60,476 bases of DNA from a virus. The position numbers and the translations under genes are program-made. Shown piece by piece: positions 1-60,476 of this stretch (positions are counted from its first letter, which is position 1; each line of letters starts with the position of its first letter). Under the pieces are notes generated by a model, which worked only from the letters and a program-made list of their open reading frames with translations, did no database searches and had not been told where the DNA came from. The stretch is from the IMG/VR virus record IMGVR_UViG_3300021437_000022, positions 1 to 60,476 of that record, one strand, 5' to 3'.

Positions 1-131
1 GGGGCCGACATCACAATAAAGATTGTGCAGTTGGCCAAGTTGATCGCAGGTGTCGTGAATTTCGACGTGCCGTTGAGATTGACCGCAGGGTAACCATTGA
101 TCGCCGACTTCTTGTAAGTCGGAGAACCAGT
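1..131. repeat. Left copy of contig-end repeat
   Basis: Bases 1-131 match 60346-60476 at 130 of 131 positions; the single difference is c at 127 versus a at 60472. The overlap lies inside an open reading frame that continues in frame across the join. This is the pattern expected when a circular or circularly permuted genome is assembled as a linear contig. A packaged direct terminal repeat is less likely because the ends fall inside a coding region. Confidence 0.93.
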
Positions 132-323
132 CGATGGGGCAAGCGGCGCGTTTCCTGTCGTCGAACGGTCAGGCCAAAACGCAATCACATCGCCATCATT
201 TGCGCACTGCGCGGCATACGCCGCCGTGAACATTGGCTGCTGCGCATCTAACCAAAGCGCAAGCCCTGCAATCTGATCCGGCGTCGCTTGTGTGGCGGTG
301 TCGAAAACGATCGGAGAAACCAT
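1..323 (-). CDS. Tail fibre/SGNH hydrolase, N-terminal part (continues at 60345)
   Basis: This is the first ~107 residues of a 454-residue protein whose remainder is encoded at 60345-59304. The ATG at 323-321 lies 4 nt after the stop of the upstream 175-residue gene. The segment begins MVSPIVFDTA and carries a GLALWLDA motif followed by NGYPAVNLNG. That arrangement is typical of concanavalin/LamG-like carbohydrate-binding domains at the front of phage fibres. Residue 66 is Gly here but Val in the duplicate at the other contig end, because of the c/a difference. Function inferred: surface-glycan binding that presents the C-terminal esterase domain to the host surface. Confidence 0.85.
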   Translation of the reverse strand, partial: MVSPIVFDTATQATPDQIAGLALWLDAQQPMFTAAYAAQCANDGDVIAFWPDRSTTGNAPLAPSTGSPTYKKSAINGYPAVNLNGTSKFTTPAINLANCTIFIVMSA

Positions 324-327
324 GGGT

Positions 328-855
328 TCACCCAATCAACTTGGACGCTTGCGAACGAATGGCATCGATCGCGATTCGCGCAGAATTCAATTCGACCTTG
401 GCCACCTCGACGCGGGACAAGTAATCTTGCAATTCCCGCAGCGCCACATCTCGGTCGGCAAGCGCGGAATCGCGAAGGGTTTCCGCCTGGACCACGGCAA
501 GGTGCGACTCTGCGACCGCGTCGCTCTTTGCCGCTGATGCTTCTGCCTCGGCATCTGCGATAATCCTGGCCGCGGCATCTGTAGCATCCGCCGACACTTT
601 CGTCACGTAGTCATCCGCCGCTGTCTTGGTCTTCTTGACCGCCGCCTTGGCGTCCGACAACTCCGACTTTGCGGCGTCAATCTGCACATTCAGCGCATCG
701 AGATCGGCGCGTGCGGTAATAGCCGCAGCTTTTGCTTCATTCGCGGCTTGCTCCAGCGACGCCACCTCGGTGATGACTTCCACCAGATTCACCAAGCCTT
801 GAATCCGGGCCAGCTCTGCCTTGAGCGCAGCCCCTGCGTTTTGATAATCAGCCAT
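328..855 (-). CDS. Coiled-coil virion-associated protein
   Basis: The 175-residue product is almost wholly helical and rich in Ala, Glu, Lys and Asp, with long heptad-like runs (about residues 25-160) and no Cys or Trp. Such proteins next to portal and fibre genes usually form trimeric stalks or fibre adaptors. It lies 11 nt downstream of the 121-residue gene and 4 nt before the SGNH fibre gene, so it is translated from the same late mRNA. I infer a rod-like connector or fibre-shaft protein but recognise no named family. Confidence 0.75.
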   Translation of the reverse strand: MADYQNAGAALKAELARIQGLVNLVEVITEVASLEQAANEAKAAAITARADLDALNVQIDAAKSELSDAKAAVKKTKTAADDYVTKVSADATDAAARIIADAEAEASAAKSDAVAESHLAVVQAETLRDSALADRDVALRELQDYLSRVEVAKVELNSARIAIDAIRSQASKLIG

Positions 856-866
856 GCTGCTGCCCC

Positions 867-1232
867 TTACAGGAATTGGTAGAGACGACGGCAGACCACG
901 GTAGCCGTCAAGGAAGTGGTGCCGTCACCCGCTGATACCCTGGGTCGGATGAACAGTGGCGCTTCGCTCATCTGGCGCAGCGACGCCGCGGTGAGCGAAA
1001 GCGCCACACCGTTCGTATCGTTGAGCGTGCCCCAGTTGACGCCATCGTTCGACCCTTCAATCAGGATCGTGCCGCCCGCGCCGAAGGTGCCGAACACTTG
1101 AATGCAGCGATCTGCCCAATCGGGGAACTGGAAAAGGTCACCCGTGTCCGTGTTCAACAGACCGGTCCAGGTGCCTCGTTTGATGGTGCTTTGTGCGTCC
1201 GGTTGATCGATGACCGGGATTCGGATTGCCAT
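867..1232 (-). CDS. Small beta-rich virion protein, possible head decoration
   Basis: The 121-residue product is beta-rich, with Gly/Thr-rich strands, the motif SNDGVNWGTLND in the middle and SAGDGTTSLTATV near the end. No signal peptide or membrane segment is visible. It follows the portal gene by 3 nt on the late strand. Compact beta-sandwich proteins with an NDG-x-NW pattern occur as decoration or stabilising proteins in other phages, so that role is inferred from fold style and position only. Confidence 0.7.
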   Translation of the reverse strand: MAIRIPVIDQPDAQSTIKRGTWTGLLNTDTGDLFQFPDWADRCIQVFGTFGAGGTILIEGSNDGVNWGTLNDTNGVALSLTAASLRQMSEAPLFIRPRVSAGDGTTSLTATVVCRRLYQFL

Positions 1233-1235
1233 GGT

Positions 1236-3491
1236 TTATACCCCTTGATGATTGCCGGTCTGGACGGCGGTTTGAAGTGCTGAGTTTGCTGCGGCCAATT
1301 CGTGCCGCGAACGTTCCTTGATCGCCGTCTCCGCAAGGGAGGCCTTGATCTGTTCGATGGATATCTTTTCCTGCAGCGCCAGCTTCAGGATCATCAGCTC
1401 GCGCTCTGCTTGCAACTCTTGCAAGCGCATCCGTTGATTCTGTTGGGCGATTTCCAATTCGCCTTGGGCCTTCGCCTGGGCCACCTGTACATCTGCCGCA
1501 TTGCGCGCGGCTTCCGATTGCGCCCGGATCGTTGCGGCCTGAATCCGCGGGTCTTGTGGCGCGGCCTGCTGCTGTGCCTTGGCGGCGTTCGCTTCGACTT
1601 CCTCGTCCGTCAACATGATTTCTGTCGGATCGATGTGCTGCGCCTTGAGCGAATTCTCGAACAGCTTTTTCAGGTTCAGCATCGGTGCAAAGACCGGGTT
1701 GGTCGCGAGCGCCAACATCTGCATATACGCTTGGTTCTGAATGTCCCGGATCAACAGGGTCGAACTACCGCGAGCGTCAACGTTGAAGTCGCCCTTGATG
1801 GACGAATCGTCGTTGTACATCATGTTGTAGTCGTAGTACCGGCGGATATGCGGCTTGGTGATGTAATCATCGAACTGCTTCACCAGACGCCGCAGCACCA
1901 CGTTCGCCGAATTCATGAGCATCTGCATGCCGCCCACCGTGTCCGGTGCGTTGCCTTGCTCGCCTTGCGTCAACTGCGGCACGCCGGTTTCGTCATCCAC
2001 GAACTTCAATGCCATGTCGATGATGGCCGACAACTCGCTTTGATGCGACGACACCTCGACCATGGTGAATGCAGACCGCACATCTGCGACTTCGTCGTTT
2101 GCGTACCAAATCTTGCGCGGCGTGACCGTCATCATCCCATCGGCCGGGGTGATCATGCCGTTCTTGATCACGATCTGCGGACCCGACGACACCCCGGCGT
2201 TGTCCATCAACTGACGCCATGCCGCATTGATGACGCTCTGCTGCCACTTCATGAGGCGCGGCACGCCCCAACCCCACACTTGTCCCGTGACTTTTTCCCA
2301 CGGGCAAATGTCGTACGGCAAGTCGCCGTTTTCTTGTGGGTTGAGGTACGCCTTCACCACGGTTGAATTGATCATGATCACGCAAGCCGACACACTGACC
2401 AACTCGTCATCATTGAGCATTGAGTCTTTCACACCCACCGTCTTCAGGTCTTCGGGGGACACCTCGCCCCAGTATTCCCAGACCTCGAACAGTTTGTCCT
2501 CGACATCCTTCGTCTGCTCGTCAAGGTCTTCCATGAGGGCGGATCGCTTCGGCCCTTCTTCCAACACCGCTCGCAGCGCTGTCGCGGAGTACCCTGGCTG
2601 CTTCGCCAGTCCCCGCACCAGCTTCGTCGTTTTCTTCTCGACCTCGAACACACCTTCGCCATCGTGCACGTTCTCACCGCACGCCGGGTCAGGGAACACC
2701 TTGCGCGGATCAACCCGGTATGACGCAGGCACCAGCTCTTCCTTGATCTCGATCACATGCACCGTTTGCCCCGAGGCATCGGTGTGAGGCGACCATGCAC
2801 GGCGAACGTGGTTCTCAACCACAGGACCCTTGACCACACCAGTGCCGAGCACCGCCATGTCATGGATCATCTTGCGAAGCTCGCCGTTGTAATCGGTCTC
2901 GTTCAACTGATCGTCGATGGCGTCCTGCATCCCTTCTGCAGCTTCCGTGCAGATGCGATGCACTTCGGCAGCGAGTTGCTTCTTCGTGACGGGTTGGCCA
3001 TCCTTGCCCACCATCGGCTGCCCCGTTGTCGGGTGCGAAGCCTGGGAAGCGTCCCTGCCCATGCGCGTCACATCGGCCATCGGGGTCGGTTGAATCCCCC
3101 AGTTGCGATCATCCGTCGGCAGCAAAATGTCAGATAGGCGCGCCTCTGCGGCATTGGTCTTCTGGCGCGTGATGCCGATGCGCACTGTCGAGCGTTGCGG
3201 CAAAGCCCCCTGGTTCGTGACCGGGTAACCTTGTTGCACCGAATCCATCATGTTCGCGACGCGACCCGTCGTGTTGTCGCGGCCGTGATACTGGTCCGTG
3301 TCTTCCTTCCACTGGCGATCGATGCCGAGCGCACGACGCGCTTTCACCCACTCGTCACGCTTCTTCGCGAGGCCTTGCCCGAACATCTGCAGTTTCAGCG
3401 CACGAGCTTCGTCCTGTGCCGCTGGGTCTGCATTGGCCGCGGAGTTGATATCCGGGTCAATCTCGTTCGTCGGGAAATCTGAGATGGCCAT
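1236..3491 (-). CDS. Portal protein
   Basis: The 751-residue product has the size and composition of P22-type podoviral portals and follows the large terminase directly, the usual packaging-module order. The middle carries the typical GEVS...KVTGQVWGWGVPRLM region (about residues 370-430). The last ~130 residues form a long Gln/Ala/Glu-rich helical barrel-like segment. The ATG at 3491 is chosen. An upstream in-frame TTG at 3500 overlaps the terminase stop and could be the true start, adding three residues. Role: dodecameric DNA-entry ring that docks the terminase and later the tail hub. Confidence 0.92.
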   Translation of the reverse strand: MAISDFPTNEIDPDINSAANADPAAQDEARALKLQMFGQGLAKKRDEWVKARRALGIDRQWKEDTDQYHGRDNTTGRVANMMDSVQQGYPVTNQGALPQRSTVRIGITRQKTNAAEARLSDILLPTDDRNWGIQPTPMADVTRMGRDASQASHPTTGQPMVGKDGQPVTKKQLAAEVHRICTEAAEGMQDAIDDQLNETDYNGELRKMIHDMAVLGTGVVKGPVVENHVRRAWSPHTDASGQTVHVIEIKEELVPASYRVDPRKVFPDPACGENVHDGEGVFEVEKKTTKLVRGLAKQPGYSATALRAVLEEGPKRSALMEDLDEQTKDVEDKLFEVWEYWGEVSPEDLKTVGVKDSMLNDDELVSVSACVIMINSTVVKAYLNPQENGDLPYDICPWEKVTGQVWGWGVPRLMKWQQSVINAAWRQLMDNAGVSSGPQIVIKNGMITPADGMMTVTPRKIWYANDEVADVRSAFTMVEVSSHQSELSAIIDMALKFVDDETGVPQLTQGEQGNAPDTVGGMQMLMNSANVVLRRLVKQFDDYITKPHIRRYYDYNMMYNDDSSIKGDFNVDARGSSTLLIRDIQNQAYMQMLALATNPVFAPMLNLKKLFENSLKAQHIDPTEIMLTDEEVEANAAKAQQQAAPQDPRIQAATIRAQSEAARNAADVQVAQAKAQGELEIAQQNQRMRLQELQAERELMILKLALQEKISIEQIKASLAETAIKERSRHELAAANSALQTAVQTGNHQGV

Positions 3492-3496
3492 GGTGG

Positions 3497-4963
3497 TCAA
3501 TACCCTATGTCAGGATCAAGCACCCCAAACGAGGGCGCCACGATATGTCGTTGCAGTTTCTGCGCGGCCACTGCCGTCGCTTCGTCTTGCGTCTTGGCGA
3601 ATCGTTTCATCATGAGCGCGTACCGCGTCGCCGATATCGCATCATCAAATTCTTTCACCAACTTGCCATCCTTGCGGTGGTACTGCCTGAACTCGTCGAA
3701 CCAGTGCGTCAGGTGAGAAAACACCTTGAACCGCCCCGTTTGCATCCGGTCCAGCATCTCGGCAACCCCGGCCTCCACACCACTACCGCCGTCATCGAAC
3801 GTGGCTCGGTCTTTCAGCATGTTCAGTCCGGCCGTCTTGTACTGGGCGGCGAGCGTCTCGCCTGAACCCTTGTCATGTTGCAAGCCGTCGTGCGGCCACG
3901 CCACAGGGAACCAATCCCCTTTCGCACGAATCACCATCGCATTCTCAGGGACGGAACTCTTGCGCTTGATGTACACGTCGTATACGTACACCGTATCAGT
4001 GTCACGGTCCCAGGCCAGCCACACGGCGGCGGTGGGGTGATCCCATCCAAAATCCAAACCAATGATCTTCGGCCAATGCTTCGGGATTGCGAAGCCTTGG
4101 ACCTTGATCCCTGATTCCGTGACAGGGAACACCGCACCCTCACCCATCATCGGTACACCGTTGGCGCGTGCCTCGCGCTCATGCTCCGGATAAGCCGCGA
4201 TGATGGCGTCGCGCTGTTCCTGGGTGTAGTGCAGCGCGTCTGCAATGGTCATCTGTGTCACATGCGTGCCTGCCGGCCGCTCTTGCATGAACCGGCGTAC
4301 CACCTGCGACATGCCAAGCAGTGGCGTGAAAGTGAGCGCCACAATGCCTTGCGTCGCGTTCGTCCGTGTCAGGCCTTCGGTGTACAGGTCGAGCGGTGGT
4401 TCTTCGTCGAACCACACATAATCCAACGTGTCGGCCTGCCACTTGGTGCGACCCTGGTCATAAGATTGAAGCTGTATCACTGAGTCATCACCACAGCGAT
4501 GCCGTACGACAATGCTTGCTACTGCATCGGGCACACCGGTTCGCAACGCCGTGTTGCGCAGTGCAACTTTTGGTATGGCGCCAGTGCCCCACTGGTCCCG
4601 CTCTTCAGGGGAACCGAGCAATAGGCGTTGCACGCCTTTCTTCGTAAGCTCTGCCGACTCCGACCCTGCCATGGCACGGATTGCGTACGGGAACTTGCGC
4701 CCTTTCCACCAGTCCGGATATACGCCTGTCGCGTGCATCGCCATCTCAAAGGCGCCGCTTAACGTCTTGCCGAGCTGATTACCTGCGGCGAACAGGCGCT
4801 CACGGTGATCTGCGCCTGCGGTATGAAACTCTTCCTGTTTGGGGTAGGGCTTGTACCCTGCCAGCCGATTCTCTTTCTCTCTGCGGTGGCGCGTCTCTAG
4901 CACCCGGAGTAGCTCGCGCCTTTCTTCGGGTGTCAGGGTTGTGAGGTCAACACTCGGGGTCAC
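3497..4963 (-). CDS. terL: Terminase large subunit
   Basis: The 488-residue product is the packaging ATPase/nuclease. The Walker A motif GNQLGKT is at residues 61-67 and Walker B VWFDEEPP ends the ATPase strand with D186 and E187. The RNase H-like nuclease begins at IGLDFGWDHP, with D305 as the first metal ligand. Start ATG at 4963 overlaps the small terminase stop by 4 nt (ATGA), which implies translational coupling. The large-terminase type supports headful or cos packaging of a podovirus but does not by itself tell which. Confidence 0.97.
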   Translation of the reverse strand: MTPSVDLTTLTPEERRELLRVLETRHRREKENRLAGYKPYPKQEEFHTAGADHRERLFAAGNQLGKTLSGAFEMAMHATGVYPDWWKGRKFPYAIRAMAGSESAELTKKGVQRLLLGSPEERDQWGTGAIPKVALRNTALRTGVPDAVASIVVRHRCGDDSVIQLQSYDQGRTKWQADTLDYVWFDEEPPLDLYTEGLTRTNATQGIVALTFTPLLGMSQVVRRFMQERPAGTHVTQMTIADALHYTQEQRDAIIAAYPEHEREARANGVPMMGEGAVFPVTESGIKVQGFAIPKHWPKIIGLDFGWDHPTAAVWLAWDRDTDTVYVYDVYIKRKSSVPENAMVIRAKGDWFPVAWPHDGLQHDKGSGETLAAQYKTAGLNMLKDRATFDDGGSGVEAGVAEMLDRMQTGRFKVFSHLTHWFDEFRQYHRKDGKLVKEFDDAISATRYALMMKRFAKTQDEATAVAAQKLQRHIVAPSFGVLDPDIGY

Positions 4964-5586
4964 AGGTCTACCGTGCGTGCTTCGTCGATGATGTGTTGAT
5001 TCATCGCCTTGCCGAGTAGCTGGCTTAGACGTTCGTCCACCTGTTCGTCAGTGAGCGCCACGGTCGTGTTTACTTGCACTTCGCGCTTCGCCTTGTACAC
5101 GTCGATAAGCCGCTCCACGACAAACTGCCGCGACTTAACGCGGAGTTCTGCCCGCTTGATCTCAGCCATGGATGCACTGCGTGGCACGTCATCGGCCAGA
5201 CTGATGATCTCCTCGGCGTAGGCCTGGGCACGGCGCCCGAGCGAATTCACGTACCTGGAGTACAGCGCCGGGTCAGAGTCGGCGAGGTCGTTAAACGCTT
5301 CACGGGTCAAGCCGTGCTTGCGTGTCGCTTCTTCGATCGTGGACCCTGCACCAATTTCACGGCAGATCGTCTCGAACCATTCCGCACGCTGTTCGATCGC
5401 TATGTCAGCGATGCGATCAAACAGGTTATTGCGCAGCGTTTCTTGCAAGCGTGCTTTCTTCTCTTTCTTCAACTGCGGCACTGCCCCCGAGGCAGGTGAA
5501 AGCGTGGTCAAGATATCGCCAGGGATGCCGCGCTTCGCCCGGTTCGGGTAACTCTTGCGCTGCTTGACAGGTGCTTCGTCGCTCAT
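4960..5586 (-). CDS. terS: Terminase small subunit
   Basis: The 208-residue product has a basic N-terminal tail (about residues 1-45) and a helix-turn-helix-like segment STIEEATRKHGLTREAFNDL near residues 80-100. A helical oligomerisation region follows (RAQAYAEEIISLADDV). This is the usual plan of small terminase proteins that recognise pac DNA and stimulate TerL. It overlaps terL by 4 nt, confirming the pair. Assignment rests on domain plan and context. Confidence 0.85.
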   Translation of the reverse strand: MSDEAPVKQRKSYPNRAKRGIPGDILTTLSPASGAVPQLKKEKKARLQETLRNNLFDRIADIAIEQRAEWFETICREIGAGSTIEEATRKHGLTREAFNDLADSDPALYSRYVNSLGRRAQAYAEEIISLADDVPRSASMAEIKRAELRVKSRQFVVERLIDVYKAKREVQVNTTVALTDEQVDERLSQLLGKAMNQHIIDEARTVDL

Positions 5587-5603
5587 GAGGTGTGGTGCTG
5601 CAG

Positions 5604-5792
5604 TTAAATCTTGCCCGGCAGAACGTTGCTCGTGAAGCCAGGGATGTTCTTCAGGCCACCAGTGCCCTTGCCCGCTTGCACGGGGTATCCATCGGTGGGG
5701 ATTTTCTGGGTCGGCACGTTCACGGTGCCGTCAACGACGCCCGCATTTTTCTGGGTGTTGCGTGATGCGCTGGGTTTGCTGTAGTTCTGCAT
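5604..5792 (-). CDS. Small hypothetical protein ahead of terminase
   Basis: The 62-residue product is Gly-, Lys- and Pro-rich and predicted disordered (for example VNVPTQKIPTDGYPVQAGKG). It has no Cys and no membrane segment. The ATG at 5792 is preceded by GGAGTTAAT on the minus strand, a good ribosome site. It is the second gene of the late transcript. Function unknown; small disordered proteins here may be minor head proteins. Confidence 0.6.
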   Translation of the reverse strand: MQNYSKPSASRNTQKNAGVVDGTVNVPTQKIPTDGYPVQAGKGTGGLKNIPGFTSNVLPGKI

Positions 5793-5811
5793 TTGATTAA
5801 CTCCGTAGTGG

Positions 5812-6288
5812 TTAGACTTGTGACCCTGGGGCTATCAGGCTTCGTGACGAACCCTGACGTTTCTTCGCTTCCTGCTTCCACATCGTGGCGGCGTCAGGCA
5901 CGGCATCACCCCCGCTCGTGCTCTGATCGCCACCGGCGCCGCTTGCATCGGAGTCATCCGACTCACCTGCATCGCTCGCCTCTTGCGCTTCTGCATCCGG
6001 GCCTTCGCTTTGCTCCGATCCGTTCAGACACTCGGTGATTTCTTCCATGGCTTCGTCCATGCTGTCGGTGTCTTCATCGCACAGGACTTGACCCTTCTGT
6101 GTCACCGTGACATGCACGCTGCCGTCAGTGCCGACATGGATGATCGCTTTGTAGGTGCCGGGCTGCGCTTGTGTCGCTTGTGTCACGCCTGCACTCGGGT
6201 CTTGTGCCGCACCTGGGTCGCTGCCTTGCGAGGCTTGCTGCCCCAGGTCGGCGCTGGACAAGCTGGACGGGGGAAAATTGCTGGACAT
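5812..6288 (-). CDS. Acidic low-complexity protein, first gene of late transcript
   Basis: The 158-residue product has a central beta-like segment (TYKAIIHVGTDGSVHVTVTQKG, about residues 45-65, split by low-complexity flanks) and a very acidic Ser/Asp/Glu/Gly-rich C-terminal half. The second of two nearby ATGs (6288) is chosen because GGAG lies 8 nt upstream; the ATG at 6294 is only 2 nt from it. It is the most promoter-proximal late gene, next to the divergent control region. Function unknown. Confidence 0.65.
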   Translation of the reverse strand: MSSNFPPSSLSSADLGQQASQGSDPGAAQDPSAGVTQATQAQPGTYKAIIHVGTDGSVHVTVTQKGQVLCDEDTDSMDEAMEEITECLNGSEQSEGPDAEAQEASDAGESDDSDASGAGGDQSTSGGDAVPDAATMWKQEAKKRQGSSRSLIAPGSQV

Positions 6289-6304
6289 GAGCATGGCTCC
6301 GGTT

Positions 6305-6392
6305 TTGTTCAATTCATTTGAATGTTCACGAAACATGAACGCGGTTTGTCCCGTGAACAAGTGGCGCATTTGCGAGGCGTCGCGCTTGTTCA
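6305..6392. promoter_or_regulatory. Cluster of TTGTTCA operator-like half-sites
   Basis: Visible sites are TTGTTCA at 6305-6311, the perfect inverted repeat GTTCA-n7-TGAAC at 6324-6340, GTGAACAAG at 6353-6361 and CTTGTTCA at 6385-6392. The last two form a further inverted pair. The same heptamer makes up the core of the 34-nt palindrome at 16073-16106, which argues for a shared DNA-binding regulator. The regulator is not identified. Confidence 0.6.
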
Positions 6393-6543
6393 GAAAATAG
6401 ACGAAATGGGGCGAGGCAAAGTGTAGCTTTACGAGCGTACAAACACAACACGCGCGCATTTGCAAGCTTTTTTCTGTAAGTGGAAACCCTCATTCTGTTT
6501 ACAATTGTTTACACATTTGTGTTGAAACCTAGGGTTTACCCTG

Positions 6544-6571
6544 TAGACAAAGCTGTCTGCAAAAGTAGAAT
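6544..6571 (+). promoter_or_regulatory. Rightward early promoter (sigma70 type)
   Basis: A -35 box TAGACA (6544-6549; five of six consensus bases), a 16-bp spacer and a -10 box TAGAAT (6566-6571; five of six) lie 37 bp before the ATG at 6609. The -35 overlaps an AGACA/TGTCT inverted repeat, so repression or activation at this site is plausible. It would drive the whole rightward block that contains the hammerhead elements. Confidence 0.65.
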
Positions 6572-6608
6572 GACTTATATCAACTCACCCCACCTGAAAG
6601 GAACTGAC

Positions 6609-6878
6609 ATGAACGCCGTTCAATACCGCAAAAAATGCATGGCCCTTGCCGGGCAAATTGCCGGGCAAATTGCCGCGATCCCCTTCGATGATCAATTCTC
6701 CGCCATCGTGAACATTTTCAAGGCAGCCACCACGTCGCCCGCCTTGCGCGCTGATGTGTTTTGGTTGCTTGATAACGAGCCGGGGCACTGGGCATCGCTG
6801 GGCCAGTGGCACGGTGCCTTGCGCCAAGTGCGCAACACTCCGAGCGAAGGCGAAAAGCTTTTCGCCTTGTTTGCGTAA
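6609..6878 (+). CDS. First early protein, unknown function
   Basis: The 89-residue product is mainly helical. Its start ATG at 6609 follows CCTGAAAGGAACTGAC, a TGAAAGGA ribosome-site pattern used by most genes in this block. A 12-nt tandem duplication (GCCGGGCAAATT twice) gives the repeated QIAGQIA segment at residues 15-21. No known family is recognised. Promoter-proximal early phage proteins often modify host functions, but nothing here shows which. Confidence 0.7.
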   Translation: MNAVQYRKKCMALAGQIAGQIAAIPFDDQFSAIVNIFKAATTSPALRADVFWLLDNEPGHWASLGQWHGALRQVRNTPSEGEKLFALFA

Positions 6879-6911
6879 TCGATTTCGTTCCTAACCCTGA
6901 AAGGAAATACC

Positions 6912-7412
6912 ATGTTCTCAGACTTTTCCGATCCGCTACCCTTTTCACGCACAAGCCCCGTGGGTCAACCCTTGCCTGTGCGCACCAAATTTTGCGAGGC
7001 GTTCATTGCTCATCCTGATCGTTATTATTCGGAACCGGATTGGGCGATTGTGTCCGCGCACAGAGCGAGCAACACAGAGGAGCAAAACCGGTTTGCGCGC
7101 AACACCTTTGCCGCGTACCTGCGCATGCACAATTACGCCTTCTCTTCGGTAGTGGGTCACTACAACGGGGTCCGCGAACACGCGTTTTTTATCGTGTGCT
7201 CTGCATACGGTGCTCGCCACTTCGGCCGGGTGCTCGGGCAAGAGTCAGTGCTGACGCACGAGGGTTTGGTTTGGACCGATGGCCGCAACCAAGACCCGGT
7301 GCCGTTTAATCATCTCGCACCGGCAATCCTGGGCGACGCCGCCAGGGAGGAACAAAATTTTACAACTTTCATCGAATCTGGCGTGCACTGGTCAGCAGCT
7401 CTGTTATTCTGA
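6912..7412 (+). CDS. Early protein, possibly DUF3293-like
   Basis: The 166-residue product carries NRFARNTFAAYLRMHNYAF followed by GHYNGVREHAFFIVCSAYG and then GQESVLTHEG. A GxYxGxxExxFxV pattern with a downstream GQESVL is reminiscent of the DUF3293 family of small phage and bacterial proteins; I call this similarity tentative. Start ATG follows TGAAAGGAAATACC. Its stop is 8 nt before the first hammerhead element, so cleavage would leave this message with a hairpin-capped 3' end. Confidence 0.75.
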   Translation: MFSDFSDPLPFSRTSPVGQPLPVRTKFCEAFIAHPDRYYSEPDWAIVSAHRASNTEEQNRFARNTFAAYLRMHNYAFSSVVGHYNGVREHAFFIVCSAYGARHFGRVLGQESVLTHEGLVWTDGRNQDPVPFNHLAPAILGDAAREEQNFTTFIESGVHWSAALLF

Positions 7413-7420
7413 CTGCACCA

Positions 7421-7472
7421 GGACGAAACCGGCGCGAGCCGGTCTGCAGGTTGTGCCTGCACTGACGAGTCC
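7421..7472 (+). ncRNA. Hammerhead ribozyme, type II, copy 1
   Basis: All conserved hammerhead positions are present. Stem II is GGAC (7421-7424) with GUCC (7469-7472), open at its outer end. GAAA follows it. Stem III is CCGGC/GCCGG closed by a GCGA tetraloop, with the A15.1-U16.1 pair. The cleavage triplet is GUC, so predicted scission is between 7444 and 7445. Stem I is UGCAGG/CCUGCA with loop UUGUG, followed by the core CUGACGA. The open stem II defines the type II permutation. It sits between two early genes in transcript sense. Confidence 0.93.
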
Positions 7473-7500
7473 AGACGATTCACCTTTTTGGTGTATTACC

Positions 7501-7788
7501 ATGCGCGGATATGAAGACATTGTGAGAGGCAACGCGGCGGCGCAAGCCTTGGGCATCGAATTGCCGACCGGCGCCATTGGCACGACGGCGCTTGAATCGA
7601 AGGGCCACAGCTCGGCGCAAGGCGGCCTGCGCGGCCACAGCATCGGTTCGGATTACCCGTTCACCGTCACGCGATTTGGCGATCGGTATCAGGCCTACCA
7701 TTGCTTGCACCCCGAGCAATCGGGCCCCGTAGTTGACACCTACTCCGAAGCCGCGGCTTACATTGCCTCCCAGCACCTCCACGCCTGA
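7501..7788 (+). CDS. Early protein between two hammerhead elements
   Basis: The 95-residue product begins MRGYEDIVRGNAAAQ and contains a short beta-rich unit (FTVTRFGDRYQAYH) that ends in a helix. No family is recognised. Unlike its neighbours it has no TGAAAGGA ribosome site. The 28 nt between copy 1 of the ribozyme and the ATG hold only a small CACC-ttttt-GGTG hairpin. Its translation may therefore depend on the RNA made by ribozyme cleavage or on an unusual initiation site. Confidence 0.65.
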   Translation: MRGYEDIVRGNAAAQALGIELPTGAIGTTALESKGHSSAQGGLRGHSIGSDYPFTVTRFGDRYQAYHCLHPEQSGPVVDTYSEAAAYIASQHLHA

Positions 7789-7791
7789 CCA

Positions 7792-7843
7792 GGACGAAAC
7801 CGGCGCGAGCCGGTCTGCAGGTTGTGCCTGCACTGACGAGTCC
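7792..7843 (+). ncRNA. Hammerhead ribozyme, type II, copy 2
   Basis: Over its 52 nt this is identical to copy 1: stem II GGAC (7792-7795)/GUCC (7840-7843), GAAA, stem III with GCGA tetraloop, GUC cleavage site (predicted cut between 7815 and 7816), stem I with UUGUG loop, and CUGACGA core. It starts 3 nt after the stop codon of the upstream gene and ends 24 nt before the next start. Identity to the other copies stops at the ends of the fold. Confidence 0.93.
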
Positions 7844-7867
7844 AACCAACCCTTGAAAGGAAACACC

Positions 7868-8182
7868 GTGAACATGAATTCTCTCCCAAATGCCAAGGTG
7901 CGCAGCGCCGTAGAGGGGCGCCTCACATTCTGCAACGCCAATGCCACGCTCTACGGCAAGTGGTTTGATGACGGTCAAACGTACGTCGTTTTTTCGTACG
8001 GCTCGCATTGGCCCTTGTTTCTCTATCGCGCGGGCTTGTGGTACGAGAACAAGCAACGTGCTAGCACCACGACCACGCGTCATGCGACCGTTGCCCGTCC
8101 GCGCTCGTGCCTTCCGATTCTCGACGCCACCACAGAATCCTTGTTCGTGTTGATCGCTTCCGCTCGTGAGGTAGCAGCATGA
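7868..8182 (+). CDS. Early hypothetical protein, GTG start
   Basis: The 104-residue product is read from GTG at 7868, 6 nt after GAAAGGA; an ATG at 7874 is possible but is spaced less well. The middle (TLYGKWFDDGQTYVVFSYGSHWPLFLY, about residues 28-54, split by turns) is beta-rich and aromatic, and the C-terminal third is basic and Thr/Arg-rich. It follows hammerhead copy 2 and overlaps the next gene by 4 nt. No family recognised. Confidence 0.7.
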   Translation: MNMNSLPNAKVRSAVEGRLTFCNANATLYGKWFDDGQTYVVFSYGSHWPLFLYRAGLWYENKQRASTTTTRHATVARPRSCLPILDATTESLFVLIASAREVAA

Positions 8183-8478
8183 GCACATACCACACTCCGG
8201 GCCCGTGGGCTGCTTACGGCCAGACCGTCATGGCGGTTTCGCATGGCAAGTGGTTCACCATTTGCCACGTTAATGGCACGAACCACACAAAGGAAGGCAA
8301 TGAAGCAAATGCCGCATTCATTGCTTCCGCACCCAAGATCAAGAAGCAGCGGGACGAATTGCTTGCTGCGCTTGATGCAATAGTGACTGCTGTTTATAAC
8401 GAGGAGGCGGTATCGCCGTGGTCGCCCGAGTACCGCAACGCACTTACCGCAATCGCCAAGGCACGGGGGCAAGCATGA
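8179..8478 (+). CDS. Early hypothetical protein (DUF-like phage protein)
   Basis: The 99-residue product begins MSTYHTPGPWAAYGQTV and has NGTNHTKEGNEANAAFIASAPKI followed by a helical tail. The HTPGPW opening with a later N-A-x-x-I-A-x-AP pattern is widespread in phage proteins of unknown function. It overlaps the gene before it and the gene after it by 4 nt each, so the three are translationally coupled. Confidence 0.8.
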   Translation: MSTYHTPGPWAAYGQTVMAVSHGKWFTICHVNGTNHTKEGNEANAAFIASAPKIKKQRDELLAALDAIVTAVYNEEAVSPWSPEYRNALTAIAKARGQA

Positions 8479-8591
8479 GCCGCTCCGAGAAAGTGTGGAA
8501 CGCAATCGCCTGCATCTGTTTCGTGTTGCTGCCGTTCGTGTTTGCGTGGCTCGGCATGTTGCTTGCTGAAATTGCTCGCAACCCAATCTGA
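8475..8591 (+). CDS. 38-residue membrane peptide
   Basis: The product starts at an ATGA overlap with the previous stop. It is a basic N-terminus (MSRSEKVW) followed by a single hydrophobic helix (about residues 9-31) and a short polar end. The size, overlap and membrane segment support a real gene. Function unknown; small early membrane proteins often act in exclusion or depolarisation, which is only a possibility here. Confidence 0.6.
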   Translation: MSRSEKVWNAIACICFVLLPFVFAWLGMLLAEIARNPI

Positions 8592-8601
8592 AAGGTTCGT
8601 C

Positions 8602-9087
8602 ATGAAAACAATCCAAGTCTCTGAAGCGTCGGGCACAGTGCTCGACTATCTGGTGGCGAAGGCGCAAGGTTTTGAAGTGGAAATTCGCACAGGTGAACAG
8701 CGCTACGCCGATCTCATGGCGTCAAACCCTGATACTGATCTCGACTTCGCCGAGGTTATACGCTTCGGCAAACCGCGCCTGACTTACAACAATCCTGTTC
8801 CCGGCATGTCATTGCCTCGTTTTTCGTCTTGCTGGACGCAAAGTGGACCGATCATTGATCGAGAAGGCATCTTGCTGCGCCCGCTGCGCCGTGCCGGGCA
8901 TGCACTGGACGGGCAGTGTCTGGCGATGTACGACGGCGGAAACACAGGGTCCGTGGTGCAGTGGATTAAGAATAAAGATTGGAGGCACCACTATTTGAGC
9001 GGTCCCACGTCCCTCGTGGCAGCCATGCGTTGCTTCGTGGTGCGCAAATTGGGCGACACTGCTGAAGTGCCCGACGAATTAGTTTGA
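8602..9087 (+). CDS. DUF2591 family phage protein
   Basis: The 161-residue product has the family hallmarks in order: VLDYLVAKAQGF at residues 12-23, a middle segment FSSCWTQSGPIIDREGILLRP, and a C-terminal GPTSLVAAMRCFVVRKLG. DUF2591 proteins occur across proteobacterial phages, and the conserved WVAKAxG/PTxxxAAMRC pattern is diagnostic, although their function is unknown. The ribosome site is TGAAAGG. The stop codon is 2 nt from hammerhead copy 3. Confidence 0.85.
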   Translation: MKTIQVSEASGTVLDYLVAKAQGFEVEIRTGEQRYADLMASNPDTDLDFAEVIRFGKPRLTYNNPVPGMSLPRFSSCWTQSGPIIDREGILLRPLRRAGHALDGQCLAMYDGGNTGSVVQWIKNKDWRHHYLSGPTSLVAAMRCFVVRKLGDTAEVPDELV

Positions 9088-9089
9088 CA

Positions 9090-9141
9090 GGACGAAACCG
9101 GCGTGAGCCGGTCTGCAGGTTGTGCCTGCACTGACGAGTCC
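9090..9141 (+). ncRNA. Hammerhead ribozyme, type II, copy 3
   Basis: The fold is the same as in the other two copies. The one difference is a stem III tetraloop of GUGA instead of GCGA, which keeps the GNRA class and so preserves structure. Stem II is GGAC (9090-9093)/GUCC (9138-9141); the GUC cut is predicted between 9113 and 9114; stem I and CUGACGA are unchanged. It starts 2 nt after the DUF2591 stop and ends 20 nt before the next start. Confidence 0.93.
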
Positions 9142-9161
9142 AACCATTGAAAGGAATCACC

Positions 9162-9599
9162 ATGTTGCGCTACATCGCCCCCGGCGTGGAGAACGAGCCC
9201 GAATACTACGGCACCCTCCAAGCCATGCCCAATCCCCAATTTATTCCGGCCTGGGTTGTCCACACGTTCACGTTTTCGTGTGGCGCCCCGGTCTGGGTCG
9301 GACACTCCGGCAACGTGCCGGAGGATCGCACCTACACCCTCACGCTGGCCGAAGTGGACGAGATGATCCAGGCCAAGGGTGACAGCGTGGTGCTTTCGCG
9401 CATCGTGCTGTCCGGATTGAATCGCCGCGAGAAAGCCGCCGCCGCGATAGCGCCGGCAACCGAAGCGTGGCTTGCCGCGACGCGTGATTTTGGTGCTTTC
9501 TCTGGCGAAGAGTCCGCGGCCTGGGACGCTTTCGAAAACGCGCAGATCACCTATCTGGCTTTCTCGGAACGCGCACGCGGAGAATCGACATGCGCCTGA
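9162..9599 (+). CDS. Early hypothetical protein downstream of hammerhead copy 3
   Basis: The 145-residue product begins MLRYIAPGVENEPEYYG. It has a beta-rich first half (VVHTFTFSCGAPVWVGHSG, YTLTLAEVDEMI) and an Ala-rich helical second half. The start follows TTGAAAGGAATCACC, which lies directly after the ribozyme, so the 3' cleavage product keeps its ribosome site. No family recognised. Confidence 0.75.
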   Translation: MLRYIAPGVENEPEYYGTLQAMPNPQFIPAWVVHTFTFSCGAPVWVGHSGNVPEDRTYTLTLAEVDEMIQAKGDSVVLSRIVLSGLNRREKAAAAIAPATEAWLAATRDFGAFSGEESAAWDAFENAQITYLAFSERARGESTCA

Positions 9600-9859
9600 C
9601 CAATTACCGCGATGGCCGGGTGTTTGGCGCCTACGCTTCCACCAAACACCATGACCCAATGTACTCGACTGCAGAACTGGCGATTGTGCTGTTCACCACG
9701 ACGCGCAGCCTGACGCATCTGATCCGCCTGCAAACCGTAGCAGGCAACCCACCGCCGCCGTGCTGCACCCTGGCCACCTGCGGAGGCAAGGTCAAGCGCT
9801 ATCCTTTGCACGCCTTCACGGCGTGGTTCGAGTCAACCAAGGAAATATCATGCAAGTAG
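9590..9859 (+). CDS. Early hypothetical protein
   Basis: The 89-residue product overlaps the previous gene by 10 nt and the next by 10 nt. It has a basic C-terminal half with a PPPPCCTLATCGGKV stretch holding three Cys, which could be a metal site. No family recognised. The tight overlaps and shared strand support expression; the start is less certain because no strong ribosome site precedes 9590. Confidence 0.55.
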   Translation: MRLTNYRDGRVFGAYASTKHHDPMYSTAELAIVLFTTTRSLTHLIRLQTVAGNPPPPCCTLATCGGKVKRYPLHAFTAWFESTKEISCK

Positions 9860-10065
9860 ATCGCATTGCATCTTGGGAACAAATCGCCGCCCTGGCCCAC
9901 GATCTGCGGGTCTCGACGGACGCCGCCCAATACGTGCACCACGAGATGATCCGACACGGGTACTTCGACACGGCGCTCGTGCCTGCGCATCTGTGGGAGC
10001 GCTGGACCCGAGGCGACCGTTTCCCTGTCCCCGAAAGTTTCTACACCCGCTACCGCCTCGACTGA
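9850..10065 (+). CDS. Small early helical protein
   Basis: The 71-residue product starts at ATG 9850 after AAGGAAATATC, a good ribosome site. It is helical, with an aromatic tail (HLWERWTRGDRFPVPESFYTRY). The segment IAALAHDLRVSTDAAQYVHHEMI reads like a small helix-turn-helix, but I would not assign DNA binding on that alone. Confidence 0.65.
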   Translation: MQVDRIASWEQIAALAHDLRVSTDAAQYVHHEMIRHGYFDTALVPAHLWERWTRGDRFPVPESFYTRYRLD

Positions 10066-10075
10066 GAGAACCCTC

Positions 10076-10468
10076 ATGAACAACACTGCCCATCACCCCG
10101 CGCTCGACAAGCACCTGACTGCGCAGGTGCACAAGTATCTCGCCATGCCCGGCACGTTCGGCATGGTCACGGGCCGCGACCGCATGCGCGAACTGGACAT
10201 CACGTTTTTTGGCCCGGCCTGGGACTTCCGATCATTGGACGAAGCGAAGCATCACCAGATTTCAAAAGGCAATGACATCTTGTCGGAGTTTCTGAAGGCG
10301 CGAAACCGCACACAGGAAGCGGTGGCCTTGCTGGAAGCCAACCCCGGCATGTCCGCCCGGGAGGCTTCGCGGCGGTGCGGTGTCGATGTGATGGCGGTGC
10401 TGCGCGCCTTGCGCATTTCCGACAAGCCGCGATGCCCTCACTGCGGCTCACTCATTCGTCATTCGTAG
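10076..10468 (+). CDS. Putative HTH and zinc-ribbon protein
   Basis: The 130-residue product has a helix-turn-helix-like segment (SAREASRRCGVDVMAVLRAL, about residues 92-111) and a C-terminal CPHCG knuckle. That combination suggests a small DNA-binding regulator. It ends the rightward block and its last 10 nt overlap the 3' end of the convergent Q-like gene, so the two transcripts would be mutually antisense at their ends. Function is inferred from motifs only. Confidence 0.7.
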   Translation: MNNTAHHPALDKHLTAQVHKYLAMPGTFGMVTGRDRMRELDITFFGPAWDFRSLDEAKHHQISKGNDILSEFLKARNRTQEAVALLEANPGMSAREASRRCGVDVMAVLRALRISDKPRCPHCGSLIRHS

Positions 10469-10977
10469 GACCGGCGCCCGAGTCGTCGCATCACCTGGGC
10501 GTCTGTCTCAAACTCTTTTTGCAGTATCAGGCCGCGCACCCACTTGGCGGCCTCGTTTCTTCCAGGCATGTCAGGCAACGCCCGTTCTCCCGTCCCGCCA
10601 CAGTGTGGGCAATCCGCTTCCTGCAGCACCTGCACATTGCCGTCGATGGTCAGGTGCCCTCTTCCCCCGCACACCTTGCAGTTGCAATCCAGGTAGTGAT
10701 CCAGCACCTGCATCACCACCTTGCGGGCGTCCTGCCAATTCACAATAGGCGCGTATTTGCTGCGCCGCAGCTCTTTCTCCAGCAGCTCGACGGTGATCTG
10801 CGCCACGCTGCCGTCCTGCGCGTACTTCAATCGCCACAGCGCCGCGCCCAATGGGTTTTTTGCCCCCGCCATGCCCATTGCCCGTACCACGTCAATGTCC
10901 GCAACGTCGTCAAGGTTGTCGGCCTCTCCGAGGTCGCTCGATTCCATTGCACTCGACATCCTTTTATTTCCGCTCAT
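10459..10977 (-). CDS. Zinc-finger protein resembling late antiterminator Q
   Basis: The 172-residue product carries a DnaJ-like zinc module: C98-x-C100-x2-C103GGRGH, then C123PHC126GGTG. Helical segments lie on both sides. This arrangement is found in lambda Q-type and related phage antiterminators. It is the last gene of the leftward early operon, a common position for a late-gene switch. If correct, it would act on RNA polymerase near the control region at 6289-6608. Alternative: an unrelated phage zinc-finger protein. The start ATG is preceded by AAAAGG. Confidence 0.65.
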   Translation of the reverse strand: MSGNKRMSSAMESSDLGEADNLDDVADIDVVRAMGMAGAKNPLGAALWRLKYAQDGSVAQITVELLEKELRRSKYAPIVNWQDARKVVMQVLDHYLDCNCKVCGGRGHLTIDGNVQVLQEADCPHCGGTGERALPDMPGRNEAAKWVRGLILQKEFETDAQVMRRLGRRSYE

Positions 10978-11062
10978 TCCGTCGCCTTTTCAATGCCGCC
11001 CCGGCTTGATTCCTGGGGCCTGGGAGCCGCGCAATCTGTTTTCTGGTAGGTGGATGCCTCCT

Positions 11063-12481
11063 CTACCCTTTCAACGCCTCCAGGAGCCCGTTTTGCAAGT
11101 TGCCTTTCCCGGCCAACCGCTCCGGCAGCTTGTCTTCAATCGTGTCGGCCGCACACAACACCCTGACCAGCACATGCCCGGCCTGGGTGCCATGCCGGTG
11201 CAGCCGGGAATTCAATTGCTTGAAGTGATCCAAGTCATGCGGGCATCCGTACCAGACGACATTGTGCCCCGCGCCCTGTAGCCCGTCCAGGCCGTGCCCG
11301 CCTTCCTTCGGATGCATGACCAGCACAGGGAACTTCCCTGCAATCCAGTCCTGCAGCCGATCGATGCGCCCGGCCTTCTTGCCCAAGCGTTTCAGGATGG
11401 CTTCACGGTCCGCCGTGTAGCGATAGCCGACGATGATTCCCCGTTCCGTGTTTTCCACGATTTCCTCCAAGGCGTCCAGCTTCGCCTCGTGCACCACCTG
11501 CGCCGTTTTCTCCCCGTCCTCGGTCTCGACAATCACGCGACCGTTTGCGATCTGCAACAGCTTCGCCAGCTTCGTTCCGGCTTGCGCCGCGGTCAGGATG
11601 TTGCCGTTCACTTCCGCCACCAGCTCGCGCTTGAGTTCGTCGTGCAGCACCTTGGCATGGTTCGGGATGCGCACCCATTCCGGCGTGATAATCAACTCAG
11701 GCAGCTCCAGCCAATCCTCTTGCCGAAACGCAAAACAAATATCCTTGACGGCGTCAATCACGCTTTCCTTGTCGCGCATTTCCCACATCGGCACGGTGCG
11801 GTTTCCCACCTCGATCGTGTGGCTGACGCGCATGAACCGTTCCCGGAATTCCTTCTTGCTCTTTCCCAGGCGCTTGCCTCCGTCCAACAACCCCACTGGC
11901 GAGTAAATATCCTCCAGGCCATTCGCCGCCGGGGTTCCGGTCAACTCCACGAATCGATTCAGGAAAGGGCGCACGGCACGCACGGCCCTGAACACCAGAT
12001 TCTTCGACGACAACAGGCTGCGCGCTTCGTCGATGGCCAATCCGTCATAGGGGAAATTGACCCCGTAGGCCTTGACCAGATGCGGAAACTGTTCATTGCT
12101 CACCAGATGGATCGTTTCCGGCATGCCTTGCAGGCGCTTCTTCGTCCCGGCCCGATCCTTGATTGTCAGCATCTTGCGCGCGGGGTCTTTCGGGTGTTGC
12201 ACCCGGTGCAGGTGGATATCGTCCGTATCCACGATTCGCCAGTCCAGGTGCTGGGTGTGCGCCCACTTGGCAATTTCCTTGGGCCATGTGAGCTGAATCA
12301 CCCGCTTGGGCGCCACAATCAACCACCGCGTGGTCTCGAACCTGTCTTCTTGCAACGCGACGATCGCCGACAACAGACTCACGCTCTTGCCAAGTCCTGG
12401 GTCCGCCCACAAGGCGCAGGCCTCCAGGTCCAGCACGGCCTGCGTCATGCGCTTCTGATACTCCCTCGCCGTGTATTCCAT
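11063..12481 (-). CDS. SNF2/DEAD-like helicase
   Basis: The 472-residue superfamily 2 ATPase has Q-motif-like EYQKRM near the start, Walker A DPGLGKS at residues 27-33, APKRVIQLTWPKEI (motif Ia), DEAR at 151-154 (motif II) and ELTGTPAANGLED (motif III). It ends with GGHGLDGLQGAGH (motif V) and QLNSRLHRHGT (motif VI). An upstream in-frame extension to 12676 lies in another gene; ATG 12481 overlaps the VRR-NUC stop as ATGA. Phage SNF2-like helicases of this type travel with VRR-NUC nucleases in replication modules. Confidence 0.92.
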   Translation of the reverse strand: MEYTAREYQKRMTQAVLDLEACALWADPGLGKSVSLLSAIVALQEDRFETTRWLIVAPKRVIQLTWPKEIAKWAHTQHLDWRIVDTDDIHLHRVQHPKDPARKMLTIKDRAGTKKRLQGMPETIHLVSNEQFPHLVKAYGVNFPYDGLAIDEARSLLSSKNLVFRAVRAVRPFLNRFVELTGTPAANGLEDIYSPVGLLDGGKRLGKSKKEFRERFMRVSHTIEVGNRTVPMWEMRDKESVIDAVKDICFAFRQEDWLELPELIITPEWVRIPNHAKVLHDELKRELVAEVNGNILTAAQAGTKLAKLLQIANGRVIVETEDGEKTAQVVHEAKLDALEEIVENTERGIIVGYRYTADREAILKRLGKKAGRIDRLQDWIAGKFPVLVMHPKEGGHGLDGLQGAGHNVVWYGCPHDLDHFKQLNSRLHRHGTQAGHVLVRVLCAADTIEDKLPERLAGKGNLQNGLLEALKG

Positions 12482-12771
12482 CAGGCTTTCATCCTTGCCA
12501 GAAACAAATCGACGCCTTCGCGTGTGTCGGCCCAACCCGCCACGCACCCCATGCGTGTCAGCCGCTCGATCCACCAGCGCTGCAGCCTCTCCGGCTTCTT
12601 TCCTGTTTTCTTCAGCTCGATGAATCCAATGCGGTTCGGCGCAATGATCACCAATCGATCCGGCAGTCCGTCCCACCCCAGCTTGATCGTGAATCCCTTG
12701 CGCCGCTTGACCTCCTGCCCAAGGTAATCCTCCAGGTTCAGCTCTTTCGCCCCGATGCTCAGGTCAATCAT
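12481..12771 (-). CDS. VRR-NUC domain nuclease
   Basis: The 96-residue protein is little more than a PD-(D/E)XK nuclease fold. E20 lies in the first helix, D38 in GLPDRLV, and E52-x-K54 in GFIELKK, followed by a helix (RWWIERLTRMGC) and a final strand. It is coupled to the helicase by a 4-nt overlap. Its ATG at 12771 overlaps the stop of the paralogue; GTG at 12780 is an alternative start. VRR-NUC proteins cleave branched DNA, consistent with recombination-linked replication. Confidence 0.92.
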   Translation of the reverse strand: MIDLSIGAKELNLEDYLGQEVKRRKGFTIKLGWDGLPDRLVIIAPNRIGFIELKKTGKKPERLQRWWIERLTRMGCVAGWADTREGVDLFLARMKA

Positions 12772-13205
12772 CGCAGCCACGCGCCATCTGACTGCCTGCG
12801 CATCCGCAGCTCTCTCGGCACACGCCGATACCCCGCCTCCGGATACGTGGCCTGATTGAGCACCCAGTCAATTTGCTCTTTCGTGCTGACCCATTCCGCC
12901 CACACCCCATTTTCCGCCAACGTGCTGATCCACCGCTCCACCCCCACCCCTGGCGAATATCCCGGCGCCACCAACTCCAGCATGACGGCCATTCCTCCCG
13001 GCGAAGGCAGCACCAGATATCCCGGCAACCCCTTCTTCCGTTTACGCTCTTTCTCGGCCCCCTTCCATACGACCTCCCCGCCAATCTGGGGCTGATCCTT
13101 CACGGCCTCGATCCGGATCACCCCTCGCACCCCTTTGCACAGGTGCTTCTCCAGGAAATCGATCTCGGCCTTCCTTTGCGCCGCTGTTAGCTTGATTCGT
13201 GACAT
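12768..13205 (-). CDS. Degenerate VRR-NUC paralogue (probably inactive)
   Basis: Residues 59-117 of this 145-residue protein align closely with the adjacent nuclease: GLPGYLVLPS with GLPDRLVIIA, MLELVAPGYSP with FIELKKTGKKP, then RWISTLAENGVWAEW with RWWIERLTRMGCVAGW. The catalytic D is replaced by G62 and the catalytic K by V79; the E (E77) remains. I infer a duplicated, catalytically dead copy that may bind DNA or regulate its neighbour. No good ribosome site precedes ATG 13205. Confidence 0.75.
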   Translation of the reverse strand: MSRIKLTAAQRKAEIDFLEKHLCKGVRGVIRIEAVKDQPQIGGEVVWKGAEKERKRKKGLPGYLVLPSPGGMAVMLELVAPGYSPGVGVERWISTLAENGVWAEWVSTKEQIDWVLNQATYPEAGYRRVPRELRMRRQSDGAWLR

Positions 13206-13254
13206 AAGATTGAGAAAATGTAGTGGAAAATTGAAATGTACATGAAAACCAACG

Positions 13255-13442
13255 AATTTGAAATAGTAGTGCCTTTAACGTCCCGTCCGTCAGCATATCG
13301 TAGAGTAAACGCGTGAGTCTCTTAAAACAGCCGTATAGAAAATCAGCAAGTGATTTTTTTTTTACATGTAGTCACACTCTCTCTCTTTCTACTATACAGA
13401 GTGCTGACGGACGGGACGTTAAACCCTTCACTATTTCAAATT
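13255..13442. repeat. Nested inverted repeat, possible origin or structured RNA
   Basis: The 41-nt arms at 13255-13295 and 13402-13442 match at 13 outer bases and 22 inner bases, separated by a 6-bp mismatched block. A GTATAG/CTATAC pair lies inside the 106-nt spacer, which also holds a run of ten T. The element fills the gap between the primase-helicase and degenerate VRR-NUC genes. It could be a replication origin, a cruciform operator or a small non-autonomous element; no coding capacity is evident. Confidence 0.75.
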
Positions 13443-13470
13443 TACTGTTTTTTGATCGAAAAAACGTACC

Positions 13471-13510
13471 CAAAAAACAAAGGCCGGAACAGTTTTCACT
13501 GCTTCCGGCC
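13471..13510 (-). terminator. Intrinsic terminator after primase-helicase
   Basis: On the minus strand GGCCGGAA pairs with TTCCGGCC (13503-13510 with 13482-13489), extended by CAGT/ACTG around one bulged base. TTTGTTTTTT follows. It lies 25 nt past the stop of the primase-helicase gene and isolates it from the downstream nuclease-helicase operon. Confidence 0.88.
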
Positions 13511-13535
13511 CCTGATGAATGGCTAATGTCGCGTG

Positions 13536-16049
13536 TCAGTACAGGTCTGTGCTCTCCAAATCCGCTGCGCGCTGCCGGCGCAACTGTTCTTCCTTCAACT
13601 TTTGGTCGTTGAACATGTCAAACACGGCCGGATTGATCGCCCACGCCGTGCCATCCGCGAACAGGAAGCCACGTTTCGCGCTACGTCGCGCCGACACATC
13701 GGCCACCAACCACCCTGCCGAGTGCAGTGCGTTGATGATTTTCCCCTGTTCCCGCGGCTCCAGGCGCACCCATCCGGTCATGTGTCGGTCCAATTCCCGG
13801 CGTGTCAGGGTTGTGTCGAGGCTTCCATCTTCCTTTCTGTCACGCTGCAGCACCATGGCGCCGATGTTGCGCAGGTGCTTCTTCAGGCTCATCTGGTCGT
13901 TCTGGTCGTAGAAGTTGCGCGCGTGCCCCATGAGCCAACCCACGAATCGGCAGGCTTGTGTCATGGTATCCAGGTTGATTTCCGGGGGGACATCCTCACC
14001 GAGAAAGTTATCGGGGTCCGTATCGGCCCAGGCCCACTTCGCCAGATGCATCGCACAAGCCACCCTGGCCAAGTGCGTCTGCCACTTGTAGAGCCACATC
14101 GCCATGTGTGAGGAGGTTTCCGTGTCGGCCAATCGGCGGGCTCGGGCCGCGCTCTCGTCGAACAGGCGTTGTGCAGATTCGTCGAACCGAATGGTCATCT
14201 CGGGCAGGTTGCGCAGGCGCGGGAACATGGCGCCGTAGTGTGACAACTGTGCCATGTCTTCGTTGATGTGTTCCCCGGAGGGACTGCCGCCACGTAGCAC
14301 CACGGTCAGGAAGCGCGCCATCATGCCGTCCTCGGCGCCGGGCACCAGGACGCGCTGCGCCACCTCGGGTTGCGTGCACCCCATGACGCTCAGGGCGAAC
14401 CTGGGGATGGAGTGCACGCCGGACTTGCGCCCCACGGTGAACGGGTCGCCGTTGTAGCCTTGCAGCAGGTCAGCGCGGTCCGAGGAGGCGCCCACCTTGT
14501 ATTGGCCCATGCCACAAATCCAACCCGACAATTCGTCCGCCTTGAACAGCACGCTGCGGTTTGGGTAGGCGGCGGTGCAGGCGTCGAAGATGTATTCGGT
14601 GGTCGAGTTGTTGATGATGCTGGGAGTGAAGACCGGTTTCTTGCTGAGCAAGACCAGCTTGTCCTCTTTCGAGGCGAACTTCAGATCATCGTTCCACTGT
14701 GCCATGTTCGAGGCGTGGCGCGCGGCTTCGGCTTCGTGGATGGTGGCGAGAGGGGATAGCGGCGCATTCAGAATTGGCGTCTTGCCGATGCCGGAGCCGC
14801 CGATCGCCACGCACCACAGGTTACACGAGGTGGTGAAGCTGGGTTCTCGGCGCGCGGGGTTCACTCTCACATGGAGCGGGATGGCAGAGGCGACGGCGCC
14901 CACGGCGAAGAGTAGATAGCCGGCCGGGTCCTGGCCACGCACGGTGGCGTAGTGATCGGCGAAGCGGTGGAGGAAATCCGGGGCGCTGTCGGGCTTGACT
15001 TCGGGGGGCTCTTCCGTGGCCCAAAGGTCTACGGGTTCCGACAGGTCTACGTGGGGCTTCTCGAACCGCTCCAGTAGCGCCATGAAATCGTCGTGAGCCG
15101 ATGGCCCCCATCCTGTTTTCCTGGCGCGCCAGAAGATGGAGGCGGCGGTCACGAGTTTGCGGTCGGGGGTGAGACTGCCGTCTTTCACGTAGGCCCAGAT
15201 GCGCTCGTCGAAGAACTCGGCGTCGAACTTGTCGCTGCGCGCGCTGAACTGTTCCGCCAGCGCCTTGCCTTCGTCGGAGCCGTTGGTGGCGTAGTGGATG
15301 CCGAAAATGCACTCCAACCACTCCGCATAGGGCAGGCCTTCCCCGTCGTTCGGGATGCTCGCGAGCGCATCTTGCAGGACGTGCAGGTCGTCGGTTGCCG
15401 GAGCGGGTTGTGGTGGTGTTTTGACTTTCTGCGTTTTCGGCACGTCCCGACTGAAGGCAAACTCGAACGGGGCGTCGCGGGTCTCAGGCTCGAACATGAC
15501 CGGGCAGATCGGTACGGACTTGCCTGCGAGCGGGAGGACAAACATGTTTCCCCACTCACCTTCTCCTACTTTGTCTTGCTTCGGGAACACTTCGACTTGA
15601 GCGTTCACGAGCCCCTTCGTGCCGTTGGACAGGTAGGCTTCGGAGAGTAAGGCGGTCAGGGCTGCACGTACGTCGCGCGCTTCCTGCGGGGTTTTCCACA
15701 AGAAGATCATGTGGGCGCCACTGCCCCCGCTCGATCGAAAACAGGTGGGGATGAGGCCCATGGCGTATGCGAAACCGGACAATTGCTCCAGGGTTTTGCA
15801 TACATCGGCGAAGGAGAGTTCACCTTTGTGGGAGTCCAGGTCGAGCAAGCCGACGCGGGTGGTGGAGGTGCCTGCATCCATGGGATAGGCGCCGTACTGG
15901 TTGCTGCCGTGGGCGTGGTTGTGGAGGGCTTCGGTGTCGAGCGGGAGTCGCTGCGCCCGTGGCCCATCCTTGAACTTCTCGGCCCGCACGTCGCGACGAA
16001 CGCGGTCAGTGAGGGGAGACAGCCTTGCAATGATCTGTTGCGTCGTCAT
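13536..16049 (-). CDS. Primase-helicase (AEP primase + PriCT-2 + DUF3987)
   Basis: The 837-residue protein has three parts. The N-terminus is an archaeo-eukaryotic primase with DLD at D70/D72, SSGGSGAHMIF and VEVFPKQD (about residues 60-190). A PriCT-2 helical domain follows (LQDALASIPNDGEGLPYAEW to FWRARKTGW, about 250-340). The C-terminus is a DUF3987-type P-loop ATPase with GGSGIGKT at 417-424 and ADELSGW as Walker B. It makes primers and unwinds DNA for the phage polymerase. A 34-nt palindrome lies just upstream. Confidence 0.9.
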   Translation of the reverse strand: MTTQQIIARLSPLTDRVRRDVRAEKFKDGPRAQRLPLDTEALHNHAHGSNQYGAYPMDAGTSTTRVGLLDLDSHKGELSFADVCKTLEQLSGFAYAMGLIPTCFRSSGGSGAHMIFLWKTPQEARDVRAALTALLSEAYLSNGTKGLVNAQVEVFPKQDKVGEGEWGNMFVLPLAGKSVPICPVMFEPETRDAPFEFAFSRDVPKTQKVKTPPQPAPATDDLHVLQDALASIPNDGEGLPYAEWLECIFGIHYATNGSDEGKALAEQFSARSDKFDAEFFDERIWAYVKDGSLTPDRKLVTAASIFWRARKTGWGPSAHDDFMALLERFEKPHVDLSEPVDLWATEEPPEVKPDSAPDFLHRFADHYATVRGQDPAGYLLFAVGAVASAIPLHVRVNPARREPSFTTSCNLWCVAIGGSGIGKTPILNAPLSPLATIHEAEAARHASNMAQWNDDLKFASKEDKLVLLSKKPVFTPSIINNSTTEYIFDACTAAYPNRSVLFKADELSGWICGMGQYKVGASSDRADLLQGYNGDPFTVGRKSGVHSIPRFALSVMGCTQPEVAQRVLVPGAEDGMMARFLTVVLRGGSPSGEHINEDMAQLSHYGAMFPRLRNLPEMTIRFDESAQRLFDESAARARRLADTETSSHMAMWLYKWQTHLARVACAMHLAKWAWADTDPDNFLGEDVPPEINLDTMTQACRFVGWLMGHARNFYDQNDQMSLKKHLRNIGAMVLQRDRKEDGSLDTTLTRRELDRHMTGWVRLEPREQGKIINALHSAGWLVADVSARRSAKRGFLFADGTAWAINPAVFDMFNDQKLKEEQLRRQRAADLESTDLY

Positions 16050-16072
16050 GAAAAGTCTCGGTGGGAAGGAAA

Positions 16073-16106
16073 TTCGCCTTGTTCACTGTGCAGTGAACAA
16101 GGCGAA
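16073..16106. promoter_or_regulatory. 34-nt perfect palindrome upstream of primase
   Basis: The two 16-nt arms TTCGCCTTGTTCACTG and CAGTGAACAAGGCGAA flank a 2-nt centre. It sits 24 nt upstream of the primase-helicase start, where an operator would act. Neither strand has a following U-tract, so it is unlikely to be an intrinsic terminator. The TTGTTCA core is the same as in the control region at 6305-6392. Confidence 0.75.
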
Positions 16107-16129
16107 AAGGGACGAACGTCACCAGAGGA

Positions 16130-16471
16130 TCAATTGTCCGCGCTGTTTTTCCACTGGGTGGAAGGCAGGTGCGGGTCAGAGCTGTCGTCAGGAACCTCAG
16201 CGTCATCATCGGTGACCACGAGCACCTGACAATTCTTGCCGGCGCTGTTCAAGGCGATGATGGAATCTCGAATCTGCGTCATCTGATCGAGCATGTGGCC
16301 GGGCATGGTGAGACTGCCGCACCGTGTCAAGGAATGGGAATGCTTCTCCCAGACCAAGGCTTGCTCGGTAGCAGTCAGCTTTTGTAGGAGGCAAGCCTGG
16401 GTAGCGGTCAAACTGGTCAATACATCAAACAAACTCTGAAAAGGCAGGTGTTCGGGAAGGGATTCGCTCAT
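16130..16471 (-). CDS. Small helical protein upstream of primase
   Basis: The 113-residue product is helical (LPFQSLFDVLTSLTATQACL, then LTATEQALVWEKH) with an acidic C-terminus (VVTDDDAEVPDDSSDPH). ATG 16471 follows GAGAGAACCGAC; longer upstream extensions lack a ribosome site. An LT(A)TxxxALVWE stretch is seen in some phage proteins of unknown role. It is probably in the same leftward operon as the primase. Confidence 0.65.
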   Translation of the reverse strand: MSESLPEHLPFQSLFDVLTSLTATQACLLQKLTATEQALVWEKHSHSLTRCGSLTMPGHMLDQMTQIRDSIIALNSAGKNCQVLVVTDDDAEVPDDSSDPHLPSTQWKNSADN

Positions 16472-16678
16472 GTCGGTTCTCTCAATGAAAAAGTGAAAAG
16501 GTTGTGGCCGTCTGTTCCGACCTGTCATGCGCATCGGCACCTTCCCACGCGCTTGTGAGGATGCCCGACGTACAGGGAAAGGTACCTGTAGCATCGGGAG
16601 AGAGACCGAGGAGCCAACTCCCCGCGGCAGGTGCCATACCGGACGCGATACCGCGCGCCTTCCCAACGTCGCAACAAC

Positions 16679-16888
16679 TCAGTGCAACAACGGCGGCCCT
16701 TCGTCCAGCGCCCACTCCGCCACGTCGATCGTGTCCTCCAAAAGCTTTTTGTCGAACGCACTCCCCAGGCTCAGCTCGATCGTGTTCTCGCCGTCAGCTT
16801 CGAACTCGATGGAGTCCCCCAGCAACAACGCCTCCAGGTCATCGGCGTCAAGAAACAAACTGAACACGGTAGGAAGCTTGGTCGTCAT
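16679..16888 (-). CDS. Small acidic early protein
   Basis: The 69-residue product begins MTTKLPTVFSLFLDADDLEAL and is very acidic (about 18 Asp/Glu). It is the first gene of the leftward block. A TATAGT hexamer lies only 7 nt before the ATG and no ribosome site is visible, so transcription may start at or near the start codon (leaderless). Function unknown; acidic small early proteins can be DNA mimics, but this is speculation. Confidence 0.6.
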   Translation of the reverse strand: MTTKLPTVFSLFLDADDLEALLLGDSIEFEADGENTIELSLGSAFDKKLLEDTIDVAEWALDEGPPLLH

Positions 16889-17073
16889 GGTGCGCACTAT
16901 ACCGCGAGAAAAGAAAGCACGGGAAGGGTTTGCATCTTGATACAAAAAAGCGCTAGACACATGCTTTCGAGGGGTTCAATCTTCGGGGCATGGAGTAGCA
17001 AGTGCGTCACCTGCACATCCAAAAGTGGTGAGTCTCCCGGCGCTGGCCGGTCCACATCTTGAAAGGGTTTGCC

Positions 17074-17274
17074 ATGCTTTTCTGCACTGGATTGACACTG
17101 ATCTTCTTTCTGTTCGCGGTCGGGACGCTCCTGGACTCTTGGCAACATCGATTGGGTTCGTGGGAACCCCACGTGATCAACATCCTTGCGGCTGGTCTGG
17201 TCGTGGGTCTGAGCCTGATGGCGTGGAGCCTGGGTTCCGCGTTCTACCATCTGTGCGCCACGTACCTGCCTTGA
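17074..17274 (+). CDS. Two-helix membrane protein
   Basis: The 66-residue product has two hydrophobic segments (about residues 2-19 and 36-57) joined by SWQHRLGSWEPH. ATG 17074 follows TGAAAGGGTTTGCC, while the ATG at 17059 overlaps that ribosome site, so the shorter form is chosen. It opens the second rightward block; the promoter must lie in 16889-17073. Function unknown. Confidence 0.7.
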   Translation: MLFCTGLTLIFFLFAVGTLLDSWQHRLGSWEPHVINILAAGLVVGLSLMAWSLGSAFYHLCATYLP

Positions 17275-17284
17275 AAGGGATGTG

Positions 17285-17617
17285 ATGCCACGGGAATACA
17301 AGCATTGGACGCCAGAGGATTTGGCATATCTGGAGGCGGAGTATGCCTCCGCCACGATTGATCAATTGGCCGAGCGGATGAATCGCACGGTCGATTCGAT
17401 CAAAGGGAAGCTTGCGAAGCGGGACATCCGCAAGCGCAAGGGGCCTCGGCAATTCTGGACGGTCCGGGAGGATGATTTCCTGCGTGACAACTACCCTGAC
17501 CACGGGCGCGAGCATTGCGCCCTGGCGCTGGAGCGGTCGCCATGGAGTGTCGGCGCCCGCGCCAATCGACTCGGGTTGATTCGCAGCTATCGCTTGCAAG
17601 GAAAGGTGAAACCATGA
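17285..17617 (+). CDS. Double SANT/Myb-like HTH protein
   Basis: The 110-residue product has two tandem Myb-like units. The first runs from HWTPEDLAYLEAEY to SIKGKLAKRDI, the second from FWTVREDDFLRDNY to SVGARANRLGLI. Each has an aromatic-led three-helix pattern, and a basic linker (RKRKG) joins them. This is a DNA-binding protein, possibly a regulator of the small-gene block. ATG 17285 is chosen over GTG 17282 on ribosome-site spacing. Confidence 0.8.
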   Translation: MPREYKHWTPEDLAYLEAEYASATIDQLAERMNRTVDSIKGKLAKRDIRKRKGPRQFWTVREDDFLRDNYPDHGREHCALALERSPWSVGARANRLGLIRSYRLQGKVKP

Positions 17618-17817
17618 ACACAGCCATGAAAGTATACCCAAACCCTGCCTCCACAGGGGATGAGGATTGGGAAGCGATGGAGAAGGCCACCAATCTGACG
17701 ATTGATGACGCCCTCACCTTGTGGTCGTACATTCCGGCAGGGAAGAACTTTGCGGAGGATGTGCATCGCTTCGGACTGGCCTGCATGATGATAGCGAAGT
17801 CGGAGGCCGCGAAATGA
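17614..17817 (+). CDS. Small hypothetical protein
   Basis: The 67-residue product starts at an ATGA overlap with the Myb-like gene. It contains DWEAMEKATNLTIDDALTLW and a helical C-terminus. No family recognised; coupling to both neighbours by 4-nt overlaps supports it. Confidence 0.65.
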   Translation: MNTAMKVYPNPASTGDEDWEAMEKATNLTIDDALTLWSYIPAGKNFAEDVHRFGLACMMIAKSEAAK

Positions 17818-18044
17818 GTCAGCTCGACGATGACGCCGACAAATACTGGTCGGAATGCGATTGGGAGCGGCCGAAGTCGCTTCGGTGGGCAACGACTGCG
17901 GCGTGTAGCCTTTGCGGGGAAGACGGTCTTGTCTGGAGTTTGATCAAAGGGAGCTATCGGCTGACCACGGACGACGGCGATGTTCATGAGTGTGACTCCC
18001 TGGCCGTGGCCAAACGGGAATTTCAAGGAAAGGATGAATCATGA
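17814..18044 (+). CDS. Small acidic protein with one CxxC
   Basis: The 76-residue product starts at an ATGA overlap. It begins MSQLDDDADKYWSECDWERP and carries CSLCGEDGLVW, a possible zinc knuckle completed by the earlier Cys. Its end overlaps the next gene by 4 nt. Function unknown. Confidence 0.65.
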   Translation: MSQLDDDADKYWSECDWERPKSLRWATTAACSLCGEDGLVWSLIKGSYRLTTDDGDVHECDSLAVAKREFQGKDES

Positions 18045-18229
18045 CTGGCCCAACAAAGAAGTTATCAGAGCGTGTGAAGGAAATGGAGGAAGAGAACCTA
18101 GACTTGGTGTACGCCGTGGCCACACTCTCGAAAGTGGTGGTGGCGTATCGCACACGCTACCCCCTCACGCCCGATACTTCTCCCCGAAGACTTGGATTTG
18201 TACCTGAAGGGAAAAGTCGCGTTGCATGA
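18041..18229 (+). CDS. Small helical protein
   Basis: The 62-residue product starts at an ATGA overlap. It has a helical leucine-heptad-like half (LSERVKEMEEENLDLVYAV) and a basic C-terminus. No family recognised. The 30 nt after it hold no further open frame of note before the ATG at 18260. Confidence 0.55.
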   Translation: MTGPTKKLSERVKEMEEENLDLVYAVATLSKVVVAYRTRYPLTPDTSPRRLGFVPEGKSRVA

Positions 18230-18259
18230 GTCGGATCATTTGATGAGGGAGTTTTTGAA

Positions 18260-18673
18260 ATGAGTGAGCCCGACGCGAAAAGCCAGCAATCGAAACAATG
18301 GCTCGATGCAATGAATACCACCGCGCAGCCGCCTATTCCGACGCTTTGGAAATGCTTGGGATGCGGTGAAACAGGTGATGGTGATCCGCCAATTTCGCAC
18401 GAATGCAAGCAACCCGCCGCGCCTGCTTTCTGCCGTGACGATGGGCGATGCCAGTACGCGATTGACCACGGCGCTGAAGGCATGGGTCATTGCCCCGATG
18501 GAAAGTGTGTGCAACCCGCCGCGCCTGACTGCGAAGTGATCTACACCGTGCCGGTCATGCGCGAGCTGAGTGATAGTGATCTTTACAAACTGTGGTTGGA
18601 GACAGCCGATTCAGGGGAGATGTTCCCGATCAAATACGCCCGCGCAGTTCTGGCGGCGGCGAGGCCGTCATGA
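18260..18673 (+). CDS. Cys-rich protein with QPAAP cassettes
   Basis: The 137-residue product contains CLGCGETGDGDPPISHEC, CRDDGRCQYAI and GHCPDGKC modules, likely zinc sites, separated by two copies of a QPAAP linker encoded by the same 17-nt stretch (18409-18425, 18511-18527). It ends with RELSDSDLYKLW...ARAVLAAARPS, a C-terminal unit shared with the 226-residue gene at 19377. The architecture suggests exchange of short modules. Function unknown. Confidence 0.7.
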   Translation: MSEPDAKSQQSKQWLDAMNTTAQPPIPTLWKCLGCGETGDGDPPISHECKQPAAPAFCRDDGRCQYAIDHGAEGMGHCPDGKCVQPAAPDCEVIYTVPVMRELSDSDLYKLWLETADSGEMFPIKYARAVLAAARPS

Positions 18674-18870
18674 GAGACGCGAAGATCGAAGGTGATGCAC
18701 CCGCATTCCCGGTACCCAATCTTGCTGAGTCAGGCATGACGCTGCGCGATTATTTCGCGGCGCGAGTGATGACGCAAGTCAAGTGGGACGACCACTATTT
18801 CGAAGCTTGTGCTCGGCGGTGTTACGAGAAAGCCGACGCCATGTTGAAAGTACGAAAGGAAAAGCCATGA
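18670..18870 (+). CDS. Small hypothetical phage protein
   Basis: The 66-residue product starts at an ATGA overlap. It contains PAFPVPNLAESGMTLRDYFAARVM followed by a helical YEKADAMLKVR end. The G-M-T-L-R-D-Y-F-A-A motif is a common phage signature (many small proteins read GMTLRDYFAA), but its function is unknown. Overlaps the next gene by 4 nt. Confidence 0.8.
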   Translation: MRDAKIEGDAPAFPVPNLAESGMTLRDYFAARVMTQVKWDDHYFEACARRCYEKADAMLKVRKEKP

Positions 18871-19064
18871 CCAAAACAAGATGGTACCCCGGTAATGTGA
18901 GGCCGGTGCACCCCGGATTTTATGAGCGCATGGGGGGAGGTACCCATCCCGCCGCGTTCTTCGGCGGCGTCTGGTATTGGGAGGATAAGGATTGTTGGAA
19001 GTGTTCCTATTGGCAATCCCTCCCCTGGCGGGGAATTGTTCGTGAGGAGGAAAGCCATGATTGA
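18867..19064 (+). CDS. WYPG...LPWRG paralogue A
   Basis: The 65-residue product reads WYPGNVRPVHPGFYERMG, later WYWEDKDCWKCSYW, and ends QSLPWRGIV. It is clearly related to the protein at 20852-21067 (WYPG, PV..G.YER, LPWRG in the same order), so the block contains duplicated genes. The start overlaps the previous stop (ATGA). Function unknown. Confidence 0.75.
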   Translation: MTKTRWYPGNVRPVHPGFYERMGGGTHPAAFFGGVWYWEDKDCWKCSYWQSLPWRGIVREEESHD

Positions 19065-19380
19065 CGAGCTGAAGCTTTTGATCGAAGCCATTGCCGGCCT
19101 GCCCCACCTTGCGATCTGGGTGGTTGTGATGTTGTTTGCCTACAAGGTCGTGTTCATCGGTTCGGTGTACGGCATCGTCCGCTACGCCATTGGAAAGCTG
19201 CATGAGTGCGTCGTCAAGCCCAAGCAATACATGATCGAAGACATCACGATCAACGCGACAGTGGCGAGGGAACTTCGGCAAGTGCTCCAGGGCCTCTCCT
19301 CTACACCATATGTCCATGCACATCATGTGGCTTGGCTTGAGGGCGCAATTGCGGAGAAGAAAGCGCGGGAGGCGAAATGA
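19057..19380 (+). CDS. Single-pass membrane protein
   Basis: The 107-residue product has one strong membrane segment (AIWVVVMLFAYKVVFIGSVYG, about residues 14-34, broken by one Lys) and a long helical C-terminus. ATG 19057 follows GGAGGAAAGCC, a strong ribosome site inside the end of the previous gene. Function unknown. Confidence 0.7.
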   Translation: MIDELKLLIEAIAGLPHLAIWVVVMLFAYKVVFIGSVYGIVRYAIGKLHECVVKPKQYMIEDITINATVARELRQVLQGLSSTPYVHAHHVAWLEGAIAEKKAREAK

Positions 19381-20057
19381 CCAGCGAGACAACAAGCTGC
19401 CCCGACTGCGGAAAGCAAGGCATCCACACATGTAGTCCGCAAGTGCAACCCGCCGCGCCCGTTGCCATTTGCCCGACTTGCGGTGAAGAGGATAGCGGAA
19501 CTTCATGTGGGCCGAACTGCGGATGGATTACAGGTGGGGATGATGAGGAGGGTGATGAGGAGGGTGATGATGGACCTGCTTTGCTCGGTGATCTTGCGTT
19601 GCCCGTTCTTAAAAACGCGCTGGGCGCCCTGCGAGATACCCTTTGCATTGCACACCCCAATTGCAACCCTGTCGAACATGATGTGAGTGGCTGGTATGCC
19701 GCAAAGGATGCGTTGGAGAACCTGCTGTACGAAATGACATTCGACGAGAGGTGTACGGACTACCACTGCGCCGGGGATTGTGGCCTGCGCGGTCACGACA
19801 TAGCAAAACCTCCCACGCATGCGGCATCCCTGACGGATGAGCGCATCCGGGAAATCTACGTATCAAGAACGTGGACTGAGTGGCTTGGATTTGCGCGAGA
19901 CATTGAGGCGGAAGTGTTGAAGCAAGCGCCTGCCCTGCGGGAGTTGAGCGACAAAGAAATTAGGGACATAGCAGAAGAAATTCAATACACACGAGAGTGG
20001 GATGATGTTGATATCGCCTTAGTTCGTGCCTGTATTGCCGCCGCGAGGTCAGCATGA
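19377..20057 (+). CDS. Cys-rich zinc-knuckle protein with QPAAP linker
   Basis: The 226-residue product begins with CPDCG and CPTCG knuckles and one QPAAP linker encoded by the stretch also found in the 18260 gene. An acidic run (DDEEGDEEGDDG) made by a short tandem repeat follows, then a Cys/His-rich centre and the C-terminal unit LRELSDKEIRDIAEE...IAAARSA. This layout is familiar from Burkholderiales phage accessory proteins of unknown role. Confidence 0.7.
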   Translation: MTSETTSCPDCGKQGIHTCSPQVQPAAPVAICPTCGEEDSGTSCGPNCGWITGGDDEEGDEEGDDGPALLGDLALPVLKNALGALRDTLCIAHPNCNPVEHDVSGWYAAKDALENLLYEMTFDERCTDYHCAGDCGLRGHDIAKPPTHAASLTDERIREIYVSRTWTEWLGFARDIEAEVLKQAPALRELSDKEIRDIAEEIQYTREWDDVDIALVRACIAAARSA

Positions 20058-20293
20058 ACGAAGACCAATTGAAAACTGAACTAGTCCGTGCGTACCGCTG
20101 CATTCAAGGAATGCACCACGCGATAAATAAAGGTGGTCAATTCAATGAGACGTATCACGCGATGACGATTGCCGCAGCGAAGCGATACGTGTTTGAGGAC
20201 GACTTGAGCGGATCGGACTATTTCATTGGCAAGCCGGTTGAAGTGATGCATGCCGCACTGCGACTGCCTAAGAAAGATGGAGGTGAGGCATGA
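20054..20293 (+). CDS. Small helical protein
   Basis: The 79-residue product starts at an ATGA overlap and is helical (EDQLKTELVRAYRCIQGMHH, then MTIAAAKRYVF). No family recognised. It overlaps the next gene by 4 nt. Confidence 0.65.
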   Translation: MNEDQLKTELVRAYRCIQGMHHAINKGGQFNETYHAMTIAAAKRYVFEDDLSGSDYFIGKPVEVMHAALRLPKKDGGEA

Positions 20294-20667
20294 ACACTGA
20301 CCGCGAGTTACTTGAGATGGCAGCGAAGGCTGCGGGATTGAAAAACCACCGACACTCAGCATGTGGAATGCGGGAAGAACGGGTTCACAGCGTGACTCAT
20401 TGTGGGTTTACTGGTCCAGATTGGAACCCGCTCACTGACGATGGCGACGCCTTCCGACTTTTGGTGAGGCTTGGAATTAGCCTTGAGAGTGATGCCAGAA
20501 TCGAAATGGACGGTGACGGAGATTACGAATCCGGTGTCGAAGCGTGGAAAGTAACAAATGAGATAACAGCGATTAAAGCCAAAGAAGTTTTCGGACGTGA
20601 TGCGTGTGCCACGACACGCCGCGCAGTAGTCAGAGTGGCCGCCGCCATCGGGGAGCAGATGCCATGA
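20290..20667 (+). CDS. Phage protein of NRGLLEMAAKAAG type
   Basis: The 125-residue product begins MNTDRELLEMAAKAAGL and contains GPDWNPLTDDGDAFRLLVRLGISLE, then a C-terminal TRRAVVRVAAAIGEQMP. The DR-x-LLE-x-AAKAAG opening with a WNPLxDDGDAxRLxVxL centre is a widespread phage family of unknown function, so the gene call is secure though the role is not. Coupled by 4-nt overlaps. Confidence 0.85.
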   Translation: MNTDRELLEMAAKAAGLKNHRHSACGMREERVHSVTHCGFTGPDWNPLTDDGDAFRLLVRLGISLESDARIEMDGDGDYESGVEAWKVTNEITAIKAKEVFGRDACATTRRAVVRVAAAIGEQMP

Positions 20668-20855
20668 CCGAACCGACTGACGTATGCCACTGGTTTCAAG
20701 ACGGCGATGAAGAGTCCGACTTGTGGGGCACAAGTTGCCGCAAGTATTTCAGATTGGGTGAAGGCACACCCGAGGATAACGAGTTCAAGTTTTGCTGCTT
20801 CTGCGGAAAGACTCTCATTGGTGAGCCGTACAAATTCGAGGACGAAGAAGAATGA
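20664..20855 (+). CDS. Small zinc-ribbon protein
   Basis: The 63-residue product starts at an ATGA overlap. It has C-H-W near residue 8, WGTSCRKYF, and a CCFCGKTLIGEP knuckle, followed by an acidic tail. It is probably a zinc ribbon of four Cys. Function unknown. Confidence 0.7.
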   Translation: MTEPTDVCHWFQDGDEESDLWGTSCRKYFRLGEGTPEDNEFKFCCFCGKTLIGEPYKFEDEEE

Positions 20856-21067
20856 CCACTACTGACTGGTATCCCGGCACCACGAAGCCGGTGAGAGTTG
20901 GGGTGTACGAACGCACAACCCCTAGAGGATACCTACTGTGGAGCCGCTGGGACGGAAGGCATTGGCGCATTCATTGGTACGATTTTGACCTTGCAGCACG
21001 CGAAAAATTTTGCAGTGGATTTCAAGAGTTGCCGTGGCGCGGACTGACTGAAAAGGTGATGCCATGA
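20852..21067 (+). CDS. WYPG...LPWRG paralogue B
   Basis: The 71-residue product reads DWYPGTTKPVRVGVYERTT, then WSRWDGRHWRIHWYDF and QELPWRGLTE. It shares order and motifs with the 65-residue gene at 18867. The Trp-rich core suggests a small folded beta domain. Function unknown. Starts at an ATGA overlap. Confidence 0.75.
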   Translation: MTTTDWYPGTTKPVRVGVYERTTPRGYLLWSRWDGRHWRIHWYDFDLAAREKFCSGFQELPWRGLTEKVMP

Positions 21068-21306
21068 GCGCCTCGACCACGCCTGAGACACTCAAAGCCC
21101 GCAAGCAACACTGCTGCACATGGTGTTATGAGCACATCGAGATTGGAAGACTTTACATGAGGTATCGCTACTTCGATCTTGGTGACGCAGGAACCGTGAA
21201 GATGCACCCGGAATGCATGTCGGCTATGGAGGACATGGCGGATGAAGAAGGTGGAAATATCGAATGGACGCCGGGAGAATTCGAGAGGCCAAAGGTGACC
21301 GCATGA
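21064..21306 (+). CDS. Small zinc-binding protein
   Basis: The 80-residue product has CCTWCYEHIEIGRLYMRYRY followed by KMHPECMSAM, a CxxC...HxxC arrangement like that of small HNH or treble-clef proteins, but without a clear catalytic His-Asn. ATGA overlap start. Function unknown. Confidence 0.7.
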   Translation: MSASTTPETLKARKQHCCTWCYEHIEIGRLYMRYRYFDLGDAGTVKMHPECMSAMEDMADEEGGNIEWTPGEFERPKVTA

Positions 21307-21338
21307 TCATCAAGCTACTTGGTAAAAATTACGAGTAA
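21303..21338 (+). pseudogene. 11-codon remnant at ATGA overlap
   Basis: An ATG at 21303 overlaps the previous stop and follows AAAGGTGACCGC, the ribosome-site pattern used by real genes in this chain, but the frame closes after MIIKLLGKNYE. It may be a truncated gene start left by a deletion, or a leader peptide. A GTGAGCA/TGCTCAC hairpin follows immediately (21339-21361). Confidence 0.35.
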
Positions 21339-21361
21339 GTGAGCACTCGACAAATGCTCAC
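21339..21361 (+). other. Small hairpin between small genes
   Basis: GTGAGCA pairs with TGCTCAC around a 9-nt loop. No U-tract follows, so it is not a typical terminator; it may protect or attenuate the transcript. Confidence 0.4.
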
Positions 21362-21381
21362 ACTATTGGAGATAAAACCCG

Positions 21382-21540
21382 ATGAATACCTCAATCAACA
21401 ATGCAATCAAATTGCTGGCGGAAAAGATCGTCAACGAGACCAAAGCCGATGACGCGCTCAAATATACGCAGGCGGCGCTGAACCTCGCTCATGTGCTGCA
21501 GGTCTTTGCCCAGACGGAAAACACGAAAGGGAAGCAATGA
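21382..21540 (+). CDS. 52-residue helical protein
   Basis: The product begins MNTSINNAIKLLAEKIVNET and is helical throughout (ALKYTQAALNLAHVLQVFAQ). The ribosome site GGAG lies 9 nt before ATG 21382 and the stop overlaps the next start (ATGA). No family recognised. Confidence 0.65.
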   Translation: MNTSINNAIKLLAEKIVNETKADDALKYTQAALNLAHVLQVFAQTENTKGKQ

Positions 21541-21752
21541 CCATCCCATTACCGCCCCTAGTAACTGGACGAAACCCCGAGCATTTAGGTGCTGCTGTGA
21601 AAGCCTACGGCGACGCACGAGCCGCAGAGGCGCTGGACGTGGACAAGGAAAAGATTATCGAGATACTGGACACGCATTTTGCCTGCGTTGACGACGCATA
21701 CATCGGACGTGCCGCTGATGCGATTGTGGCACTACTGAAAGGAACGACATGA
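21537..21752 (+). CDS. Small hypothetical protein
   Basis: The 71-residue product starts at an ATGA overlap. It has LVTGRNPEHLGAAVKAYGDARA then a helical DKEKIIEILDTHFACVDDAYI region. No family recognised. Confidence 0.6.
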   Translation: MTIPLPPLVTGRNPEHLGAAVKAYGDARAAEALDVDKEKIIEILDTHFACVDDAYIGRAADAIVALLKGTT

Positions 21753-21931
21753 GCACGAATCAGGAAATCGTTGTTGAAAAAGCGCTTCGCAAAGCCTTCA
21801 ATGAGGGTCAGCGTTACTGGCAAGACGCAGACAGGGACTCGTATAAAGCACATGACCGCGCTGCAATTACGCGACAACGCTTTGAGGCAAGCATCAAGGC
21901 CACCCTTGAAATGCTGAAGGTGAACGCATGA
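21749..21931 (+). CDS. Small helical protein
   Basis: The 60-residue product starts at an ATGA overlap after AAAGGAACGAC. It is a single helical, basic protein (EIVVEKALRKAFNEGQRYWQ then RQRFEASIKATLEML). No family recognised. Confidence 0.6.
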   Translation: MSTNQEIVVEKALRKAFNEGQRYWQDADRDSYKAHDRAAITRQRFEASIKATLEMLKVNA

Positions 21932-22200
21932 AGCCGGCAGTAGTTTGGCAGCCATCCCTTTGGGAATGGCATCGATTCAAGGCCAATGCAGAGGACTACC
22001 GGCCTGTGAAATCTCCACCGCCGGGGCCGTACTGGTGCACGGGAGAGGGGGAGGACTACAGCATTATCGTTGCGTACCTGCCTGCCGGAGAGACGGTAAC
22101 GGACTGGTGGCCGGAAGCAAGAGACATCGACAGTGAGCCAGTGGACAGAATTCGCTACTCCGATCGCATGCCTCGCCCCGATTGGTGGACGGGTGAATAG
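21928..22200 (+). CDS. Small Trp-rich protein
   Basis: The 90-residue product has Trp at about ten positions, an SPPPGPYWCTGEGEDYSIIVAYL core and an acidic end. ATG 21928 follows AAGGTGAACGC. The pattern suggests a small beta domain; no family recognised. Confidence 0.6.
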   Translation: MKPAVVWQPSLWEWHRFKANAEDYRPVKSPPPGPYWCTGEGEDYSIIVAYLPAGETVTDWWPEARDIDSEPVDRIRYSDRMPRPDWWTGE

Positions 22201-22217
22201 TCAATGAAAGGAACGAC

Positions 22218-22382
22218 ATGTCTGACAACGAAGCAAGGCTGCTGTGGGCTATCGCTCAGATGATCGATCTCGATAACTACCGTGCAGACATGGGGCAAGG
22301 TGATGGCGCTCGATTGAACGCGTTCCGTGCGGCATGTGCCGTACTGATCGCGGGCTACGATTTTGAGGAGCAAGAGAAATGA
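22218..22382 (+). CDS. 54-residue helical protein
   Basis: The product begins MSDNEARLLWAIAQMIDLDN and is helical. ATG 22218 follows AAAGGAACGAC and the stop overlaps the next ATG (ATGA). No family recognised. Confidence 0.6.
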   Translation: MSDNEARLLWAIAQMIDLDNYRADMGQGDGARLNAFRAACAVLIAGYDFEEQEK

Positions 22383-22690
22383 ACATTGAAGAAGTGAAGC
22401 AAGCTAGTGCGGTGATGCAGGCGTTTGCGGAGGGGAAGAAGATTGAGTACAAAGCACGGGATTATACGACCCTTGCCCCGTGGTCACCTAATGATCGTCC
22501 TGTCTGGAACTGGGTCGCCTTTGAATATCGCGTCAAGCGTGAGGTCGTGAAATATCGCATGGCGCTGATGCAAAACAGCGAGGGCGCCTATTGGGTCGGA
22601 GTCGCTAATAGTGTCGCTCAAGCGGAAAATTATGAATCTCACAATCGATTCGTCCGCTGGCTGACGGATTGGCAAGAGGTGAACGCATGA
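22379..22690 (+). CDS. MNIEE...WLTDWQEV paralogue 1
   Basis: The 103-residue product begins MNIEEVKQASAVMQAFAEGKK and contains WNWVAFEYRVKREVVKYRMALMQ, ending FVRWLTDWQEVNA. The next gene is a tandem copy with the same three blocks. The WNF..YRVK region followed by Y..AL resembles short phage proteins of unknown function. Confidence 0.75.
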   Translation: MNIEEVKQASAVMQAFAEGKKIEYKARDYTTLAPWSPNDRPVWNWVAFEYRVKREVVKYRMALMQNSEGAYWVGVANSVAQAENYESHNRFVRWLTDWQEVNA

Positions 22691-22980
22691 ACATCGAAGA
22701 AACGAAGCAAGCCATTGCAGTGATGCAGGCCGCATTGGATGGGAAAAAGATCGAGGCGCGGATAGGCCAAGCGCCATGGGTCGAAGTGAGGGACCCAATA
22801 TGGAATTTCCACAATGCGCAGTACCGCGTCAAGCCCGAAGTCGTGCGGTATCGCGTGGCGCTGATGCAGCCGGATAGCGGGCGGTTTTACACCGCAATCA
22901 CAGAAGACACAGGCCCGCGATTGGAAGAATCACGTTATTTCATCCGCTGGCTGACGGACTGGCAAGAGGTGAGCGCATGA
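22687..22980 (+). CDS. MNIEE...WLTDWQEV paralogue 2
   Basis: The 97-residue product aligns end to end with its upstream neighbour: MNIEETKQAIAVMQAALDGKK, WNFHNAQYRVKPEVVRYRVALMQ, FIRWLTDWQEVSA. It lacks about nine residues of the middle. Tandem duplication inside a coupled gene chain (ATGA at both ends) is clear. Confidence 0.75.
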   Translation: MNIEETKQAIAVMQAALDGKKIEARIGQAPWVEVRDPIWNFHNAQYRVKPEVVRYRVALMQPDSGRFYTAITEDTGPRLEESRYFIRWLTDWQEVSA

Positions 22981-23255
22981 ACGAAGAACACATCACAATC
23001 CCTCGGAGATATTTTGCCAAGCTTGAAGCGCTCCACACATACATCAGGGAACTCGAAACGGAATGCCTTCAATTGAGCGGATTGCAAGTAGCCGCTGACA
23101 AAGCCGCAGCGGAGTACGAGCAAGACGCAATGCGGTATCGGTGGGCTATCGAGAATATAAGAACCGGGAGCGTTGGCTTCGGTGCTTTTATCCTTTGCGC
23201 CGATGATCCGAAAAGGATGTGGGACATCACAATCGATGAGGCAATGAAATCATGA
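22977..23255 (+). CDS. Small helical protein
   Basis: The 92-residue product has a long helix (RYFAKLEALHTYIRELETEC) and a YRWAIENIRTGSVGFGAFIL segment, a pattern also met in other phage early proteins. ATGA overlaps at both ends. Function unknown. Confidence 0.65.
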   Translation: MNEEHITIPRRYFAKLEALHTYIRELETECLQLSGLQVAADKAAAEYEQDAMRYRWAIENIRTGSVGFGAFILCADDPKRMWDITIDEAMKS

Positions 23256-23449
23256 GTGACACGGAAAACGAAAAGCTTCAGACCAAGATCACGCGTCTGC
23301 GAAAAGCGCTGCAGTTTTACGCCGACCCACAACTGTACCGTGGCCGAGTGGTCAACGATGGCGGTGGCTATTACGACATGGTGGGCTTCGACATCTTGAG
23401 CGATGAAGGGAAGCGGGCGAAACGCACGCTGGCGGTGACACAGAAATGA
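23252..23449 (+). CDS. Small helical protein
   Basis: The 65-residue product begins with ITRLRKALQFYADPQLYRG, then a Gly/Tyr-rich turn region (NDGGGYYDMVGFD) and a basic end. The LRxALxFYADP motif is common in short phage proteins of unknown function. ATGA overlaps. Confidence 0.7.
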   Translation: MSDTENEKLQTKITRLRKALQFYADPQLYRGRVVNDGGGYYDMVGFDILSDEGKRAKRTLAVTQK

Positions 23450-23673
23450 AAACGATCATCCATGTGAACCAACACGTCATCAAGAAAAACCGATTGACGG
23501 GGGCGAGAGAACCAGTGCTCACAGTCAAGACGTACAAGAACAACACCTACGCCCATGACGTTGAGATATTGGGGCCGAGCAAAGTGGTGTATTCACCAGA
23601 CAAACCGCTTTCCTGTGGAGCCCACGTTTGGATTGAAACGGAGTCGAGAGTAGTTTTGAGGGGAGAGGTATGA
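23446..23673 (+). CDS. Small beta-rich protein
   Basis: The 75-residue product begins MKTIIHVNQHVIKKNRLTG and carries alternating hydrophobic strands (VLTVKTYKNNTY, VVYSPDKP, VWIETESRVVLRGEV). The opening IHVNQHVIKxN with a later SxPLxCGAxVWIET pattern resembles a widespread phage family of unknown role. ATGA overlaps. Confidence 0.75.
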   Translation: MKTIIHVNQHVIKKNRLTGAREPVLTVKTYKNNTYAHDVEILGPSKVVYSPDKPLSCGAHVWIETESRVVLRGEV

Positions 23674-23906
23674 CCAAACATTGCGAGACTTGTCAGAACG
23701 GGGAGCCCATCCCGGACAGTTGGTACATCAACCCCTCTTCAGAGCGTGCCGCAAGAATCGGGAAGGGCGGGTGGTGCACAAGCAAAAAAATTCAAGAAGA
23801 CTTGCACTACGAAGAAGACAGTCTCCAGTATTCGTATTCTGAAGGGGGTCGATTCTGGGTAGGCCCAAAGTTTGGGTGCGTGAATCACCAGGAGATGGAA
23901 CAGTGA
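23670..23906 (+). CDS. Small zinc-binding protein
   Basis: The 78-residue product begins MTKHCETCQNG, later CTSKKIQED and a final GCVNH, so four Cys and one His could bind zinc. ATG 23670 overlaps the previous stop. Function unknown. Confidence 0.7.
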   Translation: MTKHCETCQNGEPIPDSWYINPSSERAARIGKGGWCTSKKIQEDLHYEEDSLQYSYSEGGRFWVGPKFGCVNHQEMEQ

Positions 23907-24022
23907 ACCTCTTGATTGGGCTGATCCTGTTGTCCTGCATTCCTGTGGCGGTGCTGATCGGTGGCGCGATCCTGGTCGGCATCATTCTCATTGACGCGCG
24001 TGAAGGGGATGAAGATGTTTGA
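23903..24022 (+). CDS. 39-residue membrane peptide, GTG start
   Basis: Read from GTG 23903, which overlaps the previous stop (GTGA) and follows GGAGATGGAACA. It consists of one long hydrophobic helix (LLIGLILLSCIPVAVLIG onward) and an acidic tail (REGDEDV). Too short for automatic calling but well supported by coupling and composition. Confidence 0.6.
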   Translation: MNLLIGLILLSCIPVAVLIGGAILVGIILIDAREGDEDV

Positions 24023-24155
24023 TCTTTTTTGGACCGGTGTTGTTCTCGGGGTGGGGTTGGCTTCCGCAGCTATCACTGCCACGGCGTGGTTGGTGCTATG
24101 GCTCGACAATCGCAAGATGGATAAAGCCATCGAAGAATCGACGTGGAGGAAATGA
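24015..24155 (+). CDS. 46-residue membrane peptide
   Basis: ATG 24015 lies 6 nt after AAGGGG; ATG 24009 is too close to that site. One membrane segment (FWTGVVLGVGLASAAITATA) is followed by LWLDNRKMDKAIEESTWRK. It overlaps both neighbours. Adjacent to another membrane peptide, so the pair may act together. Confidence 0.6.
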   Translation: MFDLFWTGVVLGVGLASAAITATAWLVLWLDNRKMDKAIEESTWRK

Positions 24156-24391
24156 TCATGCGACCGATATTTATTCCGCTTCATGCGTCTGGAGTGGATG
24201 ATTCAAAACCTCCCGCGGTAGTTTGGGTGAACGTAGAGCACATCGTGGTCATGGAGCGCGACAAAGAGATGGGCAGAACGATGATGGTCCTGAGCAACGG
24301 TATCGAGGAGTGTGTGATCGAGCATCCCGAGGACATCCGCGCAATGGTCTGTTCCTGCGCCAACGCTGCAGAAGCAATCCGATACAAATAA
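24152..24391 (+). CDS. Small protein with VNVEHIVVMERD core
   Basis: The 79-residue product contains VVWVNVEHIVVMERD and then MMVLSNGIEECVIEHPEDI, alternating strands seen in flagellar FlbD-like small proteins. It ends the ATGA-linked chain. Function unknown. Confidence 0.7.
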   Translation: MIMRPIFIPLHASGVDDSKPPAVVWVNVEHIVVMERDKEMGRTMMVLSNGIEECVIEHPEDIRAMVCSCANAAEAIRYK

Positions 24392-24397
24392 TCTCGT

Positions 24398-24428
24398 GCA
24401 AAGCGTACCTCCTCCAGGTACGCTTTGC
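24398..24428 (+). other. Perfect 12-bp hairpin between gene blocks
   Basis: GCAAAGCGTACC pairs fully with GGTACGCTTTGC around a 7-nt loop. No U-tract follows on either strand. It may be an RNA-processing or mRNA-end-protecting hairpin between the small-gene chain and the replication genes. Confidence 0.55.
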
Positions 24429-24468
24429 CTCAGATTCATCACTCCCCAATTTTCAAGAGAGACAGACC

Positions 24469-25032
24469 ATGCAATTGACCGTGAACGGCTACGAATCAGC
24501 CGAGGTGTACCGCGAAATCGCGTCCTTCCTGCAGGCCATGGCCCGGATAAAGGAAGATGATGAGCAAATCCAGACATACCAAATGAAGCTGTCCCAGCGG
24601 GAAGATCGACAGGAGCATCCGCTTGACGCGGGCGCTGGTTCCGGCGAACAGATCGTAGCGGCTCACCAGACGAGCCAGGGGCTGACCAAGAAGCGCACCC
24701 GCAAGACCCCGCCGGTTGAGGCGACAACGGAGCCCACGCCCGAGCCGATCGCCGGAGAACTCCCGCCTTCCGAAGACAAGACGGAAGCCCCGTTCGACGG
24801 TGGGATAGAAGTTGCGGACGCGCCGGCGGCAGATATCTCGGCGCCCACGGTGAGTCTTGAACAGGTGCGCGCCGTCCTGGTGAAGTTGAGTCAGGCCGGA
24901 CATGCCGAGCGCAGTAAGGCGCTGATCCGCGGATACGGGGTGAATAGCCTGAGCGAACTGGCCGGGAACAACACCGCCCTTGCGCAGTTGTACGAGCGCG
25001 CCAACAAGGAACTGGAGAGCCCGAATGAGTGA
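24469..25032 (+). CDS. Replication-module protein with SAP/HeH-like C-terminus
   Basis: The 187-residue product has a helical N-terminus, a disordered Pro/Thr/Glu-rich centre (about residues 75-125) and a C-terminal helical unit (TVSLEQVRAVLVKLSQAGHA then KALIRGYGVNSLSEL). C-terminal units of this kind (VRAVLxxxSxAGxxxxVxxLLxxxGxxxLSEL) occur in phage proteins next to DUF2800/DUF2815 genes and may bind nucleic acid. Start set at ATG 24469 after AAGAGAGACAGACC. Confidence 0.7.
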   Translation: MQLTVNGYESAEVYREIASFLQAMARIKEDDEQIQTYQMKLSQREDRQEHPLDAGAGSGEQIVAAHQTSQGLTKKRTRKTPPVEATTEPTPEPIAGELPPSEDKTEAPFDGGIEVADAPAADISAPTVSLEQVRAVLVKLSQAGHAERSKALIRGYGVNSLSELAGNNTALAQLYERANKELESPNE

Positions 25033-25333
25033 GATCGCCTTCATTGTACGCGACGCCACCGGAGAGAATGGCGAGGCGTTGTGCGAGTACGAGCTGCGCG
25101 TCAACAACGACCAGCAAGGTTACGACCCGGAGAGCCCTGCATCGTGCGTGGGGGCGTACCTTTCCGCCTTTGCAAACTCCGGTCAGCTCGGTGTCATGGC
25201 GCTGCAGGTGAGCCAGAAATACCATGAAGCCAAGCGCAAGGCGGAGGAAGAGAAGACGATAGTCGAGTCTTCGGCAAAGGTGATCGGCATTGACGGAAAG
25301 CCTCTCTCTGCGGAAGCCGCAAATGAAACTTGA
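25025..25333 (+). CDS. Hypothetical replication-module protein
   Basis: The 102-residue product has an FIVRDATGENGEALCEYELRV beta start (split by a turn), an Ala-rich middle and a charged helix (KYHEAKRKAEEEKT). It overlaps both neighbours. No family recognised. Confidence 0.65.
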   Translation: MSEIAFIVRDATGENGEALCEYELRVNNDQQGYDPESPASCVGAYLSAFANSGQLGVMALQVSQKYHEAKRKAEEEKTIVESSAKVIGIDGKPLSAEAANET

Positions 25334-25601
25334 GCTGCTCGAACGGGGGAGTATTTACATTCTCCCCTCCAAGAATCCGGCGCAGTTTCAAGGGCGCACG
25401 GAGCTGGCGATCGACCCGAAGGCCGAGGATTTCTATCTCCGAAACCACACCTCCGCTTTTTTTCCGGAGTCTCAGACTGTTCTGGTATTCCGCTACGTCG
25501 ATATCAAGACCCGGATGTTGACCAAGAACGAGGTGCACTTCACCTTGGCCGGGTTCAAGTTGATCGAACATAACGTGACGCAAGGCTACCTCTATGATTG
25601 A
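25323..25601 (+). CDS. Hypothetical replication-module protein
   Basis: The 92-residue product (LELLERGSIYILPSKNPAQF, then FRYVDIKTRMLTKNEVHFTL) is beta-rich. ATG 25323 overlaps the previous stop region by 11 nt and its end overlaps the DUF2800 nuclease by 8 nt. No family recognised. Confidence 0.65.
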   Translation: MKLELLERGSIYILPSKNPAQFQGRTELAIDPKAEDFYLRNHTSAFFPESQTVLVFRYVDIKTRMLTKNEVHFTLAGFKLIEHNVTQGYLYD

Positions 25602-26766
25602 AATTTTCAGAGACCCATCAGCCCCTCGTGCTCACGCCATCCTCAGCGCCAGCGGGTCGGCAATGTGGCTGAATTGTCCGCCCTCTGCCCGGCTCAATGA
25701 GTTTGAGCCGGACCAGGAATCGGTGTACAGCAAAGAGGGCACCGATGCGCACGATATCGCGTCGCGGTGGCTCAATGATTGGTTGCAGCGTGAACTGGTG
25801 GATTGCTGGACGGAGGAAGAAATCAAGGTGATCGAGCAACTGCAGCCGTACCTCGATCTCTGTCTTGAACGCATCACTGCGGCGTACGCGCGGTGCACTG
25901 ATCCCGTCATCTACGTCGAGATCAAGCTGGACTATAGCCGGTTTGTCCCGGAGGGTTTTGGGACGCTGGACCTGGGGATCATCACGGACGGTGTGGCGGA
26001 AATCGTGGACCTGAAGTATGGGAAGGGGGAGCCGGTCGAGACCCAAGGAAATACACAGTTGAAGCTCTACGCCCTGGGCCTTTGCGAGGAATTCAATCAC
26101 CTGTACGGCATCAAACAGGTGACGTATTACATCAGCCAACCCCGGCTATTCGAGGATGTGTTGCCGGAAACATTGGACGTTGCAAATCTTTACCAATGGG
26201 CTGAAGAGGTAGTGAAGCCGGCTGCTACACTGGCTTGGTCAGGTGGAGGAAAATTCAACCCGAGTCGCAAGACCTGTCGGTGGTGCAAAGTCGCACCGCG
26301 GTGCAGGGCCAACGCTGAGTATCACATGGCACTGGCAAAGCACGAGGCCAAAAGCCCCGATCTTTTGAGCGATGAAGAAATCTCGGAAGTGCTTTCAAAA
26401 GCAGATAGCATCAAGTTATGGGCGGGCAAGGTCGAATCGTACGCCCAATTGAGGGCCGAGCGAGGGCATGCAATACCGGGATGGAAGTTGGTGGAAGGTC
26501 GTAGTAACCGGTACTTGACGGACCCGGAAGCCGTGGCGAAGTTGCTCATTGCGGAAGGGATTGCAGAAGAGGTGCTGTACGAGCGCAGCATGCTTGGGTT
26601 GACGGCACTTGAAGGTGTAGTAGGCAAGAAGACATTCGGGGAATTGGCGAAGGCGTATATCGCCAAGCCGAAAGGGAAACCGACGTTGGTCCCCGAGAGT
26701 GACAAGAGAGCGGTGTACGCGTTCGAGGCCATGTCGGCCAAGGACGAATTCAAAAGTGAACCCTGA
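25594..26766 (+). CDS. DUF2800 Cas4/RecB-like nuclease
   Basis: The 390-residue product has the DUF2800 plan: SGSAMWLNCPPSARLNE near residue 20, GTDAHDIASRWL, a nuclease core with GTLDLGIITDG and EIVDLKYGKG (the D...D-x-K motif), and CRWCKVAPRC near residue 230. The single N-terminal Cys plus the C-terminal cluster of three suits a 4Fe-4S cluster as in Cas4 and AddB. Expected role: exonuclease in phage recombination/replication. DUF2815 follows directly. Confidence 0.9.
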   Translation: MIEIFRDPSAPRAHAILSASGSAMWLNCPPSARLNEFEPDQESVYSKEGTDAHDIASRWLNDWLQRELVDCWTEEEIKVIEQLQPYLDLCLERITAAYARCTDPVIYVEIKLDYSRFVPEGFGTLDLGIITDGVAEIVDLKYGKGEPVETQGNTQLKLYALGLCEEFNHLYGIKQVTYYISQPRLFEDVLPETLDVANLYQWAEEVVKPAATLAWSGGGKFNPSRKTCRWCKVAPRCRANAEYHMALAKHEAKSPDLLSDEEISEVLSKADSIKLWAGKVESYAQLRAERGHAIPGWKLVEGRSNRYLTDPEAVAKLLIAEGIAEEVLYERSMLGLTALEGVVGKKTFGELAKAYIAKPKGKPTLVPESDKRAVYAFEAMSAKDEFKSEP

Positions 26767-26783
26767 TTGGCTAGGAGCCAGAA

Positions 26784-27344
26784 ATGACTGAAGCAAAACT
26801 GAACACGAAGTTCATCACCAAGTCGTGCCGTCTGTCGTACTTGAGTTTGTTGAACCCGCGCAAGACCGACGATGGCAAGGAAGCGTATCAGTGCACGGTG
26901 CTGATCCCGAAGACGGACAAGGACAGCGTCGCCAAGATCAAGGAACTGATCGAGAACGCCAAGAAGAAGGATGCCGGCAAGCTGGCTACCGGTTCTGGCG
27001 CGATCAAGAGTCCTTTGCTTGATGGCGACAAGAAGGACGAGGAGGGCGCGTTCCACTACAAGGATGAGAACGTTCGCGGCCACTACTTCCTTCGCACTGC
27101 CAGCACGACCCGCAAGCCTGAGATTGTCGATCTTCAACTGGAGCCGATCATCAGCCCTTCCGAGGTCTACAGCGGCATGTGGGGTCAGGTGAGCATCAAC
27201 TTCTACGGTTGGGCGAGCAAGACCGGCCGAGGTATTGCCGCAGGCCTGGGCAATGTACGCAAAACCAAGGACGACGAATCGTTTGCCGGTGGCGCGCGCG
27301 CTGCCGATGAGTTCTCCGCCGTGGATGACGACTTCTTGTCGTGA
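26784..27344 (+). CDS. DUF2815 single-stranded DNA-binding protein
   Basis: The 186-residue product begins TEAKLNTKFITKSCRLSYLS and contains YQCTVLIPKTDKDSVAKIKE, WGQVSINFYGWASKTGRGIA and GNVRKTKDDE, ending in an acidic tail (EFSAVDDDFLS). DUF2815 proteins have a T7 gp2.5-like OB fold and an acidic C-terminus that binds partners. An intrinsic terminator follows. Ribosome site AGGAGCCAG. Confidence 0.92.
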   Translation: MTEAKLNTKFITKSCRLSYLSLLNPRKTDDGKEAYQCTVLIPKTDKDSVAKIKELIENAKKKDAGKLATGSGAIKSPLLDGDKKDEEGAFHYKDENVRGHYFLRTASTTRKPEIVDLQLEPIISPSEVYSGMWGQVSINFYGWASKTGRGIAAGLGNVRKTKDDESFAGGARAADEFSAVDDDFLS

Positions 27345-27352
27345 TCTTTAAT

Positions 27353-27390
27353 AGCCGCGGGTCTTGTTCAAGACTCGTGGCTTTTTCTTT
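27353..27390 (+). terminator. Intrinsic terminator after DUF2815
   Basis: AGCCGCGGGTCTTG pairs with AAGACTCGTGGCT (27353-27382, two mismatches), followed by CTTTTTCTTT. It closes the 24469-27344 unit in the rightward sense; readthrough or a separate start must serve 27409 onward. Confidence 0.85.
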
Positions 27391-27408
27391 AACATGAGGA
27401 GTAGTGCA

Positions 27409-27642
27409 ATGCCCGCCCCAGTTTTCACCCTTTCCGACTTGAGCCAGGACGATGCGAATCTTCTGATCTTCGCGCTTGAGAACGCCCCGCTCAGTATCGC
27501 GAAGGGCACACCGTTGCTCGCCAAGGTCGTGAACGACTTGAAGGTCCAAGCCGACAAGATCAATGCCGCGAACAAGCCTTCCCCCGAACCCGCTCCTCCG
27601 GTAGCCGAAGTCGCGCTTCCTGAGATCGCCACTCCGGAGTAA
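27409..27642 (+). CDS. Small helical protein with Pro/Ala tail
   Basis: The 77-residue product has FTLSDLSQDDANLLIFALEN, then PLLAKVVNDLKVQADKI, and a Pro/Glu/Ala tail. GAGGAG lies 8 nt before ATG 27409. The helical hairpin recalls small replisome accessory proteins, but no family is recognised. Confidence 0.65.
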   Translation: MPAPVFTLSDLSQDDANLLIFALENAPLSIAKGTPLLAKVVNDLKVQADKINAANKPSPEPAPPVAEVALPEIATPE

Positions 27643-27646
27643 CTCC

Positions 27647-28051
27647 ATGAAGACCTTTCTTGCCGCTGTTCTGCTGGGCTTGGTTGCCGCCGTCGCATTC
27701 GCACAGGCCCCCGACACCACGATCCGGTCGGAAGACAAGACCGTGGAGATCGTGATCATTCCGAAGTCGTTCACCTACTTCGCGGAGTCGAAGTGGAAAC
27801 AGGTGGAAGGCCAGATCATCCTGATCAACACCGGCATGAAAGGTCAATTCAAGGTCGAGGTTGGTGGGTGTTACGCCGGCACAGGCCACATGACGCTCAC
27901 GGGGGAGGACGGGAAGCAGCAGGGCCAGGGCACGTGGCGCATGGGCGACAACCACTTGTACTCCGTGCTGGCCATGAACTTCTGTCAGCACTTCCTGCAA
28001 TTCATTGCGCCGCCTGAGACCAAGACTCCACAAGGGGCGCATCAGACATGA
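27647..28051 (+). CDS. Putative exported protein
   Basis: The 134-residue product has a clear Sec signal peptide (MKTFLAAVLLGLVAAVAFAQA, cut expected near residue 20). A beta-rich mature part of about 113 residues follows, with two Cys (in GGCYAG and NFCQHF) that could form a disulfide in the periplasm. It lies between replication genes. Superinfection exclusion or envelope modification are possibilities; nothing in the sequence decides. Confidence 0.75.
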   Translation: MKTFLAAVLLGLVAAVAFAQAPDTTIRSEDKTVEIVIIPKSFTYFAESKWKQVEGQIILINTGMKGQFKVEVGGCYAGTGHMTLTGEDGKQQGQGTWRMGDNHLYSVLAMNFCQHFLQFIAPPETKTPQGAHQT

Positions 28052-28254
28052 CCTTCTCTGTTTCCTCTTCTGATTTCTTCGATATGGCGTGGGAGGCCAT
28101 GCCGTTGCAAGAGAAAGCCACCACAGCGGACGCCGCCTGGGCAGGATTCAAGGCCGGTATCCAGTATGCCAACCAATTTATGAGAGACGACCAACATGGA
28201 CTACATCATCACTTACACGGGCAAGAAAATTCGCCTGACGAACCCGCAGCCTGA
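28048..28254 (+). CDS. Small hypothetical protein
   Basis: The 68-residue product starts at an ATGA overlap and contains FFDMAWEAMPLQEKATTADA then WAGFKAGIQYANQ. Its last 59 nt overlap the HD-domain gene in another frame, an unusually long overlap; the C-terminal His-rich end (HHLHGQ) may only be a by-product of that overlap. Confidence 0.5.
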   Translation: MTFSVSSSDFFDMAWEAMPLQEKATTADAAWAGFKAGIQYANQFMRDDQHGLHHHLHGQENSPDEPAA

Positions 28255-28741
28255 AGACATTTGCATCGACGACATCTCTATCGCGCTGTCAAACCTGTGC
28301 CGATTCAATGGCCACGTGGGGGAGTTTCTCAGCGTATCGGATCACAGCCTGCATGTCTTGAAGATCGTGTCGGAGAAGACCCGAGCGCGGGACGTATTGC
28401 GCGCGGCATTGCTGCACGATGCATCGGAAGCCTACCTGGGCGACATGTCCACCCCGCTCAAGAGTTTGTGCCGAGACTACCAAGGCATTGAGCTGCTTTT
28501 CCAAGGCGTGATCGAGCAAAGGTTCGACTTGCAGAACGTGACGCAATCGGGATGGGAGCTGATCAAGGAAGCAGACTACACGGCCTTGCAGATTGAAGCG
28601 GTGGATGGCCACTGGAATCTGGCGCTGCATGAAGGTTGGGCCGATGATTTGGAGGTAACTTCTGCTGGGCCTTTCCGATATGGCTCTGCGGAGGATCGCC
28701 GTGAAGCTTTCACGCTGGCCTACTCTCTTCTCGCCGAATGA
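28196..28741 (+). CDS. HD-domain phosphohydrolase (YfbR-like)
   Basis: The 181-residue product has the HD signature: SDHSLHVLKIVSE with H50/H53, ALLHDASEAYLGDM with H74-D75, and KEADYTALQIEA further on. Proteins of this group are 5'-nucleotidases acting on dNMPs. Placement between polymerase and nucleotide genes suggests a role in the nucleotide pool. The first ~20 residues (ITYTGKKIRLTNPQPEDI) are the N-terminal strand region usual for phage members. Confidence 0.88.
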   Translation: MDYIITYTGKKIRLTNPQPEDICIDDISIALSNLCRFNGHVGEFLSVSDHSLHVLKIVSEKTRARDVLRAALLHDASEAYLGDMSTPLKSLCRDYQGIELLFQGVIEQRFDLQNVTQSGWELIKEADYTALQIEAVDGHWNLALHEGWADDLEVTSAGPFRYGSAEDRREAFTLAYSLLAE

Positions 28742-30729
28742 TCCTCCGCATCGACATTGAGACGTACTCAAGCGCCGACCTGAAAAAGGTTGGCGTTTTT
28801 CGCTATGCAGAGGACCCTGACTTTCAGGTCCTCATGCTGAGCTATTGCCACGATGACGGCCCCGTGGCGAATATCGACTTGGTCAACGAGCCGTTCCCCG
28901 AGTGGCTTTACAACGAGCTTCGCGACCCTGTAGTGACGAAGACGGCATGGAATGCCATGTTTGAAATCACGTGCTTGTCGCGCGCTTTGAAGCTGGAGCT
29001 GGACCCAGCGCAATGGAGGTGCACCATGGTGCACGCTCTGACGCTGGGGTTTCCCGGCAGCCTCGCTCATGCGGCAGCCGTGGCCAATTTACCTTCCGAC
29101 AAACAGAAAATGTCAGAAGGCCGCGCACTGATTAGCTATTTCTGCAAACCCTGCAAGCCGACCAAGAAGAACGGATTGCGCACACGGAACCTGCCTCACC
29201 ATGACAGACTCAAATGGAACCTCTTCAGAGAATACTGCAACCGGGACGTTGAGTCCGAGGCCGCGATGGCTTCGAAGCTTGACCGCTTCCCCCTACCGCA
29301 GATCGAACTTGAGGCTTGGGTTCTGGATATGCGCATCAATGGCCGCGGTGTTTTGGTCGATCGCCATATGGCGTCTTGCGCGATAAAGCTTGACGAGGCG
29401 TACGCGAAGAAGTGCACGGCCGAAGTTATTTCACTCACTGGACTGAGTAATCCGAGGAGCGTGGCGCAGCTCAAGGATTGGCTCCTCACCGAAGAAGGGG
29501 TAGACCTTGAAAGCCTGAGCAAGGAAACCGTTCCGATTGAGCTGGCCAAGGCGGTTGAAGGGAGCCGGCTGCACCGTGTGCTAGAGCTGCGCATGGAGCT
29601 GGCCAAGTCGAGCGTGAAGAAGTACGCCGCCATGGAGCGAGCCGTTTGCAAGGATGGCCGTCTGCGCGGGATGCTCCAGTTTTGCGGCGCCAATCGGACG
29701 TGGCGGTGGGCTGCACGGCTGGTTCAGTTTCAGAACATGGCGGTGAATCGGCTACCCGACCTGCATGCATTGCGCGAGACGTTGGTGCGTGGAGATTTCG
29801 AGTTGCTGGAGATGTTGTGGGGTTCTCCTCCGGGAGCGCTTTCGCAGCTAGTACGTACCGCATTAATCCCTTCTCCAGGCAAGAAGTTCTGGGACGCCGA
29901 CTTCAACTCAATCGAGGCGAGGCTGATCGCCTGGGCCGCGCAAGTGCCTTGGCGCCTTGAGGTATTCGAGACGCATGGCCGTATCTATGAGACATCGGCC
30001 GAGCAAATGTTCGGCTTGCCGCCAGGGAGTATCACGAAGAAAGACCCACTCCGGCAAAAAGGCAAGGTCGCGGAATTGGCGCTCGGGTTTGGCGGGTCTG
30101 TCGGCGCCATGGAGCGCATGGGTGCGCAGAAGATGGGCATCACCGAAGATGAAATTCCCTTGCTGGTGGACCTGTGGCGCAAGGCCTCTCCGGAGCTGAC
30201 CGATTGGAACACCGGACTATGGTCTGCATTTGGGGATGCAGCGGTTCGGAGCGTGAAGTACAAGAAGAAAGAGAAGGTTCGGGTAGGCCCGAAGCACGAG
30301 AACATCTTCGTCGAGTTCGAGTACCGAAGCGGCTTCTTGTTCATGCACCTGCCGTGTGGGTTCAGTCTGAGCTATATCAAGCCGGTAGTCGTAATTGGGA
30401 AGTTCGGGAATGAACAAGTGAGCTACGAAGGCCAGGACCAAGTCACGAAACAGTGGTCACGATTTGAAACATACGGCGCACAATTTTTTCAGAATTTTAC
30501 ACAGGCGATGGCCCGCGGGTGTTTGAGGGACGCGATCACCATGCTGGAGGACGCCGGTATTCCGGTACTATTCCATGTGCATGATGAGGTCGTGGGCGAG
30601 ATCGAACCCGGAGACGACAAGACCCTGAAGATCATCAGCCGGGTCATGTCAACCACGCCGGAATGGGCGCCAGGATTGCGCCTCAAAGGCGAGCCGGAAC
30701 TGCTGGATTTCTACATGAAGGGGGAGTGA
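28738..30729 (+). CDS. Family A DNA polymerase with 3'-5' exonuclease
   Basis: The 663-residue protein opens with an exonuclease D6-x-E8 (RIDIETYSSADL). Polymerase motif A is DADFNSIEARLIAW at 386-399, motif B RQKGKVAELALGFGG begins at 439, and motif C VHDEV has H615-D616-E617. This is the phage-type PolA found with DUF2800/DUF2815. It overlaps the HD gene by 4 nt. It is the replicative enzyme, primed by the protein at 13536-16049. Confidence 0.96.
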   Translation: MILRIDIETYSSADLKKVGVFRYAEDPDFQVLMLSYCHDDGPVANIDLVNEPFPEWLYNELRDPVVTKTAWNAMFEITCLSRALKLELDPAQWRCTMVHALTLGFPGSLAHAAAVANLPSDKQKMSEGRALISYFCKPCKPTKKNGLRTRNLPHHDRLKWNLFREYCNRDVESEAAMASKLDRFPLPQIELEAWVLDMRINGRGVLVDRHMASCAIKLDEAYAKKCTAEVISLTGLSNPRSVAQLKDWLLTEEGVDLESLSKETVPIELAKAVEGSRLHRVLELRMELAKSSVKKYAAMERAVCKDGRLRGMLQFCGANRTWRWAARLVQFQNMAVNRLPDLHALRETLVRGDFELLEMLWGSPPGALSQLVRTALIPSPGKKFWDADFNSIEARLIAWAAQVPWRLEVFETHGRIYETSAEQMFGLPPGSITKKDPLRQKGKVAELALGFGGSVGAMERMGAQKMGITEDEIPLLVDLWRKASPELTDWNTGLWSAFGDAAVRSVKYKKKEKVRVGPKHENIFVEFEYRSGFLFMHLPCGFSLSYIKPVVVIGKFGNEQVSYEGQDQVTKQWSRFETYGAQFFQNFTQAMARGCLRDAITMLEDAGIPVLFHVHDEVVGEIEPGDDKTLKIISRVMSTTPEWAPGLRLKGEPELLDFYMKGE

Positions 30730-30731
30730 GA

Positions 30732-31271
30732 ATGCTGATCGGATTGAGTGGATACGCGGGAGCGGGCAAGTCGGAGGCCGCGAAGATTCTGTACGAAGAC
30801 GCGGTAGCGGAAGACCAAAAAGTGGTCATCCTGAAATTTGCGGCAGGGCTGAAGAACATGCTCGCCGCAATTGGCCTGACTCGTGACGAGATCGAAGGCA
30901 GCTTGAAGGAACGGCCACGAGCCATGCTCAGTGGTCATACTCCTCGCTTCGCCATGCAGACCTTGGGTACGGAGTGGGGTCGTAAGATCATGGGCGAGGA
31001 CTTCTGGGTGAACCTGTGGGAGGCCAAGGTCCACGATTACCTGGAGGAAGAGTATCTCGTGATTGCCGATGATGTGCGCTTCGACAACGAGTTGCAGTCC
31101 ATCTATAGGCTAGGCGGCCATGTGATGCGGATCAACGGTGTGACCGCGTGTGGCACCGGAACGCATGAGTCTGAACGCCTACCGCAAGACCCTCGGATCA
31201 TCGACGTGTACAACACCTATGATGAGAGTTTTCAGGACAACGTACGCGGCGCGCTGCGGGCGGTGTTTTGA
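30732..31271 (+). CDS. Deoxynucleoside monophosphate kinase
   Basis: The 179-residue product begins MLIGLSGYAGAGKSEAA (P-loop, K13) and carries FAAGLKNML, MLQTLGTEWGR-like MQTLGTEWGRK, a DDVRFDNEL segment (acid pair), and THESERLPQDPRI. This order matches phage dNMP kinases of the T4 gp1 type, which convert dNMPs to dNDPs. Start is ATG 30732 after GGGGAGTGAGA. Confidence 0.88.
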   Translation: MLIGLSGYAGAGKSEAAKILYEDAVAEDQKVVILKFAAGLKNMLAAIGLTRDEIEGSLKERPRAMLSGHTPRFAMQTLGTEWGRKIMGEDFWVNLWEAKVHDYLEEEYLVIADDVRFDNELQSIYRLGGHVMRINGVTACGTGTHESERLPQDPRIIDVYNTYDESFQDNVRGALRAVF

Positions 31272-31447
31272 TCTGGACCTTGCTGTTCTGGGGAGTGATC
31301 GCCTGCGCCGCGGTCATCACCCACTGCACCACCCGAGTCGAGCGTAATGATTTTGCGTTCTGGCTCGTGGTGGGGTGCAGTGTTATCGGTCTGATCGGGT
31401 TCACCTGGGAGTGTGTCACCGCCGGCCGGATCATCTTCACATGGTAG
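31268..31447 (+). CDS. 59-residue two-helix membrane protein, TTG start
   Basis: Read from TTG 31268, which overlaps the kinase stop (TTGA). It has two hydrophobic segments (about residues 2-18 and 31-46) joined by THCTTRVERND. The stop TAG at 31445-31447 overlaps the 3' end of the leftward giant gene by 11 nt. Function unknown; coupling and composition support it despite the rare start. Confidence 0.6.
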   Translation: MIWTLLFWGVIACAAVITHCTTRVERNDFAFWLVVGCSVIGLIGFTWECVTAGRIIFTW

Positions 31448-34400
31448 ACAGCGACTTCGCTCTTTCCGCTATTCCATTGCGTTGCTGGTAGAGTTTGTCC
31501 AGAACGGCGCGTTTTGTCTCCCCCGAGAGCGACATCGACGAGTCCACGTTTCGGATCATCGTGTTGACGGCGCTCAATTCTTTCGCCACCTTGGCTTCTT
31601 CCGGCTGCGCCTTGATCAAGTCACCCGACTCACTGGCGATCTGGCGCGCGGAGGCGACATCTCCACGAGTCACCGCGGCATGGTAGGACTGGTAGGCCTG
31701 GGTGATCTTCTGTGCTGACTGGTAGAACTGGTCCACATACCGGCTGTTCTGTTCCGGAACTGTTGACACAAAGTCTCCCGCCAGGAATACATCCTTCAAG
31801 CGCATGTCCGGCCGGGAACCTTGCCCGCTGAGCGGGCGCAGGCCGTAATCGAGGGCCGTCACGCTCATGGCTCCCACGCTGCCCAAGTAGCCTTTGATCA
31901 TGAAGTCGATCTGCTTCGGGCTCAGACCTTCGTACTGCCCCTTGGCAAGGGCCGCAGGGTTCGGCAGCCCCATCTGCCCCAGTGCGCGGGCGATCATCGA
32001 CGTATGCTCGTCATAGCGATCTTGGGGTCGTTCTTGCTGATCTCGGGTTGACTCGATCGAACGCCCGGTGAAGCTATCCTTATTGGCGTAGATATCCAGG
32101 ATCGGCTTCACGATCTGCGGTGTCGGGTCCATGCTGAATGTCTGAAACATCGCGGCGGAGACACGAGACGCAAATCGGCTACTGGTCATTTCCTTGTCGA
32201 AAGCGTATTCCCACGACCGCTCCGCCATGGTTCCGATCGTTCCCAACTCAAACGGCTTCGGGATGTGGATCGCGGTGTCACCCACCTTGAACCACCAGTA
32301 GGTGTCGCGATCCCAGTCCGGTCTCTGTTTCCAGTCCTTGTCATCCTTGTAGGCCATCATCAAACCCCAGCTTGCCATGGACACGGCGCCGGCAACTGCG
32401 GCAAACCGGGCAGCTTGTTGGGGGTTCTCCGAAGCGAATTTCCCCATCTTGTACAGGCCTTGAATGCGAGCGTTGAGGAAGGGGACGGACTGCACCAGGA
32501 AGCGGACCAGTGGCCAACGGCCACTCATGGTGAAGTCAAGCAAGTCGCGTGACATGTAACTCGCTTCTGCGTGGGTCTTGCCTCGGGCCAGGAGTTGTTC
32601 ATAGAGCGCCGCGCGGTTGATGTTTTCGCTGCGATCCCCGAGTTCGGCGTAGGCGTCGTACAGCTCGCGCACTTGGCCGGTGATCTCTTTCCACCCTTTT
32701 CGGTCGAGCAACTTTCCACCCGTCTTCTCGATCATGTCTTCGGCGTACCGGGTCATGCCGTCACGGCCTGCCCCGAAGCGGATGATCCCGCCGGAGGCCA
32801 GCATGCTCGCGCGGGTTTGGCTGTCGTGGGCCGTGGCTTTCCATCCCTGGGCCAGATTCTTGACGATGTTCTTGTCTACATCGCTGATGCCTACCGTGGT
32901 GAGTGTGTCACGGATCAAGTTGCGAATCTTGAACACGGGCGTCGCGGTGGCGCCGAACGTGAGCAAATGCTTGAACGTCGAGAAGGGCTTCGCCCATTCC
33001 GGATTGACATAGTTGATCGCGCTGATGGCCTCCAGGAGATGAGGGTCCATCACTTGGAAGTGTTCCCGTGCACCATCACGCAAAATCGCAACGGAACCTT
33101 TTGCAGCAGAGGGCAACTTGTACGCTACCCCGAGGTTCTCTGCCGCGTCCATGGTCTCCCGCGCCGCACGGTTCTTCGCCGCAGCGTCGAACATGTGGCC
33201 CCAATTCATGAGCACGTTAGAAAGCAGATCACTGTTGAGTTGATCCGTGCCGCCCTTCAGTTTCTTCCATGCGTATTGATTCATCAGGCCGGAGCTGAAC
33301 TTCGGGCCTTGCAAACCGTCGTCATCTGCGATGCGATAGAACGGCACGTAGGGTTGATCGCGATACATGTCATATGCAGCCTGATCAATGAGCCCGCTGT
33401 CGAGCGCGATCTTGAGCACCGCCTTGTTGTAGTCATTCAGCTTCGACTCGAATTCAGAGTAGACCTGTTTGCGGGATGTGCCATCCGCGAAGTTGCCTTG
33501 ATCCAAGGTCTTGAGCGCCGTGATATCGGTGTCGGTGAACAGGTTCTCTTTACCCTGGGCCTTGAGTTGCTCGGCGCGCTTGGCAGCAATCCACAACAGT
33601 GCGCGCTGATGCTCGCCTTGCAAGGGAGTGAGTGCGTCCACGAACCCACCCTTGCCTATCTTCACATCGGGCAAGTCGCCATTCATTTCGGGGGCGCCGT
33701 AGAGCAAGGTGGCTTCCAAGGTGCCGTCCGTACCTTTGCTCATGCGGGCCAGCATGTAGCCCTTCTGGCTCACCTCTTTGATCGCGGCGAACTGATCCAC
33801 CAGACCCTGCTTGATTCTGAGCCCCAGGTTCGCTTTGAATTTGTCGATCGACTCCTTCATCGTCAGGTCTTGCTTGAGGCCAACCACGGCCCGCATAGCG
33901 GCTTCCTGGGCAGGATTCAAGTCCCCGAACACTTGCCGATCGGCGCTGAGTTGTGCTTTTCCAGTGGGGGCGAAGCGGCCGTTCTCGTCACGCACGTCAT
34001 GGCGCTTGGGGGTTTCTTCTACCTCACGCTCAGGCGAATACAACGCACGGGTCAGCGATTCACCCCGAGGCCGTAGCTCTGCGCCATCGCCCGAAGATGC
34101 GCGTCGGAGCAAAGTGCCAACGACGGCAGCCCTCTTAAGAGTTGAAACTCCCGCTCGACCATCTTCTGCCTTTCCTGATGCCACTTCTCCAGCTCCGGAT
34201 CGGCTCGCATCTCGTCCAGCCAGTTTGGCGAAATCGGGGTCGGTGAAGAGTTCACCTTTTCCATTGACAAAATCTCCGTGTTCAGTAGCCGTGATATCCG
34301 CAATTTCCGGAACTTCCTTGACGGTCTTATTGTACGACGCGCGGAGCATTTCGCCGAGGTTGTGATTGGTGCGCTCCACCCCCCAGTTGATATCTTGGTC

Positions 34401-37400
34401 GGCCTTCTGGTCAGGGTGCAGGCGCAAGTGATCCGTCGAGTCGTGGCGAATCGCGCTGCTGATCATGTTCTCTGTACGGCGGCTCATGCCGGCCCCGCTG
34501 ATCCCCTTGGGGTCGCCTTCAAAAATGTAGCCGTTGGCGTGCGCCCAAGATGAAATAGTTTGGTAGGCAGCCGTGCCCCGAGACTTGCCTGACTCCAGGC
34601 TCGCCAAGTCTGCAAACACATCCTTGCCTTTGCGCTCGACGTACACCGGCTTGCCGTCAGGCATGCGCATGATCCACGCCTGATCATTGATCGGGTTCTC
34701 TTCTTCCGTCACCTTGATCGGCAATCCTGTTTGGTTTGCGGTCTTCTGCAAATCCTTGTCGCCCTTGAGCCTGGGATACTGGAATGCCTCGTCGCCGATT
34801 TCCTTGGCCATGTCCTTGAAGTCGCGGCCAAGATTCTCGGAGGCTTGCTCGCGAGAAGGTGCTTTCGTCGGCGCGGCGTCGTTCTCCGACATCGTCTTGC
34901 CGTTGGGCTCAATAAAGTAGTCAGGGTTGAATCGCCCGTTATCCCACTTCTGTTTCTCTGGACCGTGAAGCGCGCCCTTCTTGCCGTCCCACTGCGGGAT
35001 GGCTTCCTGCTTCAGATCGACGGAGAGCTGGTGCATGTCGGCGTCGGAGAGCGGCTTGTCGAGCGTGGCCACCAGGGTTTGCTCAGTGTTGCTGCGCTGA
35101 ATCCGTTCCGCCTTGATCTTCACACCGAACTTGGCCAGTGCGTCACGGGCGTGCTGGGCATCCAAGCCCCCACCGCCAGGAACGTCGAGGCCAATGTTCA
35201 CCACTGGCTCGCCCCGATCGGGGCTCATTTGCACGTGTTCGGGCTTGACCTTGGGTGTCGGCGCTGCGCGAGAAATATCTTCACGAGGAGGACGACCACC
35301 CATGCCTTTGTATTCCACGGGAATCTTGTGGTCCCCCAGCATGACCGCGGCGCCATGTGCACCGAACGCCTTGGGCGCGTAGTAGCCTGAATAGCCGTTG
35401 TCGAGCACCCCTTGCTCCAAGGCATTGCCTCCCTTGCCAGTGAGCCCCAGGTGATCGGCGTCGGTGTCGTACAGGTTGTCGAGTTTTGCTTCGTGAGCGT
35501 GGTAACCCACACCAGATTCCGGCTTGACCCCCTTACCTTCGTTCACGTAGAAGTAAGCACGCTTCTTGAGACGTGCGTCGCCGGAAGACGCGATCCGGCC
35601 AGCGGCGGCGTCACGCTCCCCCGTGCCGTATTTCGAGGTATCGATTTCGGTGCGCTTGGCCGTGGAGTAGTGGGTCCCTGTGACGCTCACCCCTCCACGA
35701 TCCGGCGACATAATCGCGCCTTTTTCGTTCCTGGCCTTGTGTTGCTCGAAAGGCGTCAACGCAAGGTCAGGTTTTTCGAGGGACAAGACTGTCGGGTCGC
35801 GGGTTTCCTTGGCGTACTGCACCATGGCGTCGTGCACTGCGTCGCTCACCTCTCGCAGATTCTTGACGAACTTCTCCGAGTCGAACCCTTTCCCACCTAC
35901 CACCTTCAGCACGCGATCAATCGTGTCGCGAAGCAGCCGGCCCAAGTGGGCAATGATCTGGCGTGCCTCGCCGCTGTGCTCGCGGCTGATCTCCGTGAAT
36001 ACCTTGTGCCAGAATTCCGGCTTCATGAAGTGGTTGCCTACCAAGTCATTCGTCAACTCGTCGATATGATCTTCCGCGTCAAGCTTGTAATACTTCTTGA
36101 ACTTGGCAAGGTCTTCTTCGCTCAGGTTTTTCTCAATGACGGCGCGCAGCGCAGAGAACGCTTTCGGGCTTTCCTTTGCCATCAGATGCGTGAGTTCATG
36201 GCCGACAACGGCCAAGTGGGATTCGCGGGCATTCACATTCAGGAAGATTTTTCCCGGAGCGGAAGGGTGTACGAAGCCGCCTTCCCTGCCTCCGTTCGGG
36301 GCTCTGTAGAGCACCACCTGCTTGTTGAAAATGCGCGCCACCGCAGAGACAAGTCGGTGCCCCCGTTGGGTCATGCCGGACTCTCCGGGTCCGCCCATCT
36401 TGGGCAGAGACTCCGGGCTCACCTTCTCGATCGTGTCAGGATGCCGCTCGTCTGACTCTTCAGACAGAGGCTTCTCTTCAGATTTCCCTTCCGCCGCATC
36501 AGATCGATCCGTGGAGCGCAAAGCGATACCGCCGGGACTCGTGGGAGGGGCGGCCTCCGCCAATCGATCCTGGGCCTCTTTTTGCGCTTGAGCCACTTCT
36601 TCTTGTCGTGCTCGCGCGGCTGCCTCGATAGGGTCAACGGTCTTGTTCTTTTCCGCGATCTGGTTGGCGCGCTCCAGGCGAACGGTGGGATTGATCTCCG
36701 TCGGTACCATGGCGTGCTTGCCTTGCACTTCCGGCGACAAAGGCGGCGACTGATCCGGCGTCTTGGCATTGTCGGTTTCGTACTTTCCTGCATGGTTCAG
36801 GATTTCCTGGTCCGACATCTTGCCGTCCAGATACCCGATGCCGTTCTGATCCCGGTAGTCTTGCAAGAATTTCTGGGCGTAGGGCGACGTACCTTCCGCG
36901 ATATCGGCTTTGATATCGGCAACTCGCGAGCCAACTCCCGACATGGGCTTCGGCTGAGTATCGGGGCGCGGAGGAATGGCAAGGTTCGGGTCGATCGAAT
37001 CGTAGGGGCGTTGACCCGGCATGGCGGTGTCGAGATGCGCCGCTTCTTCCGGCGATGCTACCCCGCCGCGCTGTTCAATCGAGCGCAGGGCTGAACCCGT
37101 GAGAGGATTCGACGGCAATGGGCCGAGTACAGAGTTCGCAGAAGCGTCGGCGATACGTTGATCGGCGCTAACCTCTGCTTCTTGCAGTGGCGCCTTGTAC
37201 GCATCGATCCCTTGATCCAGCATTCCGAGGTGTTGGTCAGCGCTGACTTCGGGCTGCGTTGCTGCGGGGTGCTGCGAAGAATCCAATGCCTCCGAGATCG
37301 CGGTGTCTATATCCGGCGCGGACATGACACGGTCGAACACTTCCCGTGCAGAGGTAGCCGGGCGTGGCCCTGCAACTGCACCGCCGATGGCCCCCACCCC

Positions 37401-39047
37401 TGCGCCAGGGAGGCCGCCCATTACGGCCGCGTTGGCATATTCCCGCTGGGCTTCGTCACTGGTGATATCTTTCCCGGCAGCGCCACGCAAAGCCGCGGTC
37501 ATACCCACCATGCTCGCGGCGCCAGTGGCGGTCCCGGCTACGGCGCCAGTGGCGGTCCGGCCAAGCGTGGTGGCGCCGGGCATGGGAATCTTGCCTGCGA
37601 CGGCATTGACCCCTGTCGCGGCCATGATCTCGTGCATCTTGCCGGCGACTGTTCCCAGACCCCAGACGCGCAAGAGATCAACCCCATCCAATTCCCTGCC
37701 ATCTTTTTCCGCTTGCTCCGCCGCGCCGCCGTACGCCATGCCCAATGTTTGGCCGACGTTCAGGAGGTTACTTGCGGCAGTTTGACCCAGGTCTTTTCCG
37801 ACTGCTTTCACCGCGGCGGACCTGACCGCGTCATTGGCCATCCACGCGGAGACTTCGCGCTTGGCCAGTGCGTCAGGGATTCCGCTCGCGATCATCTTGG
37901 CTGACTTCTCCGCCGCCCATTCCGAGACTTTCTCTGCGATCGCCTTGTCGGCCATGCTGCGCACAAGCCCTTTGATTGCAGTCGGAGCCACGGCGCCAGA
38001 GACAGCGCCGCCCACGGTTCCTTCCGGGCCAACAGCCGAGCCTACAAGTCCACCCAGGAAAGTCGCCGCGGCTTGCTCCGTCATCATGCCGAGCGCCATC
38101 CCCACCGCGTCGCCGCCGAGATCGAGCAAGGACTGGTAGTCTCCTTTCTCGCGAACGTTGTGTAGCGCCGTCGTGATATCGGAATTGAATTGAGTGTGCT
38201 TCTGCTCTTCGGCTTGATGCGCTTGGTAGTAGCTCAATCCGGTGTCGGCAAGCCAACTTGCTGCGCCACCGGTGCCCACCACACGTTCGAGTGATTTTCC
38301 GAGCAAGCCCACCGCAGCCATGCCGAGCGCCGGCAAACCGGAGATGGTGTCGGAGTAGGAGCCGAGGAAGTGCTTTCCGGCGCCGTGGGATTGGTACTCC
38401 CGCATCTGCGCCGCGTAGTCAGGAACCTCGTCAGACGCGCCTTGCGTTGCGTCAGGAGTGTCTGGAGCTGTATCCGGAGTGTCGAAACCTAGCTCTGCGA
38501 AAGGGCTGCGCGCTCGCGGTGTAGTTGGCGCTTGAGCCGCAGGAGGTTGATCCACGGGCGCCGGAGCGGGGGCGTTCGACAAGGCGGAAGCCACAGCGCC
38601 ACTGATCTGTTCCGGGCTGTACGGCTGCTTTCCGTTTTCCTTCTTGACGATCGCGACGGTCAGCTTGGCCAGGGTTTGCGGATCGGTCAGGTCCAACGGG
38701 GTGTCGGGATTGACGCCGAGCGCGCGGGACACATCCGTGATGTAGGCGTCGGTCTTGTTCTCGTTGGGAGGCGCCCACTTGCTGATGATCGCCGCGGGAG
38801 TGTTGACCCCCTGGGCGTTGTAATTCAGAAGATTTTTCGAGATCGCACGCAGGCCATTCTCCGCCGAGTCGTACACCCCGAAGCGCCCACTATCTCCAAT
38901 CTCGCCGTTGAACTTGGTTCCCTTCCCCAGATTTCCAGGGTTGTTGTTTCGCACCCCGAGCGGCTCGGCGGCATTCACGGGAGCGGAAGGCGCGGGGCTG
39001 CTATCGGGAGAGTCGAATCCAAGCGCTTGCCAGGGATTGGTGGGCAT
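31437..39047 (-). CDS. Giant polyvalent internal virion protein
   Basis: The 2536-residue protein is multidomain. Residues 31-130: RNNNPGNLG...FGVYDSAENGLRA...SKWAPPNENKTDAY, a lysozyme-like virion structural domain. About 240-560: Gly/Ala-rich hydrophobic helices. 950-954: HELTH zincin metallopeptidase motif. About 1120-1255: HYSTAKRTEIDTSKYGTGE, an ADP-ribosyltransferase-like domain of the polyvalent type. About 2180-2400: DWDRDTYWWF and IHIPKPFELG (2263 on), LPD38-like. Such proteins are ejected with the DNA to open the envelope and act in the cell. Short SPDR/SADQ motifs separate the domains. Confidence 0.88.
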   Translation of the reverse strand: MPTNPWQALGFDSPDSSPAPSAPVNAAEPLGVRNNNPGNLGKGTKFNGEIGDSGRFGVYDSAENGLRAISKNLLNYNAQGVNTPAAIISKWAPPNENKTDAYITDVSRALGVNPDTPLDLTDPQTLAKLTVAIVKKENGKQPYSPEQISGAVASALSNAPAPAPVDQPPAAQAPTTPRARSPFAELGFDTPDTAPDTPDATQGASDEVPDYAAQMREYQSHGAGKHFLGSYSDTISGLPALGMAAVGLLGKSLERVVGTGGAASWLADTGLSYYQAHQAEEQKHTQFNSDITTALHNVREKGDYQSLLDLGGDAVGMALGMMTEQAAATFLGGLVGSAVGPEGTVGGAVSGAVAPTAIKGLVRSMADKAIAEKVSEWAAEKSAKMIASGIPDALAKREVSAWMANDAVRSAAVKAVGKDLGQTAASNLLNVGQTLGMAYGGAAEQAEKDGRELDGVDLLRVWGLGTVAGKMHEIMAATGVNAVAGKIPMPGATTLGRTATGAVAGTATGAASMVGMTAALRGAAGKDITSDEAQREYANAAVMGGLPGAGVGAIGGAVAGPRPATSAREVFDRVMSAPDIDTAISEALDSSQHPAATQPEVSADQHLGMLDQGIDAYKAPLQEAEVSADQRIADASANSVLGPLPSNPLTGSALRSIEQRGGVASPEEAAHLDTAMPGQRPYDSIDPNLAIPPRPDTQPKPMSGVGSRVADIKADIAEGTSPYAQKFLQDYRDQNGIGYLDGKMSDQEILNHAGKYETDNAKTPDQSPPLSPEVQGKHAMVPTEINPTVRLERANQIAEKNKTVDPIEAAARARQEEVAQAQKEAQDRLAEAAPPTSPGGIALRSTDRSDAAEGKSEEKPLSEESDERHPDTIEKVSPESLPKMGGPGESGMTQRGHRLVSAVARIFNKQVVLYRAPNGGREGGFVHPSAPGKIFLNVNARESHLAVVGHELTHLMAKESPKAFSALRAVIEKNLSEEDLAKFKKYYKLDAEDHIDELTNDLVGNHFMKPEFWHKVFTEISREHSGEARQIIAHLGRLLRDTIDRVLKVVGGKGFDSEKFVKNLREVSDAVHDAMVQYAKETRDPTVLSLEKPDLALTPFEQHKARNEKGAIMSPDRGGVSVTGTHYSTAKRTEIDTSKYGTGERDAAAGRIASSGDARLKKRAYFYVNEGKGVKPESGVGYHAHEAKLDNLYDTDADHLGLTGKGGNALEQGVLDNGYSGYYAPKAFGAHGAAVMLGDHKIPVEYKGMGGRPPREDISRAAPTPKVKPEHVQMSPDRGEPVVNIGLDVPGGGGLDAQHARDALAKFGVKIKAERIQRSNTEQTLVATLDKPLSDADMHQLSVDLKQEAIPQWDGKKGALHGPEKQKWDNGRFNPDYFIEPNGKTMSENDAAPTKAPSREQASENLGRDFKDMAKEIGDEAFQYPRLKGDKDLQKTANQTGLPIKVTEEENPINDQAWIMRMPDGKPVYVERKGKDVFADLASLESGKSRGTAAYQTISSWAHANGYIFEGDPKGISGAGMSRRTENMISSAIRHDSTDHLRLHPDQKADQDINWGVERTNHNLGEMLRASYNKTVKEVPEIADITATEHGDFVNGKGELFTDPDFAKLAGRDASRSGAGEVASGKAEDGRAGVSTLKRAAVVGTLLRRASSGDGAELRPRGESLTRALYSPEREVEETPKRHDVRDENGRFAPTGKAQLSADRQVFGDLNPAQEAAMRAVVGLKQDLTMKESIDKFKANLGLRIKQGLVDQFAAIKEVSQKGYMLARMSKGTDGTLEATLLYGAPEMNGDLPDVKIGKGGFVDALTPLQGEHQRALLWIAAKRAEQLKAQGKENLFTDTDITALKTLDQGNFADGTSRKQVYSEFESKLNDYNKAVLKIALDSGLIDQAAYDMYRDQPYVPFYRIADDDGLQGPKFSSGLMNQYAWKKLKGGTDQLNSDLLSNVLMNWGHMFDAAAKNRAARETMDAAENLGVAYKLPSAAKGSVAILRDGAREHFQVMDPHLLEAISAINYVNPEWAKPFSTFKHLLTFGATATPVFKIRNLIRDTLTTVGISDVDKNIVKNLAQGWKATAHDSQTRASMLASGGIIRFGAGRDGMTRYAEDMIEKTGGKLLDRKGWKEITGQVRELYDAYAELGDRSENINRAALYEQLLARGKTHAEASYMSRDLLDFTMSGRWPLVRFLVQSVPFLNARIQGLYKMGKFASENPQQAARFAAVAGAVSMASWGLMMAYKDDKDWKQRPDWDRDTYWWFKVGDTAIHIPKPFELGTIGTMAERSWEYAFDKEMTSSRFASRVSAAMFQTFSMDPTPQIVKPILDIYANKDSFTGRSIESTRDQQERPQDRYDEHTSMIARALGQMGLPNPAALAKGQYEGLSPKQIDFMIKGYLGSVGAMSVTALDYGLRPLSGQGSRPDMRLKDVFLAGDFVSTVPEQNSRYVDQFYQSAQKITQAYQSYHAAVTRGDVASARQIASESGDLIKAQPEEAKVAKELSAVNTMIRNVDSSMSLSGETKRAVLDKLYQQRNGIAERAKSLSTM

Positions 39048-39054
39048 CAGTTTC

Positions 39055-40341
39055 TCAGTCGTTGTATTTGGACAAGGATGCGCTCATGCCCGAGGGACCG
39101 GAAGGGTTAGCGGCCTTGTACGCCGCGATGGCTTCCTCTCGGGTCTTGAACAATCCGGGAAGTCCGGTGACCCTGAAATACTGGCCGCCTCGAACTTGCG
39201 ACACCATATCATCGAAAGGGGTTGAAGGCTTGCTTTGCGCCGCGGCTACAAGACCCGTGGCCGGAGCGCTCGCTGCCGCAGGGGCAGGCGCTGCGGTTTC
39301 TTTCGGCGCAGGTGTTGGCGCTGGGGCGGCCTTCGCCGGCGCAGCCGTCGAGGCAGATGCGGTGGGCGCCGAATCACTGCCTGTGAAAGACGCCAAACCC
39401 TTGTCTCGCGCGGCAAGGAAGATCGTGCGGCGCACGGCGTCAGCATCCCCGGTCAACTGATCCGGAGGAATCTGGAGCCCACCCTTGGTCTGGTAGGCGA
39501 TATTCTTCGACAACAGCGCGGCCAACTTGGCGTCTACCGTTTTCCCTTGAAGCAGGGGCCCATTCTTGTCTGTCGTGGAAGCCGTCACCGCGGCATCTGC
39601 CAGTTGGTTGATCCGTGTGTAGGCCGGCATGGCTTGAGACAAAAGCGTGCTGGGCGAGACCGGCTCCGGGCTATCTCCCGAGAGTTTGGTCTGGGCAATC
39701 TTCAGTGCCATCATCTTTACGTTGCGAGCGGCGTCCTTGTCCACCGTGCCCCCGATAGGATCAAGAGGGTCCGCGGCATAGGCGGGCAAGTTCACGGGTT
39801 TGATCAAGTCTTTCGCCACGGAGTCGTAGCCTTGCTCCAGCTTTGTGAGCTGGATCGACTTTTGCTCCGGGGTCATCTCTTTCGAGCCGGCCTTGTTGCG
39901 AGACTCCGCACGCAATACCGAGCTGCCCCAATCCTCAATCCGCTGGCCCGTTGACATATCGCCAGCTTCTTGGCCATACCCGATGTTGTGGATGCTGCTC
40001 TTTGCGGCGTCGTAGTGAGCATTCGCAAGGGGGATTTCCCCTTGAGACAAGGCGTAGTCCCCGCGCTGACGCGCTTGGGCGAATCCCGGCGTTGAAGGGT
40101 CTACCGGCGCCGCGGCGTTAACTGCCATGAGACGCTGACGTTCCATCTGAGCGGCTTCGACATTTGCGGCGTGCGTGTTCTCTTCGATTCGCTTTTGCTT
40201 CTCAACATCGAGGTCAGCCATGGTCTTCGCAAGCTTTTGCTTGTTCTCCACGTCCATATCTTTTTCAGCGATATCAGAGAGCGCTTCCGATGCGCCTCCG
40301 ATACCACCTGCTACCGCACGGCCGATCAATCCCCAATCCAT
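39055..40341 (-). CDS. Internal virion/ejection protein
   Basis: The 428-residue product is helical in its first 130 residues (VENKQKLAKTMADLDVEKQK, with heptads) and ends in a long Ala/Pro linker (APAKAAPAPTPAPKETAAPA) before a compact end (VRGGQYFRVTGLPGLFKTRE). It lies 7 nt upstream of the giant gene. Its position in the ejection-protein cluster suggests it is carried in the capsid; family not recognised. Confidence 0.75.
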   Translation of the reverse strand: MDWGLIGRAVAGGIGGASEALSDIAEKDMDVENKQKLAKTMADLDVEKQKRIEENTHAANVEAAQMERQRLMAVNAAAPVDPSTPGFAQARQRGDYALSQGEIPLANAHYDAAKSSIHNIGYGQEAGDMSTGQRIEDWGSSVLRAESRNKAGSKEMTPEQKSIQLTKLEQGYDSVAKDLIKPVNLPAYAADPLDPIGGTVDKDAARNVKMMALKIAQTKLSGDSPEPVSPSTLLSQAMPAYTRINQLADAAVTASTTDKNGPLLQGKTVDAKLAALLSKNIAYQTKGGLQIPPDQLTGDADAVRRTIFLAARDKGLASFTGSDSAPTASASTAAPAKAAPAPTPAPKETAAPAPAAASAPATGLVAAAQSKPSTPFDDMVSQVRGGQYFRVTGLPGLFKTREEAIAAYKAANPSGPSGMSASLSKYND

Positions 40342-40343
40342 GA

Positions 40344-40820
40344 TTACGCTCCTGCTGGAGCGGCCTGGGGCGCCGCGCCTTGTTGGTCGATATGCGACAT
40401 CATTTTGTCAGGGTCGATGTGGAATTTCTGCAAAATGAGACCAAGCATCATCTGCGTGGCTTGGCCTTCGTCTTGGGGCGAGATCGGACGCACGCCCGTT
40501 TTCTTGATGTAGTCGATCGCCTGGGCCACAAGGTACATGCCGGCAGGAACGAGCACTGAGGGCGGCAGCGTCTGGTTGCTTTCCTTGAAGATGTAGAGCA
40601 CCACATCTGCGATGCCTTTCCCGACAAGCGGCCCCAAGGGGCCGGGCTTCTTCAGGTAGTCAGCGACCATCTGGTGCGTGGAAGCGTCGAACATCAGCTT
40701 CATTCCCGCTGCGCAGGTTTTCACGTAGGGCGCGTGCAGCTTGGGCGGCACCTTGAAGTGTTGCTGCAGTGCTTCCGGGGTGAGTTGGCCACCGCCGGCT
40801 TGTCGAATGATTCCGCTCAT
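40344..40820 (-). CDS. Virion-associated protein
   Basis: The 158-residue product has a helical core (KLHAPYVKTCAAGMKLMFDA, then GPLVGKGIADVVLYIFKES) and an Ala/Pro end. Proteins with this core precede giant ejection proteins in several podoviruses. It starts 10 nt after the previous gene. Function inferred from place only. Confidence 0.7.
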   Translation of the reverse strand: MSGIIRQAGGGQLTPEALQQHFKVPPKLHAPYVKTCAAGMKLMFDASTHQMVADYLKKPGPLGPLVGKGIADVVLYIFKESNQTLPPSVLVPAGMYLVAQAIDYIKKTGVRPISPQDEGQATQMMLGLILQKFHIDPDKMMSHIDQQGAAPQAAPAGA

Positions 40821-40829
40821 GATGATCCT

Positions 40830-41996
40830 TTAGCCTTGTGCACCGGCAATGATGCCGGGAGGAGGAGTGTTCGGGCGCCATGCACCCATCTGCAAAGCGT
40901 TCGGGTTCGGCACGAACCGGGTCGGGTCGAATGTCGGGCCGCCATAAGGGTTCGAGTTGGGATCGAATCCGATGTGTGAACCTGCGGCGCCTTGCACGCT
41001 CTTGTTGTAGTTCGCCACGCGTTGCTTTTCGTAGTTGAACTTGTCGCGCTGGAGCTGGGCTTCCATCAGCGCAGCGCGATCCTTGCCACTCGGGGCGAGC
41101 TGTTGCATGGCTGCGGAACCAAACTTTCCGGCGACATCGATCACCGCTTTATTCTTGTCGATCCAACCACTGGGGTTATCGACAAGGCCTTTCCAGAAAG
41201 AATCCTTGGCAACGGTCGGCCCATCTTGCACTCCAGGGATCGACGGCGAGGGACTATACGTTGTGGTTCCCGATCCTGAGCCAGTGGAGGTATTGGCGCC
41301 ACCGGACGTGTCATTCGGCGTGAACGAGTCAGAGGAAGACGCCGGGGCAGAAGACGCATTCTGAATCAGACCGCCACTATCGCCTGCCGGAGCACCGGTG
41401 AAATCAATACCAGGAGGAGTTACGGCCGAAGGGTCTGCGAATGAAGTCGTGCCAGCGCCAGAACCGGTCATCACATTCGGTCCGGCAATCGCTCCGCCAC
41501 CCGCCGGCGCGGCGTCAGCCACACCAGATACGCCTTGCTGGGCAGCCAAGTTGGCATTGACAGACTGGGCTGCGGCGGGGTCTACCGCGGCATTCACGCC
41601 GGTATTCAAATCGCTGATCGCGGTATTCCCGGCTTGCTCCCCAAGGGCGGTAGTCGCAGGAGCGGCGGCAATCTCGGAACTGGCCGCAACCGTAGCGCCG
41701 CCTTCTTGCGTAGCGAGCGTTGTCGAGGCAGAGGCGAGGTTGGAGGCAAGAGAAGCAACACCGCCGGCCATCCCCAGGTAGCCCCCAATTCGTTCGAGCG
41801 ACTTGTTTTGCGTCAGGCCCCCGACGATGCTCAACGCGCCCGCTGCGTACATCACGCCGGTGATAATCGCAGAGCCCATCTCTGCGGCAGAAGCGATCTC
41901 CATTACCCCGACAGCAATCGTGATCGGGTCTGCAAAGGCAGAGGAGCAAGTCAACAGAGCCGCGAGGCCCAAGAGAATTTTTCCAAAGCGGTTCAT
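40830..41996 (-). CDS. Internal virion protein with signal-like N-terminus
   Basis: The 388-residue product starts at ATG 41996 (ATGA with the previous stop). Its first 22 residues look like a Sec signal (MNRFGKILLGLAALLTCSS, then AFA before DP). A Gly/Ala-rich helical part and a Ser/Thr/Gly linker follow, with a polar C-terminus (KFNYEKQRVANYNKSVQGAA). The hydrophobic start may be a membrane-insertion segment used during ejection. Opening DPITIAVG is shared with the holin-like protein (DPITIAMG). Confidence 0.75.
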   Translation of the reverse strand: MNRFGKILLGLAALLTCSSAFADPITIAVGVMEIASAAEMGSAIITGVMYAAGALSIVGGLTQNKSLERIGGYLGMAGGVASLASNLASASTTLATQEGGATVAASSEIAAAPATTALGEQAGNTAISDLNTGVNAAVDPAAAQSVNANLAAQQGVSGVADAAPAGGGAIAGPNVMTGSGAGTTSFADPSAVTPPGIDFTGAPAGDSGGLIQNASSAPASSSDSFTPNDTSGGANTSTGSGSGTTTYSPSPSIPGVQDGPTVAKDSFWKGLVDNPSGWIDKNKAVIDVAGKFGSAAMQQLAPSGKDRAALMEAQLQRDKFNYEKQRVANYNKSVQGAAGSHIGFDPNSNPYGGPTFDPTRFVPNPNALQMGAWRPNTPPPGIIAGAQG

Positions 41997-42367
41997 TTTT
42001 TCTTCCTTGTGATCCAGGGCGGCAACTCCGCCATCAAGTAGTAGTTGAAGGTCGTGTCCGACCATGTGTTCTCAAACCCGATTCGACGGACAAACTCGTT
42101 GTTCTCATTGCCGAGCAAAATGCGCGTGGTGAGATAAGGGAAATGCGAAAGCAATGGCGTGAAAAACTCGCGCGCAATTCGACGCGTGATCACCTTGTGC
42201 CTGAAAGACGGCAACACGGCGAAGTGAATCTCTGTTCCCAACATGAACCCACATGCGGCCAACTCTCCGTCGATGTGGATCGGGTATGGCGACCACCGTT
42301 GCAGCTCGTCGGCCACCGGCTGCGAAATGGTCCCGCTGGCCAAGAAGGGCGCGATGAGCGGCGACAT
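41993..42367 (-). CDS. GNAT-like virion-cluster protein
   Basis: The 124-residue product has an acetyltransferase-like run: PIHIDGELAACGFMLGTEIHF (strand pair), FRHKVITRRIAREFFTPLL where an acetyl-CoA loop would lie, and NENNEFVRRIGFENTW at the end. GNAT-like proteins (DUF2824 type) are present among podoviral ejection genes; the acetyl-CoA loop here is weak, so activity is uncertain. Confidence 0.7.
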   Translation of the reverse strand: MSPLIAPFLASGTISQPVADELQRWSPYPIHIDGELAACGFMLGTEIHFAVLPSFRHKVITRRIAREFFTPLLSHFPYLTTRILLGNENNEFVRRIGFENTWSDTTFNYYLMAELPPWITRKKK

Positions 42368-42368
42368 G

Positions 42369-43667
42369 TTAGAAATAACCCTTCGTGCGGATCGGTCCGC
42401 CCGAGTAGGTCACCTTTGTCGTCGGGTTGAACCACTGGCCATTCTTGGCCTGCATGTATCCTGCCGAAGTCAAATCTGCACCGGAGGCGTAATAGTTTGC
42501 GGCAGTAGGGTCTGTCGCTTGCGCATCGGGCGGAGCGCCAGTGGCAGGACTGCCGCTGCCTCCCGGCGGAGGAGGCGCGCCTCCAGGCGTTGTTCCCCCG
42601 CCATTATTCGCCGTGTCGATCGTGCCGCCCGTGCCTGTAATGCCTGCCAGATCGAGGTTGCTGATCTTGCCGATGTAGCCAAGAGACGCTTGCAAGTTGT
42701 CGGTCAACTGCTTGATGTAGGCCGTCTTCGACGTGGCGTCCAAGTCCTTGTCGTTCATGATTGCGGACATCTGTTGCAGTGCCTGACTGTAGAGCTGCGC
42801 GCCGGAGCTGTTCGCCTGCATCAGCACTTGATAGTTGGCTTGGATATTGGCGAGGTTGGTCTTGGTATCGCTGTCGAGTTTCGAGAGCTGCAGCTTTGTG
42901 GCGGCGTCGGCATTCTGCATGGCGGCCTTGAGGCCTGCATCGTATTGTTGCATCGACGCTTGGTTCTTCGCCTGGGCGTTCTGTTGATTCGTCGATAGAT
43001 CGCCGGCGTACTGCTGCGCCTTCGATTGGTTGGACGCCGATGCATCCTGCATGTTGCCTTGCGTGTCTGCTGAAAACTTCGCACCGATCTTCTGGTTCTC
43101 TGCCGCAGCGTTGAACTGGCCCGCGCTGGCATTGGTCGAAGCATCTTGTTGAGCAATCGGCAGGGCGCTCTGAATCACGGCCGCTTGTCCGGCCTGTTCA
43201 GCCATGCTGCTGTTCACCAAGCCACGGCCATTCATTGCCTCTAGCGCTTTCGTTTGCGCCTGTTGCATCAAGGGGCTGTTGCTCGCGATGATGCCTTGCA
43301 AGTTGTTCGCTACCGACGACTTGTCATCCACATTCCATTTGGCCACGTCGCCATAGTTCGCTTGCTTGACGTTGGTCGTTGGTTGCGCTGTCGGCGCCTT
43401 GGCGTCCGTCGTCGGCGCGGCAGATGACCCAGCATCGACATTCCCTGCGGGAAGTGCGTAGGGATTCTTGGGGTCCGGCGTAGTCGTGGTATTGGTGGGA
43501 GTCGTGGTGGCGGTTGCCTGGGGCTCTTTATACGTTGCACTGCCGCCAGGATATACCGGCGTCGTTTGTGCCACCCCGGTTGTCTGGACAGGGTCTGCCG
43601 GAGGGGGCGGAGTCTGGCCCGTCAAATTGTTTGCGGCAGTGCCGATGATCCCTGCAGGAGTTGCCAT
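42369..43667 (-). CDS. Helical virion protein, ejection cluster
   Basis: The 432-residue product has a Thr/Pro-rich first quarter, a central long helical region rich in Gln, Ala and Asn (about residues 130-310; MQQAQTKALEAMNGRGLVNS and many QNAQAKNQ-type repeats) and a Gly/Pro linker before a folded end (SAGYMQAKNGQWFNPTTKV). This style fits internal/ejection proteins that form a channel. No catalytic motif seen. Confidence 0.75.
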   Translation of the reverse strand: MATPAGIIGTAANNLTGQTPPPPADPVQTTGVAQTTPVYPGGSATYKEPQATATTTPTNTTTTPDPKNPYALPAGNVDAGSSAAPTTDAKAPTAQPTTNVKQANYGDVAKWNVDDKSSVANNLQGIIASNSPLMQQAQTKALEAMNGRGLVNSSMAEQAGQAAVIQSALPIAQQDASTNASAGQFNAAAENQKIGAKFSADTQGNMQDASASNQSKAQQYAGDLSTNQQNAQAKNQASMQQYDAGLKAAMQNADAATKLQLSKLDSDTKTNLANIQANYQVLMQANSSGAQLYSQALQQMSAIMNDKDLDATSKTAYIKQLTDNLQASLGYIGKISNLDLAGITGTGGTIDTANNGGGTTPGGAPPPPGGSGSPATGAPPDAQATDPTAANYYASGADLTSAGYMQAKNGQWFNPTTKVTYSGGPIRTKGYF

Positions 43668-43670
43668 TGC

Positions 43671-44225
43671 TTATCCTCGATTATCCGTCTTGATAGAGGG
43701 GTCCGCTTGCATCTTCCCTCGGAACCACGACGCGATTCCCAGGATCGGAAGCACTGTCGTGTTGATCGCGGCCAAAGCGCCAAGCGCTACAGGAAGCTGG
43801 GTCACGGCAATAGCCGCTTGTGGACTGCCGCCAATGGTCGCCCCGAAAACACCCAGCACAAGGATTGACGCCGCGAAGGTATTGAATCCCACACACAAGC
43901 CGATAAAAGGTCTCCACGAGTAGGTTGCCCAATGGTCCCCCTTGTCTTCCGCGCGCATGGTTTCGTTGATATCGCTGGCATTTTGCACCGCGAATTTTTC
44001 AAACTCGATCTCCTGGTCCAGCACCGCTTGGCGGTACTTGAGCACAAGATTGGGGTCTGCCTGCAAGGCCTTCAGTGCGGCGTCACCTGACGGTGCGCCT
44101 GTCACTGCCTGCGCAATATCTACCGCTTTTTGCGCCACCGCCGAAGCCTTGTCGCTTCCGGTGATCCACTTGGTGATCTGGGGAACGAACTGCGCCAAGC
44201 CCATTGCAATCGTGATCGGGTCCAT
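43671..44225 (-). CDS. Holin-like protein, 3TM family
   Basis: The 184-residue product begins MDPITIAMGLAQFVPQITKW, has a helical soluble part (ALKALQADPNLVLKYRQAVL) and, after TYSWRPFIGLCVGFNTFAAS, two strong membrane segments. The WRPxIG/FNTxAAS signature is that of the GTA-type holin (3TM) family. ATG 44225 follows GGAGACTACGTC, directly after a terminator. Expected role: membrane permeabilisation at lysis; no partner endolysin gene is obvious nearby. Confidence 0.85.
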   Translation of the reverse strand: MDPITIAMGLAQFVPQITKWITGSDKASAVAQKAVDIAQAVTGAPSGDAALKALQADPNLVLKYRQAVLDQEIEFEKFAVQNASDINETMRAEDKGDHWATYSWRPFIGLCVGFNTFAASILVLGVFGATIGGSPQAAIAVTQLPVALGALAAINTTVLPILGIASWFRGKMQADPSIKTDNRG

Positions 44226-44241
44226 GACGTAGTCTCCAGAT

Positions 44242-44265
44242 AAAGAAAAAGCCGCAAGTGCGGCT
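44242..44265 (-). terminator. Intrinsic terminator upstream of holin gene
   Basis: On the minus strand AGCCGCA-CT-TGCGGCT is followed by TTTTCTTT. It lies 26 nt past the stop of the 57-residue gene and 17 nt ahead of the holin start, so holin and ejection genes need readthrough (antitermination) or their own promoter. Confidence 0.85.
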
Positions 44266-44290
44266 GATGACAGGCGGAATATCCCGTGGG

Positions 44291-44464
44291 CTATTGTAGG
44301 GGCTTCGACTGGATAATGCCAGATTTCAAGAGTTGATCTCGACCATGTTCCAAACCCTCGGACGAATCGCTCAACTGTTGAGGCTTTGAAACACGGGAAA
44401 GTTGATCAATCAATCGCAGGCATTCTTCTGTCATCTGTTTGCGGCGATCGAAGTGAGCGGTCAT
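44291..44464 (-). CDS. 57-residue helical protein
   Basis: ATG 44464 overlaps the previous stop (ATGA), which selects the short form over a longer frame that overlaps the upstream gene. It reads MTAHFDRRKQMTEECLRLID, then a Ser/Gln-rich linker and a second short helix. It might be a lysis accessory, by neighbourhood only. Confidence 0.6.
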   Translation of the reverse strand: MTAHFDRRKQMTEECLRLIDQLSRVSKPQQLSDSSEGLEHGRDQLLKSGIIQSKPLQ

Positions 44465-44943
44465 GTCTTGCGGTTGAAGCGAATCGAGAAGGATGGAATC
44501 GCGATCAAATCCGTCGGTGTCCGTAAAGGATTGGCTCGGTAGACTTTCCAACCCACGGTTCCGCGGAAAATGCTCCAGGTCCAATCCTTGCGCCACAGGG
44601 TGTCTTGGTAGGTGGTCGTCGGGACAGCGAACACCTTGGCCAGGGTGAAGGCGCGATTGCGCCAAAGCCAAGTCACGGCGCAACAATACCACCCGAACCT
44701 GTCGTAGGTGTCACGCACCGCAGGCTCATAGAAACCTCCTGGGAGGCGCTCGTCAAACGTCTCCAACCACTTGAAGCACCAAGGAAGATTGGCGCGCTGA
44801 ACCGCGGGGCCTATGCCATATGAGTCGGTGGAAAGGGTGGAATCCTTGGCGGCAAACAAGACGGCAATCGGGGCTAAAGGAAGCGCGCTCCAACCAATGA
44901 TTTCGAGGAGAATCGCCGTGCAAATATCGAGTAGCTTGCTCAT
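44461..44943 (-). CDS. Membrane-associated protein upstream of holin
   Basis: The 160-residue product begins with a hydrophobic segment (LLDICTAILLEIIGWSALPL, then APIAVLFAA). It contains FDERLPGGFYEPAVRDTYDR and VTWLWRNRAFTLA. The TxDxxLPGG-x-x-EP...WLxRNxxy pattern occurs in phage proteins of unknown role (DUF7338-like). Late position between fibre genes and the holin suggests a lysis-timing or envelope function. Confidence 0.7.
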   Translation of the reverse strand: MSKLLDICTAILLEIIGWSALPLAPIAVLFAAKDSTLSTDSYGIGPAVQRANLPWCFKWLETFDERLPGGFYEPAVRDTYDRFGWYCCAVTWLWRNRAFTLAKVFAVPTTTYQDTLWRKDWTWSIFRGTVGWKVYRANPLRTPTDLIAIPSFSIRFNRKT

Positions 44944-44952
44944 GAGAATCCT

Positions 44953-45531
44953 TTATGTGTAGGCGAAGGTGATGCGTCCGGTTGATCCGTTGCCCGCATT
45001 GCCGCCATAGTTTGCGGCGCCGCCGCCGCCCGGAGCCGTACCTGCCGCGCCCGACAAGGTTGCGTCTGCTCCGCCATTCGGTGCGCCTTTACCTGTAACG
45101 ACGCCTCCACCGGGAGAGCTATTACCCGCCGTGTTCGTATCTCCGCCTGTGGCTGCGCCACCTGTGGCTGCCGTACCTGCTACCAACCCGGCGCCACCAC
45201 CCCCTGCAGAAAGTGCAGGGGTTGTAATCGTCGAAGCAACCCCGGCTGTGCCGTTGCCATCCGAAGTAATCCGCCCCGTACCACCATTCCCGACAGCGTA
45301 TGCAAACGTGCTGCCGCCAGATGTAGCTTGCGTTTTCTGCACGTAACCACCCGACGCACCACCTGATCCGATCGAGCTTAAGACGTCTCGTGAGCCTCCA
45401 CCGCCACCGCCCCACAACGTGATGACAACTTGCGACGCGCCGGCAGGTACGGTCTCCGTGCCGGACCCCGTGTTGTAAGTATTGGTGATGGGCGTGAAAC
45501 TGCTCGTCATCATGCGGGCAGCGAAGCTCAT
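44953..45531 (-). CDS. Gly-rich tail-tip adhesin
   Basis: The 192-residue product starts MSFAARMMTSSFTPITNTYN and has many polyglycine stretches (WGGGGGGSRD, SAGGGGAGL, APGGGGAAN), ending RITFAYT. Gly-rich repeated sandwiches like this form distal adhesin domains in some phage fibres. ATG 45531 overlaps the fibre stop. It would sit at the tip of the 567-residue fibre. Confidence 0.75.
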   Translation of the reverse strand: MSFAARMMTSSFTPITNTYNTGSGTETVPAGASQVVITLWGGGGGGSRDVLSSIGSGGASGGYVQKTQATSGGSTFAYAVGNGGTGRITSDGNGTAGVASTITTPALSAGGGGAGLVAGTAATGGAATGGDTNTAGNSSPGGGVVTGKGAPNGGADATLSGAAGTAPGGGGAANYGGNAGNGSTGRITFAYT

Positions 45532-47231
45532 GCGAAGGCTTTCGAGAGCGAGCCGTAGAACACACCCCCACGGTTAGTGATGACGGCCAAGTCAACGGCA
45601 TTGGCTGCAGTGCTCAGTGCAGGAGCGGAACCGCCGGGGAATTTCACACCGCTCCATGCCAGCGTACGGCTACCTGTGGCGTCTTGGGTGAAGAAGATGT
45701 TGATCGTCTGCCCGTCCTGCATATTGCTGATGGTGAACGTCGTGGTGTTGCCCGTCAGCGTCACATAGAACAAGTTGGACAACTGGGCGTTCACCGTGAG
45801 CGTCGCCCCCCATGTGAGCGCAGAAGCTGGGGTGTAGGCGTTGCCGTTGACGGTGAGGGCGTTGCCGCTGGTCGGGGCGATGACTGTCACCGCACCACCG
45901 GAAGCGATGGAGACTCGTGTCGTTCCAGCATAATTCAAGTTCAGCGCGGTGGGGGTTGACTGAATTGCCCCTTGCTCCAGCGAAAACGCATTATTGACAA
46001 AGCGAAGGATGCTGGAGTTGTCAGACGCCCTTCCAACAATAGAGGCTCCATACGAGACGGTGCTGGCGTACAAAGTCATGCCTTCGCCAGTGGAGGCCCC
46101 CGCATTCACCACGAGCGCGCCTGAAGTGACTGCAGCCCCTGTTACCGTTAAAGCTGCGCCGCTGCTTGGGGCGTTGACCCCAACGTTGCCCGCCGCGGAA
46201 ATAGCGATACGACTGGTATTGCTCGTATAGACAAGGAGCTGGTGGGCAGTGACCGTCCCAAGAATAACGTTGCCCCCACCGCTGTACCACACAGAACCTG
46301 TGGTTCCATCAGACGCGTTTATGACGTTGTTGTTTGTGGCTACGTTGATTGCAAGCCCCGTGCCGGCGGAAGACGTAATGGTGGTGTTTCCGGTATCCGA
46401 CAACCCAAAAAGCACTGCGGTGTTCCCGCTGTTTACAACCTCAAGGTTGCTACTAGTCCCGACGCGAATGAATTTGTTGACGGCAGTGCTGAAAGTGTTC
46501 CGCAACTGCAACCAGCCGGCGTTACCCGCACTGTCGGTTGCCGTACTGCTGATCACACCGCCAGTGTTCGTGATGCCGCCTACGATGCTTGCTCCACCCG
46601 CTGAGACCGTGAGTCCTGAGGCCGTGATCGTGAGGCCGTTGGCAATGGTCACCAAGCCTGCTGCGGCGATGGAAAGGCGTGTCGTGGCCGAAGTCTGAAA
46701 GTTGATCGGCCCGTATCCACCCGTGGCGAAAGTCGAAGATATCGTGACGCCGTTGACCCCTGATGCGGGGTCAGGAAGGATCGAGAGTACGGTGCCCGCT
46801 GCGGCAGCGCCTTGGAAATAGGACGTGCCAACGGCGGTGAGAACCTGACCTGACGTGGGGGCGTTGAGCAACAAGCCACCAGTTGAAGGGAAACTGGCCC
46901 GAGCAAGACCGCTTGTAGCTACACCCACCGCGCCAGCCGAAGGCAGGTAGAAACCCGTCGTAGGGACTGTAGCGGAGGAAGGGATGAGCGCGGCGGCAGT
47001 CAAATTTCCCGTGAGGGTGACGTTGCCGCTGACATCCACCGAGAGCGAGGTCACGGGAACCAGGGCCGTACCACCGCTGTTCACCGCGACAAAGCGCCCT
47101 GCATTGGCTGACATGCCCGGCAGCTTGTCGAATGCGGCTTGTAGTGCATCCAGCTCCGCGCGCAAAGCCGAGGATGATCCCGCCGATCCGGTCGAAGGGT
47201 AGCCCGAGTGGGTATAAAATTCATTGGCCAT
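45528..47231 (-). CDS. Tail fibre protein
   Basis: The 567-residue product begins MANEFYTHSGYPSTGSAGSS, with a helical ALRAELDALQAAFDKLPG stretch, then repeated beta units rich in Gly, Thr, Ser, Val (VSGNVTLTGNLTAAAL, ALTVTGAAVTSGALV). The last ~90 residues (TLTGNTTTFTISNMQDGQTI, then FTQDATGSRTLAW) are a terminal fold found in many fibres. Start overlaps the previous stop (TAATG). Confidence 0.85.
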   Translation of the reverse strand: MANEFYTHSGYPSTGSAGSSSALRAELDALQAAFDKLPGMSANAGRFVAVNSGGTALVPVTSLSVDVSGNVTLTGNLTAAALIPSSATVPTTGFYLPSAGAVGVATSGLARASFPSTGGLLLNAPTSGQVLTAVGTSYFQGAAAAGTVLSILPDPASGVNGVTISSTFATGGYGPINFQTSATTRLSIAAAGLVTIANGLTITASGLTVSAGGASIVGGITNTGGVISSTATDSAGNAGWLQLRNTFSTAVNKFIRVGTSSNLEVVNSGNTAVLFGLSDTGNTTITSSAGTGLAINVATNNNVINASDGTTGSVWYSGGGNVILGTVTAHQLLVYTSNTSRIAISAAGNVGVNAPSSGAALTVTGAAVTSGALVVNAGASTGEGMTLYASTVSYGASIVGRASDNSSILRFVNNAFSLEQGAIQSTPTALNLNYAGTTRVSIASGGAVTVIAPTSGNALTVNGNAYTPASALTWGATLTVNAQLSNLFYVTLTGNTTTFTISNMQDGQTINIFFTQDATGSRTLAWSGVKFPGGSAPALSTAANAVDLAVITNRGGVFYGSLSKAFA

Positions 47232-49303
47232 TATCGTATTCCTCGGCGAGACGAGTAATGCATCGTGATGGAATTCAGCGTGTAGGGCTGAACATAGTTT
47301 GATGAGGACGAAATGCGCAAGGCAATGTTCTCGGCGGTGCCTGTCAATTCCAGCTCAGTCGGCTGCAAAGTTGACCCATCCCAGAAGAAATTGTCCCAAG
47401 AGAAAGCGTCCCAGTACGCCGACTGCAGCGCCGCGGCGTAGAACGTCGAAGGCGAAGACTCGTATTGCGAAGTCGCGTACGCCGTATCGTAGGCAAACGA
47501 AAACCCGATGTAGCCCACGCCTTGAATTTCGAGACTGGCTTTGCGGAAGCGCTTGAGCGTGCGCGCGTCGCCCATCGCATTGTAGGTGAACGTCAGGTTC
47601 GCCACGATCGCCGCACCGTCGAAACTGGTGCCGGTGTCGAGCTGATACACGAACCCATTTGTGCTGCCGAAGAAGGCAGTCTCGGCGCCAGTGGTGTTCT
47701 GGCCTTCCGTGATGCACGACACGGGGTTGGGAAACAATACCGGCATCGCCCCCAGGAATTCATCATTGTTGATGGTCAGGTACAACCCATACCCATCACT
47801 GAAAAATACGCGGTACTGCGACTTCTCATGGTTGATCGACGCATCTACGCCAAGCGTGCGGCGCGTTTGAATGAACGGCCGCAAGGCGAAGGTCAACTGT
47901 GCAGAGTCGAAGTTGCCGTAGTTCAAGGACGCCTTGAGGGAATTCACCCCACGAGAATCCAGGAAGTAGGTGTCGCTCATGGTGGCCGACGTGCGGAAGT
48001 AGGTACCTGTACCGGTATTGTAAGGAACCAGATTCCATGTCGTGGAAGAGGTTCCGTACAAAATGAAGGTGTTGTTCTGGCAGGCCACCATCATCGCGCC
48101 CGTGGCTTGGCTGCCAGGAAGTTCGATCAAGTCGGTCACGTCTTCAGGCAGGCCGCCCACTTCGCCGGCGCCCGTGACGACTTGCCATTGATAAGGCAAC
48201 CCAAGAGAACTGAACTGCAGAGATTGCTTGAACCCCATGAAGAGGTAGTTCTTGTGAGGTGAGATCACCTTGGGGGTATCAGGAGAGTTGCCCGTCGCGA
48301 TCGGTACATAAGTGGTGCCATCAAACTCGAACCCGCGATTGACACCGTCAGCGCCGTACGCCTTGGCGTTCTGGCTTCCCCCGAGTGCGGTCCCTGACCC
48401 GCTCACCACACCCTTCACCATGTAATACGTGCCGCCTGGGAGTGGCGCGATTTGAACTTGCGCGCCAGAACCAGTGGCGCAATTGGTGGCGCCCACCTTG
48501 ATAGTTTCGCCAGCGGTGAACGTTCCCGTTGTCGAAGAGAGAATCAGTCGCCCTGCGGCGGTAGAGCCCCACACCCCAGACTGCAGGACTGCGCGAGCAA
48601 CGATGCCCGTGGCGCCGGAAGTTCCGCCTGTAACGGTGGCGCCATCATTGATCTGCACCAGTCCGGCCGTGAAAGAGAGTTCCTTGCCGTAGGCGACCTG
48701 CGTCCATCCGGAGGACGTGCTCTTGTAAAGGTTGCATACTGTCGCGCCAATATTGTCGCGGAAAGCGTAAACCGTTCCGTTCAGATTGATGACGCCTCGA
48801 ATAGGACCACTGCCTGGGACGGCGAGGATCGCAGGGCGGTAAATGTCGGCGGCTGCAGCGGCGTATCGTGCCTGTTGCAATGACGTTCCGCCTCCACCCA
48901 GCGACGAGATCGTGCCGATGGTCGTGACGCCGACCTTGAAAGCTTCTCCACTCAAAAAGGTTCCGGTGGCTTTTGTGTACACGACGACGTTGGGAAGAAC
49001 CGTGATATCGATGTAGCACACGGTTGCGGAAGCCAGGGAGGTGCCACCGGTAATGACGTTGCCTACCGCCAGACCCGTGACCGAGGATGCTTGAAACATT
49101 GCGGCAACGGCCGCTGAAGGGGATGCCTGACCATCGAAGCGCTCGTAGCCCGCGATGCGCGAGTACCCGCCAGTGATGGAGACTTCGTAATTGAGCGCGT
49201 CCCTCAGAACCCCAGGCTCAAGCTTCAGCAGAGGCGTGACAAGGTCAAGGCCGCCTTTGCAGTCGATGACCTTGTGCCGAACTGTGGACCAGTTGTCGGC
49301 CAT
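47231..49303 (-). CDS. Tail hub/nozzle-like structural protein
   Basis: The 690-residue product starts at ATG 49303 (1 nt from the previous gene). It opens with IDCKGGLDLVTPLLKLEPG, LRDALNYEVSITGGYSRIAG and YERFDG. That opening is typical of a widespread podoviral tail protein similar in place to P22 gp10/T7 gp12-type nozzle proteins. The rest is beta-rich (propeller-like repeats about 230-430). A start at 49330 would overlap the upstream gene and is less likely. Confidence 0.82.
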   Translation of the reverse strand: MADNWSTVRHKVIDCKGGLDLVTPLLKLEPGVLRDALNYEVSITGGYSRIAGYERFDGQASPSAAVAAMFQASSVTGLAVGNVITGGTSLASATVCYIDITVLPNVVVYTKATGTFLSGEAFKVGVTTIGTISSLGGGGTSLQQARYAAAAADIYRPAILAVPGSGPIRGVINLNGTVYAFRDNIGATVCNLYKSTSSGWTQVAYGKELSFTAGLVQINDGATVTGGTSGATGIVARAVLQSGVWGSTAAGRLILSSTTGTFTAGETIKVGATNCATGSGAQVQIAPLPGGTYYMVKGVVSGSGTALGGSQNAKAYGADGVNRGFEFDGTTYVPIATGNSPDTPKVISPHKNYLFMGFKQSLQFSSLGLPYQWQVVTGAGEVGGLPEDVTDLIELPGSQATGAMMVACQNNTFILYGTSSTTWNLVPYNTGTGTYFRTSATMSDTYFLDSRGVNSLKASLNYGNFDSAQLTFALRPFIQTRRTLGVDASINHEKSQYRVFFSDGYGLYLTINNDEFLGAMPVLFPNPVSCITEGQNTTGAETAFFGSTNGFVYQLDTGTSFDGAAIVANLTFTYNAMGDARTLKRFRKASLEIQGVGYIGFSFAYDTAYATSQYESSPSTFYAAALQSAYWDAFSWDNFFWDGSTLQPTELELTGTAENIALRISSSSNYVQPYTLNSITMHYSSRRGIR

Positions 49304-49304
49304 G

Positions 49305-49991
49305 TCAAGCCAATGCAGGGCCGGATACAAGCGCCGGGGTTTGTTCCCGAAGGAAGACGGGCCAGAGTTTGTTTCGAGCCTTCTGGGCGCGGGTATCCAC
49401 CTCAGGCGCGGACTCGAACGCCGCGTAGGCGCTCATGGCGTCGTACACCAGAAGCATGTGGAACCGGGTGGGAATCGCAGGTGTATCCGTGTCTGCGGAG
49501 AGCACGACCGGACTGGAGAAGTATTCTCCCGTGATGACGTACGGCTGATCGGGGGTCATCCCCAAGGCCAAGTGCTTCTCCGGCGTCACCGAAACCTGCA
49601 CCGGCCGCGAGTAGTTCGTGCGCATCGCGCCGAACTGGTAGAGGTTGCGGAAGCTATCCCACGGCTCGAACCCAAGACGATATTCGTCGGCAAGTGCGGA
49701 ACCCACGGTCGAACAACGGAAGCTATCCACTTTGAAGTTGGCAAAGTCGGAAAGAGACAAAGGCGTCAACGCGGGGTCGTATTCCCACTGGTTGGCCACC
49801 GTGGTGAACTGCAGGTTCTTGCGCAAGAAAATCCAATCCTCGCGCAAGGACTGCAGGTCACTCCAGGCTTGCTGAATCCAATTGTAGAATCGCTTCGACT
49901 CTACAGAAGTCAAAGAGGAGAGCGTCGAAAGATCGCTGCCTTGCACGCCGCATTCCTGGCGCGCCCGATTGACCAATTGAAGGAAATTCAT
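49305..49991 (-). CDS. Head-tail adaptor-like protein
   Basis: The 228-residue product begins MNFLQLVNRARQECGVQGSD and includes KRFYNWIQQAWSDLQSLRED, then a beta-rich part (VTPEKHLALGMTPDQPYVIT) and a helical end. The plan (short helical N-terminus, beta centre) matches phage adaptor proteins that join portal and nozzle. It overlaps its upstream neighbour by 1 nt. Confidence 0.78.
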   Translation of the reverse strand: MNFLQLVNRARQECGVQGSDLSTLSSLTSVESKRFYNWIQQAWSDLQSLREDWIFLRKNLQFTTVANQWEYDPALTPLSLSDFANFKVDSFRCSTVGSALADEYRLGFEPWDSFRNLYQFGAMRTNYSRPVQVSVTPEKHLALGMTPDQPYVITGEYFSSPVVLSADTDTPAIPTRFHMLLVYDAMSAYAAFESAPEVDTRAQKARNKLWPVFLREQTPALVSGPALA

Positions 49992-50410
49992 TACGCAGGC
50001 TCATTCAGGATGTGGGAAATCCACTCGCGGCCCTTGGGGTTCTCGTCCTTGAGAACCTCGAACGGATACACCAGACCAGAGCGCGGGATCATTTCCATGC
50101 GGTCCGGCTCCGAAGGGTTCACCATGCGTTGGTTGTACTTGGTCTCTTTCATGCGGGCCAAGACTTCCACAAACTTGCGCTTCACCGTCGTGGTGACGCC
50201 GCGGGCAATCGGTTGATTCACACCGTTGCAGTTGATCGTGGCGATCTGCTGCAGATTCTCGTCAGAGGTCTCGTGCAGGCGGATCGTGACCGGCTCATTC
50301 ATGAAAGCATCCGAAGCCACCAGCTCGCGCAGGTCCACGTTGGCCGCTACCGGCTCAATCAAGGATTCTTCCTCGCGGACCGTGACCGCCGGCCTATTGA
50401 TGTTCGCCAT
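49991..50410 (-). CDS. Conserved structural protein
   Basis: The 139-residue product starts at ATG 50410 after GGAGAAGAGAT, just past a terminator. It has EESLIEPVAANVDLRELVAS, RLHETSDENLQQIATINCNG and KETKYNQRMVNPSEPDRMEM. No catalytic motif. Position among capsid and tail genes suggests a virion role; family not recognised. Confidence 0.75.
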   Translation of the reverse strand: MANINRPAVTVREEESLIEPVAANVDLRELVASDAFMNEPVTIRLHETSDENLQQIATINCNGVNQPIARGVTTTVKRKFVEVLARMKETKYNQRMVNPSEPDRMEMIPRSGLVYPFEVLKDENPKGREWISHILNEPA

Positions 50411-50432
50411 ATCTCTTCTCCAGGTTGACAAC

Positions 50433-50475
50433 AAAAAAGCGGGCAGCCCCTAGGTACACTCCCGGAAGCCGCCCG
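50433..50475 (-). terminator. Intrinsic terminator between head and tail genes
   Basis: CGGGCGGC (50475-50468 on the minus strand) pairs with GCTGCCCG (50447-50440), one G-U pair, followed by TTTTTT. It follows the 146-residue gene and precedes the tail genes, so it may set a head-to-tail expression ratio. Confidence 0.85.
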
Positions 50476-50487
50476 ATCAAAATAAAA

Positions 50488-50928
50488 TTACTGCGCAGTG
50501 CCCGGCAGCAAGCTGCAATCGCGGTATACCGCGGTCACACCGGCGGCGGACAGCGCCGTGGTGCCAGGAACAAACGTGGCGGCCGAGTTGGTCGAGAGGA
50601 TGATCAAACCAATCAAGGCAACTGCGCCACGCATGGCCGGGGGCGGGGCCAAATCCGTGGACGCCACAACTGCACCCGAGGTGACAGTCAGAGCACCAGC
50701 GGTGTCCACCCAAACGGCGTAGGCCACCTTCTGGTTGATCGCCAGGGACGGCAAACCGAAACCGGTGAGCACGTTGTTGTCGATTGCGGCACGAGTCTTG
50801 AAGACGCCGTCAATCGTGTAGGTCACGGAGTTGGCGGTCTTGTAGGTCGTGGTCGTGGTACCGATGGCAAGGCCGCCGGCGGTGAAGGTGAAATTGCCAC
50901 CGTTTGCTTCTTCGAGGTTCTGTGCCAT
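50488..50928 (-). CDS. Small virion protein (decoration/fibre-like)
   Basis: The 146-residue product is beta-rich, with Thr/Ala/Gly strands (NFTFTAGGLAIGTTTTTYKT, YAVWVDTAGALTVTSG) and a hydrophobic RGAVALIGLIILSTNSAATF stretch. Its place just after the capsid gene suggests a head decoration protein. No named family. Confidence 0.7.
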   Translation of the reverse strand: MAQNLEEANGGNFTFTAGGLAIGTTTTTYKTANSVTYTIDGVFKTRAAIDNNVLTGFGLPSLAINQKVAYAVWVDTAGALTVTSGAVVASTDLAPPPAMRGAVALIGLIILSTNSAATFVPGTTALSAAGVTAVYRDCSLLPGTAQ

Positions 50929-50940
50929 TTGGCGCTCCTG

Positions 50941-51150
50941 TTAAGGTTGGGTGTTCAGCGTTGCCAGGGTCGTCGTCGGGGCCGCGGAGTTCGAGGCGCC
51001 CGTGGTGATGCCACTGTGCACGTGAGTGTTCAATTGCGTTTGAAGCGCGACCAAGTCGGCTTGGATCGCCACGATCAATTGGTACAAATGGTAATTCGAT
51101 TGACCCGGCGACATGCCGCCTACGACGCGCTGCTTGACTGATTCAGCCAT
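50941..51150 (-). CDS. Small virion protein with NTHVHSG motif
   Basis: The 69-residue product has a helix (NYHLYQLIVAIQADLVALQT) followed by LNTHVHSGITTGAS. The L-N-T-H-x-H-SG motif is a repeated signature of phage trimeric fibre or spike tips, where the His pair can bind a metal ion. It lies between capsid and decoration genes. Confidence 0.7.
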   Translation of the reverse strand: MAESVKQRVVGGMSPGQSNYHLYQLIVAIQADLVALQTQLNTHVHSGITTGASNSAAPTTTLATLNTQP

Positions 51151-51169
51151 GAGGTTCTCCGGTTGAGAA

Positions 51170-51191
51170 GAGGCCGGTGTTACCCGGCCTC
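51170..51191 (-). terminator. Hairpin after capsid gene, weak terminator
   Basis: GAGGCCGG pairs with CCGGCCTC around a 6-nt loop and is followed on the minus strand by TTCTC only. It could be an attenuating terminator or an mRNA 3'-protecting hairpin after the highly expressed capsid gene. Confidence 0.55.
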
Positions 51192-51197
51192 ATTCAA

Positions 51198-52256
51198 TTA
51201 CAGGGCGGTGACCGCGGCTTCGATACGCGCCATCCAGGCTTCATTCAGGCGCACCGAAGCGAACCAGCAAGAAGCACCGACGTAGCCGAACTGACCAAGC
51301 GGGTTGGCATGGGACTTCAGCTTGGCCGGCAGGATCGTCGGGCTGATGGCGGACATGCCCTTCAGCGCCACTTGACCCCAGGCGTCCTCACCGATGACCA
51401 CGAACGGATACACGTCCACGTTGGCACCGGCAACGCTGAGCGAGCCGTTCAGCGTGGCAGAGCCAGAGGCCAGGAACGGAGCGAACAGCGGCGAGCTGAT
51501 AAAGCGGAAGTCTTCCACCGCGCCGAATTCACGATCGTGGATCGGCTTGAAGGAACCGTATTCTTCCACCTTCGTGAAGCCCGGCAGGTTGCGGCAGTCG
51601 GCTACGGCGTCCGTGTGCACGAAGACGATGAACGCAGGTTGAATGGCACGGGTATTGAAGTTGACCCCCGGAGCCAGACGCGAGGTGACACGACGTGCGC
51701 GGTTGGATTCCAGCGTACGTGCGGCCTTGCGCAGCGTGTTCAACGAGATCACGGTGTTCACCGCGGCACGCGAGGCGCCGTTGGTGTAAAGCACCGTCGA
51801 GCCGGCCTTGAGCACGCCGTAACGAATGAGTTCCATGACTTCCGCCATGGTCTCGCCCGTCAGCTTTTGCATCTCGGTCGGGATATCGTCTTCATACAGC
51901 GACTCGGTCTTCGATGTGAACTTGAAGAGCAGACCGAACTGTTGCAGGGTCACACTCACGTCTTGAAACGAAATCGTGTTGGCCGTCGGCGTGGCGCCTT
52001 CACCCAATACGAAGTTGTTCGCCACGATGTTCGGCGCGCCGGCATAGCGTTGCGTACCTTCAATCGTGGTACCCGTCGTGGTGGCGCCGAAGGGCAGCGT
52101 GCGGCGGAACACCAGAGTGTCCGTCGAGTTCAGAGGCATTTCCTTCTGGGTGCCGAAGTCACCAAGAACGGTAATGGGTTGGGCATGGTCCAGCATGCCT
52201 TGTGCAGCGCGGATGAGGTTCCGCGATGCTTGGGTCGTATAACCTTGAAAGGCCAT
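51198..52256 (-). CDS. Major capsid protein, N4-gp56 family
   Basis: The 352-residue product has the N4-gp56 capsid pattern: TPTANTISFQDVSVTLQQFG (about residue 89 on), KFTSKTESLYEDDIPTEMQK, ELIRYGVLKAGSTVLYTNG, AFIVFVHTDAVADCRNLPG and EFGAVEDFRFISSPLF. An HK97-type fold is expected. Terminators or hairpins on both sides fit high separate expression. Preceded by the scaffold gene. Confidence 0.92.
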   Translation of the reverse strand: MAFQGYTTQASRNLIRAAQGMLDHAQPITVLGDFGTQKEMPLNSTDTLVFRRTLPFGATTTGTTIEGTQRYAGAPNIVANNFVLGEGATPTANTISFQDVSVTLQQFGLLFKFTSKTESLYEDDIPTEMQKLTGETMAEVMELIRYGVLKAGSTVLYTNGASRAAVNTVISLNTLRKAARTLESNRARRVTSRLAPGVNFNTRAIQPAFIVFVHTDAVADCRNLPGFTKVEEYGSFKPIHDREFGAVEDFRFISSPLFAPFLASGSATLNGSLSVAGANVDVYPFVVIGEDAWGQVALKGMSAISPTILPAKLKSHANPLGQFGYVGASCWFASVRLNEAWMARIEAAVTAL

Positions 52257-52277
52257 TTGGCGCTCCTAGATAGTGGG

Positions 52278-53159
52278 TCAGTACCCTCGTTGCGCTTTCA
52301 GCTTTTCACGCCGATTCGCTTCAAGGTTCCAAAGTTCAGTGGGGTCAAGTTCTTCCTCGCCTCGTGAGACGGGGACGTTCGACCGAGAAGGTGTTCCTGC
52401 GGCAGCGGCGAGTCGCGACTGACGTTCCTGCTTTACCTGTGGCGCCGGCTTTGCCTGACTCGTCTTGAACGAATCGAGCAACTTGATCGCATCCGAAGCA
52501 TCCTCACTGATCGCAAGAGTCTTCATCGCATCGTTCTGCGCGGCGAGCCACGAGTTGAACGCAGGCGTGTTGACTGTTTGCTTCCATCCTGAGTGCTTAT
52601 TTTCGACCAAAATTTCCGAGACTTTGCGAAGCATTCCTGCCTCACCTGAAGCCAAACGGGCTGCAACGAGTTCGTCGATCTTTGAAGGATCAACTTCGCC
52701 AGCGCGCAAGCCACTCAGGCGTGCATCGACAAAAGCTTCCATCGCCCGGCCCCATTCAGGGAAGTCGGACTTCAACTGCTCCCATTCCTCCGGGTTGGCG
52801 GCAGCCTTGCTAATCTCTTTCTGACTCGGTGCAGCCGAGGAAATTTCCTGGGCCTTCTTCGACTCAGCGAGTTCGCGCTGAAATGCTGCCACCCGACCTT
52901 CGGCGGACTTGAGTTGATGCATCATTTGAGAATTGGCGTTTGCAAGCTGGTCAATCTGCTCCAGCTTTGCGCGCACCGCGGCTGATACTCCCGCGTACGG
53001 GTCTTCCTGATCCACTGGTGTAGTGGGGGGTGTTTCCGGTTTCTCCAACAGGGCCGGTTCCGGCGCTGTCTTCTCTTCCGTTATCGGCTCACCGTTATCG
53101 CGTGCCGCCGACTCCTGGTCCCACATTGCCTGCAGATCGTTCTCTTGTGATTCAGCCAT
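52278..53159 (-). CDS. Scaffold protein
   Basis: The 293-residue product is highly charged and helical, with acidic, Pro-rich N-terminus (EEKTAPEPALLEKPETPPTT), central coiled coil (QIDQLANANSQMMHQLKSAE on) and a basic C-terminal end (RREKLKAQRGY). It lies directly before the capsid gene, the usual scaffold position. ATG 53159 chosen; a longer form runs into the upstream terminator. Confidence 0.85.
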   Translation of the reverse strand: MAESQENDLQAMWDQESAARDNGEPITEEKTAPEPALLEKPETPPTTPVDQEDPYAGVSAAVRAKLEQIDQLANANSQMMHQLKSAEGRVAAFQRELAESKKAQEISSAAPSQKEISKAAANPEEWEQLKSDFPEWGRAMEAFVDARLSGLRAGEVDPSKIDELVAARLASGEAGMLRKVSEILVENKHSGWKQTVNTPAFNSWLAAQNDAMKTLAISEDASDAIKLLDSFKTSQAKPAPQVKQERQSRLAAAAGTPSRSNVPVSRGEEELDPTELWNLEANRREKLKAQRGY

Positions 53160-53175
53160 GGTGTGTACAACCCTC

Positions 53176-53204
53176 AAAAAGAAAAAGCCACTCGAAAGTG
53201 GCTT
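53176..53204 (-). terminator. Intrinsic terminator upstream of scaffold
   Basis: AAGCCACT pairs with AGTGGCTT around TTCG (53185-53204), followed on the minus strand by TTTCTTTTT. A scaffold-capsid transcript must start between here and 53159 or arise from readthrough. Confidence 0.88.
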
Positions 53205-53228
53205 CAGCAATGACAAAGCGGATCAATC

Positions 53229-53438
53229 TCAGATGATCGGCTTTATCCCCTCGGATCGAGCTGCCGCGTTTGGCAGGTCGATGAATTTTCGTAGTTGTCT
53301 TATCTCGCCCCGCAAGGCCGCGGTCTGTTCGGCAGTAAGCTCGAACGCCTCGTTGGCTTTGCGCTTTTTGGCGAGTTCTTCTTCGGCCCACTTGAGAAGC
53401 TGGTGCCAAGCGTCAGATTGAAAGATAACTAGGTTCAT
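53229..53438 (-). CDS. Small helical protein upstream of scaffold
   Basis: The 69-residue product is a charged helix (WAEEELAKKRKANEAFELTA, then LRGEIRQLRKFIDL). ATG 53438 is a guess, as no strong ribosome site is seen; GTG 53489 would add 17 residues. Function unknown. Confidence 0.55.
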   Translation of the reverse strand: MNLVIFQSDAWHQLLKWAEEELAKKRKANEAFELTAEQTAALRGEIRQLRKFIDLPNAAARSEGIKPII

Positions 53439-53493
53439 ATTTTGGGCGTAATGATCCGAGGGGGAGTGTAAGTCGCTTTTGCAGACCACGCAA

Positions 53494-54723
53494 CTACTGT
53501 GCCCATGACACCCACTTTTTGTCTTTTGTTACAGAAGAATCTCGGGTGTCATCCACATTCACGGCCATGCGGAAAGTGATCCCTTGGTCGGGGTGAGTCA
53601 ACCACAAGGCTTGCCTGGGCGGCTCGAATCCGAAGTTGTTGGCCATGGCGTATTCGTTGTATCCACACAAAGAACCGTTGACTACGAGGCGCTCCAGTTG
53701 AATGAGTTGGTGCCAGTGTCCCAGAAGCATCGTGTCATAGGACATGCCGATCTGGCCGTTACGCGACCGCTTCTTATGGTCGCCTCGGATGATGGGGCCA
53801 AGTGCGCCGATGACCCCATCGCCACCGCGGAACTGATCCCCATGGGTGAGCAAATACCGATAGCCGAAAACGGAGAAGAGAGCGTCGGCGCCATCAGGGA
53901 TGTGGAACTGCACGCGCTTGTCCCCCTCGAACCGCTTCGCCAGGAACTGGTAAAGCAACCAATCGAAGCTTGTGAAGTTCCGACCCTTCGCTCGAATCTT
54001 GTGCGTATCTCGGCCGTGATTCCCAGTGACACAAGGAAGGAACACTTGACCAAACTTGTCGCGAAGCGTCTCAATAACCCAGACCAGTACGCCGTACAGA
54101 TCGATGACGCAGGCCATGATCTCTTTTTCATTTGTCGCCACCAATTCGTCGTGGATATCCCCGCTCACCATGTCACCCCCAAGCACTACCACGATGCCTG
54201 GATAGGAAGGGTTGGCGATGTGGTGGAAGCACAGCGAGATCGTTTTCTCCACCAAGGTCTTGTATCTGCGGTGGGCGATCGCGATGTTGTACTCGTTCAC
54301 ATTGTTGATCTGCGCGGGGTCGATGATCTCGCCGTGATGCGTATCCGAGATAAAAAGCGTCGGTACTCCTGGGGATTTACCGGCTTTTGGTGTCACCAAC
54401 CATTTTGGAATTGGCTTCTCGGAAGTATCCAATTTCAGAATGGTCTTCTTGACGTATTCATCAGAAAGCGTGGATTCCTTCATCAACTTGATCGATAGCT
54501 CAAGTTCTTGAATGCGATCCTGGGCTTCCGCGGAAAAATCTTCCACGGCCTTCTTCCTCGCCACGCCCAATCTTTCTTGATGCAGTTTTGATTCTGAGAA
54601 GCGGGTGGCTAGGGTGCTGCGGCTCAACCCCATCTCTCGGGCGGCTGCCGAGACACTGCCATACTTTTCAACTTGCGCCAGTGTCTGGCGCATGACGCTA
54701 TCGGATAAGGGCTTTGCTGCCAC
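53494..54723 (-). CDS. HTH-fused metallophosphoesterase
   Basis: The 409-residue product has an N-terminal helix-turn-helix (VEKYGSVSAAAREMGLSRST, residues 18-37) and a C-terminal calcineurin-like phosphoesterase with D127-x-H129, GGDMVSGD (D184, D189), GNHGR (N235, H236), LTHGDQF and GHWHQ. All five metal-site motifs are present. Role unknown; DNA end processing linked to packaging is possible. It starts 26 nt inside the upstream protease gene. Confidence 0.88.
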   Translation of the reverse strand: MAAKPLSDSVMRQTLAQVEKYGSVSAAAREMGLSRSTLATRFSESKLHQERLGVARKKAVEDFSAEAQDRIQELELSIKLMKESTLSDEYVKKTILKLDTSEKPIPKWLVTPKAGKSPGVPTLFISDTHHGEIIDPAQINNVNEYNIAIAHRRYKTLVEKTISLCFHHIANPSYPGIVVVLGGDMVSGDIHDELVATNEKEIMACVIDLYGVLVWVIETLRDKFGQVFLPCVTGNHGRDTHKIRAKGRNFTSFDWLLYQFLAKRFEGDKRVQFHIPDGADALFSVFGYRYLLTHGDQFRGGDGVIGALGPIIRGDHKKRSRNGQIGMSYDTMLLGHWHQLIQLERLVVNGSLCGYNEYAMANNFGFEPPRQALWLTHPDQGITFRMAVNVDDTRDSSVTKDKKWVSWAQ

Positions 54724-55171
54724 GGAATCTCCCGGTCAAGGTAGGTAGTGCACTGGAGCTATCGACAGTGCAAGCGATTTCGACTGCACGGGTGGCCTTG
54801 ATTCCGCCGATATGACAGGCAAGCGCCGCCTGTGCTCCCGTTCCAATTGCGGTGGCATCCCCTGGGTACGGGATGAATAGCATTTCAACCAAGTCGAAAT
54901 ACGCGATGATGTTCTGCGACGAAAGAATGATGACTTCCGCCCCTTGCGATTTCTTGAGTATCTTTCCTTCCTTGGCATCCATCCCTCTCGACATCCACGA
55001 GATGAAAGCAAGGCAAGCTGTGTAATCCCCTGAGAATCCAGCGATGCATTCCCCAAACGAAGGAACCTGAATCGAAAACAATTTCTTGACTGGTGCGGCG
55101 TCTGGGCCGCTGCTCATGCGGCTGTCGGCCACAATGACCTTGTCTCTTGACGACGCGAGGACGGTCGTCAT
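54698..55171 (-). CDS. HslV/proteasome-like Ntn-hydrolase
   Basis: The 157-residue product starts MTTVLASSRDKVIVADSRMS. Removal of Met would expose Thr as in HslV. D16, K29/K30, GFSG (45-48, like GFAG) and AIGTGA (108-113, like AIGSGG) occur at spacings expected for an N-terminal-nucleophile hydrolase. No partner ATPase is seen in the genome. Position before scaffold and capsid suggests a role in head maturation, which is inference. Confidence 0.82.
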   Translation of the reverse strand: MTTVLASSRDKVIVADSRMSSGPDAAPVKKLFSIQVPSFGECIAGFSGDYTACLAFISWMSRGMDAKEGKILKKSQGAEVIILSSQNIIAYFDLVEMLFIPYPGDATAIGTGAQAALACHIGGIKATRAVEIACTVDSSSALPTLTGRFRGSKALIR

Positions 55172-55172
55172 G

Positions 55173-55427
55173 CTACTTGTCTTGCTTTGAGTCCAGCTTG
55201 TCCAGGATGCGTTCGAGGGTTCGATTGATCGAGCTGAACCCTTCTTTCAATTCATCACGCCGGGCGTATGTCTCCGGAAGGTCTTCTTTCAGCTTGATCA
55301 TCCTCGCGTTGGTCTCATTCAATTCCGCTTTCACTTCGCGGTTTGAGTCCCATAGGATTTTCATGATCCACCCCATCAATCCGCCGACGCACATCATCAA
55401 GGCATCAATGATCCGAATGCTATCCAT
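55173..55427 (-). CDS. Membrane-anchored coiled-coil protein
   Basis: The 84-residue product has one membrane helix (IIDALMMCVGGLMGWIMKIL, residues 5-24) and a charged coiled coil (VKAELNETNARMIKLKEDLP, SSINRTLERILDKLD). This is the plan of spanin-like or holin-associated proteins, but its place among head genes argues for caution. Overlaps its upstream neighbour by 1 nt. Confidence 0.65.
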   Translation of the reverse strand: MDSIRIIDALMMCVGGLMGWIMKILWDSNREVKAELNETNARMIKLKEDLPETYARRDELKEGFSSINRTLERILDKLDSKQDK

Positions 55428-57178
55428 TACGCTGACCTCTTTCCTCGGCGGCGACTGAGTGTCAGCCAGTTTGCATGGTTACCTTGCGGTGCAACCCCGT
55501 TGGAAAGATTTCCGCTGGAGACATCCGTATTTTCAAGGGCCGTGCCTCCGAAGTCAATGCGCACACTTACGGTGCCTGTGGCCAAGTCCGCGATCTCCAA
55601 CACCGCCCCACTGAAGCTGACGACCACCTGGGAGGAGCCCGCCATCAGGTCCGGGTCTTCCGTTGGGGCACCGGACAACGTGAGGGGCGAAAATCCAACA
55701 GTAATAGAGCCTGTGCTCGTGTCCGCTGATTCGGTCATTGCCCCATTCAGATCGACCGTTACCCCCATTGCACCGGCGCAAAGGTCAGGAATTTCTGTAG
55801 CTACACCCGATATGTTGATCTGCACAGCCAACGCGCCCGTGCTCGAATCGTTCCCTTCCACTGCTGTTCCGGATATCACCGCCGGGCCGCCTGACACGGT
55901 GACCGTTGCGGCCATGGTATCGGCTGTCTCTGTTGCGGTGCCGCTCAAGTCCACTTGTACTGCAAACGTCGCAGCCTGGGTGTCGGCTGTCTCTGTCGCG
56001 GTGCCGCTGAGCACAGGCAAGGTGACGGTGATTGTTCCGGTGCTGGTATCGGCACCTTCAGTCGGGGCACCGGTCAAATCCACGATCGGGCCAATCACGC
56101 CAGTGCTCGTGTCCGCGCCTTCCGTGGGTGTACCTGAGAAACTCACGATCGGACCCAGGGTTCCCGTCGAGCTGTCGTTGGCTTCGATCGCGTTTCCGCT
56201 GACCACTACGGCAACTGCAAAGCTTGCAGTGCTGGTATCGGGTGTCTCTGTCGCGGTGCCGCTGATGCTCGGCAGGGTGACGGCGACACTGCCCGTGCTT
56301 GTGTCGGCAGATTCTGTGGGTGTGCCACTGAGCGACACGGCCACCGCGAAGCTGCCGGTGCTCGTGTCCGCGCCTTCTGTGGGTGTTCCGCTGAGGGTCG
56401 GCAGAGTGACCGTGACACTGCCGGTGCTGGTATCGGGTGTCTCTGTCGCGGTGCCGCTCAGTGTCAAGCCAGAGGAGGCGTTGAGCAATCGACCGATAGC
56501 GACGTTGCCGCCAATTGGCCAGCCGTCCGAGTTACCGCTTGGGCCGACCGGCGCCACCTTAATGATGAACTGCGCTGCATGGCCAATCGTGCTGCCGCTC
56601 CACGTCAACGATGCCGATGGGACAGCCCCGGCTGTTGCTGAACTGCTGTACACCACACTCGTTGTGGCGGCTGCAACAGTCAGCGTTGTGACGTTGGTCA
56701 GGCCCGTTGGCGGCGTTGTGACCGACGCTCCAGTCAGTACATCATCGAACCACGAGATAACCCACGAGCCCGTGGTGGTGCACGTCGTTGCTGGCGCTAC
56801 GAACGGGTTCGTGCTGGATACGTTGTTCTGGAACCAGACAGGGTTCTCAAGCGGAACGCCGGAAACATTCGCGCCAGATACCGCAAAGCAGATGCCGGTC
56901 TGTGTGTGGGAGAACTGCTCCGTGCAGGTGAACGACGCGGCTTCAGTACCATCGACCACGCGATACCAGATGCCGGGGTATTGTCCGTTCGGGACATCGT
57001 CGCTGTTCGCCCACCGGGTAAAGCCTGTTGGGCCTACCGCACCCGCTGCCGTCTGAGAGTCGGCTGACTCCCAAAGAATAATCAGCAGGTCGCCGACCGC
57101 AACACCAGCAGGTTTTGTGAGGGTGAGCGACCCTACCGCAGTGCCCGTAGATACTGCGCCGACGAAGGCGAGCGCCAT
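55427..57178 (-). CDS. Tandem-repeat fibre/adhesin
   Basis: The 583-residue product has a folded N-terminal domain (VGAVSTGTAVGSLTLTKPAG to about residue 210) and then about 15 tandem units of 21-24 residues with consensus SGTxTExxDTSTGxxxVxVxL, ending in a basic LSRRRGKRSA tail. Such repeats form extended beta-solenoid or Ig-like rods. Likely a long head or tail fibre. DNA-level similarity between units suggests copy-number change by recombination. Confidence 0.8.
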   Translation of the reverse strand: MALAFVGAVSTGTAVGSLTLTKPAGVAVGDLLIILWESADSQTAAGAVGPTGFTRWANSDDVPNGQYPGIWYRVVDGTEAASFTCTEQFSHTQTGICFAVSGANVSGVPLENPVWFQNNVSSTNPFVAPATTCTTTGSWVISWFDDVLTGASVTTPPTGLTNVTTLTVAAATTSVVYSSSATAGAVPSASLTWSGSTIGHAAQFIIKVAPVGPSGNSDGWPIGGNVAIGRLLNASSGLTLSGTATETPDTSTGSVTVTLPTLSGTPTEGADTSTGSFAVAVSLSGTPTESADTSTGSVAVTLPSISGTATETPDTSTASFAVAVVVSGNAIEANDSSTGTLGPIVSFSGTPTEGADTSTGVIGPIVDLTGAPTEGADTSTGTITVTLPVLSGTATETADTQAATFAVQVDLSGTATETADTMAATVTVSGGPAVISGTAVEGNDSSTGALAVQINISGVATEIPDLCAGAMGVTVDLNGAMTESADTSTGSITVGFSPLTLSGAPTEDPDLMAGSSQVVVSFSGAVLEIADLATGTVSVRIDFGGTALENTDVSSGNLSNGVAPQGNHANWLTLSRRRGKRSA

Positions 57179-57192
57179 TTGGCGTTACCTCG

Positions 57193-58575
57193 TCAATTCG
57201 GCAGGTAGTTGTATTGCACGTTGGTGATCGTGAACGAAGGCGTCGTACCGCCAATCGTCCAGACAATGCGCCATGTGCGCGGCAAAGGCATGTTCGCAGT
57301 CGCCGCAGTTCCCGTCGTGGTTGTGCCTGCAGTCACCGCGATGCCGGGGTATATCGTGATGCCGAACACCCCCGTAGCAGTCAATGACGCCGTCGTTGCC
57401 CCCGGTACGTCGTACCACGTCGTACCACCGTCCGCTGATCCCTGTACCTTGATGACGCACGTCGGGGTAGTGCCTGTGACTGCTCCCATGTTGACCACGA
57501 TGGCAACGCCTTTGTTACCCACGTTCGCAATGGTCGCGCCGTTACCCGTTGCGGTCTTTGCACCCGTATCGCCGGTGGTCAGGTTGCCTGACATGCCGCG
57601 CTGCAAATCCCAGGTCGTGCCGTTGTAGAGCGCATTCAGGACAGCAATACGACCGAGTGTCGGATTTGCCAGGGCATCTGCTAACGCTGCGGAAGCAGAT
57701 ACCAACGCTTCGCCAGGGCGTACTGAAACTGTCGCCGCTGGGTCGGTGAACGCTGAGGCTGTACTCGCCGCTTTCACCGCAGCGTTGTTCGTTCCGTCGC
57801 CAATCTTCACGGCGCTATTCGCACCTGCCATCGACACAACCAAAGCAGTATCAGTAGTTGCCGCTGCCGTCGATGCCGCCTTGATCGTTGCCGACACCGC
57901 GCCGATGGAAAGCGCGCAATAGACCTCACCCCTTGCGGTTGTCTGCAGGTCTGTTTGCTGGCCAGTGGTGTACGTCGGCAACGCTGTTGTAAACGTTCCG
58001 CCGATGCGCGTCGGGTTGCCGAGGATCGCCGTCGCTGCAGCCGCTGGCCCTTGGGTAATTGCAGCTACAGATGGCGAACCTTCTTCCATGTTCTGAAGAA
58101 TACTGATCGCCGCTGAGCCTGACGTGAAGGCAGTTGAGATAACTTTGAAGAACGCCGCGCCACCGATGTCTACATCCCATGCACGCGTCTGGTTCGCCGG
58201 CAGCACCCCTGTCGTTGTCTCCGAGATGCTCGTGTCCGTGCGCACGGCGTTGACCGGCCAGTAGGTCGTATTGTCGTTCGATGCCCAAAAGCCGAAGTTG
58301 ACGCCCGCATAGGTGCCTGACACCTGCACCGTCACACTGACATATGACCCCATCGTCACCGGGCCAACCGTCGTTGCGGCTGTAGTGATTGCACCCGTGG
58401 TGTTGGCCGCAGCACCTGAGATCACCTGCACTGGCAAAGGGGAGGCTACGGAAGTTTGATTCACCGCTCCCGCAGCGCCCCAAGCAGACTTTGCTAGGGG
58501 ATACTCCACCGCCGTGATGGTGTCGGATGCAAAGGTCGAACCGCCAGACCCAGCATTAGTAACGAAATTGGCCAC
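57193..58575 (-). CDS. Virion protein with C-terminal beta domain
   Basis: The 460-residue product begins NFVTNAGSGGSTFASDTITA and VEYPLAKSAWGAAGAVNQTS, then two beta-rich halves. The end reads FITIYPGIAV-like GITIYPGIAVTAG and SFTITNVQYNYLPN. Repeated VSVTVQVSGTYAGVNFGFWA and AIVVNMGAVTGTTPTCVIKV segments look like decorated beta-sandwiches seen in surface proteins. No enzyme motif. Confidence 0.7.
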   Translation of the reverse strand: MANFVTNAGSGGSTFASDTITAVEYPLAKSAWGAAGAVNQTSVASPLPVQVISGAAANTTGAITTAATTVGPVTMGSYVSVTVQVSGTYAGVNFGFWASNDNTTYWPVNAVRTDTSISETTTGVLPANQTRAWDVDIGGAAFFKVISTAFTSGSAAISILQNMEEGSPSVAAITQGPAAAATAILGNPTRIGGTFTTALPTYTTGQQTDLQTTARGEVYCALSIGAVSATIKAASTAAATTDTALVVSMAGANSAVKIGDGTNNAAVKAASTASAFTDPAATVSVRPGEALVSASAALADALANPTLGRIAVLNALYNGTTWDLQRGMSGNLTTGDTGAKTATGNGATIANVGNKGVAIVVNMGAVTGTTPTCVIKVQGSADGGTTWYDVPGATTASLTATGVFGITIYPGIAVTAGTTTTGTAATANMPLPRTWRIVWTIGGTTPSFTITNVQYNYLPN

Positions 58576-58594
58576 TATCCGCCCCTATGAGGTA

Positions 58595-58885
58595 TCAGAC
58601 TACGGAGCCTGATATTTTGTTTTTCTTTGCCAAGTCAATTTCGACTTGCTTTGTAAACCGCGCGCCAATGGGCTTGGTGACCACCAAGGTCACCGGGTCC
58701 ACAACATCAGCGAAGAAGAAATCCCAGTCAACCCCGGTGTACGTGATATCGATCTCGTTGCGGTCAAGCCCGTCGATATTGATCAAGTATTTAGCCGTCA
58801 GCGACTTGGCTTGAAAATCGATCTCCATACCAATCATGGTATAGGTCGTCAACTTGGAAACGGTCAAGGCGCTGACGATCGGCAT
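58595..58885 (-). CDS. Small virion-cluster protein
   Basis: The 96-residue product is beta-rich (TYTMIGMEIDFQAKSLTAKY, then RNEIDITYTGVDWDFFFADV) with a helical end (VEIDLAKKNKI). It starts 2 nt after its upstream neighbour. No family recognised. Confidence 0.65.
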   Translation of the reverse strand: MPIVSALTVSKLTTYTMIGMEIDFQAKSLTAKYLINIDGLDRNEIDITYTGVDWDFFFADVVDPVTLVVTKPIGARFTKQVEIDLAKKNKISGSVV

Positions 58886-58887
58886 GA

Positions 58888-59283
58888 TTACGCGCCCGTT
58901 GCGGTGATGACCAACGACGATGCACTGACCGTTTGGCCTGAAGCAATTGAGGTATTGTTGATCGTGATATCTGCACCCGACGTGTTCACTGTTCCTTGCA
59001 CCACATCCGTGCCGCCACTGGTAGCGATCCGGAAGTAGCCCGCCGCACCTGTTGCGGCCGCCACACCCGAAGTGATTGCACCTGCGGTGAGTGCGCCGGC
59101 AGACGCTGAGCCGAAGGCGGTTGCGTTACCTGTCAGCGTCACAAGCAAGGTGCCGGTAGCTGCGGCCGCCACATTGGCCGGGGCAGCGCCTGAGTAAATC
59201 TTGATGAGCGCATTGACCCCGATATCCGTGTTCAACTGCGTCATCGAGTTGGTGCGGTGGGTCGTGCTGTATTGGATTGCCAT
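58888..59283 (-). CDS. Small beta-rich virion protein
   Basis: The 131-residue product begins MAIQYSTTHRTNSMTQLNTD and has repetitive Ala/Thr/Gly strands and a final ISI-ASGQTVSASSLVITATGA-type edge. The YSxxxRxNxMxxLNxxIGxxxxxxIYxGxxP start is shared by phage structural proteins of unknown role. It follows the SGNH fibre gene. Confidence 0.75.
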   Translation of the reverse strand: MAIQYSTTHRTNSMTQLNTDIGVNALIKIYSGAAPANVAAAATGTLLVTLTGNATAFGSASAGALTAGAITSGVAAATGAAGYFRIATSGGTDVVQGTVNTSGADITINNTSIASGQTVSASSLVITATGA

Positions 59284-59303
59284 GGTGTCTTTTCCTTGAA
59301 AAT

Positions 59304-60476
59304 TTAGAGTTGCTGTACCGCGAAGGCCATGGCATTCGCCACGAGTTGATGCCCTGCATCAGTCAAATGCACTTTATCGGCATTGAAATACGTTGTATTG
59401 GCAGGGTTGGTGAGCTGAGGAATTGCGGTCAAGTCCACCAGATAGTCAGCGAACTGCGTGTAGTTCGCACGCAACCATGTGTTGAAGGCAGCCTGATTAA
59501 GTGCAAAAGCAGCTTGTTGAGTCGCTGTCCCGTCTTGACGAAGAAGCATCGTGGCGGCGATGACTTTCCACCCAAATGATTTTTTCTGTTTGCACAATTT
59601 TTGGTATTGAGAAATCGCTTGGCCAGCGGAGCTGTACGCCGCGACATCGTTGGTGCCGCCCCAGATGATCTGAATATTTTTTCCTGATCCTCGTGGAGAG
59701 AAAAGCAAATCTCCATACGTCAGAGTTTCAGTGTTCATTTGCACCAAGTTACGCCCTGGGTAAGAGTCGCACTTCACTTGCCAAGTGCCGGCCCCTAATG
59801 AATTCCACATCCTGTTCGGATAATTCGTACCCCCTACAGGAGTCAACATCGCTTGCGCCGCGCCCCCGGTGGACCCTTGCCCTGAAGTCAAGGAATCTCC
59901 GGTGCATATAACCAGATTGGATGCCCCAATACCCCACTTGGCTTGCAAGTAGTCATAAACCTGACGCGTGTTGTCTTGCGAAAGTGCCACGTTATAAATG
60001 AGAACTTCGCCGATGTAACCCGGCCAAGTGAATCCGCCTGCGGCGAGGTCTCCAAGAGTCACGGCAACCGAAGCCGCTAACGTTCCGGTGCAGGCGAAGG
60101 TGGACAAACTAGCTGTCGCGCTTGGCCCATTATTCGCGAACTGCCGGTCATACATCAAACACATCGACGCACCGTCATACCTCACAACGCCAATGCTTGT
60201 ATCTGCGGAAATATTCAGTGGCGCCCCGGCCGAACTGGCGGGGACAGTGCCGCCGCTGGCGTAGTTGAAAGTATTCGTCGTCCGATTGCACTCGATCCAA
60301 AAGCCGGAGCCCGCTTGCATGATCACTTTATTGGTGGCTAACCCAGGGGCCGACATCACAATAAAGATTGTGCAGTTGGCCAAGTTGATCGCAGGTGTCG
60401 TGAATTTCGACGTGCCGTTGAGATTGACCGCAGGGTAACCATTGATCGCCGACTTCTTGTAAGTCGGAGAAACAGT
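59304..60476 (-). CDS. Tail fibre/SGNH hydrolase, C-terminal part (starts at 323 across the join)
   Basis: The frame is open to the contig end and joins 1-323 to give 454 residues. In full-length numbering, the lectin-like part covers residues 1-230. The hydrolase then shows CTGDSLTSGQG with nucleophile S259, GGTNDVAAY (block III) and DKVHLTDAGH with D431 and H434. All SGNH/GDSL catalytic blocks are present. Likely function: deacetylation of host surface polysaccharide during adsorption. The TTG at 60383 is not the true start. Confidence 0.9.
   Translation of the reverse strand, partial: TVSPTYKKSAINGYPAVNLNGTSKFTTPAINLANCTIFIVMSAPGLATNKVIMQAGSGFWIECNRTTNTFNYASGGTVPASSAGAPLNISADTSIGVVRYDGASMCLMYDRQFANNGPSATASLSTFACTGTLAASVAVTLGDLAAGGFTWPGYIGEVLIYNVALSQDNTRQVYDYLQAKWGIGASNLVICTGDSLTSGQGSTGGAAQAMLTPVGGTNYPNRMWNSLGAGTWQVKCDSYPGRNLVQMNTETLTYGDLLFSPRGSGKNIQIIWGGTNDVAAYSSAGQAISQYQKLCKQKKSFGWKVIAATMLLRQDGTATQQAAFALNQAAFNTWLRANYTQFADYLVDLTAIPQLTNPANTTYFNADKVHLTDAGHQLVANAMAFAVQQL
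60346..60476. repeat. Right copy of contig-end repeat
   Basis: Matches 1-131 except a for c at 60472. See the left copy; the redundancy should be removed when the genome is circularised. Confidence 0.93.

Follow-up and report, generated by a model that had tools for sequence, protein, structure and literature searches.

We show by sequence analysis the identity, structure, placement and conservation of three type II hammerhead ribozymes between genes of a viral record of 60,476 nucleotides (the whole stretch, here called the window). The three elements probably cut early transcripts to give the downstream genes short, hairpin-headed 5′ leaders, with activity, cleavage in the cell and benefit being predicted. 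The same hammerhead form occurs in more than 100 other viral contigs, and its precise, repeated placement predicts one role: the making of mRNA 5′ ends.

Three complete type II hammerheads between genes

The elements that a sequence-only reading had placed at 7421–7472, 7792–7843 and 9090–9141 are all there on the plus strand (Table 1). Their locations stand, whereas the 52-nt boundaries required correction: because a conserved A precedes stem II, each element begins one base further upstream (7420, 7791 and 9089) and is 53 nt long. The order in all three is GGAC, GAAA, stem III (CCGGC, loop, GCCGG), GUC, stem I (6–7 bp), CUGACGA and GUCC, where GGAC is the 3′ strand and GUCC the 5′ strand of stem II. 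Every conserved position of the core (CUGANGA, GAAA, the A15.1–U16.1 pair and the NUH triplet) is intact in all three copies. Loops close stems I and III while the 4-bp stem II is open, as that reading had described, and the pairs are backed by covariation in relatives. Elements 1 and 2 are identical across 55 nt, and element 3 has one loop base changed. The hammerhead motif pattern finds three matches in the window and none in 100 dinucleotide shuffles.

That these are intergenic type II hammerheads oriented in transcript sense is borne out by an independent covariance model, by compensatory changes and by matching places in a related phage; as judged at this level, the three are confirmed as complete type II hammerheads, with activity predicted. 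They also lie outside genes, as had been claimed: the upstream stops end at 7412, 7788 and 9087, and the next starts are at 7501, 7868 and 9162. The further statement that type II is rarer in nature than the other forms proved wrong for bacteria, where it is as frequent as types I and III (PMC3088659); all three types were found among the phage contigs here.

Without flanks, the 53-nt element takes the hammerhead fold (−24.2 kcal/mol, z −2.5). When about 20–30 nt of flank are included, stem II survives in the minimum-energy fold of element 2 only, and elements 1 and 3 adopt alternative minimum-energy folds that disrupt it. The SAM-lyase-like and NinX-like neighbours make it plausible, from their sequences, to call the surroundings early genes.

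Table 1. Hammerhead elements, adjacent genes and predicted leaders in the window
Feature	Position	Strand	Evidence or remark
Gene upstream of element 1, S-adenosylmethionine-lyase-like	6912..7412	+	PF23780, 26.7 bits (cut-off 28); product 45% identical to gene in same place of related phage L149
Type II hammerhead 1	7420..7472	+	Includes conserved A 7420 before stem II; predicted cleavage C7444/U7445
Predicted 56-nt 5′ leader of 7501 gene after cleavage	7445..7500	+	Sequence; no clear Shine–Dalgarno seen
Gene between elements 1 and 2, 95 aa, function not assigned	7501..7788	+	78% identical to L149 15081–15368 (sense coordinates)
Type II hammerhead 2	7791..7843	+	Includes conserved A 7791; predicted cleavage C7815/U7816
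Predicted 52-nt 5′ leader of 7868 gene after cleavage	7816..7867	+	Shine–Dalgarno-like AAAGGAAA at about 7856–7863
Gene downstream of element 2, no assigned function	7868..8182	+	ORF list; 42% identical to L149 15445–15798
Gene upstream of element 3, NinX-like	8602..9087	+	PF10765, 45.6 bits
Type II hammerhead 3	9089..9141	+	Includes conserved A 9089; predicted cleavage C9113/U9114
Predicted 48-nt 5′ leader of 9162 gene after cleavage	9114..9161	+	Shine–Dalgarno-like AAAGGAA at about 9150–9156
Gene downstream of element 3, no assigned function	9162..9599	+	66% identical in L149, hammerhead before gene kept there

Covariance models and compensatory changes

A search of the window with Rfam cmscan at the curated threshold returned no match. 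At E ≤ 10, the sole hammerhead matches were to RF02276 and fell at exactly the three elements (31.3, 30.7 and 28.6 bits for elements 1 to 3; E 0.0009–0.005), all of them below the curated cut-off of 37 bits. A covariance model scoring the elements below threshold had been named as grounds for refutation, and with RF02276 this is technically the outcome; yet an independent covariance model, built from 20 equal-length elements none of which was taken from the window, scores them at 72.3–73.3 bits (E 5e-19 to 1e-18) and elsewhere in the window returns only one meaningless fragment (E = 3.6). In the alignment of that model, 99.7% of pair cells are paired and 97 pair cells are changed on both sides, with double-sided changes in 13 of 16 pairs across the 20 sequences. 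The covariation score is 0.82, compared with 0.15 in shuffles, and none of 500 shuffles was as high.

RF02276 models a pseudoknotted subclass, unlike the window elements, and the curated model misses most of the subclass to which they belong. In 20 element-rich loci, two hammerhead matches reached the Rfam cut-off, both of the long-stem-I kind described below; an orthologous element of the related phage L149 does clear it, at 38.4 bits. Annotation relying on Rfam therefore undercounts these ribozymes, since the model misses much of a common subclass.

A subclass with a conserved A and U +7

The wider sample comes from an IMG/VR scan that fixed the core, left stems and loops free and gave at least 119 stretches. 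Among the matches listed, 111 of the 119 hold at least one full type II hammerhead with stems I, II and III paired, and at least 179 type II elements lie outside the window and its pieces, several per contig in many cases (the raw script totals of 115 stretches and 189 elements include the window and three window pieces). The loci collected, being the matches listed, are a sample of what the collection holds. Conservation of GAC/GTC in stem II is uninformative, because the search pattern fixed those bases.

Non-redundant elements among the matches listed split into two groups. The larger (149), which includes the window elements, has a stem I of 16–19 nt and a stem II mostly of 4 bp; the smaller (30) has a longer stem I and a stem II mostly of 3 bp. 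In the larger group 144 of 149 elements have an A directly 5′ of stem II, 146 of 149 have a U as the seventh base past the cleavage site (U +7), and 144 have both; the search pattern contained neither. All three window elements have the A 5′ of a 4-bp stem II as well as U +7.

The two groups also differ in the pairing of loop I with the 3′ tail, which was assessed over whole groups rather than the window copies alone. Pairing of at least 4 bp occurs in 28 of 30 long-stem-I elements (permuted mean 18.2) and in 25 of 149 of the short-stem-I group that includes the window (permuted mean 28.4). Pairing no better than with permuted tails led us to reject a pseudoknot as the tertiary contact of the window's group. 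The conservation patterns suggest instead that the active fold of the window elements is probably held by a contact between U +7 in loop I and the A just 5′ of stem II. Overlap with TAG or TAA stop codons was rejected as the explanation of the conserved A, which is kept in 53 of 57 and 30 of 31 elements without stop overlap. An A–U swap was likewise set aside as covariation proof of the contact, the two cases (L040 and L045) being too few.

Placement between stop and start codons

With starts and stops called by a simple rule (open frames of at least 50 codons) rather than by a gene finder, 93% of 141 subclass elements from IMG/VR, among the matches listed, are followed by a start codon at a distance of at most 60 nt, compared with 45% at random positions and 38% in antisense. 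The distance from element to start has a median of 22 nt (interquartile range 16–28), and the distance from the end of the upstream stop to the element has a median of 1 nt, both for the same 141 elements among the matches listed. Stop codons share bases with the start of the element in 58 of 146 elements among the matches listed. The genes that follow show no dominant family on functional enrichment; DUF932 proteins, AAA ATPases and single instances of ArdA and ArdC were seen. Type I and type III hammerheads in phage contigs stand at nearly equal distances from the next start, which points to leader formation.

Probable leader formation and its alternatives

In the mechanism that we propose, each ribozyme would fold upon synthesis within an early polycistronic phage transcript and cleave after GUC, at C7444, C7815 or C9113. 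The upstream RNA piece would have the stem III hairpin at its end and bear a 2′,3′-cyclic phosphate, and the downstream piece would begin with a 5′-OH and carry the stem I hairpin, the remainder of the 48–56 nt leader and the start codon. A gene boundary would in this way be turned into a defined mRNA 5′ end by the ribozyme itself, without a host enzyme, and the benefit may be that the stability and expression of each gene are set separately. RNase III sites make comparable mRNA ends in the early transcript of T7, by way of a host enzyme.

For tandem hammerheads of prophages, cleavage has been demonstrated both in vitro and in E. coli, and hammerheads have already been proposed to process long phage transcripts (PMC3088659). 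In a halovirus, an early transcript has its 5′ end at most 3 nt from the hammerhead site and 13 nt before the start codon (PMC3088659). These precedents favour leader formation by self-cleavage, which we regard as the probable role. Counting against it are the alternative predicted folds of elements 1 and 3 when flanked, the lack of a clear Shine–Dalgarno in the leader of the 7501 gene, the turnover of elements between relatives, and the near-identity of the window copies, which could stem from recent duplication instead of selection. In the same published study, 4 of 18 consensus-conforming hammerheads tested had no activity (PMC3088659).

Turnover is seen in the comparison with L149, a related phage (terminase 83%) that carries six elements, three of them at places matching those of the window, where stems I and III differ in sequence yet are re-paired. 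Element 3 is kept there with its downstream gene despite a different upstream gene, and in one gap where the window is without an element, L149 has one. A counterpart of the NinX-like gene was not found in L149, and the only relative found for the protein at 8542–9087 was on a second contig of the same virus. Elements have therefore been gained and lost, at least one travels with the gene that follows it, and it follows that no single gene strictly needs an element.

Such gain and loss would also be expected if active ribozymes spread mainly as portable repeats that aid swaps of gene cassettes, with cleavage tolerated or secondary, an alternative that we consider unlikely. It would fit the near-identity of the window copies and the stretch from element 2 to element 3, where the genes differ in part from those of L149 and DNA similarity returns at the elements. 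However, core and pairing, neither of which a DNA recombination site needs, are kept in more than 100 diverse contigs and stem sequences are not; moreover, the elements lie in sense orientation at a constant spacing from the following start, which points to an RNA function.

Less probable again is regulated switching, in which upstream translation, a ligand or a protein would control cleavage and so tune downstream expression. In the 58 of 146 elements whose first bases overlap the upstream stop, a ribosome terminating there would sit over stem II and the GAAA strand, and the alternative flanked folds of elements 1 and 3 would suit a switch; the window elements, however, lack any conserved additional domain, any aptamer and any large loop, and the overlap may be mere genome compactness. 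That the elements are decayed or inactive hairpins resembling hammerheads, or a motif that arose by chance, is very improbable: the RF02276 scores under the curated cut-off are outweighed by cores intact in three of three copies, by the empty set of 100 shuffles, by E values of about 1e-18 with the independent model and by conservation with compensatory change.

Cultured Streptomyces phages and other hammerhead types

Type II hammerheads are also present in the cultured Streptomyces phages Issmi (L343), Lizz (L344) and Salutena (L345), at 8 to 11 per genome. In the stretches examined, they stand on one strand in gaps between small genes and carry no annotation, occupying on the coding strand 10 of 11 gaps of at least 60 nt in Issmi, 10 of 13 in Salutena and 8 of 15 in Lizz; Rfam adds one further element in Salutena, in the gap 45430–45568. 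Lizz elements resemble those of the window and are matched by the window-subclass model (E 1e-7 to 1e-14), whereas those of Issmi and Salutena belong to the pseudoknotted subclass and are detected by RF02276, nearly all at or above the Rfam cut-off. A search of open-access papers found no literature on hammerheads in Streptomyces phages. Since these three phages are cultured and sequenced, the role of hammerheads is directly testable in them.

Type I (at least 91) and type III (at least 22) hammerheads were found in phage contigs by a script scanning for closed stem II (loci L223–L342). Cleavage of a type II element leaves, topologically, a closed hairpin on both new ends; the idea that type II was chosen for this property was rejected, as types I and III are also common and similarly placed. 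We raise tentatively, as a reading somewhat short of probable, that the window's subclass is a natural hammerhead held by a single U–A contact and that, in many phages, hammerheads would punctuate nearly every roomy gap of early operons and give most early mRNAs ribozyme-made 5′ ends.

Relation to known hammerheads

Already published are the hammerhead class and its type II permutation, its occurrence in phages, its clusters between genes and the idea of transcript processing: in 2011 Perreault et al. (PMC3088659) described type II hammerheads and their clustering among the genes of prophages. The window elements share with those prophage and bacterial type II hammerheads (PMC3088659, RF02276) the permutation, the catalytic core, the location in intergenic phage DNA and the presence of several copies flanking single genes or short blocks. 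They differ in having a stem II of 4 bp and a stem I hairpin of a mere 17 nt, in the absence from their group of the loop I/3′ tail pseudoknot and in scores under the RF02276 cut-off. HHphage of haloviruses HF1 and HF2 (PMC3088659) likewise stands a few nucleotides before the start of an early phage gene and has a mapped transcript 5′ end at its cleavage site, but it is a core variant with insertions, belongs to an archaeal virus and is described as one element. The role of hammerheads in bacteria and phages has been called an open question (PMC6155905).

The closest parallel to the putative U–A contact is a minimal hammerhead engineered to carry U +7 and a stem II capped by GUGA (O'Rourke, Estell and Scott 2015, recounted in PMC9217987); PMC9217987 did not reproduce the reported gain of the minimal hammerhead in its own constructs. 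The likeness lies in U +7 and in the A that immediately precedes GGAC; the construct is engineered with a closed stem II, whereas the window elements have an open stem II and a single-stranded A. In the construct, the A directly 5′ of the GGAC strand is reportedly the last base of the GUGA loop. With respect to the open-access literature searched, three results are new: the measured placement, the near-complete filling of gaps in cultured phages, and the resemblance between the subclass and an engineered single-contact hammerhead.

Other features of the record

Among isolated phages, we found no near relatives at the DNA level for window 1–20000, and the nearest terminases, about 60% identical, are those of Rhizobium phages. 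A direct terminal repeat of 131 nt, 99% identical, occupies 1–131 and 60346–60476; given this repeat and a contig (L126) that spans the junction, the record represents a closed genome of about 60.3 kb.

Directly before the ATG at 7501, where a Shine–Dalgarno would be, is a hairpin (CACC-UUUUU-GGUG, 7481–7493) that is able to pair with the 5′ flank of element 1. Between the helicase and primase genes lies an inverted repeat (13245–13307 and 13390–13452; 63-nt arms, 78% complementary, 82 nt apart), a possible origin or terminator. A 44-nt direct repeat (22649–22692 and 22939–22982, 93% identical) ends at or near the ATG of two neighbouring small genes, and several families of imperfect repeats with spacings in multiples of 3 lie at 55637–56458 within the open reading frame 55427–57178.
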